Positions 1 through 64,000 of a DNA stretch of 64,000 nt are shown here, in pieces. Position 1 is the first letter of the stretch. Every line of letters starts with the position of its first letter. Origin of the DNA: Erodium maritimum (Eukaryota; Streptophyta; Magnoliopsida; Geraniales; Geraniaceae); contig OY997596.1 in NCBI GenBank assembly GCA_963921825.1, forward strand, positions 7,259,001-7,323,000, read 5' to 3'. The position numbers were made by a program, and so were the translations under genes. Below the pieces are notes generated by a model. The model did no database searches and was not told the DNA's origin. It saw only the letters and a program-made list of their open reading frames with translations.

Positions 1-206
1 CGGGTAAAAACTCATTAAAAGATAAACCAATTAAAATAGTGAAAAAATGATACCTTTTGAGATTAGGTTCCACTTTGCTTGTCATTTTTTGAAAGTTAGG
101 GAGGCTTAAAATCTGTTTCTTTTTTTAAGTTGGGTTTAGTTAAGAGTAAAATGCGTTAAGTTGAGGACACATTGATAAACCACAACCTCTTTAGTTATTA
201 AACATA

Positions 207-636
207 GGGTTATTTTCATCTCAATACCCTAACTATTAATTTTTTTCACCTCAATACCCTATTATTTTTAGTGGCACCTCAATACCCTAGAATGCATTTT
301 TTTTTCACCTCAATACCCTAACTATTTTTAGTGGCACCTCACTACCCTAGAATGCATTTTTTGTGGCACCTCACTACCCTAGAATGCATTTTTGTGACAT
401 TAAAAACTGATTTTTTAAAGAAATTTTTAATACCAATGTCATGCTTTTGGAAATTTGATTGTTAGTGAGGGGTATTATTGACTTTTTAAGTGTTTTCATC
501 CAAAAATGGATGGCAAATTGACGACGGGTATGAAAGTGAAAAAAATGCATTCTAGGGTATTGAGGTGCCACTAAAAATAGTTAGGGTATTGAGGTGAAAA
601 AAATTAATAGTTAGGGTATTGAGGTGAAAATTACCC
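207..636. mobile_element. Mutator-like MITE with long terminal inverted repeats
   Basis: The termini GGGTTATTTTC and GAAAATTACCC are inverted, and the inverted arms extend for roughly 100 bp with a repeated CACCTCAATACCCTA phrase. A 9-bp direct repeat TTAAACATA flanks it exactly at 198-206 and 637-645, which is the target-site duplication size of Mutator-like elements. It sits in the NCRK intron after the last visible exon. A much larger relative with the same ends lies at 42550-44290. No coding capacity. Confidence 0.85.
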
Positions 637-726
637 TTAAACATATAAGATTCAAAAGAATCCACCAAATCTACTCCTTATTAAATTCAAACTTGGTATA
701 TAAGGTACTATTAATAATTTTTTTAC

Positions 727-3700
727 CCATATGACAAGGCTTTCTTCTCCTTCGTTCATCGACTCTTGGATAGGTTGCCTACCAGTGAGAAGCTCAAGAA
801 GAACAACCCCATAACTGAAAACATCAGACTCGAGAGATGCTCTTCCAATAATAGCATACTCCGGAGCAAAGTAGCCAAAAGTCCCTTGAATCCTTGCCGG
901 AGAATTGGAACAGCTAGAGACACCATCAGCCCGTAGACATTTAGCCATACCAAGATCAGTTATCTGCAGATGTTATAAAGACAGTGAATCAAAAACAGAA
1001 GCAGAGCAACAGAGTATACTGAGAAAAATCAAGAGTCTCACTTTTGCTCTCCAATTCTCATCGAGCAGGATGTTAGTGGATTTGACATCTCTGTGCAAAA
1101 TTCTTGGAGCAGCTGCATCATGGAGATACTCCAAGCCTCTCGCAGCTCCAATTGCAATTGCAACGCGGCTTTCCCAGCTCATGCTTTCCCCTGAAGATCC
1201 ATCCAAGCAATCTCTAAGATTTCCGTTTGGCATGTACTCGAATACCAGTAGCCTCTCTGCGTGTTTTCCTTGGAACTCTGAGCAGTAGCCAATCAGAGGG
1301 ACCACATGACAATGGTGAAGTCTTGATAACAGCTCAACCTGTGCATGATAGCAGACTGTAAAATGCAATGCAATCGGATCGAATATGTTTCTTAATAGAA
1401 ATGGGAAATGTTATTATTGCATTATGATTAGTTCAAAATAGAAGCTCTCATTAATATTGGGTAAACATTGACACTGAACAGATTCTTGGGCCAAAGCTTG
1501 CTTGCCAATCAGGTCAAGCACGTGAACTTGGGTCTTGGAGACCAGTGTGTAAGTCTCAACAACGATACCTCATACCGTATTTCTCAACCTCCCCAACTCA
1601 TGTTGGGCTTCTCTCTATCCAGCCCTTACTGGGCCTCTCCCCCCTCTCGTTTTAGCTCTTGTTGGGCCTTTGTTATATTTAGATTTCCATTGTACATAAG
1701 GAGAGGTTTCCTTGAGTCCATGTATCAATCTTAACATGTTTTTTAAGAATAAAAAATCGTTAGTGCTCCTTCCTTCTATATAAGAAAGGTCCTGAGCCCA
1801 ATAGCTTTGATACACCTGATTTAGTCGATACTACAATTAACTCAATAGACTCGTGGGCTCACCATAATCAACTACAAAATACCTCAGTTGAAAAGACTGA
1901 ATTTGCATCAGGCCCTCCTTGTGTAATGAGTCGTTTCACTGCAACGATCCTACCGCCTTTCAGCTGGCCACGATAAACATAGCTGCAGCCACCAAGCCCT
2001 ATGAGATTGGTATCGGAGAACTTATCAGTTGCATATTCCAATTCAGAGAATGAAAATCGGGTGATGGTTCCAAATAAACTTCCTCTGTTGCTCCTAAATA
2101 AGAATGAAGCCTTCCGGAAGCACCCTGCAGTGTAAAAGATAGATATACAATAACTTTTCAAGTAACATCCCATTTGCATATGTCTAATCAACATAGAAAC
2201 AAAAAAAGAGGAAACTTTGATGTTCATTAGTTAAAGAAAGGCTAAATAAGTAGTTGCATCAAGACAAAACCCATGCACCCACCTATCTCTGGATAGATGG
2301 GGGATCTGATATCAATGCTAGCTTCTTGCACCGAGGAAGTCTTGAGACTTGTTAAAGTGGTAGCACTGTTGCAACTTGTATCTGTGCCTGATGAGAATAC
2401 TGGTGGTTGAATGGTGCACTTCGCCTTGCGATTTGCATAGCAAATTGCAGAGGCAAGAAATGCTGAAGTCGTCAGGACGACACATGTCAATAGAATAATT
2501 ACAACCACTTTGCTTGTGATGTGATTTCTTGAAGATTGTGACTCACTGGAGAACCCTGTTTCAGGATGGTGAAAGTAAGGTTTTGAAGCCATTCATCAAG
2601 GACCAGCCATAAATTTGAATATAGGGATAATTGCAAAAAAAAGTACCCTGAGGTATTCATTTTTTGCAACTTCCAGTCCTCTTCTTCGATAATTGCTAAA
2701 AAGCATAATGAACTTGTCTTTTTGTTGCAATTTGTATAAAAATGACGATTTTACCCTTACAATTTAGATTTTGAGAATTGAAATAAGAAAATCCAAATTG
2801 TAAGGGTAAAAATCTAAATTGTAAGGGTAAATTTGTACCAAGAGTAAGAAATTAAAAGGTTATAAAAATTTGGATTTTTTGGTCTTTAACTATTATTTTT
2901 TAAATCTAAATTGTAAGGGTAAAAATGTCATTTTTATACAATTTGCAACAAAAGGACAATTTCAAGACACTTTTTTTGCAATTATCAAAGAAGAGGGCTA
3001 TGAATTGCAGTACGTGAATACATCAGGTACTCTTTCGCAATTATCCCTCGAATATAAAGGAAAGGGATAATGCACTAAAGTTTCGTCCACAAATGAAATA
3101 GTGCACAACGTTTCGTCCACGTTGTGTGGCTACCCTAAAGTTTCGTCCACAAAATGAAATAGTGCACAACGTATCGTCCACGCTGTGTGGCTACCCTAAA
3201 GTTTCGTCCACAAAATGAAATAGTGCACAACGTTTCGTCCACGTTGTGTGGCTACCCTAAAGTAATTTGCTTATTTAGGTTTCATAAGTAATTTTAAATA
3301 ATTTTTCTAACAAATGTTCGTGGACGAAACTTTAGGGTAGCCACATAACGTGGACGAAACATTGTGCACTATTTCATTTGTGGACAAAACTTTAGTGCAT
3401 GTTTTGACAATTATCCCTAAAGGAAAATATCAGACATAACTACTCAAAATATTTCGCAAGTAATTACTTAAACTAGAAAAATAAAATCAACTTACCATTA
3501 GTACAGTTACAGGAAGTGAAGCAGTCAGAACCATGATTGTCAATTGCTACTTTGGGGAATCCATCAGCAGCACATGTACACATCCACTTATCACCACCCA
3601 ATGCCGCTGTAAGATAACACGCAAGGTCTTCAATGTTTAAGTTTTATATTATTAGCAAAAGTTATGCACTAACAGCAGATTAATGCTTATAGGCATTTCT

Positions 3701-4225
3701 TTCTTGTAAAACAAAGAAGAGATTTTAAGGCCAATATTATACCTGATGTACAATCACATGATGTTGAACAGTTATAGCCGAGAACATTGCTCTTGTTTCC
3801 TTGAGGCAATGATGAACATGTGCATATCCATTTATCTGTACTTGATGCATTGGTAAGTTCACCTGCTACCAACAAAGAAACCAGAAGTAGATCTATAGTA
3901 TCAGACTATCAGTTAAAACGTTACAAGTTCAAGTGCATACAAATGTGATACATTGATGTCATAGGGTCATTTCACATATGCAAAAAAGAACAACCCTTAC
4001 TGTAAATAAATATTATTTGAAGCTTATCTATGAAAATTTGAGTGCTCCGATATGTTTCAAAAGTAAATAATCTGAGTCTGGCAAAAGATAAACTATGATT
4101 TATAATGCTTAGGTATAATTTAGATATATACACAATACTGATACATGATACTCACCGCAAAAAATTTGCTGAATCCAGATAAATCCAAATAGAAAAACAA
4201 GAGCAACTTCCACTTGGGGCTTCAT
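727..4225 (-). CDS. NCRK: Receptor-like serine/threonine kinase NCRK, 3' end outside window
   Basis: Single-pass membrane receptor-like kinase, assembled from seven GT-AG exons on the minus strand: 4156-4225, 3743-3862, 3496-3606, 2283-2555, 1883-2124, 1042-1338 and 727-963. Phases agree and give 450 codons. Residues 1-23 form a hydrophobic signal peptide starting MKPQ. Residues about 24-100 are a Cys-rich ectodomain with repeated WxCTC and CxC motifs. The membrane span is about 117-139. The kinase domain starts near 225: glycine loop [14 protein letters not shown] lysine at 255, HRD at 354-356 with VKSTN, and DLG at 374-376 in place of DFG (usual in this family as I remember it). The last visible exon ends at ...SLVIW with donor GTAAAA. 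The kinase C-lobe exon or exons must lie left of position 1. The ectodomain, membrane span and kinase motifs together match Arabidopsis NCRK from memory. I see no frameshift or stop. Confidence 0.86.
2624..3047. mobile_element. Mutator-like MITE in NCRK intron
   Basis: The ends GGGATAATTGC and GCAATTATCCC are inverted, and the arms of about 75 bp share the phrases GCAAAAAAAAGTACCCTGAGG on the left and CATCAGGTACTCTTTCGC on the right. Flanks TTGAATATA (2615-2623) and TCGAATATA (3048-3056) form a 9-bp target-site duplication with one mismatch. A sister copy lies in the intron of the WAV3-like gene (11452-11859). No coding capacity. Confidence 0.8.
3064..3417. mobile_element. Mutator-like MITE built from tandem subrepeats
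   Basis: The ends GGGATAATGC and CAATTATCCC are flanked by perfect 9-bp duplications TAAAGGAAA (3055-3063 and 3418-3426). The left arm holds about three units of roughly 63 bp carrying GTTTCGTCCAC and GTGTGGCTACCCTAAAG. The right arm is one inverted unit. It abuts the MITE at 2624-3047, with overlapping flanks, in the same NCRK intron. Confidence 0.8.
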
Positions 4226-5939
4226 TTATTTCAATACAATCACTAACATAAGGACAGAAAGGCTGTCAAACACAATTATTTAGCTTTATGCTATATAAAC
4301 TAACAAATGTAACAGCAGAAAACTTATAATGACATAAAAGTAGCATCTAAGATCTGGAAATTGCAAGAAAGTGCCCGGAACCTGTCTTTTTGTTACACGT
4401 GCCATCACCTACAACTAGTTACTTGAAAAGAGCAAGTATGTTTCAATTAGCAGTGGCTAAGCTATGTGTTTGTGTGTATCTGAGAGGCACACAGATACAA
4501 GTTTAAATACTGATCTCATACTGGCGATAGGGCATTGGGACTACCAAGAGCGCAAGTAGGTCTGATTATAGGATAGGATAAAGTATTAAGTGTACAAACC
4601 TTCATTCTGGACAAGGTAGTTATTCTTCAGTCTCCCTTTGATTCAGACACTTCAATCTGGACAAAAAAAAAAGATTCAAACATTAGAAGAGTAAAAGTAA
4701 ATAATATCAAAGCTGAAGATAATGCAATCCAATCATACAAATATACATCTAAGAAGAGGCGGAAAATATAGCCAACTCCATGAAAATAAAACCTATTTAA
4801 TGCAGGTCCATGCCTACAACTTTAATTTGGGGAGGCTAATTTTCCGTGGAAGTTGCATCAAATAACTGAAGATGAAATGTTAACCGATTAAAAGTCATTT
4901 CTTCAAGGGCTCAAACAGCCAAGCTGAGCACACTGGCATTGACTAAGAAGAAAGAAGACCTATACCCAACCATAAGTACAACTAATGGCAGAAATTGCAG
5001 GAATAATAACTAAAATAGAAATAGTACCAGGCACCTTCTTTGAACTTTGAGAGAACCACAAGAAAAGAGCACGGAAAATTGAACTAAGAACCAGCCTCAC
5101 CAGAGCCAAAACTAGATTATGAAGCAGCAAAGCCAACCCAAAAGGAGTGAAGTTAAACAAGAACTATTTTTTATACAATCATTTCAAAGATTTCTCAATA
5201 AACAGACCTATCAATCTGTTGGGAGCTTCTCACATTTTGCACATGGGCATATACAAATTCCAGAGGAAGCAAAACAAAATGCACAGGCTCATAAAAGAAA
5301 TAGGATAATTCTGAAAACGATCAGTGACTTATTGAGATTAAAGCAGTCATTATTAAAAAGAGGAAATTTAATAACAATAAACCCATTAACCAGCTTTAGA
5401 AAGCAACCACTTTTCAAACCTGAAAGAGACTCCTCAACTAGAAGTGTCGGCCGAATCATCAGTTGAATACTCTGACCCAATACTTATTTGGTATCAACAA
5501 TTGCGTACTCTTCAGTTTTGGATACAAAAATTCAACTCCATCACAACCATAGCTAATGTTTAGAAAATCAAACTTGCTTGGCTTCCAAGGTAGGACAGAT
5601 TATGTAGTGACATGTATACGTATTTTCTATAGGCACTTGACTGTCCGCTGTCGGCGTCGTGACCCACAACTCAACTCACCGCTTCAATCAGGGAAAAGTA
5701 GCCGTTAAAATCAACGGCTAGAAATAGATTTGAAAGGGAATTAGCAATCTCGTTGTAACCAATTGGGGTTATTTTTACAATTAGGTGGGGGGTTTCATAA
5801 AGGAAACAATAATCATGAGATTAGTTTGTAAATCACTGAAATTAATCGATAAAAGAGCCGATCTAAGATCTGCCACGTGTGGAGATTGAAGCACAATTGA
5901 TAGTTCTAATTAAATCATAGGAGACGAAGAAATCGAAAC
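4226..5939 (-). other. NCRK 5' UTR introns and small leader exons (unresolved)
   Basis: No coding exon is seen upstream of the NCRK ATG (4225). A likely leader exon ends at 5940 with donor GTTTCG, so most of this stretch should be intron in the 5' UTR. AT-rich sequence and short ORFs such as 5119-5466 (+) have no recognisable motif. A CACGTG G-box core sits at 5874-5879 inside the presumed first intron. Confidence 0.4.
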
Positions 5940-6243
5940 CTGAAATCGGAAAATTCTGGAGTTTGTCTCCCTCGCTGTCTCTATCCTCCATTGGTGCTTC
6001 AAACCCTCGATTTCTCTGCTCCTATTGGCAGCTGAAACCGAGGATGGGACGAGAAAGCGATTGGGTTAGGGTTTAGTGATTTTCTGAGATGGAATCAAAA
6101 AGCTTGAAATTCGATCTTAGGGCGACATTATCGAATTGAACCGAAAAGCGAGCAGCGATTGATTCTTAGGGTTTTGGTTGAGCAGAGGAAGAAACATTGA
6201 ACGAGTTTAAGGAGACGAAGACGGAGACGGCGACGGAGAGAGA
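5940..6243 (-). other. Putative first untranslated exon of NCRK
   Basis: Read on the minus strand, this stretch begins with a CT-rich start (CTCTCTCCGTCGCCG), contains two telo-box-like AAACCCTAA-type motifs, and ends TTTCAG followed by GTTTCG, a plausible donor. This composition is typical of plant transcription starts and leaders. Its link to NCRK is inferred from orientation and the lack of another gene. RNA evidence would be needed for the exact ends. Confidence 0.4.
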
Positions 6244-6318
6244 TGTAGTGAGTCATGCACTGATGCCGAAGTGGCGGTCTAATGTTCTTCCGGGTGGTCC
6301 CTAGGTAACGCCTGAGCA

Positions 6319-6328
6319 GCCACGTGGC
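6319..6328. promoter_or_regulatory. Palindromic G-box GCCACGTGGC
   Basis: This 10-bp perfect palindrome with a CACGTG core lies about 80 bp upstream of the presumed NCRK transcription start. G-boxes bind bZIP and bHLH factors. The site is seen directly; its function is inferred from position. Confidence 0.45.
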
Positions 6329-6696
6329 TTTCCGGATCTGCTGGATTGTGATCAGCTGTTAGTTGCCAGGCAGGCGCACGATAAAATAATTGCCTATCTT
6401 TGATCCTGGACTAGTTTTTTTTTAGCAAATGGATAGTTTTATTGATCGTGGAATCTAATCCTACATAAGTAAAAATAATGTAGAATGGAAAAGAATGAGA
6501 CACAGTTTTAAATCGTCGATGTTGAATGTTAGTCTTATACAAGTTGACGTAAAAATAGCAGTGGTAAATAATCGGGAGCATTTGAAGGGATAGCGGACAT
6601 TCAAAGAAAACAATAAGAAATAGGGCAACCATAGGATCGGGTTTGTATGGATCTTGACAGGGCATGGTATGCGTCCCCACCAACATGTAGTAGAAA
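6329..6696. other. Intergenic, nothing recognised
   Basis: This lies between the presumed NCRK promoter and an old MITE. Short ORFs only, with no known motif. Confidence 0.4.
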
Positions 6697-7418
6697 GTGA
6701 TAATATCACTTAACTACACCTAACTATTCCGATTTTCACATAACTTCCTTAACTAGAAAATTCATCTAGGTGATACCCTAAGTTTCCAAAATCTTCATGC
6801 TATTTCAAAAGGACAATGGAGTAATATGAAAATCGAGCACCGTCAAGACGAATTTTAAAAAACTTAAGGTACTTGATGCAGTCCAGATTGATGATGAAAT
6901 GATGCAACACTTGGAGAACCCGAAAATGCGTCAGTGTCTGAATCCGAGAAACTTTAGCATTTTTCGGATCGAAACGGGCTTCCAAACAAAACACATTGTT
7001 TCACCATGATCGACGATGTTTTTCGGCCATCCAGGTCATCTAGAGGGACAAATTCGTACTTTTAGAGTTCAGACGTTTATTTACTTTTTGTTTTAGGGTT
7101 TTAAGGTTTTCTTATTCGTATTAAGACTTTGGGGTTTAGTTTACTATACAAGCATTTGAGGCTTAGAGTGTAATTCAGATTTTAAAGTAATAAACACAAA
7201 AACAAGTTTGATGCTCGACTATCGTGTTCGGTATTCTTTATGAATCAACGAATTCGATAAATAACCCTCTTGTTCAGCATTTTTTATGAATCAACGAATT
7301 CGATAAATAACTCTTCTTCCGCTACGCGCTCTGCGTCAGTACTGCTCAACAAAATTCATAATTAAGTATAACCATGTGAAATCTGTGTATATTAGACATG
7401 ATTAAGTGATATTATCCC
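6697..7418. mobile_element. Old Mutator-like MITE candidate
   Basis: The ends GTGATAATATCACTTAA and TTAAGTGATATTATCCC are inverted. The flanks TAGTAGAAA (6688-6696) and TACTATAAA (7419-7427) look like a diverged 9-bp target-site duplication with two mismatches. The interior is AT-rich, non-coding, and contains an internal direct repeat around TGAATCAACGAATTCGATAAA (7242 and 7288). Confidence 0.55.
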
Positions 7419-7427
7419 TACTATAAA

Positions 7428-7763
7428 TACAAATAGTAGTCAGAATCTTGTAATGGGCATTGAATAATGTTGAATGACACTGAAATCCGATAGATATTGG
7501 AAGAAAGTGAACAAGTAGTGCATGCAAAAGAATGAGAGAACATATATCTTATATCACATATAAAAAGAATCCATCCCCAGTCACAATTCACAAGCCTATA
7601 CCAAAACCAATAGCTTCAATTCTCATTCTGTACAGCTAACATAGAATCACGCTTCCTAGACTCTAAGCCACTGTCCCTTCCCTTCTGTTCTAACTCATCT
7701 TCACCCAATCCTTATTCATTTACACCACACATAAAGAAAAACATACCCACCATGTTCCAAGAT
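7428..7763 (-). other. Probable 3' UTR of the WAV3-like gene
   Basis: AT-rich non-coding sequence follows the TAA stop (7764-7766). No clear poly(A) signal could be fixed. Confidence 0.4.
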
Positions 7764-10700
7764 TTACCTAGGATGTGGTCGGGACGGAAATGACAGAGCT
7801 TGTCTGAGTTTCCTCTGCTGTGGTGGATGTACCGGGTTCCCAAACTCCATGGTCTGGGATCGAGTAACCATATCGGTCATGGATTGAGTTTGGTAAGCCT
7901 GCACAAGGCTCGTACTATCAGTAGAATCACCCCGAGCTGTAGCCCTCTGCCAAGAATGTGAACTCAGTCCTGATAGAACATACGCCCTACCAGAAGTCTC
8001 GTACACCCGACGACTTGCCATCCTGTCCTGCATCTCCTTCAGCTCAGCCCCGAGGGCAACACATAGCCGCTCACCCGCCCTGGCAGAGACTGTCTCTGAC
8101 AGGACCTTACGACAGCTCTCCAGGATAGAGACTGCACCTGATAGATCGCCCTTATCAGCAGCCACTCGGGCCTGGCCCATCGCCTCTGCTGCATGAAGCC
8201 TGTTTCGTTGCCTGTCCACTTCAATCGACACTATGGGCTGTCCTGGAACTTCAGGCCTCATGATCTTTACCTCATTGCGTCCTTCCAATGTCACCAGTTC
8301 TTTGGTGATTGGATCCTTGTATAAACACCTAACCTTTAGTAGTGTCATCTCTTCTTTTAACCGATCAACTGGGATATCGATTGTAACCAAAAAGTCCCTC
8401 TCTTCTTCAGCATACAAATCACCAACCTCTATAAACCCCGTTCTTGCATCATCCACAAAACTGGTTTTGTAGCTTCCCGCTTTGATTGAACCAAGTCTCA
8501 AGCTTTGGTCAACGCAGTTGACCTCAACCCGTAATCCCTGCCCCACCACACTCAAAAGCCCTCCGATACACTGAGCGAACGCATCCTGAATCGCGCCTTC
8601 GGCTTCTATGAAAGAAAATGTTCCTCCAGAAATCTCAGAGATAGAGTGCATAGAAGCAGCATCATGGTCTATGCCAAACCCAAATGAATGCACAGGAATC
8701 TTATAGTCATGATCACCATTATGCTGGATAGATTCTGGAACAAGTGATTGATAATCTGCGCCAGTGGGACTCTTTACAGTGTAAGTATCTTGCCCATCAG
8801 ATAAAAGCACAATACTACCAACTGGGTTCTTCCATTTTCGATCCATTATCACCTTAGCACCTTTCTTCAGCCCTTCAGCAATGTTCGTTCCTCCATTGGA
8901 GATCAGAGAATTGATAGCATGCAGAGCCTCATGCTTTCCAGAATCAGTCATTCGACGGAGTGGAAATATTCGGCGAGCTGTGGAGGAGAAGGCAATGACA
9001 GAGAGCCGATCAGATGGGCCAAGGTTCTGTGTCACAAACCCCATTGCTCGTTTCAGTAGGGCAAGCTTTGTTCCTGCCATGCTGCCACTGACATCAAGAA
9101 CTGTCACAAGGTCAATTGGAGCTCGAGAATTTTGCAACTGATTCTGGGTTTCACCGATGTTCTGCAAAGAGCTGGTGAGAGGAGCCTTTAGATGGATGAG
9201 TATGGTGAAGTTATTGTGAGAGGCTGATTTTGGAACAGAGGATAGTTCTGGGTATATTTTGACCTCCAACTTTCCAAAACAATGGTTATCATTGGTAACA
9301 TCTTCAGCTGATGTGCGATCTTTGTCGAGTTCAGGTTGGTGATCTAATTCTTCATCGTCATCAAAATTGCATGGCTCAGAGGGGTTGAATAGAGATGAAG
9401 TTTGTCGCCTTGGATTGAGGCGAGGGGAAGGAAGCCTTTGTGCAATAGGGATCCGAGGATCATCTCGGGCCAAAGGTAATGGGTCAATTTGAGGATTTTG
9501 AGATGGAATTTCCTTCCATTTTGCTCTACACACTGGACAAATTTGGTTTCCATGCTTTACATTAGAGGTAACACAGTGGAAGTGGAAAGAATGGGAGCAC
9601 TCTGCAGTGAAAATGGCATAGCCTTGACCCGACTTCATGGTGGCTAAGCATATTGCACAAGTTTTCTGCAAATCAGAAGGTTAAGATGGTGAGAAACTCG
9701 ACTAGAACTAAATCGGAACTATAGATGAAATTAATAAAAACTAAATAATTGCAGCAAAGTAAGTAACTAAATAGAATAACGCAAAGGTAGAAAGATAATT
9801 GGAAGGTAAGTGATCTAATATTCAACCAGCTGAAACATTGTGCAAATGAAGTTCTTTTTCTGTATAAAAACAAGAATCAAGAGCACCTACAAAATTAATG
9901 CTTTTCAGGTTTATAGAAGGATATCAACACATTTACAATGCAAAAAAACAAAGAACTGGCTTGATCCAGTACTTTGGCTTCTCCTTATATAGTTATAGGG
10001 GTAACTTCATTAACACACCCACTTTGACTTTTGTTTATCAGTAGCACTCACCATAAAGGTCATTTATATCAATAACACACTGTCACCTTTCAATATCATA
10101 AAAAAACACTCAAAAATCAGGTTTCCAGCCAAAAATAGGGGTGAGCAAAACCCACCTCTAGAGAGAGTGTTTTGATGATAGCGAAAGGTGACTGTGTTAT
10201 TGATATGCACTGACCTTTAGGGGGTGTTATTGATAACTAAAGGTCAAAGTGGGTATGTAAATGATATTTTTCCTATAGTTATATCCAATGACAGTGAGAC
10301 ACTTCATTCTCGAATCTCAAGCTTTAAGTACCTGATAAAAACTTTGGTGCACTTAAAAGTTGGCCTTTTGAGACAGCTTATAGATGCAACTTCAGCATAC
10401 TACTCATGGATTTAAATTTTAAACAAGAATATAATGGATGTATTTGTGCATGAAGGTACCACTGAGGTACCCCAAGTACCAAGGTTATGAAGTACCGCCT
10501 CCCAAAAGATTGAATTTCCAAATTATTTTCTTGGGAAACAAACGCCACACATGAGACCCCACTTCAGAAATCCCTAAGCAGGAAAAGGAATAAAATAATG
10601 GAGTGGAACAGATACTAAGAGATCCATGTGCAGCCCCTTCCATATGGCAAGTTCTTCACAACAAAAAAAGCATTTCCAATACTACCCTTATGTCCCCACC

Positions 10701-12553
10701 CAGCTCTATAATTGAGACTACTGCATAAGCAAATGAAAAATTACTCAAGATTCTTGTAGACCCAAATAATACATATTGCTAAAAGAAGTCAATGTTAGGC
10801 GGTCAAAACACTGTGAAGGACGTAATGGGAGATGAACTACAAGGGATGACTTTTCAAAAGTAAGCTCAATCAAGCAAATCCTGCACAGTTGAATATGCTT
10901 TGGAGACAATAACATAAAACAAAAGAAACAATATTTCTAAGAAAAGGCACAAAACACATCAAAAGAAGAGTACATCATCCAAATTGATTCATCAATTTTT
11001 AATTCCTAAAATGGATTTTCTTATATAATATAATTTTTCCAAGTTAATGCTTCTTGCAAGAAAGCTTAGAATCAACAAGACTTTACCATGCATAAAAAGG
11101 AGAGAGAGATGGGAAGTCCTTGAAGATGAAGGCTATACAGTTGCACAATTCCTTTTATAATGAGCCAAAGGGTAATGGTCCATAAAGGGTGTAGTTTACT
11201 TTATCCCCACAAAGGCCCCTGTGTAGTCTAGAAAACAACATGACAACAGATCCCCATCTTCTGAAAAATCAGATACATCACACTATCACACCACTAACCA
11301 ACCACACCAGGCCCCGCATGATGAAGAAGATGGAGCCTGACCTAACTAGATATAGGATACACTAGTGCTACATGGTAAAAGCAAATCCACCCAGAGATAC
11401 AAAACATAAACTATTAGCAACTGCAATTACTTGATAAATAGTTATTTTTTAGGGACTATTGCAAAAAAAATACCCTTAGGTATTCACTTTTTGTAACTTG
11501 TAGTCCTCTCATTTGATAATTGTAAGAGAAAACCTGAACTTGTCTTTTTGTTGCAATTTGTATAAAAATGACAATTTTACCCTTACGAAAAATCCAAATA
11601 TTCATATCACTTAGTTTTCTTTCTCTTTGTAGTGTACAAAGAATAAGAAATTGAAGGGGCATGAAAATTTGGATTTTTTGTTCTTTATTTATTATTTTTA
11701 AAATTAAATTTCCAAGGGTATAATTGTCATTATGAAACAAATTTATACAAAGTGCAACAAAAAGACAAGTTCATGACATATTTTTGGAGTTATCAAATAA
11801 GAGGGTTACAAGCTGCAAAAGGTGAATACATCATCAGGGCACTTTTTTACAATGATCCCTTATTTTTACCAATACTGCACTACCATTTTACTACACGGCA
11901 TAAGCCAAAATCATTCAGATCCTACATAGAATTCAAAATGATCACAAAAACTTCCCAAGCCACCAAATATAATGACAGGCCTTCCTCAGAATCTACTGAT
12001 GGGATTCACATGATAAAGTAAAGGTAAATAACAAAATGAGAAAAAAAAATCCCATCGTGATCTCAAAATATCTCAATTTAGTCGTCAGAAATTGGAGATG
12101 TTGGGACTAAGTCAGAACATGTTATGAATTCAAGACCAAAATGAAACAAATTGACATCCTTTGGGACCATAATGAAACAAATTGTAATTAATGGAACATT
12201 TCCCCCAAATGAAAAAGATAATAAAAAAAAACAACATTACCACCACAGGCACATTTTCACAAACAGGTTGCGTGCAGGAAACAGAACCGGTTTAATCAAA
12301 AGATAAGAAATTCGACCTTGGAAGATTTAGTTCCGGGCGACTTGGGGACGCGAAGACCGGAGGAGGACGGAGTGGGAGTGGTGGTCCGGCAGCCTGAGGG
12401 AGTAGAGGGCGAAACGGCGGCGGAGGACGAGGAGGCGTCAGAGAACCCACGAGGGAGATTGATGGAAGAAGAAGGGTCCTCCGGTGCATGAGGAACATAG
12501 AGGCATAGATTCAATCCAAGAGCAAGCTTCGCCTTCCTCCATTTGCTTCCCAT
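7764..12553 (-). CDS. E3 ubiquitin ligase of the WAV3/EDA40 family (RING + vWA)
   Basis: Two exons on the minus strand, 12317-12553 and 7764-9665, join in phase 0 across a 2.65-kb GT-AG intron to encode 712 residues, close to the roughly 700-740 of WAV3-type proteins. The start is the first in-frame ATG and gives the family's conserved N-terminus MGSKWRKAKLALGLN. A RING finger spans about 82-125 (TCAIC, CSHSFHFHC, CPVCRAKW). A von Willebrand A domain follows with the metal-binding motif DVSGS at 270-274. The C-terminal Vwaint-like helical region includes AEAMGQARVAADKGDLSGAV. In Arabidopsis WAV3 and its homologues are RING ligases linked to root gravitropic and wavy growth. Which paralogue this is cannot be decided here. 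No damage is seen. The intron carries two MITEs. Confidence 0.9.
9998..10273. mobile_element. MITE with 10-bp target-site duplication in WAV3-like intron
   Basis: Flanked by perfect 10-bp repeats TATAGTTATA (9988-9997 and 10274-10283). The arms are inverted: ACACCCACTTTGACTTTTG on the left pairs with GGTCAAAGTGGGTATGT on the right. A duplication of 9-10 bp suggests a Mutator-like origin. Non-coding. Confidence 0.75.
11452..11859. mobile_element. Mutator-like MITE, second copy of the 2624-3047 family
   Basis: The ends GGGACTATTGC and ACAATGATCCC, and the internal phrases on TTGTCTTTTTGTTGCAATTTG and AAAATGACAATTTTACCC, match the element in the NCRK intron. Flanks TATTTTTTA and TTATTTTTA approximate a 9-bp duplication. 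It lies in the single intron of the WAV3-like gene. Confidence 0.7.
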
Positions 12554-13570
12554 TTCTCCGAGATCCACCCAAAATCGACCACAGCCCAGAACCCAAAACC
12601 CAAAACCAAAACCTCGGTCACTTCACAGAGAACCCAATAGAGAAATAGATTCAGATCCTAATTGAGCTTGAAGACCCATGAATGACATGTAGCAGCTAGA
12701 ACAACAACACCAACACGAGTAGGAAGAAGAAGATGAAGAAGAGATTGGTGGTGAAGAAAGTTGGGGCTTTGAGGGCGGAGAAGATGAAAGCAAGGTTGGG
12801 TTTGGTGGGTGAAGCTCTGAAGGTGAAGGCAATGAAGATGAAACTTAAGCCATCAAAGCCTTTCTTTTTCGTTTTTGTACAGTTACAGAAAGAGGCGCTG
12901 GCGGTTGATAAATGCTGATTGTATTTTACTTCCTTCACTTGATTGTACCTCTTTGTAAATATCCAACTTTTCTCAACTACCCCCAACTTTCAATTTAACT
13001 ATCATTTATGCCCAAAGTATACATCATGTAAGAATGAGCTAAGTTCTTAACCAGTTCGATTAATTAAATATTCAATTCAGTATTTAAACTTCACATTTTA
13101 AGGTTTAAATATACACATTATATCAGTTAATAAATTTAGCTATGGATATATAATTTATGAGAGTGTGTAAGTGTAATAAATAAACCTTAAAACTGATTAA
13201 AATCTCAAGAAATTGAAAAAATAAATAGATTGGTAGTCAAGTGGAGCAGTTTAGGCAGCCACCCACTTGTGACGGTGTGAGTGATGCTTGTGATATATGG
13301 ATAAAGTGGACAGCCAAGTGAAGCTGTTCACCAAATCTATGATGGGAGATTGAATATGCTTTGAAATTGACTAATGTAATTCTTGGATCATGGCTAAATG
13401 TCAATCAGATGAAGAAAAAGAAGATGGGAATTGATAACGATGACTGCTTTTAGAGATGAGTATGACCCGGTTAATCAGATCGAGAGAAGGTTTTTAATAT
13501 ATTGATCCGATTATTTCTATTATTTCAGTAGTAGTATTGAAACCGAACAATCGATTCTTTGTTGAAGTGT
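12554..13570. other. WAV3-like 5' UTR/promoter and intergenic DNA
   Basis: The first 100-300 bp upstream of the ATG at 12553 should hold the leader and core promoter, with purine/pyrimidine-biased sequence near 12700-12760. Beyond about 12,950 the sequence is AT-rich with no recognised gene. It leads into the insertion site of the chromovirus array. Confidence 0.4.
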
Positions 13571-13575
13571 GAGTC
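13571..13575. repeat. Left target-site duplication GAGTC
   Basis: It directly precedes the TG end of LTR1 and is identical to the five bases after LTR3 (31049-31053). Removing the array and one copy restores a continuous GAAGTGTGAGTCCCAGATCG. Confidence 0.9.
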
Positions 13576-14158
13576 TGTCACGCTCCAATTTCAGCGAACC
13601 GAAACTAGGGACGCGAACGTTTAAAAAGTTACAATACTGAAACCTGTTCTCGTTAAATCACTTAAAAGTCAGTTTAGTTCCACAAAAGAATATTATTTAC
13701 ATCTCAAAATAAAATTAGTCCCACACTTGGACAAAAAGGCTAGGTACACGTCACTAGACTCAAGACTCCCGGAACCCGTTTCAAGCTCTTCAAGCTTCAG
13801 AAGCTCACCTAATCCAGCCTGCGAACGGTACCTGTAGGAAAAGAAGCTAGGGGTGAGCGTTCGCTCACCACCACGGATAACAGACTGACTACGGCATAAT
13901 TAGCAGACAATGCCGGTAACACCACAACGACTCAAAAGACACACACACGACCAGTACTTTCCTCAACCGACTCAACACTCGGACACGTTATGTAGACCCC
14001 ACACTACGATCGACGACCTCCTCCAAGACACGACTGACCACACAATACCAAACAAGATCACAAAGGATCGCAAACCGGCTGCTCAGTAACCAATCTCTGT
14101 CTCTCGCCATTTACCGATCATAGACGTGGTCAGGCGGTCGACCTGTCGCGCAACTTCC

Positions 14159-14305
14159 CCCGATCCCAGTCGGGAGGCTAACCCACAACCTCTCCGCTTC
14201 ACCCGATCCCAGTCGGGTGGTTAGCCACACCCGCGCGTCCTTCCCCCGATCCCAGTCGGGGAGCTAGCCCACAACCCCTCCGCTTCTCCCGATCCCAGTC
14301 GGGAG
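14159..14305. repeat. Four hairpins with core CCCGATCCCAGTCGGG in LTR1
   Basis: Hairpins lie at 14159-14174, 14200-14219, 14244-14261 and 14286-14305. The loop TCCCAG and inner stem CCCGA/TCGGG are constant. The outer pairs change together: CA with TG in the second, C with G in the third, CT with AG in the fourth. The same cluster is repeated at +7021 in LTR2 and +14042 in LTR3. Confidence 0.8.
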
Positions 14306-14504
14306 GCTAGCTACACCACACAACCTCCACCAGTATCAAGTAACCAATCACAATCACAAACAAGTTCAAACAGACAGTAACGACACCGGTGACAACTCCA
14401 CAGGCACTCAAGGCCAACAAAACACCGACAACCAAACACAGGTTCAACAACCCTACGGGCCCTCATGGCCACCCAAGACACCAATGGTAAAGTACGGGTT
14501 CACA

Positions 14505-14815
14505 ACCCCACGAGCACTCACGGCCACCCAAAACACCGAAACGACAACACGGGCTCTCATGGCCACCCAAGACTCAGCAATAATTAACACGGGCTCTCAA
14601 GGCCACCCAAACTCGACAATAAATAACACGGGCTCTCAAGGCCACCCAACTCAACAATAAATAATACGGGCTCTCAAGGCCACCCAAACTCAATCAATAA
14701 ATAACAGGGCTCCCAAGGCCACCCAAACTCAATCAATAAATAACACGGGCTCTCAAGGCCACCCAACTCAACAATAAAAGACACGGGCTCTCAAGGCCAC
14801 CCAAACTTCAACAGT
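14505..14815. repeat. Tandem repeat of about 37 bp in LTR1
   Basis: Eight to nine units carry CGGGCTCTCAAGGCCACCCAA followed by a variable AACTCAACAATAAATAA spacer. A related run with CTCCGGGCATGGTCATATGC follows near 14833-14975. The array is present at the same place in LTR2 (about 21526-21836) and LTR3 (about 28547-28857). Confidence 0.8.
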
Positions 14816-16991
14816 AAAAAAAACACACAACAACCTCCGGCATAATCGATGCCTACAACAGTCCTAAGATCACTAGTTTCACAAACAACCTCCGGGCATG
14901 GTCATATGCCTCCAGTACTCCTAATATCGATAAGTTCGCAATCAACCTTCGGGCATGGTCATATGCCTCCAGTAAAACAATTATCACTAAGTTCTTTGCT
15001 CCTACGACACTACTAAGTGTCACATGCATTCTCGTATTCGCTACGTTCCCGTATCATGCATTTCTAATGTTCGATAACCTAAATAACCCACGACACCCCG
15101 GTGTCACATGCAATTCTACGGTTAACTTTCCCTAGTCAGGGCCGAGATCCGGCTACTTTTCCCTACCTCGTAAACAACTCCAAAAGCGCTCCACTAAACC
15201 CGAGATGATCGCAGTCACTCGCCGAGCCTCCCTTTGCCTCGGTCCGCAGCACGATCTAAAAGAACACAGATTTAACTCACTTTTAAACTAGTACGAACAT
15301 GCCGAAATTAAATAAACTCAACGCCCAAACGTAACCCCGACAATGTCGATGACGGACCCTTAAAGGCCCGATTCGCCCGACATGGCGAATCTGCCCGGGT
15401 TTTGTAAATTGCTTTCCGGGGCTCCCCTTCGATCGGAGCCGGACTCTAAATTTAACACGAAGCCCCAAATTAATAACGGTTCCGCCGTTAAGTTAACGGC
15501 TACGATTTATCCAGTTTAAATTCGACAGTTGTCGTTTACACTCGAGCGGGATAAAAGTGGGATTTACGACGGATCGGGTTTGAGTACCCGAGCACCGAAA
15601 CCAGTGCATGTTTTCGAGGCACGGTCCCAATGCACGAATCCCGAGGTCCGATTCAACGGTCCACTTTTGTTCCTTTCTAAACCCAATTAGCAGTCCATTT
15701 TAACCAGGGTTCCAGATTCGTTCAAATGCTCAAGTTTCGTTTTAAAAATCGAATGATTTTACTTCCATTTTATTTTCGAATCTGATTTCAAACTCCTTCC
15801 AATTTTTTTAAAAAAACCCTTTTCTTTTCCATTTAAAACCCTTTCCTTTCCTTTTTCTTTGAACACTGATTTTTCATTTTAGTACCTCTTTCTTTTCAAA
15901 ACAATCCGCTTTTGTTTTAAAACTGATGTTAAAACCGTTTTAATCTAACTTAATTATCCAAATCTAGTCTGCAATTAATCTGATTCAAACCCAGTTTTAA
16001 TTTAAATCCTTTTCATTATCTAAATCTGATTTTCGTTTTAATTTCAGTTTCCTTTTCGTTTTCTTCTTAATAAAAACGTTCCCCTAAATTTCCGAAATCG
16101 TCTTTACCAATTCCGATCAACAAAACAAACCAGGACCAGAAACGCTCGAATCAAACAAGGCACGGAACAGAAACATCGTTAAAAGGGAGAGAGAGAGCTC
16201 GGGTTTTAGACCGGCCTGCCACCGGCGAAGATGCCGGCGACCAAACCCTGTGGGTGAGAAGCTCACCGTGGACAAAGGGAAACGACGGGGTGGTGGAGCA
16301 CGGCGGAGTACGGCGGGGATCCGCCTCGGATCCGGACGAAGACGGGCTGTTCCGTCCCGGATCTGTGCCCGCGTCGGCGAGTCCGTCTCGGCTCGGCCGT
16401 GCACGGCGACGGCGGGACTCAGGGACGCTCGGGCGCGGAGGGGCAAAGGGAGCTCGAAGACGATACTGACGGCGGCAACCGTGAGGGGAGAGGAGACGGT
16501 CGGGGATGACGCCGGCGATGGCGGGCTTGGACGGAAACGGGGAAGGAAGGAGAGATCGGATGGAGGGAGGTGTGGCGGCCGTGTGGTGGTGAGGAGAGAG
16601 GGAGGCGCGGTGGTGCGCGAAGAGAGAGAAGGAGAGAGGTGAGGATCGAGAGGTCGGGGGAGTGCGAAGCAGAAGAGAGAGGGGGTCGGCTGTGAGGGGA
16701 AGAGGGGTGTGAAGTGATGAGAAACCCTAGCTTTTGGCCTTAAGTAGCTTGGGCTACTTGCCATTTGGGCCTCAGGCAGAAAAGGGCTGGGCTGGTTTGG
16801 CTGGGTCCGTCCGGGCCTGGCCTGACTGGCCCATTCCACTTCTATTTTTTATTTATTTATTTTTTACACGACTAAAGAATTAAAACGACTTTCAGCCTCG
16901 CCTTTACCCGAACCGATTTAGATTTCAACCTCGACGTTCCGAACGATTAAAAATTAATTAAATTAACCTTTTTACCGAAGCGGTCTTCACA

Positions 16992-17004
16992 ATCTCCCCC
17001 CCTT
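16992..17004 (-). other. Polypurine tract AAGGGGGGGAGAT
   Basis: On the minus strand these purines immediately precede the TGTGAAGACC start of LTR1, the standard position for priming plus-strand cDNA synthesis. Confidence 0.9.
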
Positions 17005-17008
17005 AAAA

Positions 17009-17028
17009 GAATTTCGTCCCCGAAATTC
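17009..17028. other. Perfect stem-loop beside the polypurine tract
   Basis: GAATTTCG and CGAAATTC are perfect 8-bp arms around a TCCC loop. A very similar GAATTTCG-type stem next to the polypurine tract is, as I remember it, common in Tekay/Del chromoviruses. Confidence 0.75.
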
Positions 17029-17041
17029 AGAACAACGCACT

Positions 17042-17860
17042 TCAGGGGTCGGATGGGTCGGTGTACTTCGCGCGAATCTCGTCCTCGCGTTCCCAAGTCG
17101 ACTCGGCCTCGTGGCGTCGCCACAACACCAGTTCTAAGCGAATAATCTTCCTGCACAGGACCTGCTCTCGTGGATCCCTTTCCCACATCGGTTTCTCCTT
17201 ATACGGGACATCACCCGTTACCTCGACATCTGCCCACTCCTTGACGTACTCAAAACCTCGAAAGGCCCGATACACCGCGGGGCTAACCCGCCTCCGCCGC
17301 GGTTGAAACGCATTAGTCCGTCCTTCGGACTCACCTCCAGGAATACACGACCACAGATTGCTGACTCGAGTGGTCGGCGCCGTCAGTCGACATAACTCCT
17401 GCTGACTCTGCGTGGTCTTCAACCGCTCACGTTTCGGAACGACCGACTCAGCTGTCTCTCGGTCCAATTCTAGACCCACTGAACCCTTATTCCTTACTTC
17501 TGCCCAGCACACGGGCGATCGACCTGGCCTACCATACAACGCTCCGAACGGTGCCATCATGATACTAGCCTGAAAGTTGTTGTTGTAGGAGAACTCGACT
17601 AACCATTCACGAAACCCATCGTGACGTGCCCCATTTCCACCATGCAACCTGCAGTGGTTGTAGTAAACCAGCGGGACGCTGTTGCTCGGCTCTCACCTGC
17701 CGATGAGTGAGGCACCGCGGTACCAAATCCGCGACCGCTCTCCGCATCCCGCTCCACTGGACATGCCACCTGATGTCGCGTTCCTCTTAGTGCCATTCAC
17801 GTGCACTGTTAGACGCGAATGCTGCGACTCTCGCAGCTCGTCGCCTCCGCCGTCACGTGG
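17042..17860 (-). pseudogene. Integrase remnant and chromodomain, body 1
   Basis: The 201-codon open stretch 17042-17647 has an integrase C-terminal segment (LVEFSYNNNFQASI, ALYGRPGRSPVCW, ERLKTTQSQQ) and ends in a chromodomain-like CRKIIRLELVLWRRHEAEST. Chromodomains in this position target insertion to chromatin marks. Upstream, out of frame, are traces of the integrase zinc-binding region (LRESQHSRLTVH) and VRAEQQRPAGLLQP. The D,D-35-E core between them is gone, so no active integrase can be made. Confidence 0.8.
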
Positions 17861-17939
17861 TATGTACAAACCTCTACGATACCGCAACTCCCAAATAGTA
17901 CAACGATCCCAGCCCTCGGCGTCAGTACCGCCGGCAACT

Positions 17940-19090
17940 ATCTCCCGGATCCTTGTCGTCCACAAAAACACCACCACGAATTGATTTTAAAAAAAAACAG
18001 CCAGAATGTACTGTTCATCAGATCCCTGAACGCTGTAGGTGCGTTCGGCAGTTCAAGTCATCACCCAGAACTCGTAAAGCTCGTAGGACGTCCGGAATGC
18101 AGTCCTTGCGACGTCCCCCTCTCGGACTCGCAACTGGTAGTATCCGGATCGTAGGTCGATCTTCGAGAGATACGTCGACCCTCTCAACTGGTCGAACCAG
18201 TCGTCGATTTTTCGACATCGGGCGTCATGTAACCCGGTTCAGTTTCTGTTAGTCCATGCACATCCGAAGCTCTCCACTCTTCTTCTTCACGAAGAGTGCT
18301 GACGCTCCCCACGGCGATGTGCTCGGACTAATAAACCCTTTCTTCCGAAGTTCCTCGAGCTGACTCTTCAGCTCAGTCAACTCGGCTGGCGCGAACCTGT
18401 AAGGCGCCATTGATAACGCTGCCGTTCCCGGTACCAGGTCAATCCTGAACTCCACCTCACGAACTGGTGGCAACCCGCTCAATTCCTTAGGAGAGACCTC
18501 GGGAAACCCCCGTACCCTTCGCGGTAACTCTCGGCTCTGCCCGGCCGACACTTCCTCCACTGCGGACCATGCCGACAGGAGAACCCCTCCACTACTACTC
18601 ATTACATACGACACCTTCGTGTTGCCTACTGACACTGTCACTCGTCGCCTATAGTAGTCGATACGGGCTCGGTACTTCGCCAGCCAATCCATTCCCAAGT
18701 TTACGTCAAAGGTTGTCACTTCGTAAGTATCCTTCCCACGGATACACGCACAAGTTCAATCGCTGTCGATCCTCATGGATCCTCGCAGTCTCTCTGAGAC
18801 CTCGCTCCACTGACGCCGTCGTGCCTACCAACTCTGAACATACCCGACCCTCGGGGTGAGGACTCGATCCAGCATCAGGGCTCTTGAGCCCTCTCTCGAA
18901 CCTCCTGTGTCGGTTCGCTCCTCTAATTCTGCAGGCACGACATACCCTAATCAACACCACACCACCACCAACTAGCGTGTCCAGACGCAGGGGTGGACTC
19001 AACGGCTCTAAACTCAGCCTCGACCTTTCCGCACAACTCGATGATACAAACGAGTGTGACGTCCCGGCATCCAACAGAAATGACGCTCAA
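17940..19090 (-). pseudogene. Protease and reverse transcriptase remnant, body 1
   Basis: The protease begins with LDAGTSHSFVSSS (active-site DTG written DAG), followed by FDVNLGMDWL. Reverse transcriptase starts VEFRIDLVPGTA, then ISPSTSPWGASALFVKKKSG. It continues in other frames with [17 protein letters not shown] and a QFVVVF segment. The region after that should hold the catalytic VDD box, which is reached only after a frame change. In-frame stops follow RMCMD. RNase H is absent. The lesions are shared with body 2. Confidence 0.82.
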
Positions 19091-20581
19091 AGTAGAGACC
19101 GAAAACCACTCCATTAGTCACTCTGGTAAATTCTAGCATCAACCCTCACCCGGTCCTCTATGCATTTACTTATAACTTTCCGCAACCAAACCAGTGTTCG
19201 CTACTCATCCCTTGCGGGAAAGTAGTAAAGGGGATGAGCGTTATGCTCACCTCCACGGACACCCGTTCGATTATGGCATACTAGTAACGCACCAAGGACT
19301 TACCAATCTAACCCGGGCAAACCACTACCTCAAAACCTAATGCCAACCGTCACACTGCTCAAGTCATTAACACCTCAGATGCTCTCTCACGTAAGATAAA
19401 CCTCGAAACGGGGATTATGTTCTCAATTCAGCGACTACTGTTGCTTACAGCCTCAATACCCCAATTACCCGATCCGTAGAGAAATTCCAACGGGGATCCT
19501 ACTTTCATCTCAGCAACCCACTATTGCTCACACCCTTGATACCCTAGTTACTCGATCATGTAGGGAACCTCAAACAACCCACTCACGTGAAGGAAAACCC
19601 CAACCACCCGTTCACGCAAGGGAAAACTCGAATAACCCGTTCACACAAGGGGAAACCTAGTTCGTATGGCGTCACAGCGCACCAACCCTAACCTCTACCT
19701 GGCGAGACTCTCACACTGAGACGCTGTATTACTACCGTAGGTCATCAATGAGTCTCGAACCCAAGACCTCATCCTTTAACACCGAGCTTACGGCCTCTAC
19801 AACCCACAACCGTGAACATCGCCACGCAAAGCCAACACTCAAAATTGCACAAACAAGACGGTGAGAAGGACAGGGGTCACGGACCCGTGACAGACCCCGT
19901 CACGGTTGGGATCACGGTGCCGTGACAAAAACCTAAAATTCGCCAAAATGTTCTGGTCCGTCACGGATCTGTGACAGGATCCGTGATGCTCACGCAGACC
20001 TATTTTCCAAACTCGGTTCCACTCGAATCTTAACCCGTTTTAACCTTAAAATTGGCCTTACACGACACACACGCTTGACCACCAAAACAGCAAACACACG
20101 CGCCACGACTCGCAGACAAATCAAGTCATTCAACCTCAACCAAAACACAAGCCGACACGGTCAAACAACAACACAACAGCACTCGCCCACCGGGCCAACC
20201 AAAATCAAAACCCGCCCACAGGGCCAATCAAATTTTAAAAAATTTCTCCACTTCATTAAAAACCTCAATTCTTGACATGAGGTAGTTACAACCCGGTCTA
20301 GGCGTCCCCGAACTACATTGTACCCACTTGACATCAACACCGTCACGCTCGACTACAGGGGCGCCCCTGAGTCGAGTCGCGAAAGTTTAAAAACATTTCA
20401 CGCAGCCACACACAAACACTGTGCCAGTAACCCCGTACTGCACAAGCACATAACAAAAACAGGACTCTAGTCCTAACGGGTCTACACACGAGTTCCGACT
20501 TGCGTACCCAACGCACGACGGGACTCTACTGACTCGACTCTCCCACCTAATTGACGTGCAGTCCGAGGTGTGAAACCTCGT
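19091..20581 (-). other. Leader/gag position of body 1, no gag recognised
   Basis: The stretch where gag is expected has only short ORFs. Positions 19217-19290 resemble LTR sequence (13845-13905) including a GTGAGC/GCTCAC-type hairpin, which suggests that LTR-like DNA replaced gag. Positions 19876-19975 hold three CACGG palindromes (GTCACGGACCCGTGAC and two relatives). Confidence 0.6.
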
Positions 20582-20593
20582 GCTCTGATACCA
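20582..20593 (-). other. Primer binding site for initiator Met tRNA
   Basis: The minus strand reads TGGTATCAGAGC three bases from the CA end of LTR2. This is the classic plant retrotransposon site complementary to the 3' end of initiator methionine tRNA. Confidence 0.9.
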
Positions 20594-20596
20594 AGC

Positions 20597-23500
20597 TGTC
20601 ACGCCCCAATTTCAGCGAACCGAAACTAGGGACGCGAACGTTTAAAAAGTTACAATACTGAAACCTGTTCTCGTTAAATCACTTAAAAGTCAGTTTAGTT
20701 CCACAAAAGAATATTATTTACATCTCAAAATAAAATTAGTCACACACTTGGACAAAAAGGCTAGGTACACGTCACTAGACTCAAGACTCCCGGAACCCGT
20801 TTCAAGCTCTTCAAGCTTCAGAAGCTCACCTAATCCAGCCTGCGAACGGTACCTGTAGGAAAAGAAGCTAGGGGTGAGCGTTCGCTCACCACCACGGATA
20901 ACAGACTGACTACGGCATAATTAGCAGACAATGCCGGTAACACCACAACGACTCAAAAGACACACACACGACCAGTACTTTCCTCAACCGACTCAACACT
21001 CGGACACGTTATGTAGACCCCACACTACGATCGACGACCTCCTCCAAGACACGACTGACCACACAATACCAAACAAGATCACAAAGGATCGCAAACCGGC
21101 TGCTCAGTAACCAATCTCTGTCTCTCGCCATTTACCGATCATAGACGTGGTCAGGCGGTCGACCTGTCGCGCAACTTCCCCCGATCCCAGTCGGGAGGCT
21201 AACCCACAACCTCTCCGCTTCACCCGATCCCAGTCGGGTGGTTAGCCACACCCGCGCGTCCTTCCCCCGATCCCAGTCGGGGAGCTAGCCCACAACCCCT
21301 CCGCTTCTCCCGATCCCAGTCGGGAGGCTAGCTACACCACACAACCTCCACCAGTATCAAGTAACCAATCACAATCACAAACAAGTTCAAACAGACAGTA
21401 ACGACACCGGTGACAACTCCACAGGCACTCAAGGCCAACAAAACACCGACAACCAAACACAGGTTCAACAACCCTACGGGCCCTCATGGCCACCCAAGAC
21501 ACCAATGGTAAAGTACGGGTTCACAACCCCACGAGCACTCACGGCCACCCAAAACACCGAAACGACAACACGGGCTCTCATGGCCACCCAAGACTCAGCA
21601 ATAATTAACACGGGCTCTCAAGGCCACCCAAACTCGACAATAAATAACACGGGCTCTCAAGGCCACCCAACTCAACAATAAATAATACGGGCTCTCAAGG
21701 CCACCCAAACTCAATCAATAAATAACAGGGCTCCCAAGGCCACCCAAACTCAATCAATAAATAACACGGGCTCTCAAGGCCACCCAACTCAACAATAAAA
21801 GACACGGGCTCTCAAGGCCACCCAAACTTCAACAGTAAAAAAAACACACAACAACCTCCGGCATAATCGATGCCTACAACAGTCCTAAGATCACTAGTTT
21901 CACAAACAACCTCCGGGCATGGTCATATGCCTCCAGTACTCCTAATATCGATAAGTTCGCAATCAACCTTCGGGCATGGTCATATGCCTCCAGTAAAACA
22001 ATTATCACTAAGTTCTTTGCTCCTACGACACTACTAAGTGTCACATGCATTCTCGTATTCGCTACGTTCCCGTATCATGCATTTCTAATGTTCGATAACC
22101 TAAATAACCCACGACACCCCGGTGTCACATGCAATTCTACGGTTAACTTTCCCTAGTCAGGGCCGAGATCCGGCTACTTTTCCCTACCTCGTAAACAACT
22201 CCAAAAGCGCTCCACTAAACCCGAGATGATCGCAGTCACTCGCCGAGCCTCCCTTTGCCTCGGTCCGCAGCACGATCTAAAAGAACACAGATTTAACTCA
22301 CTTTTAAACTAGTACGAACATGCCGAAATTAAATAAACTCAACGCCCAAACGTAACCCCGACAATGTCGATGACGGACCCTTAAAGGCCCGATTCGCCCG
22401 ACATGGCGAATCTGCCCGGGTTTTGTAAATTGCTTTCCGGGGCTCCCCTTCGATCGGAGCCGGACTCTAAATTTAACACGAAGCCCCAAATTAATAACGG
22501 TTCCGCCGTTAAGTTAACGGCTACGATTTATCCAGTTTAAATTCGACAGTTGTCGTTTACACTCGAGCGGGATAAAAGTGGGATTTACGACGGATCGGGT
22601 TTGAGTACCCGAGCACCGAAACCAGTGCATGTTTTCGAGGCACGGTCCCAATGCACGAATCCCGAGGTCCGATTCAACGGTCCACTTTTGTTCCTTTCTA
22701 AACCCAATTAGCAGTCCATTTTAACCAGGGTTCCAGATTCGTTCAAATGCTCAAGTTTCGTTTTAAAAATCGAATGATTTTACTTCCATTTTATTTTCGA
22801 ATCTGATTTCAAACTCCTTCCAATTTTTTTAAAAAAACCCTTTTCTTTTCCATTTAAAACCCTTTCCTTTCCTTTTTCTTTGAACACTGATTTTTCATTT
22901 TAGTACCTCTTTCTTTTCAAAACAATCCGCTTTTGTTTTAAAACTGATGTTAAAACCGTTTTAATCTAACTTAATTATCCAAATCTAGTCTGCAATTAAT
23001 CTGATTCAAACCCAGTTTTAATTTAAATCCTTTTCATTATCTAAATCTGATTTTCGTTTTAATTTCAGTTTCCTTTTCGTTTTCTTCTTAATAAAAACGT
23101 TCCCCTAAATTTCCGAAATCGTCTTTACCAATTCCGATCAACAAAACAAACCAGGACCAGAAACGCTCGAATCAAACAAGGCACGGAACAGAAACATCGT
23201 TAAAAGGGAGAGAGAGAGCTCGGGTTTTAGACCGGCCTGCCACCGGCGAAGATGCCGGCGACCAAACCCTGTGGGTGAGAAGCTCACCGTGGACAAAGGG
23301 AAACGACGGGGTGGTGGAGCACGGCGGAGTACGGCGGGGATCCGCCTCGGATCCGGACGAAGACGGGCTGTTCCGTCCCGGATCTGTGCCCGCGTCGGCG
23401 AGTCCGTCTCGGCTCGGCCGTGCACGGCGACGGCGGGACTCAGGGACGCTCGGGCGCGGAGGGGCAAAGGGAGCTCGAAGACGATACTGACGGCGGCAAC

Positions 23501-24012
23501 CGTGAGGGGAGAGGAGACGGTCGGGGATGACGCCGGCGATGGCGGGCTTGGACGGAAACGGGGAAGGAAGGAGAGATCGGATGGAGGGAGGTGTGGCGGC
23601 CGTGTGGTGGTGAGGAGAGAGGGAGGCGCGGTGGTGCGCGAAGAGAGAGAAGGAGAGAGGTGAGGATCGAGAGGTCGGGGGAGAGCGAAGCAGAAGAGAG
23701 AGGGGGTCGGCTGTGAGGGGAAGAGGGGTGTGAAGTGATGAGAAACCCTAGCTTTTGGCCTTAAGTAGCTTGGGCTACTTGCCATTTGGGCCTCAGGCAG
23801 AAAAGGGCTGGGCTGGTTTGGCTGGGTCCGTCCGGGCCTGGCCTGACTGGCCCATTCCACTTCTATTTTTTATTTATTTATTTTTTACACGACTAAAGAA
23901 TTAAAACGACTTTCAGCCTCGCCTTTACCCGAACCGATTTAGATTTCAACCTCGACGTTCCGAACGATTAAAAATTAATTAAATTAACCTTTTTACCGAA
24001 GCGGTCTTCACA
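20597..24012 (-). repeat. LTR2 (middle LTR), 3416 bp, mosaic
   Basis: At its left end it carries the LTR3 variants (C at 20605, A at 20742). At its right end it carries the LTR1 variants (five-G run and TTTATTTATTTATT, no TA expansion). One private change is A at 23684, where LTR1 has T. Hairpins and 37-bp repeats are as in LTR1 at +7021. Confidence 0.92.
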
Positions 24013-24025
24013 ATCTCCCCCCCTT
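24013..24025 (-). other. Polypurine tract of body 2
   Basis: AAGGGGGGGAGAT on the minus strand, directly before LTR2. The GAATTTCG stem-loop lies at 24030-24049. Confidence 0.9.
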
Positions 24026-24062
24026 AAAAGAATTTCGTCCCCGAAATTCAGAACAACGCACT

Positions 24063-24881
24063 TCAGGGGTCGGATGGGTCGGTGTACTTCGCGCGAATCT
24101 CGTCCTCGCGTTCCCAAGTCGACTCGGCCTCGTGGCGTCGCCACAACACCAGTTCTAAGCGAATAATCTTCCTGCACAGGACCTGCTCTCGTGGATCCCT
24201 TTCCCACATCGGTTTCTCCTTATACGGGACATCACCCGTTACCTCGACATCTGCCCACTCCTTGACGTACTCAAAACCTCGAAAGGCCCGATACACCGCG
24301 GGGCTAACCCGCCTCCGCCGCGGTTGAAACGCATTAGTCCGTCCTTCGGACTCACCTCCAGGAATACACGACCACAGATTGCTGACTCGAGTGGTCGGCG
24401 CCGTCAGTCGACATAACTCCTGCTGACTCTGCGTGGTCTTCAACCGCTCACGTTTCGGAACGACCGACTCAGCTGTCTCTCGGTCCAATTCTAGACCCAC
24501 TGAACCCTTATTCCTTACTTCTGCCCAGCACACGGGCGATCGACCTGGCCTACCATACAACGCTCCGAACGGTGCCATCATGATACTAGCCTGAAAGTTG
24601 TTGTTGTAGGAGAACTCGACTAACCATTCACGAAACCCATCGTGACGTGCCCCATTTCCACCATGCAACCTGCAGTGGTTGTAGTAAACCAGCGGGACGC
24701 TGTTGCTCGGCTCTCACCTGCCGATGAGTGAGGCACCGCGGTACCAAATCCGCGACCGCTCTCCGCATCCCGCTCCACTGGACATGCCACCTGATGTCGC
24801 GTTCCTCTTAGTGCCATTCACGTGCACTGTTAGACGCGAATGCTGCGACTCTCGCAGCTCGTCGCCTCCGCCGTCACGTGG
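24063..24881 (-). pseudogene. Integrase remnant and chromodomain, body 2
   Basis: The 201-codon open stretch 24063-24668 translates to the same protein as in body 1, including ALYGRPGRSPVCW and the chromodomain tail. The same catalytic-core deletion is present. Confidence 0.8.
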
Positions 24882-24960
24882 TATGTACAAACCTCTACGA
24901 TACCGCAACTCCCAAATAGTACAACGATCCCAGCCCTCGGCGTCAGTACCGCCGGCAACT

Positions 24961-26111
24961 ATCTCCCGGATCCTTGTCGTCCACAAAAACACCACCACGA
25001 ATTGATTTTAAAAAAAAACAGCCAGAATGTACTGTTCATCAGATCCCTGAACGCTGTAGGTGCGTTCGGCAGTTCAAGTCATCACCCAGAACTCGTAAAG
25101 CTCGTAGGACGTCCGGAATGCAGTCCTTGCGACGTCCCCCTCTCGGACTCGCAACTGGTAGTATCCGGATCGTAGGTCGATCTTCGAGAGATACGTCGAC
25201 CCTCTCAACTGGTCGAACCAGTCGTCGATTTTTCGACATCGGGCGTCATGTAACCCGGTTCAGTTTCTGTTAGTCCATGCACATCCGAAGCTCTCCACTC
25301 TTCTTCTTCACGAAGAGTGCTGACGCTCCCCACGGCGATGTGCTCGGACTAATAAACCCTTTCTTCCGAAGTTCCTCGAGCTGACTCTTCAGCTCAGTCA
25401 ACTCGGCTGGCGCGAACCTGTAAGGCGCCATTGATAACGCTGCCGTTCCCGGTACCAGGTCAATCCTGAACTCCACCTCACGAACTGGTGGCAACCCGCT
25501 CAATTCCTTAGGAGAGACCTCGGGAAACCCCCGTACCCTTCGCGGTAACTCTCGGCTCTGCCCGGCCGACACTTCCTCCACTGCGGACCATGCCGACAGG
25601 AGAACCCCTCCACTACTACTCATTACATACGACACCTTCGTGTTGCCTACTGACACTGTCACTCGTCGCCTATAGTAGTCGATACGGGCTCGGTACTTCG
25701 CCAGCCAATCCATTCCCAAGTTTACGTCAAAGGTTGTCACTTCGTAAGTATCCTTCCCACGGATACACGCACAAGTTCAATCGCTGTCGATCCTCATGGA
25801 TCCTCGCAGTCTCTCTGAGACCTCGCTCCACTGACGCCGTCGTGCCTACCAACTCTGAACATACCCGACCCTCGGGGTGAGGACTCGATCCAGCATCAGG
25901 GCTCTTGAGCCCTCTCTCGAACCTCCTGTGTCGGTTCGCTCCTCTAATTCTGCAGGCACGACATACCCTAATCAACACCACACCACCACCAACTAGCGTG
26001 TCCAGACGCAGGGGTGGACTCAACGGCTCTAAACTCAGCCTCGACCTTTCCGCACAACTCGATGATACAAACGAGTGTGACGTCCCGGCATCCAACAGAA
26101 ATGACGCTCAA
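24961..26111 (-). pseudogene. Protease and reverse transcriptase remnant, body 2
   Basis: Open frames 25270-25740 and 25727-26095 give the same peptides as body 1 (LDAGTSHSF, FDVNLGMDWL, VEFRIDLVPGTA), with the same breaks. Confidence 0.82.
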
Positions 26112-27602
26112 AGTAGAGACCGAAAACCACTCCATTAGTCACTCTGGTAAATTCTAGCATCAACCCTCACCCGGTCCTCTATGCATTTACTTATAACTTT
26201 CCGCAACCAAACCAGTGTTCGCTACTCATCCCTTGCGGGAAAGTAGTAAAGGGGATGAGCGTTATGCTCACCTCCACGGACACCCGTTCGATTATGGCAT
26301 ACTAGTAACGCACCAAGGACTTACCAATCTAACCCGGGCAAACCACTACCTCAAAACCTAATGCCAACCGTCACACTGCTCAAGTCATTAACACCTCAGA
26401 TGCTCTCTCACGTAAGATAAACCTCGAAACGGGGATTATGTTCTCAATTCAGCGACTACTGTTGCTTACAGCCTCAATACCCCAATTACCCGATCCGTAG
26501 AGAAATTCCAACGGGGATCCTACTTTCATCTCAGCAACCCACTATTGCTCACACCCTTGATACCCTAGTTACTCGATCATGTAGGGAACCTCAAACAACC
26601 CACTCACGTGAAGGAAAACCCCAACCACCCGTTCACGCAAGGGAAAACTCGAATAACCCGTTCACACAAGGGGAAACCTAGTTCGTATGGCGTCACAGCG
26701 CACCAACCCTAACCTCTACCTGGCGAGACTCTCACACTGAGACGCTGTATTACTACCGTAGGTCATCAATGAGTCTCGAACCCAAGACCTCATCCTTTAA
26801 CACCGAGCTTACGGCCTCTACAACCCACAACCGTGAACATCGCCACGCAAAGCCAACACTCAAAATTGCACAAACAAGACGGTGAGAAGGACAGGGGTCA
26901 CGGACCCGTGACAGACCCCGTCACGGTTGGGATCACGGTGCCGTGACAAAAACCTAAAATTCGCCAAAATGTTCTGGTCCGTCACGGATCTGTGACAGGA
27001 TCCGTGATGCTCACGCAGACCTATTTTCCAAACTCGGTTCCACTCGAATCTTAACCCGTTTTAACCTTAAAATTGGCCTTACACGACACACACGCTTGAC
27101 CACCAAAACAGCAAACACACGCGCCACGACTCGCAGACAAATCAAGTCATTCAACCTCAACCAAAACACAAGCCGACACGGTCAAACAACAACACAACAG
27201 CACTCGCCCACCGGGCCAACCAAAATCAAAACCCGCCCACAGGGCCAATCAAATTTTAAAAAATTTCTCCACTTCATTAAAAACCTCAATTCTTGACATG
27301 AGGTAGTTACAACCCGGTCCAGGCGTCCCCGAACTACATTGTACCCACTTGACATCAACACCGTCACGCTCGACTACAGGGGCGCCCCTGAGTCGAGTCG
27401 CGAAAGTTTAAAAACATTTCACGCAGCCACACACAAACACTGTGCCAGTAACCCCGTACTGCACAAGCACATAACAAAAACAGGACTCTAGTCCTAACGG
27501 GTCTACACACGAGTTCCGACTTGCGTACCCAACGCACGACGGGACTCTACTGACTCGACTCTCCCACCTAATTGACGTGCAGTCCGAGGTGTGAAACCTC
27601 GT
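26112..27602 (-). other. Leader/gag position of body 2, no gag recognised
   Basis: Repeats the body 1 leader at +7021: LTR-like segment near 26238-26311 and CACGG palindromes at about 26897-26996. Confidence 0.6.
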
Positions 27603-27614
27603 GCTCTGATACCA
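27603..27614 (-). other. Primer binding site of body 2
   Basis: TGGTATCAGAGC on the minus strand, three bases from the end of LTR3. Confidence 0.9.
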
Positions 27615-27617
27615 AGC

Positions 27618-30600
27618 TGTCACGCCCCAATTTCAGCGAACCGAAACTAGGGACGCGAACGTTTAAAAAGTTACAATACTGAAACCTGTTCTCGTTAAAT
27701 CACTTAAAAGTCAGTTTAGTTCCACAAAAGAATATTATTTACATCTCAAAATAAAATTAGTCACACACTTGGACAAAAAGGCTAGGTACACGTCACTAGA
27801 CTCAAGACTCCCGGAACCCGTTTCAAGCTCTTCAAGCTTCAGAAGCTCACCTAATCCAGCCTGCGAACGGTACCTGTAGGAAAAGAAGCTAGGGGTGAGC
27901 GTTCGCTCACCACCACGGATAACAGACTGACTACGGCATAATTAGCAGACAATGCCGGTAACACCACAACGACTCAAAAGACACACACACGACCAGTACT
28001 TTCCTCAACCGACTCAACACTCGGACACGTTATGTAGACCCCACACTACGATCGACGACCTCCTCCAAGACACGACTGACCACACAATACCAAACAAGAT
28101 CACAAAGGATCGCAAACCGGCTGCTCAGTAACCAATCTCTGTCTCTCGCCATTTACCGATCATAGACGTGGTCAGGCGGTCGACCTGTCGCGCAACTTCC
28201 CCCGATCCCAGTCGGGAGGCTAACCCACAACCTCTCCGCTTCACCCGATCCCAGTCGGGTGGTTAGCCACACCCGCGCGTCCTTCCCCCGATCCCAGTCG
28301 GGGAGCTAGCCCACAACCCCTCCGCTTCTCCCGATCCCAGTCGGGAGGCTAGCTACACCACACAACCTCCACCAGTATCAAGTAACCAATCACAATCACA
28401 AACAAGTTCAAACAGACAGTAACGACACCGGTGACAACTCCACAGGCACTCAAGGCCAACAAAACACCGACAACCAAACACAGGTTCAACAACCCTACGG
28501 GCCCTCATGGCCACCCAAGACACCAATGGTAAAGTACGGGTTCACAACCCCACGAGCACTCACGGCCACCCAAAACACCGAAACGACAACACGGGCTCTC
28601 ATGGCCACCCAAGACTCAGCAATAATTAACACGGGCTCTCAAGGCCACCCAAACTCGACAATAAATAACACGGGCTCTCAAGGCCACCCAACTCAACAAT
28701 AAATAATACGGGCTCTCAAGGCCACCCAAACTCAATCAATAAATAACAGGGCTCCCAAGGCCACCCAAACTCAATCAATAAATAACACGGGCTCTCAAGG
28801 CCACCCAACTCAACAATAAAAGACACGGGCTCTCAAGGCCACCCAAACTTCAACAGTAAAAAAAACACACAACAACCTCCGGCATAATCGATGCCTACAA
28901 CAGTCCTAAGATCACTAGTTTCACAAACAACCTCCGGGCATGGTCATATGCCTCCAGTACTCCTAATATCGATAAGTTCGCAATCAACCTTCGGGCATGG
29001 TCATATGCCTCCAGTAAAACAATTATCACTAAGTTCTTTGCTCCTACGACACTACTAAGTGTCACATGCATTCTCGTATTCGCTACGTTCCCGTATCATG
29101 CATTTCTAATGTTCGATAACCTAAATAACCCACGACACCCCGGTGTCACATGCAATTCTACGGTTAACTTTCCCTAGTCAGGGCCGAGATCCGGCTACTT
29201 TTCCCTACCTCGTAAACAACTCCAAAAGCGCTCCACTAAACCCGAGATGATCGCAGTCACTCGCCGAGCCTCCCTTTGCCTCGGTCCGCAGCACGATCTA
29301 AAAGAACACAGATTTAACTCACTTTTAAACTAGTACGAACATGCCGAAATTAAATAAACTCAACGCCCAAACGTAACCCCGACAATGTCGATGACGGACC
29401 CTTAAAGGCCCGATTCGCCCGACATGGCGAATCTGCCCGGGTTTTGTAAATTGCTTTCCGGGGCTCCCCTTCGATCGGAGCCGGACTCTAAATTTAACAC
29501 GAAGCCCCAAATTAATAACGGTTCCGCCGTTAAGTTAACGGCTACGATTTATCCAGTTTAAATTCGACAGTTGTCGTTTACACTCGAGCGGGATAAAAGT
29601 GGGATTTACGACGGATCGGGTTTGAGTACCCGAGCACCGAAACCAGTGCATGTTTTCGAGGCACGGTCCCAATGCACGAATCCCGAGGTCCGATTCAACG
29701 GTCCACTTTTGTTCCTTTCTAAACCCAATTAGCAGTCCATTTTAACCAGGGTTCCAGATTCGTTCAAATGCTCAAGTTTCGTTTTAAAAATCGAATGATT
29801 TTACTTCCATTTTATTTTCGAATCTGATTTCAAACTCCTTCCAATTTTTTTAAAAAAACCCTTTTCTTTTCCATTTAAAACCCTTTCCTTTCCTTTTTCT
29901 TTGAACACTGATTTTTCATTTTAGTACCTCTTTCTTTTCAAAACAATCCGCTTTTGTTTTAAAACTGATGTTAAAACCGTTTTAATCTAACTTAATTATC
30001 CAAATCTAGTCTGCAATTAATCTGATTCAAACCCAGTTTTAATTTAAATCCTTTTCATTATCTAAATCTGATTTTCGTTTTAATTTCAGTTTCCTTTTCG
30101 TTTTCTTCTTAATAAAAACGTTCCCCTAAATTTCCGAAATCGTCTTTACCAATTCCGATCAACAAAACAAACCAGGACCAGAAACGCTCGAATCAAACAA
30201 GGCACGGAACAGAAACATCGTTAAAAGGGAGAGAGAGAGCTCGGGTTTTAGACCGGCCTGCCACCGGCGAAGATGCCGGCGACCAAACCCTGTGGGTGAG
30301 AAGCTCACCGTGGACAAAGGGAAACGACGGGGTGGTGGAGCACGGCGGAGTACGGCGGGGATCCGCCTCGGATCCGGACGAAGACGGGCTGTTCCGTCCC
30401 GGATCTGTGCCCGCGTCGGCGAGTCCGTCTCGGCTCGGCCGTGCACGGCGACGGCGGGACTCAGGGACGCTCGGGCGCGGAGGGGCAAAGGGAGCTCGAA
30501 GACGATACTGACGGCGGCAACCGTGAGGGGAGAGGAGACGGTCGGGGATGACGCCGGCGATGGCGGGCTTGGACGGAAACGGGGAAGGAAGGAGAGATCG

Positions 30601-30880
30601 GATGGAGGGAGGTGTGGCGGCCGTGTGGTGGTGAGGAGAGAGGGAGGCGCGGTGGTGCGCGAAGAGAGAGAAGGAGAGAGGTGAGGATCGAGAGGTCGGG
30701 GAGTGCGAAGCAGAAGAGGGAGAGGGTCGGCTGTGAGGGGAAGATGGGTGTGAAGTGATGAGAAACCCTAGCTTTTGGCCTTAAGTAGCTTGGGCTACTT
30801 GCCATTTGGGCCTCAGGCAGAAAAGGGCTGGGCTGGTTTGGCTGGGTCCGTCCGGGCCTGGCCTGACTTGCCCATTCCGC

Positions 30881-30921
<41 letters not shown>

Positions 30922-31048
30922 TACACGACTAAAGAATTAAAACGACTTTCAGCCTCGCCTTTACCCGAACCGATTTAGATTTCAACCTCGACGTTCCGAA
31001 CGATTAAAAATTAATTAAATTAACCTTTTTACCGAAGCGGTCTTCACA
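27618..31048 (-). repeat. LTR3 (5' LTR of the array), 3431 bp
   Basis: The longest LTR because of a TA run at about 30884-30918 where LTR1 and LTR2 have TTTATTTATTTATT. Other private changes near that end are a four-G run at about 30700, GAAGATGGG for GAAGAGGGG, GACTTG for GACTGG, and CCGCTT for CCACTT. A one-base loss splits the Pro/Ser-rich ORF that is open in LTR1 and LTR2. Confidence 0.92.
30884..30918. repeat. TA microsatellite in LTR3
   Basis: About 17 TA dinucleotides in the presumed U3 of the 5'-most LTR, absent from LTR1 and LTR2. Confidence 0.9.
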
Positions 31049-31053
31049 GAGTC
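31049..31053. repeat. Right target-site duplication GAGTC
   Basis: Directly follows the CA end of LTR3 and matches 13571-13575. No GAGTC flanks the internal LTRs. Confidence 0.9.
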
Positions 31054-31063
31054 CCAGATCGAA

Positions 31064-31453
31064 AGTGTGTCAATTAATTGACCCATTGATATACATCTTG
31101 ATGCCTCCACCCATCAGTTCGAGCTTTTGGGTTGGATAGGCTTTAACATCCTTGAATCGATCGTTCTCGTTTTCGGAGTGATTCGAGCTCGTCGGTTGGA
31201 GGTATTGGCTGTCGGCGATGGTTAAGACTTTTTTGTCTTCTTAGAAGTCAATCAGATGAGTGTGTGGATTAATTGACCCATTGATATACATCTTGATGCC
31301 TCCACCCATCAGTTCGAGCTTTTGGGTTGGATAGGCTTTAACATCCTTGAATCGATCGTTCTCGTTTTCGGAGTGATTCGAGCTCGTCGGTTGGAGGTAT
31401 TGGCCGTCGGCGATGGTTAAGACTTTTTTGTCTTCTTAGAAGTCAATCAGATG
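31064..31453. repeat. Two-copy tandem repeat, 195-bp unit
   Basis: Units 31064-31258 and 31259-31453 are nearly identical (for example GGCTGTCGG against GGCCGTCGG). The phrase CACCCATCAGTTCGAGCTTT and the preceding GTGTGAGTCCCAGATCG look like old interspersed-repeat sequence, so the chromovirus probably landed inside another element. Confidence 0.85.
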
Positions 31454-33310
31454 AGGGTGTGGGGAAAAGGGAGTTCCGTAGAGTTTTCATCGGGTCTGTT
31501 CCCGTTTTGGGTTCAGGGAGTTGTTCAGCTCCAACAAGGGTAGAGTTAAGTTTTTACGGTTTGTTGGCTTTGCTGTTAGAAGTCATCTCTCTCTTTGTGC
31601 TTCAAATTGGTTAAATCTGGATGTTTGTAGATCATTTTATTTTTCTTATTTTGCGCTTCATGATTGTTAAATTTGGATATTATACCTCGTTTTTATGTAT
31701 GTTGGCTTCCTGCGTGAAGCGCGATGGTTTCTAGTTTTGGTTCAATTTGGCTCTGCATGTGTTGTATTTTTGATGGATTGTTTCTTTTTCTGGGTTGTAA
31801 TTTCTTGGTGGGTTCTTTCGTTTCGGTTGTGCCCTAAAAAAATTACGTACATCTCGAGATTTTGATGGTCGGTAGTCAAACTTCTTAGACTGCTTTTTTT
31901 CCTTGTGAGGTTTTATTTAACATATGCTCGAATGCTACACCAAAAGAACTACACATGTTATCACAATTAGTCTAGTTGGTCAGAATGAGTAACTTTGGTC
32001 ATAAAAATTGGTGTTTAAATTTTTGGGGACTCCGAAAGGTAAAATCCTATCATCTATAACCTTTCATTTCAATTCTTAACCGACAACTTTTCAGATCCTG
32101 ATACTTCTTGACGTGTTTTCACGTTAGTTTCTAAAAAAAATTGTCTTTTACATTTAGGACTAACAAATTTTAAAGTCTCAGATCATACGTTATGATTTTA
32201 AAAACCAAAGGTCAAAAATATTTAGGAACTAAAATATCCCCGAAAGATTGTTGAACAAGGAAAAAAACTATAGAGATCATGGGTTATTACCCTTATTCTT
32301 TGCTAATGATTAATATCGAGTTTTAAGTTCTGACAATCAATCAAAAAAATGAATGGTTCATAATCATAGATTTAACCAGAACAAAACAATTCAGAGACTA
32401 TATTGAAATATTTCAGTCATTGTGTGTAGTGCGATATGCACCGTCACATTTTTGTTTAAAGTGCTATATTTTTAATGCAGACCTACGTAGGGTTTCAATT
32501 TGTAGTTAAGAAGATAAGGTTTAGTGAGTTGAAGTCAACAATCATGGAAATAAACTTAATTGTCCAGCCTGTATCTGTATGTAGTGATTTGTCTCTCATT
32601 TCTTGTTTTGTTTTATATTTGAATGATCAATAAGGAAGCAAAACATATTCAAACAACCTACAATCTTCGATCTTGTTCTGGTTTTGGTCAATGTTGTAGG
32701 CTTTAATTCCATTTATGGACAGGTTTACCCAGTAGAGAAAAGCTTGATTTCCTCCACCTTTTATGTTGACTTACTTCCACAATTTAGCAAATCATGGTTC
32801 CTTGTGGTGTTATCAAAGGCAGTTCAATAATCATGTCAAGTTTAAGTTGTAGGTAGGGATAATAGTAAAAAAATAATAAGGGGTAAATGTCAAAAATTAC
32901 TCCTATGTATTGGTCACGTGCGGAAAAGTAATATAAAAAATTTAAAATGATCAATACGATACATTATCTTTTGTTCACGACCCTCTGCAAAAAAAATAGA
33001 CGGAATGAGTCGGTTAATAAAGGGTGCATTAACGATTTTTTGCCCTTAATCATTTGAACCATGTGAATTTTAAATGAGATATTGTCATTCTGTCATCATT
33101 TAATAAAAAATGAAATTTAGAAAACAATTTTTAAAAAATATATTTTTTTTTACGAAAGTTGTAAAACTAATTTTTACAAAAAAAAATAAAGAAATAAAAA
33201 ATATTTTTATGAATAAATGAAAAAATATTAAATTTTAAGAAAATAAATATGAACTACCTAAGAAATTAGTAAATTATTAAAAAAAAATTAACAATAGGTC
33301 AACATTGTTT
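31454..33310. other. No gene recognised
   Basis: AT-rich sequence with short ORFs. Around 32,880-33,060 there is a GGGTAAATGTCAAAAATTAC phrase like a MITE end, but I found no partner arm. Confidence 0.4.
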
Positions 33311-33814
33311 GCCCAAACAGTTCGACGCTTCGCTCAAATGATTAAGTTTAAGGTAAACGGCCACGAATACACATCCCCTTATTACTTGAAAGATAAAATT
33401 TATCCTCTTTGGGCTGCATTTATGTAAACAATATCAGCTACACAAACGGCAAAGCAACGGTGTTTTGCTACAAACCAAGAGGAGGCGAGAAAGGATATCG
33501 GACGAGCATTTGGAGTTTTGCAGGCTCGTTTTCATATCATCTCTCGTCCGAGCCGAATATGGGATAGAAACTCACTTGTAGTGATCATGACAACTTGTAT
33601 TATTCTCCACAATATGATCGTTGAGGATCAACGGCGTCCATACCCCACTGATTCGTTTGCATATATTGGTGTCCCGGTCGCACCAACCCGACAAGGACCA
33701 CCACCAGCGGTGAACATCATAGGTATCTCGGCCCAAAGAACCAGGATCCGAGATCCAGAAGTTCATCATTGTCTCCATGCGACCTCATCGGTCAAATTTG
33801 GGTTTAATATGTAG
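33311..33814 (+). pseudogene. PIF/Harbinger-type transposase C-terminal fragment
   Basis: Translation from about 33353 gives VNGHEYTSPYYLKDKIYPLW. It has an in-frame TAA near 33430, then continues QEEARKDIGRAFGVLQARFH and CIILHNMIVEDQRR. These are hallmarks of the plant DDE nuclease related to HARBI1/ALP1. Only the C-terminal third or so is present, with no catalytic Asp residues N-terminal to it and no recognisable terminal inverted repeats. It could also be a retro-copied ALP1-like gene fragment. Non-functional because of the stop and truncation. Confidence 0.72.
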
Positions 33815-34887
33815 ATGACGAGCACAATTAGAGTAATATAATCTAACAATTTGTATTTCATATTTGGAATAAATAAAAATAGTAGTTAGTTTTGGGGTTG
33901 TTTTGTAATTATTAAAAAAATGCAAAACAGTCAAACAACCAGCTCCTACCACTAGTTGTCGATTACTACTGTAGAGCTAGTGGTTTGAAAGAGAGAGGAA
34001 GTGAAAATGTGTTCCTACTACTCCTTCTTACTACTAGCTAGTTGTTTACCACTGATGATGCTCTTATGAAACAATTCCCTTGTTCTTGACTTTCGGTAAT
34101 CAGAACCAAGCTCCTCAACCCTTCTCAATTTGTATCCAAATTCAACAAGAGAAGGGTAAGATCTAGACAGAACCCATTATCGTGATGGAAAAGACGAGAG
34201 GTCTTATGGACTTTTCAAGTATTCCATCACCAATTAGCCTTCCCCTTTACCACTGTTGTTAATCTCCATAACCCATTCTTTTGCTAAACCCAATTAACCA
34301 TCATTTTGAACAATTAAACCCAAAACCTCGTCGGTGACCTTGTAGATGAATGGAAAAAAATGCTTTGATATAAAAGAATTAAAAATAAATCTGATTAATA
34401 AATAAAAGTAAAACATTATTTTGTATATAATTTAAAATCTTATGAAAAATTAATTTAAAAATAATATAAATTAAAAGAAAAGGAATTTTAAAACATTAAT
34501 TATTAAGAAATAAAAGGTTTTAAAATTAATGGCATATTATGAAAATTTGAAAGTAAATGAAGGGCATTATGGATATTTCATAATTTTTAACATATGAATA
34601 TTCAGTGGAAATATTTTCGAAATTTGACTGTTAATGAGGGGTACTATAGACTTTTTAAGGGTTTTGGACGAAAATTTAACTAAAAAAATAATGAGTAACA
34701 AATTGAAAATAATTTTTTTAGGATACTGAAAAAAAAAGGTTGGGGTATTATACTAAAAATAAAAGTTTCGCATCGTACTATTATGATGAAACTTTCCCTT
34801 AAAAAATGTCATGAACTCTTTTTCTGTTTTCCTTTGTAAAAATTTGTTTTAAAATAACGGTTTCACTTTTCAAATTTTAAATTTTAC
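33815..34887. other. AT-rich intergenic DNA with half of a Mutator-like MITE
   Basis: Positions about 34560-34770 carry TTTGACTGTTAATGAGGGGTA and TTGGGGTATTATACT, which match one arm of the 207-636 and 42550-44290 family. The partner arm is missing. The rest is unrecognised. Confidence 0.45.
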
Positions 34888-36408
34888 GCCAAATGGTTTT
34901 GGCGCTTCGCAGCTGAGAAAGACTCTCTTTGGAAGCGGGTTCTCTGCGCTAAATATGGTTGGAGTTCTTCTGAGTGGGATCTGACCTCCCTTGATAAACC
35001 AGGTTCCTCTGTTCTTTTTAACCATATTATGGTGTTATCTGACGATCCATCTTTCAGGAACCTCTTTGGGAATCAAAGCCTACACTGGAGGTTAGGTTGT
35101 GGTGACCGTATTCGGTTTTGGCAGGACCCTTGGTTGGGGCCGGTGGCTCTTAGGTTCCGTTACCCTCGGCTTTACCTCATTTACCCGGGGAAATAGTTGA
35201 GTATCAGTGAAATGTGGCGCAATAACACTTGGGACATTGTCTATCGCCGGGAATTTTGTTTCTCTTACGAATGAGAAGCATCATCCTCTTTAATGGAGCT
35301 TTTTAGCTCGGTCTGTGTTAGATGTGATGAACCTGATAAGGTTATTTGGTCTCAAAGGGAAGCGGGTTTCTCTACTGCTGTTGCTTTTTCACTACTCATT
35401 GATTCTGATCCTGCACCTGTTTCTTGGGCTGGTTTTCTTTGGGTTAAGAACCTGCCACCCAAGTACAGCTCTTTGGTTTGGTTAATGGCTCATGATGTCG
35501 TTCCAACCAAGACTTTCTTGGAGGAACGTGGGCTCCATATCTCTTTGCAGGACATGTTGTGCAGTTTTTGCACTAGAGTTTTCGAGGACCCCTCACACCT
35601 TTTTCTCCATTGTTCTTTTTCTTGGAAAATTTGGTGTAAGGTGTATTCTTGGTGGTCTATTATATGGGTTATGCCTGCTGATTGTGTTTCTCTGTTGTCA
35701 GTTTGGAGAGGCTTGGGCAGAAGGCACTGGTGGAGATTATGGATCAAAGTAGCTTATCTCTGTTTCTGGCATATTTGGCTCCAGCGCAACTCTGCTGTTT
35801 TTAGACAGCAGTTGGAACCTTTTGATTCTGTCTTCGCCAAGATTCAGCTTCATAGTTATAGTATCTGCAAAATGTCGGGGGATTTATTGGAGGGGTCTAG
35901 CTTGTCCACCTGGCTAGCCTCCCCTCAGAGCTGCCTTGTTTCTCCTCGAGGGAGGATGTCTATTCTTTGAGGACTGGTGCTTTATTGTTCGGCCTTGGCA
36001 GAGTTGTTGTTGCCTTTTGTTCTTCTATTTCTCGGCTTTTTGTTGTTCTGGTTGACAGGGATTATAGGATTTGTCATCCTTTTCAGGTTTCGCCTGTTTC
36101 TCACTGAGGTCCGGCGAGTGCTCATCCGGGGGAATGTTAAGGGTCGATCTACTCTAGGAGTGGAGGGGCACGGATTACTTAGTCTCCCTGAGACCAGAGG
36201 ATCCACCTGTTCACCCTGAGGCATTGTTCGTTGGTCTCGGTGAGACGCCTGAATGGTTTTGATCATTGCTGTAGTCTCTGTTTTTTCTGTCGTATTGTCT
36301 ATTGGTTGTTTTTGTCTTTGGGAGGTTATTTGGGAACTTTTTCCCCTCAGCTTTGTAATCTATTATTCCAAAGCTATTGAATAAAACCATCATTTATCAA
36401 AAAAAAAA
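34888..36408 (+). mobile_element. 5'-truncated L1-type LINE with poly(A) tail
   Basis: The translated region 34891-35195 reads KWFWRFAAEKDSLWKRV and LHWRLGCGDRIRFWQDPW. A stop and frame shift follow, then the 225-codon frame 35293-35970 with WLMAHDVVPTKTFLEERG and the zinc-binding zf-RVT motif CSFC...HLFLHC. These form the extreme C-terminus of a plant LINE ORF2; the reverse transcriptase core is missing. A 3' UTR of about 430 bp ends in ten A residues (36399-36408). No convincing target-site duplication was found. Confidence 0.82.
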
Positions 36409-37739
36409 CAAATAATGATTGAAGAACAAAGAAAATCATAGCATAAATATTTTTACACTTTTTTTTAAACGAATATTTTTACATTTTGTACAATACAAAA
36501 AGAAAGAAATTTAAGGAGATAGAAACTTGGATTTTTTTTTTTGTGAAAGTGCAACTTGAAGGGTAAAAAACACCCTTTTTTTCCTCTGTGAAACCCTAAG
36601 CGCAACCTTGCTAAACTCATCGCCTACTTCTTCCTCTCGTCTCGGCGGTAAAGGTCGAGCTCTGACCTTGGTTGTTTCTGGCAGGAACTGTCATTGCTTC
36701 TCCCCCCCACCCCATCCTCGGTCCTCTGTCATTTCTCCCACTCTCCTCCCTTTCATCGGTTTTGTTCTCGTGCATTCTCCTACGATCGGAACTTTTTAAC
36801 GACGTGCTTTCCGGTGGCCTCGCTGGTTTGATATCTCGTCTCAAACGTAATCATCTTCTGTTCGTGGTTCGTGGATGATCGGGGTCCTGTTCTTGGCGGT
36901 TGCAGACGATTATGTTGGTGGCTTTGGCGTTTAGGAGCTCCAACGTTTCTTGCTTCGTCCATCTGCTATCCAGATCAGGCCTTTATGGTCAGAGATCAAG
37001 TCGTGTGTGGCATGAGGGTGGTTCGGGTGGTGTTCAAGGGGCGCGTGAATTGTGTCTCCTCGCTACTCCTTCGACCAAGTGACATCACTTCGCTCCACCT
37101 ATCTGGGTGATTTTTTGGTTTGGACAGATTTGAGCTAGGGGTGGGCTATCTTCGTCGGACCTCTTATACCGACATCGGCGGTCCCCTATCCGTCTATTGC
37201 GATGGTCTTCCGTCTGATTTCCTTCCTTAGCTCGGGGTAGCGATGTCTCAAGTTTGGAGTGGGCCGATATGCATTCGGTAAGGAAGCTTTGTTCTCCTTA
37301 GCTCTGGTCTTCCTTCCGTGTTAGTGAGCCGTGGTTGAAGCACACTCAAGGAGTTCGGTCCGGTTTTTGGTGTTGGCCACTTGAGTATCCAACTCTGATG
37401 TAATTTTGTTCCTCGTAGTGGTGTCGGTAGAGCCTCTCTCATTTCATCGGAGGTGACTAGTTCCATTTTTGATCGTGGGATGCGTTTCGTCATCTTCTAG
37501 AGTGCTAATCGTTGCGGAGCTGGTCCAGTCGCGTCTCGTGATTCGTTTCCTTGCCTGACGTCTCTTTTGGTAATAATTCTCTATGTTGAAGATTTGGTGT
37601 GCACGTTTTGTTGCACTTTTTGTGTGCACGTTTGTTGCACTGTAGGTGTGCACGTTTAGTTACATGATGGACACGTACTGTGTTGCGTTATTTTCTTTCA
37701 ATCAGGTGTGAGTTCTTTTTAAAAAATATTAAATCGAGG
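36409..37739. other. GC-richer unassigned repeat-like segment
   Basis: From about 36,580 the sequence changes to a leader-like composition (GTGAAACCCTAAGCGCAACC), runs to about 37,720, and holds near-repeats of GTGTGCACGTTT. It resembles LINE 5' or 3' regions elsewhere in the window, but I recognise no protein motif. Confidence 0.35.
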
Positions 37740-39240
37740 ATTTGTACTCTTAGGTACAATACTCGAGGATACAATCGGGCCCCATCCCCGAGGCAAGGCG
37801 CCCTTAGGTACAGTAATCGGGGATACAGACCCTGCTCCTAAAGGCGAGCTCCGAGTCCCCTGATTCTCCTAATCGGTTGCATATAGATTAATATTCCGAT
37901 CCTTCTAGAACTCCAAAATAGAGGAGTCTAACCGTTGGGTACCCACCATCCCCCAGTCACACTCTTGGATGACATGACCGATCAACCCACATTGAAAATT
38001 AAAGGAAGACTGCTTTGTGTAGGTGAGGGAATACGAACCGGTTCCGAAAATTCCTGAACTTCAGTAGGAGATGGCGGCGAAGGGGACGCTACACGAGATG
38101 CCAGAATCTCACTTTCACCGCTCCTCCCCTCCGCTCAGGTCCTTACCAATTAAGGGAGGTCGTGGGCGTGAACCCAGAGTTGTAGCCAATCCAGAACCGA
38201 CAGTTCCCTAGACATCGGGTCCAAATCGCCGAGGAGTAGCGGACGTCCATCGAAACACCAGTGCTCATTCCCCTGACCCAAGCACGAGACTCCTCCGACT
38301 AGAATTAGAAGCCATAGAACCCATGGCCTATGTCCTTAACCACCAAGCCCTCCGCGGATCTTCCCCATGCCTTCGTGGTGACCCGGAGTAGAATCTCCTT
38401 TTGGGGGAGGCTTTGAAGACCAAAGGTTGCCCATCATGGAAAGCTGTTGGCGTGCAACTATCGACGGGCTCATCGGGGTGTATGGTACCATGACCTCCAT
38501 CTCTTCCTCCTCCTCCAACGAACACGAGGAGAAACCGTCTTGAAGATTGGACAAGTTAGCATCAAGATAGTCCGACGGTACCACTACCCCCAAAGCAGGG
38601 TCGGCTTCTCGTGGCTTAGGTACCCGAAGTCGTCGTACCATACCCAGAGGCGGTTTAAGCAGAGACGGGATCACAATGACTCACAACGAATTAGGGACCG
38701 AAACCTCGTCGATAAACGCCTTGAATTCCTCTCTCCCGGCTTCGATCATGGGTGTTTTCCTACGAAGAAGGTCCCAAAACAATGGATGCGGCGAGATGTC
38801 GCTGGGAGCGATGGATAGTGGCAGGAAAATACTGAGACCAATGGGTGGTGGTGGAGCGGTGACGAGAGTCGCGATCGGTGGCTTGCTTGCAGAAGAAGCA
38901 ACTGATGGGTTTTTGACCGGACAACCTCTTTGTGGATTCACTTTTGGGGTAGAGAACCCTGGAGAGAAAGCAACAATAGTCGTAGATGGTGGTGGTATAT
39001 CGGTGGACGGCTGAGAAGGGATGGGTGGTGGAGAATCTTTCCCGGCTAGGGTTTGCTTTGGTCTCCTTCTTCTTCAAGCCTTTAAGTGTCGAGAACTGTA
39101 TGGTGGTAGGCGGCGATGGGACAAGACTTGCAGGGCAGACGAGTTTGTCGGTAGAGATGATAAGGAGAGAAAGCTCCATAGACATCCTAGTACTAGGGTT
39201 TTCTTGGGAAAGGTTCTCTAACAAACGAGAGAGGTCATTT
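37740..39240 (-). pseudogene. LINE ORF1 (DUF4283-type) remnant
   Basis: The minus-strand frames 38760-39224 and 38336-38674 give an N-terminal Ser/Thr-rich region, then SSCSLEEEEEMEVMVPYTP. In another frame come CFDGRPLLLGDLDP and LWVHAHDLP, typical of the DUF4283 RNA-binding part of plant LINE ORF1. Stops and frame changes are present. It is homologous to the remnant at 57490-58540 (shared SSCS..E.EEVEV.VP). Confidence 0.68.
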
Positions 39241-39489
39241 AACTCATTTGACTCTTAACAATAATAAGAACGACGTGTTTACTTGAATATAAGAGGAATG
39301 AGAAACAAATTACTTGGCACTGGTAAACTGGTTTCAAAACTAATTGAAGATCTATCTCTGTTTGTCCAATATTTATTTTCAAAAATCGATCTCTGTTTTT
39401 ACTGAGGTGGTTCCGAATATCTTATCTACGTTCCATCACATCTAGGGATGAGATCCCTAGCTGATAATCCCGAACATATTACATAACAT

Positions 39490-39990
39490 ACAATTGGGAT
39501 GGACATCAGCAACTTGGGATCGAGTTGTTAGTCACCCGTGGTGGGGGAATGGCTCGTTGGCTAGGACCACACACCTTGCAGGGACTACTCTGTCTAAGGC
39601 TCATGTCAAGAAGAGGACGTATGCAGACGAACCACGAGATGATGAAGCAAGAGCTGGGAAACGATCTTGTCAGATGCAATGATTAGTGAGCAGAGATTCA
39701 AGCATTTCAGACGGGAGGGGACCCTGAATCAAGTACATAGTCCCCTATATACTGTCGAATTACCTGTTCGATCGCACACCTCACGGCGAAAAAAGTCACC
39801 TCCATGCAAGCAAACAACGTTTGGACATTATCTTGAGCGGCTCTCCACAAATAGTTTTATCTTTCAAGTGTTATGTGTTAGGATGTCCTTTGTTTTCAAA
39901 CCGAAGTGTTATCTGTTCCTTGTTTTAGGGTCTTTCAACCAGAATCTACGGTTAGTTGTTTTCTACATTTGCTCTTTTTATTAATATTCA
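39490..39990 (+). mobile_element. LINE ORF1 C-terminus and adjoining module
   Basis: The frame starting near 39494 ends KKRTYADEPRDDEARAGKRS, a basic tail like LINE ORF1 C-termini. The following frame starts MISEQRFKHFRREGTLNQVH and is homologous to MTSEQRFNDFYREGTLIHVH at 49140. The conserved reading frame in two copies suggests a coding origin. Confidence 0.5.
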
Positions 39991-40626
39991 CATTTCGTTC
40001 AAAGAAATAAAATAAGAGTGAGACTTGTAAATTGGTTTGCTCAGCGTGTGAGTTATTGTAAACAACTTCTCGACGTTTCTTTGCTGAGAATGACTTGGAA
40101 TGAGAATGAATGGATGCGACATGAGTCCCTCTTTTCTGCTTTAGGAATGGGAATGGCCCTTACATTGCATATAGCCCAAAACACACATATCTGAGTGGAA
40201 ATCGACCAAATTCTTGTCCTTTTATAACGTGGGTTTAGATATAGGTAGGCCTCGTGAGCTGTGAATCTAAATTTGTGAAGAGAATTGGAGGTGAATTGAA
40301 TGAGAGGAAAGCAACACAGAACAGAACCTTAAATGCCCAAAACCAAACATGGTCATGGCTTGATTTCAATTAGCTAAGGTTGTTGAGTAAACACCACCAC
40401 CTATGTCCTAGAGGGGTCATATGGTGTGGGAATTGGACATATATTTATGATCATACACGCATCACATCACGTGTTCTCATTTATGTATTCACGAGTTCTT
40501 AATGTGAATGAATGATAAGTCCATTATGTATGTTAGTTTCTGCTTTGCATCTCAAGTAGTGTGAGATAAATGGAACATTTTTTTTAAAAGATATTTGATT
40601 GGTGACTTGAATTAAAAATCGTGATA
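39991..40626. other. Intergenic, nothing recognised
   Basis: Mixed-composition sequence with no motif found. Confidence 0.4.
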
Positions 40627-40634
40627 GTTTGTGA

Positions 40635-41175
40635 TAGGGCTGTCCATGGGCCGGGGTCCGGTCTCGTTGACCTTTTTGTAACTCAATCCATCCGAAAAAA
40701 TCGGATTGTTTAAATTAGAACTCATCCCCGACCCTAGGCCATTAGGTCATATAGAACCCACCCGTTCAAATTATGGGGCGGAACATTGATTCGCACCGGT
40801 CCAACCAGAATAGATTTCAAGCCTACAACTAATAGCTTCAAATTTACATCATTAACTAAACTAACACACAAATTTTCAATCTTTTTTCATTCGCCAATAA
40901 ACCATTAAGTGATCAAAGAGTGCTTAAAAACTCTAAATTTGGTCACTTCTTAACAATAAAAAATGTCATTCCCTATTGAAATTTCATCATATATTTAAAC
41001 ATCATACGGTACCGGTTGGGGCCGGGCCCCGGTAGGTTCTTTTTCTCAATCCATGCCCCGACCCAGTTGTCACCGGGGCCTCTAATTCCAATCCACTACC
41101 GCTCCCGTAGCCCATTGGGGCCAACCCAATGGGACTGGGGTGGGCCGATTTCTGGGTCTATTTTGGATAGCCCTA
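40635..41175. mobile_element. hAT-type MITE
   Basis: Terminal inverted repeats TAGGGCTGTCCA and TGGATAGCCCTA are flanked by an 8-bp duplication with one mismatch, GTTTGTGA (40627-40634) and ATTTGTGA (41176-41183). Both features are typical of hAT elements. The interior is GC-rich (GGCCGGGCCCCGG) and non-coding. Confidence 0.78.
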
Positions 41176-41429
41176 ATTTGTGACCGTAAATTATCTTTGT
41201 TCATGAAATATACTCGATCATAAGGTTTCATGGTTTTTAATTTGCGGTTACTTTTTACCAAAATACGGCATTCAATGATGGGATTAACCCTCTCTCTGTT
41301 TATAACGAACTTAACATTTAAATTAGTTTAAAATTCTAAAAAATAGTATATTTCCTTTTCAAAATTTTCTATTATTTAAAATATTAAATATTACATTTTA
41401 GATATAAATTTTTATTTTAAGAAAATTAT

Positions 41430-42368
41430 TTTGATGTTCAGAAATTTGGGGAAATTTAGTCAGTTCACTTGTTTTTCAACTTTATTATTCTGGAAAAAAG
41501 CGAGTCTCAGAGACTTCTCTTCAGGATTCAACCTTTTCTTTTCTTCTATCTCATCGTCCAGAAAACCACCGTCGCCGCTCTCCTCCATAGATTCTCTACT
41601 AAGCCCCCATCACCTCCCAAGCCGGCCACGACAAGCCTCGGACATGTTCTCCTCACGGTAAGCACGGTTCCCATGACAGGGACGATCGTTTCTGATCGAG
41701 ACACACTTATGCCATCGGGGCTCCTCCCATCGGTCCCCATGGTCCAGGCATGCCCCCACGAGCGAAGTCTGGCCTAGCCCCGACTCCGTTTTCCCCATGC
41801 ATCAACGGGAGACCCCACCTCTGACCAGGCTCCATTGCGGAGATCCAGCACCACACAGGGGTACTCTCTCTCGAGGAAGAACCGAATGACAAGGAAGAGG
41901 TGGGTTACGACTCGATCTGTCAGCTAGGGGAAGAGGAGGACAACAATGACAAAGAGGCGATGGATACCAAACAGCCCCGCTAGGATCCATGATCGGACCT
42001 CAAGTTGGGGCAATGGGGCCTGGGTGTCCTATCCTCCAAGACACGGGACATGTCTTGCTTGGTCGTCCCGGTAGGAGTTTAGAAGCAATGCAACTTTATT
42101 ACTTTTGTTCTTGTTTTAGGTTATTGGATTTAGTTTCGTATTTGTTAGTTTGGACGTTGTTTGCTTTGAGTCTGTTTGTTGGGATGGTAGAACGAGGTTT
42201 CTTTTCGTGTTTGTCTAAGATGCAAATTAGACTCTTTCTACGGGTCCATGAACGTTGGATCAGCTACGGGCCCCCCCGAACATATTCTACCGCTCATGGC
42301 CTATGGTCCTCTTGTAATTGAAGTTTGGTAGTAATGCAATCTAATCTCGTTGTCGTTTTTAAAAAAAC
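41430..42368 (+). mobile_element. LINE deletion derivative (5' part joined to 3' UTR)
   Basis: The left half resembles a leader plus ORF1 start (CCACCGTCGCCGCTCTCC, then proline-rich sequence). The right half from about 42,060 is a T/G-rich 3' UTR ending GTTGTCGTTTTT and an A run. No reverse transcriptase lies between. Ends are approximate and no duplication was found. Confidence 0.45.
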
Positions 42369-42549
42369 ACTTTTTTTTATGACGGTACTATGTAAAAACA
42401 ATACAATCACAATTTGACATAACTTTAATTTACAGAAACTTTTTTCCAAAAATCTTTTAAAGACGATCATTTTATATAAGTTAATCAATAGTCTACACTA
42501 AATTCATATCGTCATTGTATTAAAGGGTGTAAATTTTGGCATAAAATAA

Positions 42550-44290
42550 GGGTTATATTCACCTCAATACCTTAACTATAAGTTATTTTCACCTCAACGC
42601 CCTAACTTTCATTTGTGGCACCTCAATACCCTAAAATACCATTTTGTGTCACTTTAGTACCTACCGTTAGTTTCAGTCTATTTTCCATCTATTTTTCCAT
42701 TCAAACACCTAAAAGGTCCATAATACCCCTCACTAACAATCAAATTTTCAAACTCATGCCATTGAATTTCAAAAATTATTTTCATTTACTTATTTTATGA
42801 AAATCAATTTTTTATTTTATAAAAATAAGATTTTATTTTTAAAAATATTTTTTTTATTTTTAAAAATCAGTTTTTATCTTTTAAAATCAGTTTAATTATT
42901 TAAATTCAGTTTTTATTTTTATAAATTCAGTTTTTATTTCTAAAAAATCAGTTTTCTTCTTTAATTTTTTAATATAAATCTAAATTATTTTTTTATAATT
43001 TGTACTTCTTTTTATAATTATTTTTATTTAATTATTTATTATAAATCTATAATCATTTCTATAAAAATAAATTTTACTTTTTAAAATATGTTTAATTTTT
43101 TAAAATCCAGTTCTACTTTTTAGAATCAGTTTTATTTAAAAAATATATATGTTTTACTTTAAAATTTAATTTTTTTTGTTCAATTCAATTTTTTTTGTTC
43201 AATTCAATTTCTAGAATTCACTGGCACTAACGATCCTAAGTCCGAACATCACTGGCATTAAACATCACTGAACATCACAAAAATTGAACTCTTCAAATCA
43301 AGATCCGTGTCCAAATAAAGCCAAAACCTTCAAAACCCATTTAATCCATTTAAGCATCATTAATACAGTTCAAGCCATCTCCTATACAATCTCAAAACTC
43401 TTGGAAAATTGAATCTTAAAATTTTGAGATTGCTTCTCTGCTTCGTCCATCTTAAATTTTGGAACATCAATTCTCCATAAACCTTAAAAATCAACAAACA
43501 TTGTATATCCAAAACAATATAAACAAATGTTTTATGCGAAGTCAAAATCTGATAAAAAAAATTTTTAAAAAGGAAACAACATCGATTGGGGTTGTGTGGA
43601 AGGAGACTGATTAACAACTATCGTAACCCGTGAACTCAAATCAAACCCAGATTCAAAACATAGAGCTCAAAATCAAAAACAAAAATTCATAACCAATGAA
43701 CTCAAAATTGAAACCAAGATTCAGAACTCAGAACTCGAAAAGAAAAAGCATTTCGTGTATAAACCAACCCAGAACAAACAAAAAAAAAAATCAGTTCGTG
43801 TATAAACCAAGAAGTTGTCGGCCGGAGAGGAGGTCGACCAAGGAGTGTCGCCGGTCAGAAAACGAAGAGAAAAATTAGATCTGGAGCGAGAAGAAAGTCA
43901 GGCGAGAGGGGGTGGAGGAGCAAGAAAATCAGAGACCGATTCGAGCACCCCCATGGACGAACTCCGGCGAAAATGGTGGTGTTGTGGTGAGTGATGGTGG
44001 AGTGGTGGTGTTGGGGTGAGTGACTATGGTGGTGAAGGTGGAATGTGGTTTTTTTTAGTGTCAAGGAAAGGTACTAAAAGTCAAAAGGGGTAATTTGGTC
44101 ATTCTGTGAAGAAAAAAAATGGGGTCATGTGCTAGTCACATGACCCTTTTCCATCAAAAAATGGATGGAAAGTTGACGTAGGTACTAAAGTGAAAAAATG
44201 CATTCTAAGGTATTGAGGTGCCACAAACGAAAGTTAGGGTATTAAGGTGACGAAAACCTAATAGTTAAGGTATTGAAGTGAAAATAACCC
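42550..44290. mobile_element. 1.74-kb Mutator-like element, possible Pack-MULE
   Basis: The ends GGGTTATATTCACC and GTGAAAATAACCC are inverted, with long arms repeating CACCTCAATACC. A perfect 9-bp duplication ATAAAATAA flanks it (42541-42549 and 44291-44299). It belongs to the same family as 207-636 but is four times longer. The interior 43,350-44,050 has genic composition (GAGAGGAGGTCGACC, CTCCGGCG) on an otherwise AT-rich background, as if a gene leader had been captured. No transposase. Confidence 0.8.
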
Positions 44291-44299
44291 ATAAAATAA

Positions 44300-45130
44300 T
44301 GACCCATTCCAATCATTTTTTAGCGAAAGCTACTATTTTATTAATATTGAAAAAGAGTCATTAAAACATGCCCTTAAAAGGTCCCTTTCAACAAATTGTA
44401 TGGTAGATCGTCGTTGCCCCATACAACTTTTAAAATACAAGAAATGAATAAAATTTGATACTGTCGAGAACCGCTCGAGATGTTGTCTAAACGTTGCTTG
44501 ATCCTAAGAAGATGACTCTTTTCGTCGCGATGAAAGTGGTCGAATCTGATCTCAACAGTAGCAATGGGAGGATATATGTGATTCAGGATTCCCTCCTAGT
44601 AAACTCTTTGAATCTCTACTCACTAATCATTTACCTTGTAAAAAGGAAAAAAAAAACAAAATAAAGCAAACCCAAACAATTAGCTTGATCCACAATCGAG
44701 AGGGATACTGAGTAGTATGCATCGATAGAGTCCAAGGAAGTGGATGCACCAATGGAGGAGTCATGGAGGTGGAGGCCGATCAGGGATAAAGATCTGAGGC
44801 GGCGACGACAATGATATTAGAGGGATCAACCAGTGCCGAGGAGAGAAACTCGTCTGCAACCATGAGGATTGTAAGGGGGCGGTACAAGACCAGAGACACA
44901 TCGATGGTGGCGGGGGAAGGTCAGGAACGCGGCTGCTAGCGACGGCTTGATAAAAACCTTAACAAAGCTCCTCATACGGAGGAATCTTTGCTTCATGATC
45001 TTATCTTCGATTGTCTTAATTCCAATTATTTAAAGTGTATTAAATCACATCAAAAGCTCTTTTTAATACTTTATTCATTTATTAATAAAAATGTATAATT
45101 AAAATAAATAGTTAGATATGTAATATCTAA
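44300..45130. other. LINE-like debris, then AT-rich DNA
   Basis: Positions about 44,325-44,960 resemble the 3' and 5' ends of LINEs on the minus strand, without a recognisable ORF. The assignment is weak. Confidence 0.3.
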
Positions 45131-45284
45131 TAAATTATTATAATACTTAAATTTATACACATTTAAGAAAAAATGCACATTATTCGGACTATTTTTTATA
45201 TTTTTCACTTTATTCTATCTAACTAAAAAAAATAGTTTATGATACCATGAGTTGTTTTTTTTTCTCTTCATTTTATCTTTTATG
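45131..45284. repeat. Direct repeat X, left copy
   Basis: Starts TAAATTATTATAATACTTAA and ends ATCTTTTATG. It is about 95% identical to 46739-46894. Confidence 0.85.
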
Positions 45285-45589
45285 AACCAAGATGTGTGGC
45301 AGTCATAACGTATACCTTTCTATTTTGTTTTATGGGACCACATTATTTGATATAAATACATTCACTTGATTTTCATTCAGTTTAAAAATAAATGGTACAT
45401 TCAGTTTGGGAATTCCATAATTTATAATCTTTCTGGTTTTGCTTCATTTTTCCAGCAACCAAAAAAGGTACTCTTTTTTGTTCCCTAACCCACATTTCTA
45501 AAGCATTGCCTAACCACACTGAAGAATTGTTAAAACTAAAACTCATATCTGTAGTTCCATTTTCATCAGGTTTGATCTCACTGATTCTT

Positions 45590-45850
45590 GCCTGGATGTA
45601 ATATAGTGGACAACAATGTCTCTCTTAAGTAGATTTTTTTACAAGAGATACCCACATAGTCTGCTTGAGTTTATGGTAAAGCCTTATATTCTTTAAACTC
45701 AAATTTATATTAGTTGTTTCGCTTGGATGTAATATAGTGGACAACGATGTCTCTCTTGATTATATTCTTTTACAAGAAACCCCCAGATAGTCTGTTTGAG
45801 TTCGTGGAAAGAGTTAATGGTAAAGCCTTATATTCTCTAATCTCAAATTG
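45590..45850. repeat. Diverged two-copy tandem repeat, period about 132 bp
   Basis: TGGATGTAATATAGTGGACA occurs near 45593 and 45725. Each copy is followed by TGTCTCTCTT and a GTAAAGCCTTATATTCT block. Confidence 0.75.
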
Positions 45851-46463
45851 GTATTTTGTTGTTTCAAATGTGTAATTTTCTTTAATTTTGCAGTCACTTT
45901 CCGCGACTTTGTTGGCCAGCTAGAGAGGGTCTGATCTGACACTCAAATCTGACTACGGGTCCAACTCCGACAAAATATGCACCATTACATATGCCCTTAG
46001 TTTTATTGTTGATTTTACATCATCCATGTAATATTAAATTGTGTTATTGGGTATGCAGTATTGCAGTAATCAACAATCATACAACTTATGATAGAACAAC
46101 TAGATTTAGATTCTTGATATATATCCACTAAACATGGATTTTGTTATATAAACATTTGCAGTATTTACAAATGATATATCAATTAGTATTTAATTGTGTA
46201 CTGTAATCCAAAATGACGGAAAAAAAACGTAATGAATTTTTATGTTCGAGGAAGTAGAAGTCATTTTTGGAATCCTACACTTTTTAAAGTTGTAGAATAA
46301 AATCAAGAACTATCTTTAAGTTACTCTCTTTCCCTGTATTCCGTGGAAAGCGGTGGTGTTGAACTAATCAAGGTGATGATTCCACCTATATGTGTTTTGT
46401 GTTTCAAATGCTTGAATGATATGATGATCTTGAGTTGTTCTTTTTACTTCGTGACTCTTTATG

Positions 46464-46575
46464 ACTATATATTGTGTATAAGAGATTGTTTCATGGATAA
46501 TTGTATCATGTTTTTATTTATTTGTATAAGAGATTGTTTCATGAATAATTGTATCATGTTTTTATTTATTTATAT
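46464..46575. repeat. Two-copy tandem repeat of about 51 bp
   Basis: GTATAAGAGATTGTTTCATG followed by ATAATTGTATCATG occurs twice in succession. Confidence 0.85.
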
Positions 46576-46706
46576 AGAACATCATCAAAGTCTTTTATTT
46601 TGCACTATAAAAATGTTGCATTGCTTACTCTATGGTGGGTAACTTATGAGTATGGTAAATACCGCATCTAATAAATCATTTTGGTTTGTTTTTTCTATTA
46701 CAATTA

Positions 46707-46728
46707 GCACCGCGCGTTAGCGCGGTGC
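46707..46728 (+). other. Perfect 9-bp hairpin, Helitron-like 3' end candidate
   Basis: GCACCGCGC, loop GTTA, GCGCGGTGC, followed ten bases later by AAG/T. Helitrons end with a GC-rich hairpin about ten bases before CTRR and insert next to T. Here the end reads CAAG, not a canonical CTRR. Confidence 0.4.
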
Positions 46729-46738
46729 AACCACCAAG

Positions 46739-46894
46739 TAAATTATTATAATACTTAAATTTATACACATTTAAGAAAAAATGCACATTATTCGGTCTAT
46801 TTTTTATATTTTTCACTTTATTCTATCTAACTAAAAAAATATAGTTTACGATACCATGAGTTGTTGTTTTTTTCTCTTCATTTTATCTTTTATG
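46739..46894. repeat. Direct repeat X, right copy
   Basis: Begins immediately after AACCACCAAG downstream of the hairpin. It also serves as the left arm of a loose inverted repeat whose right arm (about 48361-48540) lies beyond the inserted LINE. Confidence 0.8.
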
Positions 46895-46925
46895 GTAGTT
46901 TATTTTAAGGAAATTGATCATAGTT

Positions 46926-48345
46926 TTTTTTTGAAACGGGAAGGAAGTAGTATTAATAAATCAACGTGCTTACAATGTGGGACCTAATAGTCCCGGATAC
47001 CAGTTGTTGTCCCGATCGGCCGTGGCCCATCGGGCGCACATGGTTCCATAACAATAGTCTGCTTTGTTTCGCAGATCCAAACTCAGGAACTCCTCGATCC
47101 ACTGTTTCAAACAATATAAAACTAACGGAATGAAATCTACCTAACCAAAGTCTTATTCGTCCTAAAACAATCAACCTGAAAATAGAGAAGGCCTTTGGTG
47201 CGGATTCCCCGAGACGTCCCAGCTGTAGACGTCCCGGGTTTGTGGGTATAGGTCCCTGACGGTCCTTCCCACCCCCGCTCTAGGGGATCATTCCTCTCCC
47301 GGGGGGTTGCTGTCCCCCGGGCTAGTGTCCCGTTCCTGTGCTTGGTCAGTGGAGGTTGGCTGCCCTTTAGACTCCGGTTTGTGACCCGTCTTGATCACCC
47401 TGGGTCTTGGTCCAACGGCTGTGGTGAAGCGCAGGATCCCCCGTCGAGCCAACGTGCAGTTCATCAGATCCCTCAGTCGTGAATCAGGCTTCTTCCACTT
47501 GGCCCCAATCTTCAAGCGAGATTTAGGGCTTGGGACATCCGTGCCTTGCCGTTTGGTTATTGTCGGCGACGGATGCAGCACTTTGACAGTAGTACTCCGT
47601 TGCTCCTGGTGCACACGGCTCCTGCCGGTCTCGGTCCTTCTCGGGTTGACATGGCCCGGATAATGGGGAGCCCTACCCGACTGCATCCCAAACTCCGGCT
47701 GATAATAGGGATCCCTACCCGATTGCATCCCGAACTCCGGCTAGCCATTTCCTAGTTGATAAGCCGAAAACCAGGAACAATAATGCACCGGGTCCCATGG
47801 AAAGGCCGGGTTCCCGATGCCCGCCGATGGGGGAACTAGAATCAGACCCCGAGCTAGTGTCTCCTGACGTTGGAGTGGCTGATCCCAATCCGGGAGAGGG
47901 CGGCGGTTGCCAGGATTGGCTGCAAAAGTCCAGACGGACTCCGGTGGAGGGCGTTGCCAAGGATCCCTATGCAACCACGTCGGATCGTGGTGCATGTCGT
48001 GCATGGACCATCCCCTATTGTGGAGAACCAAAATAGGGTTGGCATGATCGATCATGGTAGGGCGTGGACGACCAGACTCAAAGGGATGATCCTGAGTGAG
48101 GTGGTTCGGCAGCCATGGATTCCGGGGGGGGGGGGGGGGGGGGGGGGGTACCCTGCGCGCTGAAAGCGATGGATCGGGGGCACCATAGTGATGAGGGAGA
48201 GGGAGAGTAGCACTACGGGGAGAGGAGATAATACCAGGTAACCGGACCGTGGAGGAGGGCGACGGGCAGACGGCGGCAGCGGCGACGAAAATAGAACCCT
48301 AGAAGGGTTTTGAGAGTAACCTCTGTGAGGTTTTTTTTTATTAAT
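46926..48345 (-). mobile_element. Short LINE derivative with 16-bp target-site duplications
   Basis: The 16-bp repeat GAAATTGATCATAGTT lies at 46910-46925 and 48346-48361. On the minus strand the insert starts with a leader (CTTCTAGGGTTCTATTTTCG), continues through an ORF1-like region (47288-47728, basic and proline-rich, ending SPGDSNPPGEE), and ends CCGTTTCAAAAAAA. ORF2 is absent, so at 1.42 kb this is an internally deleted copy moved by LINE machinery. A 25-base G run lies at 48124-48148. Confidence 0.78.
48124..48148. repeat. Homopolymer of 25 G
   Basis: An uninterrupted G run within the LINE derivative. A 16-base C run lies in another LINE remnant at about 50182-50197. Confidence 0.85.
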
Positions 48346-48555
48346 GAAATTGATCATAGTTAGATAGGGTAAAGTGAAGAAGAAAAAAAACACCTTAGAG
48401 TATCGGAAACATAATTTTTTTACTTAAGTAGGATTAAGTGAAAAAAAAATATCTCTGGGTGATGCAAACATTTTTTTAACTAGGTAAGGTAAAGTGAAAA
48501 AAGGTGTAAAATTAAATACGATAATGTATAAATTTTCCTATATTTAATTATATTT

Positions 48556-48558
<3 letters not shown>

Positions 48559-48594
<36 letters not shown>
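48559..48594. repeat. AT microsatellite
   Basis: About 18 AT dinucleotides in AT-rich DNA. Confidence 0.9.
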
Positions 48595-48599
<5 letters not shown>

Positions 48600-48769
48600 A
48601 TATAATTCATAATTCAAAACTATCACTATTAATTTTAGTTTTAAAATGTAATAATATAAAGTAATAGAATATTAAGAATAAATATGAAATAAATAAAAAA
48701 TGAGATAAATAAAATATCAAATATGAAAGACATCTCAAAAATGAAGTGGATATCCAAATAAAGGCACAT

Positions 48770-49640
48770 TCTCCTTATGAGTTATGTTAGGATTTCTTCT
48801 GGTAAAGCTCTTTTCGAGCCGTCTCTAGCCATTATATTGTTGGACCCTTCCCGTTATCAACGACGTGCTTCCCGATCTTGTTCGGGTCCCCCTCTGCAGC
48901 CCCGATGGTTTCCGTCTGCCCCACCTTGGCATCAATTGATCTCGCCGCCTCAGAGCCCCTCAACCTCCCCGTATCAGATCATCTTCCCTGATCAACCCTC
49001 GTCATCTTTAAAGCCTCCACCGGCGCGTCAATCTCCTTGTACCCCACCAATGCACCCTCCTTGACCTCTCTCTCGATTTTGGATCAGTCTAATCAATTGG
49101 GTCTGTTTTATTTTATCTATTTTCTATTTTACAGGGTCAATGACTAGTGAGCAGAGATTCAATGACTTTTATCGGGAGGGAACCCTGATTCACGTTCATC
49201 CTCCCTTTAATACTGATAAGTTCAAGTTCGGTCGCACTCCTCACGGTGAAGAGAGTCCTTTCCATGGGATCAAGCAGGGTTTTGGCGCCACCTTGACTGT
49301 TCTCTTTTGTTTTTTTAGTTCAAGTTTCCATGTTACTGATGAGTTTAGGTTCGGTTTTCAACCAGACGAAAAGAGTCATTTCCATGGGATCAAGTAGCAT
49401 TCAGCCACCACCTTGATCAATTCTCACCAGTTTCGTAGTTTATTTCATGTTCGCCTATATGGCACTTTACAAAAAGAGAGACGAACTCTCGATTTTGTTA
49501 AGAGAACTACAAACAAAGCTTCTCACTTTGTTTTATGTTTGTTCTTTATTGATTATGGGATCTTCTCCCTGAGGCACTTCGTTGTACTTCCCTTTGGTAG
49601 ATAAAAGAATGATGGTAGATGGTCTACATAACACCTTGAC
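48770..49640 (+). mobile_element. LINE-derived module with SEQRF motif
   Basis: The proline-rich frame 48777-49064 is followed, after a T-rich stretch ending in ACAG, by the frame MTSEQRFNDFYREGTLIHVH (49140-49397). This is homologous to 39667-39800. A near-repeat of TTTCCATGGGATCAAG occurs at about 49261 and 49379. The family assignment rests on neighbouring LINE ORF1 debris. Confidence 0.45.
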
Positions 49641-51000
49641 CCTTTGGTAGCAAACTATAAAAGACTGAGTATGTTACGCTTGATAGTGGATGGTCTTACT
49701 TCACCGAGACATTTTGGGATGACCCGTTCTATGGAGGGTAGCCAACGGGAATGGGTGGTAATGGCGTAGATTAGATCAGGTCCTCGGCTTCATGTTGGGT
49801 CTACGATGGGCAATACGACCTTGTCATTCCAAAATCCCTTTTATTAAGTTGGACCTTCAGAGCGCAGGCTAATTTTTCCTTCTCCATGGATTGGAGCTAC
49901 TATCGCTTAGCCTTCCTAGCCCACGGGCCTGATGTATGGCTCGCTGGTGCATTCTTCTTTCGGCATTGTGTTGCCGATTGAACCTTCACAGGGATCTGTG
50001 TGGTAGTTGATGGGGTAGCTAGGTATATTGGTAGGGGTATAGGTTTGAAGGAATAGGCGTCGTTGGTTCCCTATGCCAGGTCACATGACACTCATAGCCC
50101 ATGTTAGTCGGGTCATAGAACTTCGTGATTAGGGACGTCACCTTGTTTGACCCACCACCTTTCCATTTGGACCGAGGTCCTCCCCCCCCCCCCCCCCTGT
50201 AGGTTCATTTTAGTAAGGCATCGAGCTTCAGAGTAGTATCCTCTAAGGCCATGACCGCGAGAGGCTAGAATCTCGGTGGAATGGACGCCTGGAGGAAAAT
50301 GTGTGTGGATGCGGCCTGCCTTCCCTAGATCTTCTCATTACGAGGAGGAAGCATTGGTGAGTGTGCGTCCCAGTGTATCTGGAGAAGCCCTCCAAATTTG
50401 GCCCCATCAGAGCTTTTAGAAATAGATATAATCGTTGTGCCTAAGGTATAATCCCCGATAGATTGGCCATGTAGTCTTGGAGGACGTGGTCCAGACACTT
50501 ATATCTCAAACAGAACTCTGGTAGCCTATCATATTGGAGGCATACCCTAATCGGGCCTGTGTAATCCCCAAAAGCAAGGTGGACAGTTCGACGCAGACAT
50601 CGATTTGATCCCGTACCCACATATATGGACCCCATCCTTTCTTTCGTGGTCGTGCCTTAGTAAACAATTCAGATCCCAGGGTTGTTGTGATAACCATCCC
50701 CATCTGGGACATTTATGCCTCTTCTGGAGTGTTAAAAGCCCAGACCAATATGCATGTAACGGAAAATGAGCACCTCCATTTGCATTTAGGGAATAAGTTT
50801 AGTGAGGATACAACCAAGGAAAGTTCAAGGCTCCTTGTTTCAGATTTCCTTTAACGCTTGCTAGAGAGGGAAGAAGAATCCAAGGAAGCAAAGATGATTT
50901 CTACGGTAGAGAGGACGAAGGTTGGACAGAGATACCTCGGTGGGACAACGACATTTTGGAGTCTGAAGTAAACCCTAGAAAATGGACCTCGATTAGTTGA
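49641..51000 (-). pseudogene. LINE ORF1 remnant with zinc knuckle
   Basis: Minus-strand frames near 50441-50712 give WGPYMWVRDQIDV and RLPEFCLRYKCLDHVLQDY. This is the zf-CCHC_4 knuckle of LINE ORF1 with the second-position and last Cys replaced by Tyr. A presumed leader starts near 50,990 (CTAGGGTTTACTTC). Many stops; downstream sequence is degraded and includes a 16-base G run on this strand. Confidence 0.62.
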
Positions 51001-51992
51001 AGTTGAAAACAGACAAGGGTGAGCCATATGTATACATACTTTTGACAACTAAATAATAATAATTCTCGGAGTTAATAGAATTGGCCAGTTTTGTCTCGTG
51101 CGTGTAATGACTAATGAATTGTTTCATGGGCTTGTAATGACTAATGAGTTGTAACTTTATATCAATTACATCGTAGTTCAAATAATAAATTAGAAAGGAT
51201 TTTCTATTCTGTTCAAAAAAAGAAAGGATTTTTTTGGTCCGAAGGTTAGGGCTTTTCGTGTTTCCTATCGTAGGTAATTTTTTTATAGATTTAGTGGCTG
51301 CCAGCTTAGAGTAGAGGAACTGGAGAAGGATTTATCTTCTTTCAAATGCATGTGGAGCAGTCATAGCATGAACTTGGAGAATTAGAAGGCCAGACACATT
51401 ACCGAAGATTGAGATGGTGATCAAAAGAATATTATGTGATACAAGTTAAGAGGAAATATGTTGACTACTAGAGTCTTGGTTATGAATTTCCCGCTTTGGG
51501 TGATACTTCGAATGTAATGGTAAGGGATGCTATGATTTGTTTGACTTGGAACCGCTTTGAGCTTGGGAACCCATATACACAAGAGTTCCATTTACAGTTA
51601 TTAGCATGAAAATCCATTTTGTATACTTATATGAATCTAAGTGTGTTCAGTGTCATTTATGGTGCATTTTACACTTCCGACTTGGATGATTTATATATCG
51701 TGGATGATGAGGTGAGGATCAAAGTATTGGGGTTGCAGAGCAATCTTGACTCGCAAGGCACCGTTTTGAACTTCCTATCTTTGTTGGTTTATCGTTTATT
51801 TGAATAAGTCTTTTAGTTTCGATTCTCTATTGATTTTAGCCTGATCTGTAGGCTCAATCTGTTTCAGTTTAGCTCAATTATAAATAAAGCCAAAAACCCC
51901 AAAAGAGGATATCTATCTCGGGGGTTCTCAATCATCTCTTGTGTTTATCTTTCTCTATTTTTGCTAAAAACTGATTTGCATCTTTGTCATCA
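51001..51992 (+). repeat. Region containing 5' LTR of copia element 1 (left end not fixed)
   Basis: The right boundary is clear: ...TTTGTCATCA ends at 51992, two bases before the primer site. A TATA-like ATTATAAATAAAG lies near 51,878 with about 110 bp to the end, consistent with U3/R/U5. I cannot place the left end because no second LTR is present to compare. Confidence 0.45.
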
Positions 51993-51994
51993 AT

Positions 51995-52006
51995 TGGTAT
52001 CAGAGT
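51995..52006 (+). other. Primer binding site, initiator Met tRNA type
   Basis: TGGTATCAGAGT directly follows the LTR end and precedes gag, matching the usual TGGTATCAGAGC with one change. Confidence 0.8.
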
Positions 52007-52030
52007 CGGTTTTGAGCACAAAAGATCAAC

Positions 52031-54627
52031 ATGGCAGATGGTTCCCCGGGAAAGACAGGAGCAATGGTTGCAAGTGGATCAGGATTGGGATCGAAAAATA
52101 AGAAGGGAGGACTGTCTCTCAACTATCCAATCCTGACATAAACGAATTATGGTATATGGGTCTACAAGATGACCGCCATGATGAAGGCCCTTGGAGTCTG
52201 GGCTGCAATTGGAAGTGATGAGAACATCGGAGAGAAGCGGGATCAAGGGGCGTTGGTTGTGCTTACACGAGTCATGCCAAAGTCTACTTTGATGGCCATT
52301 TCTCATGCGAAAACTACGAAAGAAGCATGGAAAGCGCTTGAAGTGATGTATGTTGGCCAGAAGAAGGTGAAATCAACCAACATCCTCAGCCTGATGAGAG
52401 AACTCTTCAACCTGGCAATGGATGAGAATGAAAGCATCCATGCTTTCTATCTGAAAGTGTCCAAGATTGTGAACGAGATCAAGGTACTCGGGGGAAACAT
52501 GCCAGAGGAGCAAATTGTCGAGAAGATCTTCAGTTCAATGCTGGAGAAATATATGCTCATAGTTGGGACTATCACCCAATGGGCAGACCTAGAAGAAATG
52601 ACTGCAGCAGAGGCAGTCGGACGTCTGAAAGCCTTTTCGCATACACTCAAAGGAAGGAAGGGAGAACATGATAGCGAGAAACTGTTGCTAACAAAGGCAT
52701 AGTGGGAATCGTTGTCGAAGAAAGGAAGTCGAGTTGAGGGAAGCTCAATTAGAGCTGAGAGTCCGATGAAATGACGAGGTCAGAATCACTCTTCTCTAAG
52801 TAAAAGGTATGATCAAAGCAAGTTTAAATGTTATAACTGCAACGATTATGGACATTTTGCCTATGAATGTAAGAGGGTGAAAGGATATGAAGCTAACCTT
52901 GCAGAAAAGGAATCAGATGAAGATGATGAACCAGCCTTACTCATGGCTGACATTAGCCTTGAGAAGGATGGTTTTATAATGCTGAATGAAGAAAAGATCT
53001 TCTCAAGTCGCAGTGAAGGAAGCGATCAAGGTATGTGGTACCTTGACTCTGGTGCTAGCAACCACATGATCGGGAAGAAGGAAATGTTCTCGAATCTGGA
53101 CACCAAGGTGTAGGGAATGGTGAAGTTCGGGGATGGATCTACAGTTGAGATCAAAGGGCGAGGTGATGTCCTCTTTGCTGGAATAAACAACGAGCACTGA
53201 GCTCTAACTGGAGTCTATTACATTCCGAAGCTTACAAGCAACATTGTGAGCCTCGGACAGCTTGATGAGACTAGATGCAAGGTTGATATTGAAGCCTACT
53301 GAAAGTGCTTGACCAACAAAGAAGAACCTTGTTCAAGGTAAGACGATCACCAAACAGGTTATACACACAAAAGCTCAACTATATTTCACCTGTTTGTTTG
53401 ATGTCTAAAGTGGATGAAGAGCACTGGATATGGCATGCTCGTTGTGGCCATATCAGCTTTCAAGCACTTGGGAAGATGTCGAATGGAAGACTAGTGGAAG
53501 GACTTCCATCTATTAATCACTCCGAGCAACTATGTGATGGTTGCTTGGTTGGCAAGCAAAGAAGAACCCCATTTCCCAAGGAGGCGAAATTCAGAGCTCT
53601 GAACCCTTGGAACTGGTTCACTCTGACCTATGTGGTATAATTACATCGACAATGCCTGGAGGTAATCGTTATTTCCTCTTGATTGTGGATGATTATTCAA
53701 GATTCATGTGGGTGAAACTGTTGAAAACAAAAGATCAAGCATTATCTTTCTTTGAGGCTACTATGAACAGAGAAGAGGTTGAATCCAAAGGAAATTAAAG
53801 GCCATTCACAATGACAGAGGTGGCGAATTCAAGCTAGGAGAATTTGAAGCCTACTGCAACACTCATGGCATCAAACACTACGTGACTGCTCCGAACTCGC
53901 CACAACAGAATAGCGTCGCTGAGAGGAGAAACCTCACAATTTCTAGCATGGCTCGGAGCTTTATAAAAAGCATGAACATTCCTGGAGAGTTTTGGGGAGA
54001 AGCCGTGACCACAGCAGTGTACTTCCTAAACCGAGCTATCATGAGAAGCGTGAAGAAGATGACGTCGTATGAAGCGTGGCACACAAGAAATCCAAACGTT
54101 GGTCACCTCCGCATATTTGGATGCGTTGTTCACGTCAAGGTAACGAATTCCCCATTGAAATTTTTTGATTAACGAAGTAAACTTGTAGTATTTGTTGGAG
54201 GTTCCAAGGCATATCGATTCATATACATTGTGTCTAAGAAATTGATTGCGAGCAGAGACGCTCAGTTTGAAGAAGGAAGGAAGTGGGGGTGGTCAGACGA
54301 ATCGAATGACTCTGAATTCATTCCATCGAGTAATTTTGAAGTGAGCCGGGAGATCTCGGAGCAGCCAAAAGCCTCAGAACCTGAACTAAAGACACCTGAG
54401 TCAGAAATTCGTCCCATGAGTCAAGCAACACCTCAAGAAGAACACGATCAGACGAGTCCAGACACAGACCCACCATTGCGATTCAGAATGCTTAAAGAAA
54501 TCTATGAAGATGCACCGGTGGTCGACTTGGATGAGCAATGTTTCTTGACATCCGAAGAACCTAGAAACCCTGAAGAAGCCCTGAAGGATCAGAACTGGAA
54601 GCAAGCAATGGAGGAAGATATTTCAAC
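52031..54627 (+). pseudogene. Ty1/copia gag-pol remnant, no reverse transcriptase
   Basis: Starts ATG GCA GAT at 52031. Order: gag of the UBN2 type (177-codon frame 52169-52702), zinc knuckle CYNCNDYGHFAYEC near 52830, protease WYLDSGASNHM near 53038, pre-integrase HARCGHISFQALGKM, integrase LIVDDYSRFMWVKLL and APNSPQQNSVAERRN, then a linker ending QNWKQAMEEDIS. The protease-integrase-RT order is the copia order. The first in-frame stop is at 52139-52141, with further stops and shifts throughout. Sequence similarity stops just where reverse transcriptase should begin, so RT, RNase H and the 3' LTR are deleted. Dead element. Confidence 0.88.
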
Positions 54628-55824
54628 GGATTTCGTTAGGTTTTTGACACGTGCTGGTCACGTACACAGTAGCATTTTTTTTTAACGGAATCGTCAAAAT
54701 AGACAGAAAATGTTAGTTTGCGCAAAAAATAGAAAGGTCACAGTTGGGAAGTGCAAGAAAAGGTCAAGTCCAGTTAGGATCGCTTAAACAAACCTCAAAG
54801 AGATTAGTACCTATGGTTACCCCTTATATCAACTACGAGGTTCCCTAGATAAGAGTCACCAAAATTGCATCTCCTGTGGTGAGTGGAGACTTGTTCCACC
54901 CTTACATCATGCCCCACCATCAATCATAATTTAAGCTTTATTTGCATTAAGTTCTCATCGAATAACTTAGCATCATCGATCGTAGTCCACATCTAAGCTA
55001 AGAAATGTCGTGTTCAAAATCATATACGAGAGTTCAAGGTGTAGAAATACAAATATCAAGTGTTTGGAGCTCAAAATGAAAAAAATATGTATCACAACTT
55101 CTCCCTCAATCTCTCTCTTTTTGCTCTAGAAAGATGGTGATAAGTGTATAACACTCGGAAATCTTGGTTGGATTTAATTAATTGGACAAATCAGTTTGCT
55201 GCAGTTCTGTACTGAGTTTATTTTCAATTACTAATGTCATCATATTATTTATTTTAAACCCACACATAACTTATAATTTGATTTACATTTTTAGTTCTTT
55301 GTTTTAATGAAAAGATTTGGGCAGGGTTTCAAATTTCAATAAGTCAATGACCCAATCCTACGGACATGTCTGCAACTTGCCTCTAGGGCCAACGACGACT
55401 ACTTTTAAGGTACGATGAACCCGAATCAAATGGGTTACTGTAATCGTTATGACTTTCCTTAACTGTTTATGTCGACAACCGTTGACTTGTAAGGATCATG
55501 CCTTGTCATACAAAAACACTTCTTCTTTACATTCAATCCTACGTTGACTTTGTCGGTCACTTCGCAAAAGCAACAGAAATAGTATAAGTCAATTGTCAAT
55601 TATAAAAACATCAAAAGCGGACTCAATTGCCTTTTAACTTTGTGGTGTCTTCAAATATGCTTTAATCCGCATCATTCATTCCATTCGTATCGGACCTCCG
55701 GTAAGGCTAGAATGCGCCGCCGCCAATGGCGCACGTTAGCCAATGCTGACTCACTGAATCTACAAGGGTTGCCTAATTACTAATTGGAGCTCTCTCTCTC
55801 TGCTCCGTATATGTGCACTTCAAA
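54628..55824. other. Intergenic DNA and promoter of the pseudokinase gene
   Basis: No ORF recognised. The last 110 bp hold two CCAAT boxes (near 55724 and 55740) and a CT-rich run (GAGCTCTCTCTCTCTGCTCC) just before the ATG, which fits a plant core promoter or leader. Confidence 0.45.
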
Positions 55825-56970
55825 ATGGCGACTCGCTCTTACTCGCTCTCCGATTCGTCTACTTCACGCGCCTCCTCGCTCTCCTGGAAGACCTCCGCCT
55901 CCAGCCGATCCTCGCTCTCCAGCCTCCGCGACAGCCTGCCGGAGAGCCCCCTCATCTACGACGTCTCCGAGATCTCCGCCGCCACCAACAACTTCCTCGC
56001 CAAGAAGCACTCCTCCTCCAATTCCTGGCGCTGCGCCTTGCGCGGCAAAAACGTCGTCGTTTCCCAGCGCGAGTTCAGCCGCAAGCTGGGAACGCACCAG
56101 CTCAAGGAGCGCCTCTCTGTCATCTGCAGGAGCCACCACACGAGCGTCGTCAAGCTCCTCGGAGCCGCCGTCTCCGGCGACCACATTTACCTCGTCTACG
56201 ACTCCGTCCCCGGCGCCAGCCTCGCCGATTGCCTGCGTAACTCCCGGAACCCCTGCTTCACCGCCCTGCCGACGTGGATCTCGAGGATGCAAATCGCCAC
56301 CGATCTCGCTCACGGCCTCGATTACATCCACAACAGCACCGGACACGGCGGCGGATTCGTCCACAACCGCCTCTGCAGCAGGACCGTCTTGGTCACCGAG
56401 CCTTCCTCCAACGCCAGGATCTGCCACTTCGGCACCGCCCAGCTCTGCGGCGACGCCGAATTCAACCCCCAAATCGAAACCGCAGCGGTTTCGATTTCGA
56501 TTTCGAAGAGCGGCGCTATGCAATTCGAAGGGATGAGAGGCTACACATCGCCGGAATTTCAATCGAGCGGCGTCGCCACCCAGAAATCCGACGTGTACGC
56601 GTTCGGGGTGGTAATGTTGGAGCTCCTCTCCGGCGAGGAGCCTGTCAAGTACAAATTCGACGGAGCGGAATGCGAATTCGTGAGAACGTCGGTGATCGAC
56701 GCCGCCAGGGGAGCGATTGGCGGTGGCGGCGATGGCTGCGACGGGAGGTTGAGGAAGTGGGTCGACAGGAGGCTGAGTGACTCGTTCCCGGTGGCGGTTG
56801 CGGGGAAGGTGACACGTCTCGCGCTCGATTGCGTCCACGTGGATCCGGATAAGCGGCCCAACATGCGCCGCGTGGCTGGCATGATTTCGAAGCTCTACCT
56901 GGAATCTGTGATTTGGTCGGACAATCTCAAAGTTCCGACAGGAATATCTGTTTCTTTGGCTCCCAGATAA
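55825..56970 (+). CDS. Intronless receptor-like cytoplasmic pseudokinase (LysM-RLK3-like)
   Basis: 381 residues. The ATG at 55825 is chosen because its context AAAATGGCG is good and it is the first ATG in this frame. A Ser-rich N-terminus (1-40) precedes a kinase fold with YDVSEISAATNNFLAKKHS, LVYDSVPGASLADCL, SDVYAFGVVMLELLSGEEP and VDPDKRPNMRRV. The catalytic residues are replaced: the VAIK region reads NVVVSQREF (76-84, no Lys), HRD is HNR (180-182) and DFG is HFG (201-203). There is no signal peptide, membrane span or LysM domain. It therefore probably acts as a non-catalytic scaffold or signalling adaptor. From memory it resembles plant proteins annotated as LysM-RLK3-like kinases such as At3g57120, not checked. 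GC-rich and intact, unlike the transposon debris on both sides. Confidence 0.85.
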   Translation: MATRSYSLSDSSTSRASSLSWKTSASSRSSLSSLRDSLPESPLIYDVSEISAATNNFLAKKHSSSNSWRCALRGKNVVVSQREFSRKLGTHQLKERLSVICRSHHTSVVKLLGAAVSGDHIYLVYDSVPGASLADCLRNSRNPCFTALPTWISRMQIATDLAHGLDYIHNSTGHGGGFVHNRLCSRTVLVTEPSSNARICHFGTAQLCGDAEFNPQIETAAVSISISKSGAMQFEGMRGYTSPEFQSSGVATQKSDVYAFGVVMLELLSGEEPVKYKFDGAECEFVRTSVIDAARGAIGGGGDGCDGRLRKWVDRRLSDSFPVAVAGKVTRLALDCVHVDPDKRPNMRRVAGMISKLYLESVIWSDNLKVPTGISVSLAPR

Positions 56971-57359
56971 GCTGGCCTGGAAATATTCCCGTTGGCGGCT
57001 GGTTGACTTCGTGTAAAGTAGAATGTCAGGTTGACTTTGTATTTTGATATTGATTTCGGGTTTGTGTTTATAAAGCAATTCCACCAACATTGGGATAAAT
57101 ATTTGACGAGATGTTCTGACAAAATTATATATTATACATGTCCGAAGAATAGTTACAAAAACTAGTTTTTATCACCCTCCAATAGGGGACACCGGTGTCA
57201 TTATTCAGATTAATACCAGAAATATATTTGAAAATCTGTATTAAGTCCGATAAGTTAAGTGATCGGTATGTTTTAAACTAATCCCCATAAATCCGATTAG
57301 TTAACTGATCGGTATGTTTTAAACCAATCCACCATAATTATATTAGACACATATATGAA
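56971..57359. other. 3' flank with short tandem repeat
   Basis: The phrase GATCGGTATGTTTTAAACTA and its near copy recur with a period of about 53 bp (57260-57330). The rest is the presumed 3' UTR and intergenic DNA. Confidence 0.5.
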
Positions 57360-58545
57360 CCTAAACAATTAGAAACGGGCGTTGGAATTTTGGGGACCGA
57401 CCCTTTTAGTAGCTGGTCGGTCACATGTCGGGTGCTAACCTTAACCGCAGTACGGTTAGGTACAATGTTCGGGAAAACCCGAGGACTCCCATTCAAAGAT
57501 AGGGAGTCTTTAGGTACAGTGCTCGAGGAGATTTTCCCAGAGCTTGGCAGGGAAGACGGCTGAGCAGACACACTCTAGTTTGTTGCATACGACTTCGCCT
57601 GCTTGCCTTTCTGATACTCCAGGAGAGACGAGCCATATCGTGGGGTGCCTCGGACTTCCCACTCACAGTCCTTGACGATGTGCCCGAGCCTTCCATAGTT
57701 GTAGCCGAAGCTCGGGAATTTGGTGTAAGTTAGCTCAATCTTAACTGGGTCCGGGAACTCCTTGAACCGTAGGACCATCCCTCGCTGGAGGGGCCGCTGA
57801 TGAGGTGCCAGAAGCGGACCCTAACCGTGCCCCCCAACACATCCCCACTGGTCGCTCGGGACCTCCACACAAGTACCCAGCGCGTCCCCAATGGACATTC
57901 CCGTCGCCTTCGTCCGGACCAGAGGTGGCAGACCATGTACGTGCGCCCAATGCTATATGCGATCCAATACCAGAAAGTCCCGGGCGCAAGGATCCAGATC
58001 CCTAAGGAGCAGAGTCCGCCCATCGAAACATCATGGTTCGTTACTTCGAACTCATGCACGTGCTTCCGATGACTGGAAATATAAGCCAAAGAGGGTCGGA
58101 CCCAACTCTTTGACGAAAAGACCCTCTGCAGCTCTCCCCCACATGGTGGTGATAATCCGAAGTAGAGTCTCCTTGCGGGGCGGTGTCGGTGACCAGATCT
58201 TCCCTACCATCCCCCACGGTTGCATGACAATAATCGTGGAGATGGCCAGAGAGAATGGTACGACAACCTCAACCTCCTCCTTGTCCTCAATCGAGCATGA
58301 CGACAACCCATCCTAAAGAGCCGCCAGAGAGGCATGGAGGTCTGGATCCAAATCAGCATGGGTCAGCAAAGGTTGCGGTAATCCTCGGTACGACGCCCGA
58401 CCCCAACACATCCGTCCCGGGATTGTAAGGCCAGCAAGGACGAGGGGGATCTGATCCCTATTAGGGATGCACCGGCCCAACCCTAGGGCTTCCACCGTCG
58501 TCCGAGGAAGGTTCGTCATTGGCGCCTTTTCTTTCGCCATTAACA
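57360..58545 (-). pseudogene. LINE ORF1 (DUF4283 + zinc knuckle) remnant
   Basis: On the minus strand the frame begins near 58540 with MAKEKAPMTNLPRTTV. After a stop it continues SSCSIEDKEEVEVVVPFSL and LLRIITTMWGRAAEGLFVK (DUF4283), then after shifts FKEFPDPVKIELTYTKFPSF and GYNYGRLGHIVKDC. The knuckle has lost two Cys (Gly and Tyr). Same family as 37740-39240. Its 3' end is degraded near 57,400. Confidence 0.72.
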
Positions 58546-59638
58546 AGGAGCCAATGATTGTGATGGTTCAGGTTTTCTAGGTAATGGTAGGCTAGGTACC
58601 ACAAATGGTTATCGAATGAGAAAAAAATAAGATTAGGAATATCAATTTTATGAGTGTGGTTGTTGGATCCTTCAAGGAACAGATTTGGGAGGTCTCTATT
58701 TTGCATCAAGAGAGGCGTACCACGACGAATATTATCCGTTCCATCCGAAAGGAAACACAAAGCCTTTGCATCAACGTGTGTCCTTCAATAAACTGATTTC
58801 AAGTCAAAATGTTAATCTCATTAATAACCCACACTTTGCTCTGCCTCTAAACTATACTTAACACCAATATCTTCCATCTCTGGTTGCGTGTTGAAGACTT
58901 GGATTCTGTTGTGAGGCCTATAATAACTCTCAACGACCTAAAAATGAAAAATATAGCACGAAAATAGGGGATTGGTATTAAAGAGGAACTACGGTCGGTT
59001 AATTCAAGTTGCCGACGAGGAATGGGCTAAGATGAAGGTGGTGATGTCGCTGGAGAATCAGATCCACGACGCGAGGAGTACGATGACATCGTCATTTTTT
59101 AGTTCAGATTTATTTATTTATTAATCATTTTATCATTTATTTATAATGGTAAGAGGAACTAGGGTTAACATTATGATAAAAAGGTTTGAGGAGGGATTAG
59201 AGTTTGAGTTTAGGGTTAGAGTGTTAGAGCTAGGATCATATATAGGGTTAGATATGGGATTAAAGAATTGGAGTTGTGTCAAATTTAAAGATTAACGGGG
59301 GTATTCCGGCTATTTTGTTCAAAAAAATTTAACAGATTTGGATGAAAACACAAACGTGTAATATTTTTTGCAAAAAAGTTTAATTTGTCTTCTAGTAAGT
59401 ATGAATTTAGATAAGTGGAACATTTATAAACGTAAATAGACGTTTGTATAGTTAACCTATAATATTGACGGCTTATAATGGTTGGATCCAGAAATTATGT
59501 TACCTCACTGACCAGAGAGAGACGTTAGTGGGTAGGCACACCTAAAATTCGGATCCGAGACGATTTTCTCCATTGGTTGGAAGTTTGAAGTTAAATGTGG
59601 ATATTGGAGTTCAGTTGGGGGAATTGGCTTGAATATGG
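58546..59638. other. Intergenic, no gene recognised
   Basis: AT-rich with a short GC-richer patch at about 58,980-59,090 that may be a gene or transposon fragment. No motif found. Confidence 0.4.
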
Positions 59639-60037
59639 TGTTAGAACCCTAATTAAATCCCTTAAGAATCCAACACTTAGTCAAACAATCGGGATTTAAA
59701 CATAGAACAACATAGAAAACGTACCTGATTCCATATCGATGATTCGAGAACGTGATTGGTTTGGCCTTCCACAGATTAATCCTTTATGCTCTCATTTAGC
59801 TCTCACTCAATAGATGGGGATGGAGGAGAAGAGAAAACGTCTGATTAATCTTGGGGACCAAACCCTAATTACACATTTATATATAGGCTATAATTAAAGC
59901 CCATTACTCTAATTAGACCTATAGTGGGTATCACACATTGCAAAGCCCATACCATTTATTTAGCCCAATAAATTATTGACCTCAAATATATGTCTCAATT
60001 TGGAAGCCCACGTGTTGGGTTATAAAATAACCCAACA
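59639..60037 (-). repeat. 3' LTR of copia element 2, about 399 bp
   Basis: On the minus strand it runs TGTTGGGTTATTTTATAACC... to ...GGGTTCTAACA, with TGTT/AACA ends. A TATA box (minus strand TATATATAAATG) lies near 59876-59885, followed by a leader-like CT-rich stretch. The partner 5' LTR is beyond the right edge, so the left end is set from the TG/CA rule only. Confidence 0.7.
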
Positions 60038-60048
60038 ATCTCCCACTT
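60038..60048 (-). other. Polypurine tract AAGTGGGAGAT
   Basis: On the minus strand it directly precedes the TGTTGGG start of the LTR, the usual copia arrangement. Confidence 0.8.
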
Positions 60049-60485
60049 GGGCTACAAATTGATTTTGAATGACAATTATATTTGAAACTTTATGTGCGCA
60101 CAAAATGGTCAATAATTCTTAAGACATCTTCCTTAAACAATCTGGTCCATCTCTTGTACCAACATGAGACCAAAGCGGCATTTGCTACATTTATCGTAAC
60201 TAGACCCATCAATGATCACCATGCCAAATACATTCAATGACATAGATCAAGTATGGATGTGTGACTGGAAATTTCATGCGATGTGATACCATCCATGCCT
60301 ATTTCCACTTGGTCCTTAATGCTTAAATGAGATCAATATTCAGTCTTTCAAACCTTATGCTAAACCGCAATTGAAAGACAAAACATTCAGAGCAACAATG
60401 ATAATAACATCATCAACTTTATTCTGCATAATACTTAACAAGTACAGTGCCATTCCGAATAGCAAACATAGGCAACAAACTCCCA
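60049..60485 (-). other. Untranslated tail of copia element 2
   Basis: Lies between the RNase H stop and the polypurine tract. No ORF recognised. Confidence 0.55.
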
Positions 60486-62640
60486 CTAAAACTGCATACC
60501 GTCAATTAAGACAACACCCATATGAGCAGTATGCTCATGAAATACTTTAGGTGTCAAGCCCTTAGTTAGTGGGTCCGCTAGCATGTAGTTTGTTCCTATA
60601 CGCTCAATAGACACTATCGTGCTCTGAACTCTTTCTTTAACAACCAGAAACTTGATGTCAATGTGTTTAGAGTTTGACGAACTTTTGTTGTTATTCGAAT
60701 ACATGACTGCCAAAAGATTGTCGCAATAGACCTTTAGAGGTCTTTCGATTCCATCCAGAACCCACAGCCCGATGACAAAATTTCGCAGCCATATAGCCTG
60801 ATTGGTTGCCTCATAACAAGCTATGAATTCTGTTTCCATGATGGAAGGAGCTATAAGTGTCTGCTTAGCACTTCTCCAAGATATAGCTCCTCCTGTCAAC
60901 AGAAAAACATAACCAAAGGTGGATCTCCTAGTATATAGACAACCCTCAAGATCGGAATCAGAATACCCAATGATCTCCAAATTTTCTGACATCCGATAGG
61001 TGAGCATGTATTCATTTGTTCTCTGTAAGTACCTCATGACCCTTTTGGCTGCTTTCCAATGATCCATATCAGGGTCACTTAAGTATCTGTCCAACATGCC
61101 GACTATGTACGCCAAATCTGGACGGGTACATACCTGAGCATACATAAGACTCCCAACAGCCGAAACATATGGAATCTTAATCATTTACTTTCTTTCTAAT
61201 TCATTCTTGGGGCACTGTTTGAGACTAAACTCGTCTCTTTTAGCAACAGGTGTATCTTTTAGTGCACAATCTTTCATGCCAAATTTGGCAAGAACCCTTT
61301 CGATATAGTTATTTTGTGATAACCCAAGAATATCACAAGAGTGATCTCGGTGTATCTTGATTCCTAACACAAAATTTGCATCACCAAGATCCTTCATTTG
61401 AAAATGTTTTGTTAAAAATCTCTTGGTTTCATGGAACAAACCTATATCGCTACTTGTCCACAAAATATCGTCGACATACAGCACTAGGAAAATGAATTTA
61501 CTCCCACTGAACTTATGATATACACAATTATCCACTACATTGACCTCAAAGCCACACGAGGTAATGATAGTATGAAACTTGTGATACCATTGATGGGAAG
61601 CATGCTTGAGACCGTAGATGGACCTTTGAGTTCACAAACCGTAAGCTTTGGGTCACTTGATACAAAGTTTTCTGGTTGTTCCATATATATGGTTTCCTCA
61701 ATTTCACCATTGAGAAAAGTCGTCTTAACATCCATCTGATGCAGCTCTAAATCCAAATGAGCTACAAGTGCCATTATTGTTCTAAAAGAATCTTTCGATG
61801 ATACCGCAGAGACAATTTCTTTATAGTTAATACCTTCCCTTAGAGTAAAACCCTTAGCAACTAGACGCGCTTTATACCTCTCAATATTGCCATTCGAATC
61901 CCGCTTGGTTTTAAATATTCATTTGCAACCAATGGGCTTCGCACCTTCAGACAACTTGACGAGTTTCCAAACGCCATTATCATGCATAGATTTTATCTCA
62001 TCATTCATAGCATCGATCCACTTTTGACAGTTAACACTTTGTTTGACCTATTGGAAGTTGATTGGATCATCTTCCATTGTCCCTGTGTCAAACTCATGTT
62101 CCTAAAGGAATACAATGTAATCACTAGAGATTACACTCCTCCTGTTTATAGTGGATCGCCTAAGTGGCACTTCCTCTTGAGGTTGTTGTGGTTGCTCTTC
62201 GGGAACAACCTCTTGAACTTAACCAGGGAGTGGTAGAGGAGAATCCTCATTGTTGTCTTCTGTTGTGTCTTGAACAATGTCAACAGGTTGAACATTGTCA
62301 ATAACAACATTCGATAGAGGAACGAATTCCTCTTCAAAAACAACACTCCTAATACTCTCTCCCCTTCAAACACAACATCCTCAAGAAATCTCGCATTTCC
62401 CATTTCGAAAAAGGATTTAGTTAAGGGATCATAAAACTTAAAACCCCTCGACCGTTCAGGATACCCAAAAAAGTAGCAACTAACCGTTCTGGAATCCATT
62501 TTATCCTTACGTGGCCTGTAAGGTCTCGCCTCAGATGGACAACCCCAAATGTACAAGTGCCTGATACTAGGCTTTTTCCTGTCCATAATTCATAAGGGGT
62601 TTTAGCTACCGCTTTACTAGGTACTATGTTCAGTGTGTAC
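60486..62640 (-). pseudogene. Copia element 2 pol: integrase end, reverse transcriptase, RNase H
   Basis: Minus-strand order: integrase tail (LWTGKSLVSGTCTFG and HLYIWGCPSEARPYRP, 62146-62642), reverse transcriptase start (HQMDVKTTFLNGEIEETIYM, 61535-61774), catalytic box LVLYVDDILWTSSD (61185-61535), and RNase H (AVGSLMYAQVCTRPDLAYIV to LADPLTKGL, 60486-61184). The YVDD box is intact and the RNase H frame is open for 232 codons. The three parts sit in different frames with stops between, so the polyprotein is broken. Fewer lesions than copia element 1. Confidence 0.88.
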
Positions 62641-62663
62641 ACTACAGTCTTGATTGCCTCTCC

Positions 62664-63371
62664 CTAGAGTGATTCCGGTAAATAAGAATGACTAATCATA
62701 CTTCTCACCATGTCCTTAAGAGTTTTGTTTCGCCTCTCCGCGACACCATTCATGCGAGGTTTCCCTTGCATGGTGTATTGCGAGACGATTCCACACGCCT
62801 CTAGTAATTTAGCAAATGGAAAGTATAAATGTGAACTTCCCACTATAGTTACCTTATCCTTAATCCTCTTTCTTTTGTTGCCCATTGAGGTCATTGCAAC
62901 ATGAGCACTTTCAGTTTTTTCACGCTTCAACCTATCCTCTTCTTGCACAAAATGAGAAATGAGCTCATTAAGAGTCCATTTGTCCTTATAAGTATTATAG
63001 CTAACTGTAAACTGACCATAATGTGCATGAAGTGAGATGAGGACCAAATTCACAAGCAAGTCATCAGACATATCAAGCTTGAGCCACATGAGTTTTGAAG
63101 CGATGTTAGACATCTCCATAAAGTACTCCCTTATGTTTCCTTTACCCTTATACCTCATCTGGACAAGGTCAGCTAAAAGCTTGCTTGTCTCAGCCCTTTC
63201 GTTATTTGCAAAACGACTTTCAATTTCTTTAAGGAAACCCCGTACAGTGACCTCAATTGGCATACCGCCCCTGAATGTTTCTAGAACACTACTCCTAAAT
63301 TTTGTGCCGTTAAGCACAAAAATTGAATTCATGTTGGCAGTGATATTAGCAGCAGATACAATAACTATCAA
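62664..63371 (-). pseudogene. Copia element 2 gag fused in frame to integrase
   Basis: A 235-codon open frame starts in gag (MNSIFVLNGTKF, FANNERAETSKLLADLVQMR, YKGKGNIREYFMEMSNIASK). After KRKRIKDKVTIVGSSHL it switches to the integrase core end (LLEACGIVSQYTMQGKPRMN, GVAERRNKTLKDMVRSM). The zinc knuckle, protease and first part of integrase are missing at the junction. The deletion keeps the frame open. The gag N-terminus is also shortened near FRSSVLETF. Confidence 0.82.
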
Positions 63372-64000
63372 TGCAGAACAAATGAATACATAAGCTCAAA
63401 CATTGAAAATCATGTTATAACACATTAAGAATAAGCAAACAATTCTCATGTGATACATAATTTTCAATCAACCGAAGTGATGGGCCCATACAACCAAGAT
63501 ACCTAGCACAACATTAATGTCTATCTTTGGATAGAATCATTAACTCGTAAGTGGTACTCTTGCACGCAGAAATCAAGTGCTGACAATAAGTTCGGTCAAA
63601 TAACATCCTTCCTTTGGGCCGGTATGTTATCCACATGAAAACTTTACAATCGTCACACACCATTCCCACACGTGTATTCATTGTTCGGCCAATCAATGAC
63701 CTTCCTTTGGGCCGATGCATTGACCGCATGAACAATGAACACACACATCCCGTTATTCCAAAATAAATAAACCTACACACAAGAGGTTACTTTGGCAACT
63801 TTATGTGTTGATCTACTCATTTAAAATAGGGGACAAAAAAACATATAAGTAAGTGCCCAAATCCAAAGTTTTGATATCAAATTCATTGTTCGGCCAATCA
63901 ATGACCTTCCTTTGGGCCGAGCATTGATCGCATGAACAATGAACGCACACATCCCGCTATTTTAAAATAAACAAACCTACACACAAGAGGTTACTTTGGC
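63372..64000 (-). repeat. Leader of copia element 2 with three hairpin repeats
   Basis: Two copies of a unit with period 205 bp (63676-63800 and 63881-64000) and a diverged third (about 63588-63644). Each has a fixed core CCTTCCTTTGGGCC between inverted arms. It lies upstream of gag on the minus strand, and the element continues past the window end. Confidence 0.75.

Follow-up and report, generated by a model that had tools for sequence, protein, structure and literature searches.

The Erodium locus contains a tandem LTR-retrotransposon structure, real in the sequence as given, in which three LTRs alternate with two bodies inside a single target-site duplication. That the whole block derives from one integration event is well supported. 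The small differences between the LTRs lead us to favour a doubling of the element in place after insertion, by unequal LTR-LTR crossover, although they are not decisive. In the passages of a 2025 study of rice that deal with the question (PMC11899658), no decision was reached on whether plant LTR-retrotransposon tandems integrate ready-made or arise at the insertion site. Loci with differing outer LTRs and an intermediate middle LTR can separate these two routes, and the Erodium locus is a candidate for this; aside from its value for ordering the steps, it is an ordinary, already described structure.

Array structure, borders and orientation

Self-comparison of the window (the whole 64,000-nt stretch of DNA that was analysed), which was free of N, revealed three direct LTR copies alternating with two bodies, with an LTR at both ends of the array. 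The features of the array were as follows:

13571..13575, no strand: target-site duplication, left copy GAGTC
13576..16991, minus strand: LTR1, 3416 bp, the 3′ LTR of the array
16992..20596, minus strand: body 1, 3605 bp, with the polypurine tract at the LTR1 edge and the primer site at the LTR2 edge
16992..17009, minus strand: polypurine tract adjoining LTR1, repeated next to LTR2 at 24013-24030
20582..20593, minus strand: primer binding site TGGTATCAGAGC, separated from LTR2 by 3 bp and repeated next to LTR3 at 27603-27614
20597..24012, minus strand: LTR2, 3416 bp, common to both bodies
24013..27617, minus strand: body 2, 3605 bp
27618..31048, minus strand: LTR3, 3431 bp, the 5′ LTR of the array
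31049..31053, no strand: target-site duplication, right copy GAGTC

The LTR-to-LTR spacing was 7021 bp and 7021 bp, which agrees with the exact 7021 bp periodicity reported in the first-pass annotation, and this repeat unit consists of 3416 bp of LTR and 3605 bp of body. The extra length of LTR3 is a TA tract. On the plus strand the LTR termini read TGTCACG...CTTCACA.

The 5 bp GAGTC direct repeat at 13571-13575 and 31049-31053 abutted the outermost LTR ends only; by arithmetic, the probability that the 5 bp flanking two exact LTR ends agree by chance is approximately 1 in 1000. The first-pass annotation had placed GAGTC at the outer borders alone, which holds for the LTR-abutting repeat but not for the word, as GAGTC occurs 11 times on the plus strand between 13000 and 32000 and 43 times in the whole window. 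Position 13571, from which the block had been said to run, is the start of the duplication and not of the outer LTR, which begins at 13576. When both neighbours of LTR2 were compared, no duplication flanking LTR2 was found; its neighbours were the inner neighbours of LTR1 and LTR3. To the left of LTR2 is the primer-site side (...GATACCAAGC), identical to the left of LTR3, and to the right is the polypurine-tract side (ATCTCCCCCCCTT...), identical to the right of LTR1. The internal LTR had been described in just these terms, and three LTRs and two bodies within one target-site duplication were likewise confirmed by the self-comparison and the outer-only abutting GAGTC. It is because the outer GAGTC copies match and none is present at LTR2 that a single integration is well supported for the whole block.

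Reading on the minus strand, a polypurine run that ends at the LTR start (TTTTAAGGGGGGGAGAT, followed directly by TGTGAAG) lies to the right of LTR1 and LTR2, and TGGTATCAGAGC lies to the left of LTR2 and LTR3, three bases past the LTR end. As the polypurine run and the primer site lie in this way on the minus strand, the element is on that strand and runs right to left, with LTR3 as the 5′ LTR and LTR1 as the 3′ LTR. We take the run at 16992-17009 (and 24013-24030) to be the polypurine tract, and the primer site is presumably of the initiator-Met-tRNA type; no tRNA was found in the window.

Coding content and affiliation of the element

All 29 listed minus-strand open pieces of at least 35 aa in body 1 were scanned against Pfam, piece by piece. 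The pieces bearing on the coding content of the element were:

17045..17692, minus strand: 216-aa open piece, a degenerate integrase C-terminus with a remnant of the chromodomain region
17221-17382, minus strand: other-frame piece overlapping the 216-aa piece, with a weak SH3_Tf2-1 match (E 2e-4, below cut-off)
17610..17786, minus strand: open piece, placed as the usual domain order predicts, whose Integrase_H2C2 match is very weak (E 0.065, below cut-off)
18056..18238, minus strand: reverse transcriptase (RT) piece, partial RVT_1 match (profile 50-97 of 205; E 6e-5, below the curated cut-off)
18252..18755, minus strand: 168-aa open piece, the end of the protease (RVP_2) and the start of the RT region
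18709..19086, minus strand: 126-aa open piece, the earlier part of the protease (RVP_2), in a different frame from the protease end

The two RVP_2 protease matches, in different frames, were above the cut-off (E 6e-10 and 2e-7). No Pfam match to gag, RNase H or the integrase core was obtained in any of the body 1 open pieces (29/29). Matches to DUF4266 (E 0.037) and Orexin_rec2 (E 0.17) were at chance level and were set aside. Among the 120 of 423 matches listed for the 168-aa protease/RT piece, the best was 70% identical over 93% and belonged to a homologue with RVP_2 and RVT_1, and the organism-named homologues were plant proteins. The 216-aa piece matched gypsy integrase C-termini, the best of the 120 of 1571 matches listed being 41% identical over 83%.

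Each body is structurally whole, from primer site to polypurine tract, but its coding content is not complete. The two bodies had been called complete in the first-pass annotation; this stands for their structure, whereas complete coding bodies were rejected, as the matches in the 29 of 29 pieces were limited to protease, partial RT and a degenerate integrase end. The Pfam scan covered the body 1 pieces and, because the bodies differ at one site, the coding state of body 2 should equal that of body 1. From this content the element is predicted to be a non-autonomous internal-deletion derivative with 3.4-kb LTRs.

The protease and RT were of the gypsy type, and the integrase-end matches come after the RT in the reading direction. 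No Pfam match to a chromodomain was obtained in the 216-aa window piece, even at E 10. Five of the six C-terminal homologues that were scanned scored as Chromo, at E values of 0.0004-0.07 that are below the cut-off, and the 216-aa piece aligned through the Chromo region with three of these five. A chromovirus-like Ty3/gypsy element by descent appears a reasonable assignment, albeit weakly supported; the earlier naming of a chromovirus is carried weakly by the homologues, and the direct scan of the window piece for a chromodomain was negative.

LTR differences and the origin of the tandem

Substitutions were counted over 3393 compared LTR sites, with LTR coordinates given on LTR1. The columns of the TA tract (4 mismatch and 16 gap) and a 1-bp deletion in LTR3 were left out of the counts; in all of these LTR1 and LTR2 agreed against LTR3. 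This revealed 7 substitutions between LTR1 and LTR3, 3 between LTR1 and LTR2 and 6 between LTR2 and LTR3, the outer LTRs being the most different pair, at 99.8% alike by substitutions. Body 1 and body 2 were nearly identical, with 1 difference in 3605 sites (20299 T versus 27320 C). Any two-state site in an alignment of three sequences leaves one of them odd, and information can therefore come only from how many odd sites there are and where they fall. LTR1 was odd at LTR positions 9 and 146 (13584 and 13721), at its left end, LTR3 at positions 3103, 3107, 3129, 3253 and 3263, at its right end, and LTR2 once, at position 3088 (23684). The five private substitutions of LTR3, its private 1-bp deletion at LTR position 3081 and its TA tract at 30884-30918 all lie in its outer (right) 360 bp; five of the eight substitutions fall in a 161-bp stretch of LTR3, beside this microsatellite. 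LTR2 is LTR3-like at its left end and LTR1-like at its right end, and is thereby intermediate between the outer LTRs.

After a crossover, the middle LTR should resemble LTR3 in its left part and LTR1 in its right part, the two outer LTRs should differ more than any other pair, and the bodies should be younger than the LTR split. The observed differences follow this pattern except for the one private LTR2 change at 23684, which needs a later mutation under the crossover view. In such a history, a single insertion, in minus orientation, of a non-autonomous, internally deleted, chromovirus-like Ty3/gypsy element would have created the GAGTC duplication. At a subsequent step, LTR3 in one copy of the locus would have mispaired with LTR1 in the other copy, on the sister chromatid or the homologue. 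A crossover inside the mispaired LTRs would then have left the order LTR1 - body - hybrid LTR - body - LTR3, still flanked by the GAGTC copies of the first insertion, with a solo LTR as the reciprocal product. The crossover, if real, would lie between LTR positions 146 and 3081 (20742-23677 in LTR2). The crossover itself, the partner in it and the sequence in which the steps took place are our inferences.

A simple Poisson comparison using all eight substitutions favoured the crossover model with a younger second step over a simultaneous origin by 10.2 AIC units. This advantage fell to 4.5 with the purine-rich stretch removed and vanished (-0.06) if the LTR3 cluster was treated as one event, in which case the divergences were homogeneous (chi-square p 0.65); with all sites counted they were not (chi-square p 0.039). 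Against the divergence of the bodies, Fisher tests gave p 0.034 for LTR1-LTR3, p 0.063 for LTR2-LTR3 and p 0.36 for LTR1-LTR2. The left/right order of the odd sites alone has a chance of 1/21, assuming independent sites.

The first-pass annotation had read the single duplication as implying one insertion later expanded in tandem, and not three insertions. One integration is borne out, by GAGTC outside and none at LTR2, but a single duplication does not by itself imply later expansion because a preformed tandem cDNA would leave the same mark (PMC1950507, PMC11899658). Expansion in tandem is still the better conclusion, because LTR2 resembles LTR3 at its left end but LTR1 at its right end and the outer LTRs differ the most (7 versus 3 and 6), with support that hinges on how the LTR3 cluster is counted.

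A tandem cDNA formed before integration and inserted as a dimer in one step is, in our judgement, a rather unlikely origin. It could arise by template switching between co-packaged RNAs, as proposed in PMC1950507, by read-through transcription of a one-LTR circle, tandem transcripts from such circles being proposed in PMC11899658, or by recombination of extrachromosomal copies. One duplication and three near-identical LTRs fit a preformed dimer equally well, as do the homogeneous divergences obtained when the LTR3 cluster is one event. In the relevant passages, Sabot and Schulman took the combination of flanking duplications and closely matching outer LTRs to indicate a preformed dimer (PMC1950507), and for rice Morales-Diaz et al. 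2025 held both routes to tandems to be still possible (PMC11899658). However, reverse transcription should give identical outer LTRs (PMC1950507), the middle LTR possibly being distinct, and here no two LTRs differ more than the outer pair, with LTR2 intermediate. A dimer made by template switching should have its outer LTRs as the most similar pair, and they were instead separated by 7 substitutions against 3 and 6, which are small numbers. The lack of homogeneity with all sites counted also argues against it.

We consider improbable an assembly artefact in which a body present only once was doubled through an LTR-internal join between the two haplotypes of an ordinary element. If LTR3 from one haplotype had been misjoined to LTR1 from the second, LTR2 would be expected to look the same and the bodies to be about 1 SNP apart, but there was no direct sign of misassembly, the window being without N, and comparable tandems were confirmed by spanning long reads in rice (PMC11899658) and by PCR for maize TRIMs (PMC4717578). 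Two independent adjacent insertions fused by recombination, or an element nested in the LTR of another, were rejected as highly improbable: PMC1950507 attributes the great majority of the complex elements then known to fusion of neighbouring independent insertions, but fusion leaves no flanking duplication (PMC1950507) and should leave differing outer 5-bp repeats where those here match, nesting should leave an internal duplication where LTR2 has none, and the bodies differ at just 1/3605 sites.

Returning to doubling in place, the interval from 146 to 3088, which is free of substitutions in all three LTRs, was unmatched in 200,000 uniform placements of eight sites. For this reason either the outer end of LTR3 represents a tract of conversion or a hotspot of mutation, or the cores of the LTRs have been homogenised. 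One crossover does not explain the interval, and conversion is probably needed too. An upper limit of 25% has been given for the share of plant LTR pairs with potential conversion (PMC7251063). The locus might, tentatively, be a frozen record of in-place tandem formation, with a chimeric middle LTR, outer edges that retain differences from before the duplication, and approximately 2.9 kb of LTR core homogenised by repeated exchange or conversion. If that record is true, the post-insertion route would operate without retrotransposition machinery, even where an element has lost its coding capacity and its LTRs are very long. With assumed rates, the 7 LTR substitutions would give an age of approximately 0.08-0.15 Myr; we place no weight on this figure, since some changes may have been lost to conversion.

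Comparison with known tandem LTR-retrotransposons

The layout of three LTRs and two bodies is already well described and has been called common in plants, and the locus is a further example. In the passages on tandems in PMC11899658, Nipponbare rice has 28 clear tandems, of which 10 carry perfect 5-nt duplications, gypsy elements make up most of the rice tandems, and IDENTAM tandems are given for Arabidopsis, almond and cotton. Like the rice TLI1 and TLI2 and the IDENTAM tandems of that study, the Erodium locus has two internal regions, three LTRs with the middle one in common, and one short duplication; the LTRs and bodies of TLI2 are 99% alike, and near-identity is likewise seen here. Each of the 28 rice tandems selected in that study has conserved coding domains, whereas the Erodium bodies are largely degenerate, and 82% of the gypsy tandems among those 28 are Tekay, whereas the Erodium element is placed only as chromovirus-like. 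The rice study, in those passages, could not order the steps; the Erodium LTR differences lean one way.

The Triticeae Angela and the rice and maize complexes of Sabot and Schulman 2007 (PMC1950507) similarly have three LTRs, two cores and one 5-bp duplication. In the Angela-type complexes the outer LTRs are highly alike and template switching was proposed (PMC1950507); the outer LTRs of the Erodium locus are as noted 99.8% alike, yet are its most different pair. Tandem TRIMs, including Wukong and Cassandra (PMC4717578, PMC4528315, PMC7215508), are also tandems like the Erodium locus. Unequal crossing over was suggested for Wukong (PMC4528315) and is among the mechanisms discussed for Cassandra (PMC7215508), while the passages on PbTRIM concern solo LTRs and ectopic exchange and not tandems. 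TRIMs are miniature (Wukong is 532 bp, PMC4528315), in contrast to the Erodium unit of 7021 bp with its 3.4-kb LTR.

The same layout was recorded in an A. thaliana census with LTRtype (PMC5379124), which gave 10 LTR-IN-LTR-IN-LTR elements against 474 LTR-IN-LTR and 883 solo-LTR elements. This one census agrees with the earlier statement that two-body arrays are rarer than solo LTRs (10 versus 883). For barley, PMC5333098 cites a haploid genome content of about 4.3 x 10^3 structures with three LTRs. That such arrays can yield further copies or solo LTRs, as had also been stated, is supported by one rice locus with tandem, single and solo-LTR alleles (PMC11899658).

Repeats and variants within the LTRs

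Internal tandem repeats with periods of approximately 39, 43 and 57 bp (14154–14994 in LTR1) were found in every LTR of the array, and their position was identical across LTR1, LTR2 and LTR3 (3/3). A perfect TA tract (30884–30918) was present only in LTR3. It was adjoined by a cluster of five substitutions that were private to LTR3; together, the tract and this cluster look like a conversion tract or a mutation hotspot.

Right flank of the array

Between 31064 and 31462 a 195 bp unit occurred twice in tandem, with 98% matches. This repeat pair, which began 10 bp past the right copy of the target-site duplication GAGTC, is a small tandem duplication in the flank and is separate from the array.

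Surrounding genes and other mobile elements

The region around the array is gene-bearing, and the RING/VWA open frame lay approximately 4 kb from it.

Genes and other mobile-element pieces in the window
655–1410, minus: protein kinase gene pieces, left
7767–9680, minus: long open frame of 638 aa, RING and VWA domains, weak WAV3_C match
33428–35967: Plant_tran transposase fragment, then zf-RVT piece
52142–54169, plus: Copia-type element pieces, Retrotran_gag_2 above the Pfam cut-off, partial integrase core below it
55777–56967, plus: protein kinase gene pieces, right

The zf-RVT piece that followed the Plant_tran fragment is of a type occurring in reverse-transcriptase elements.
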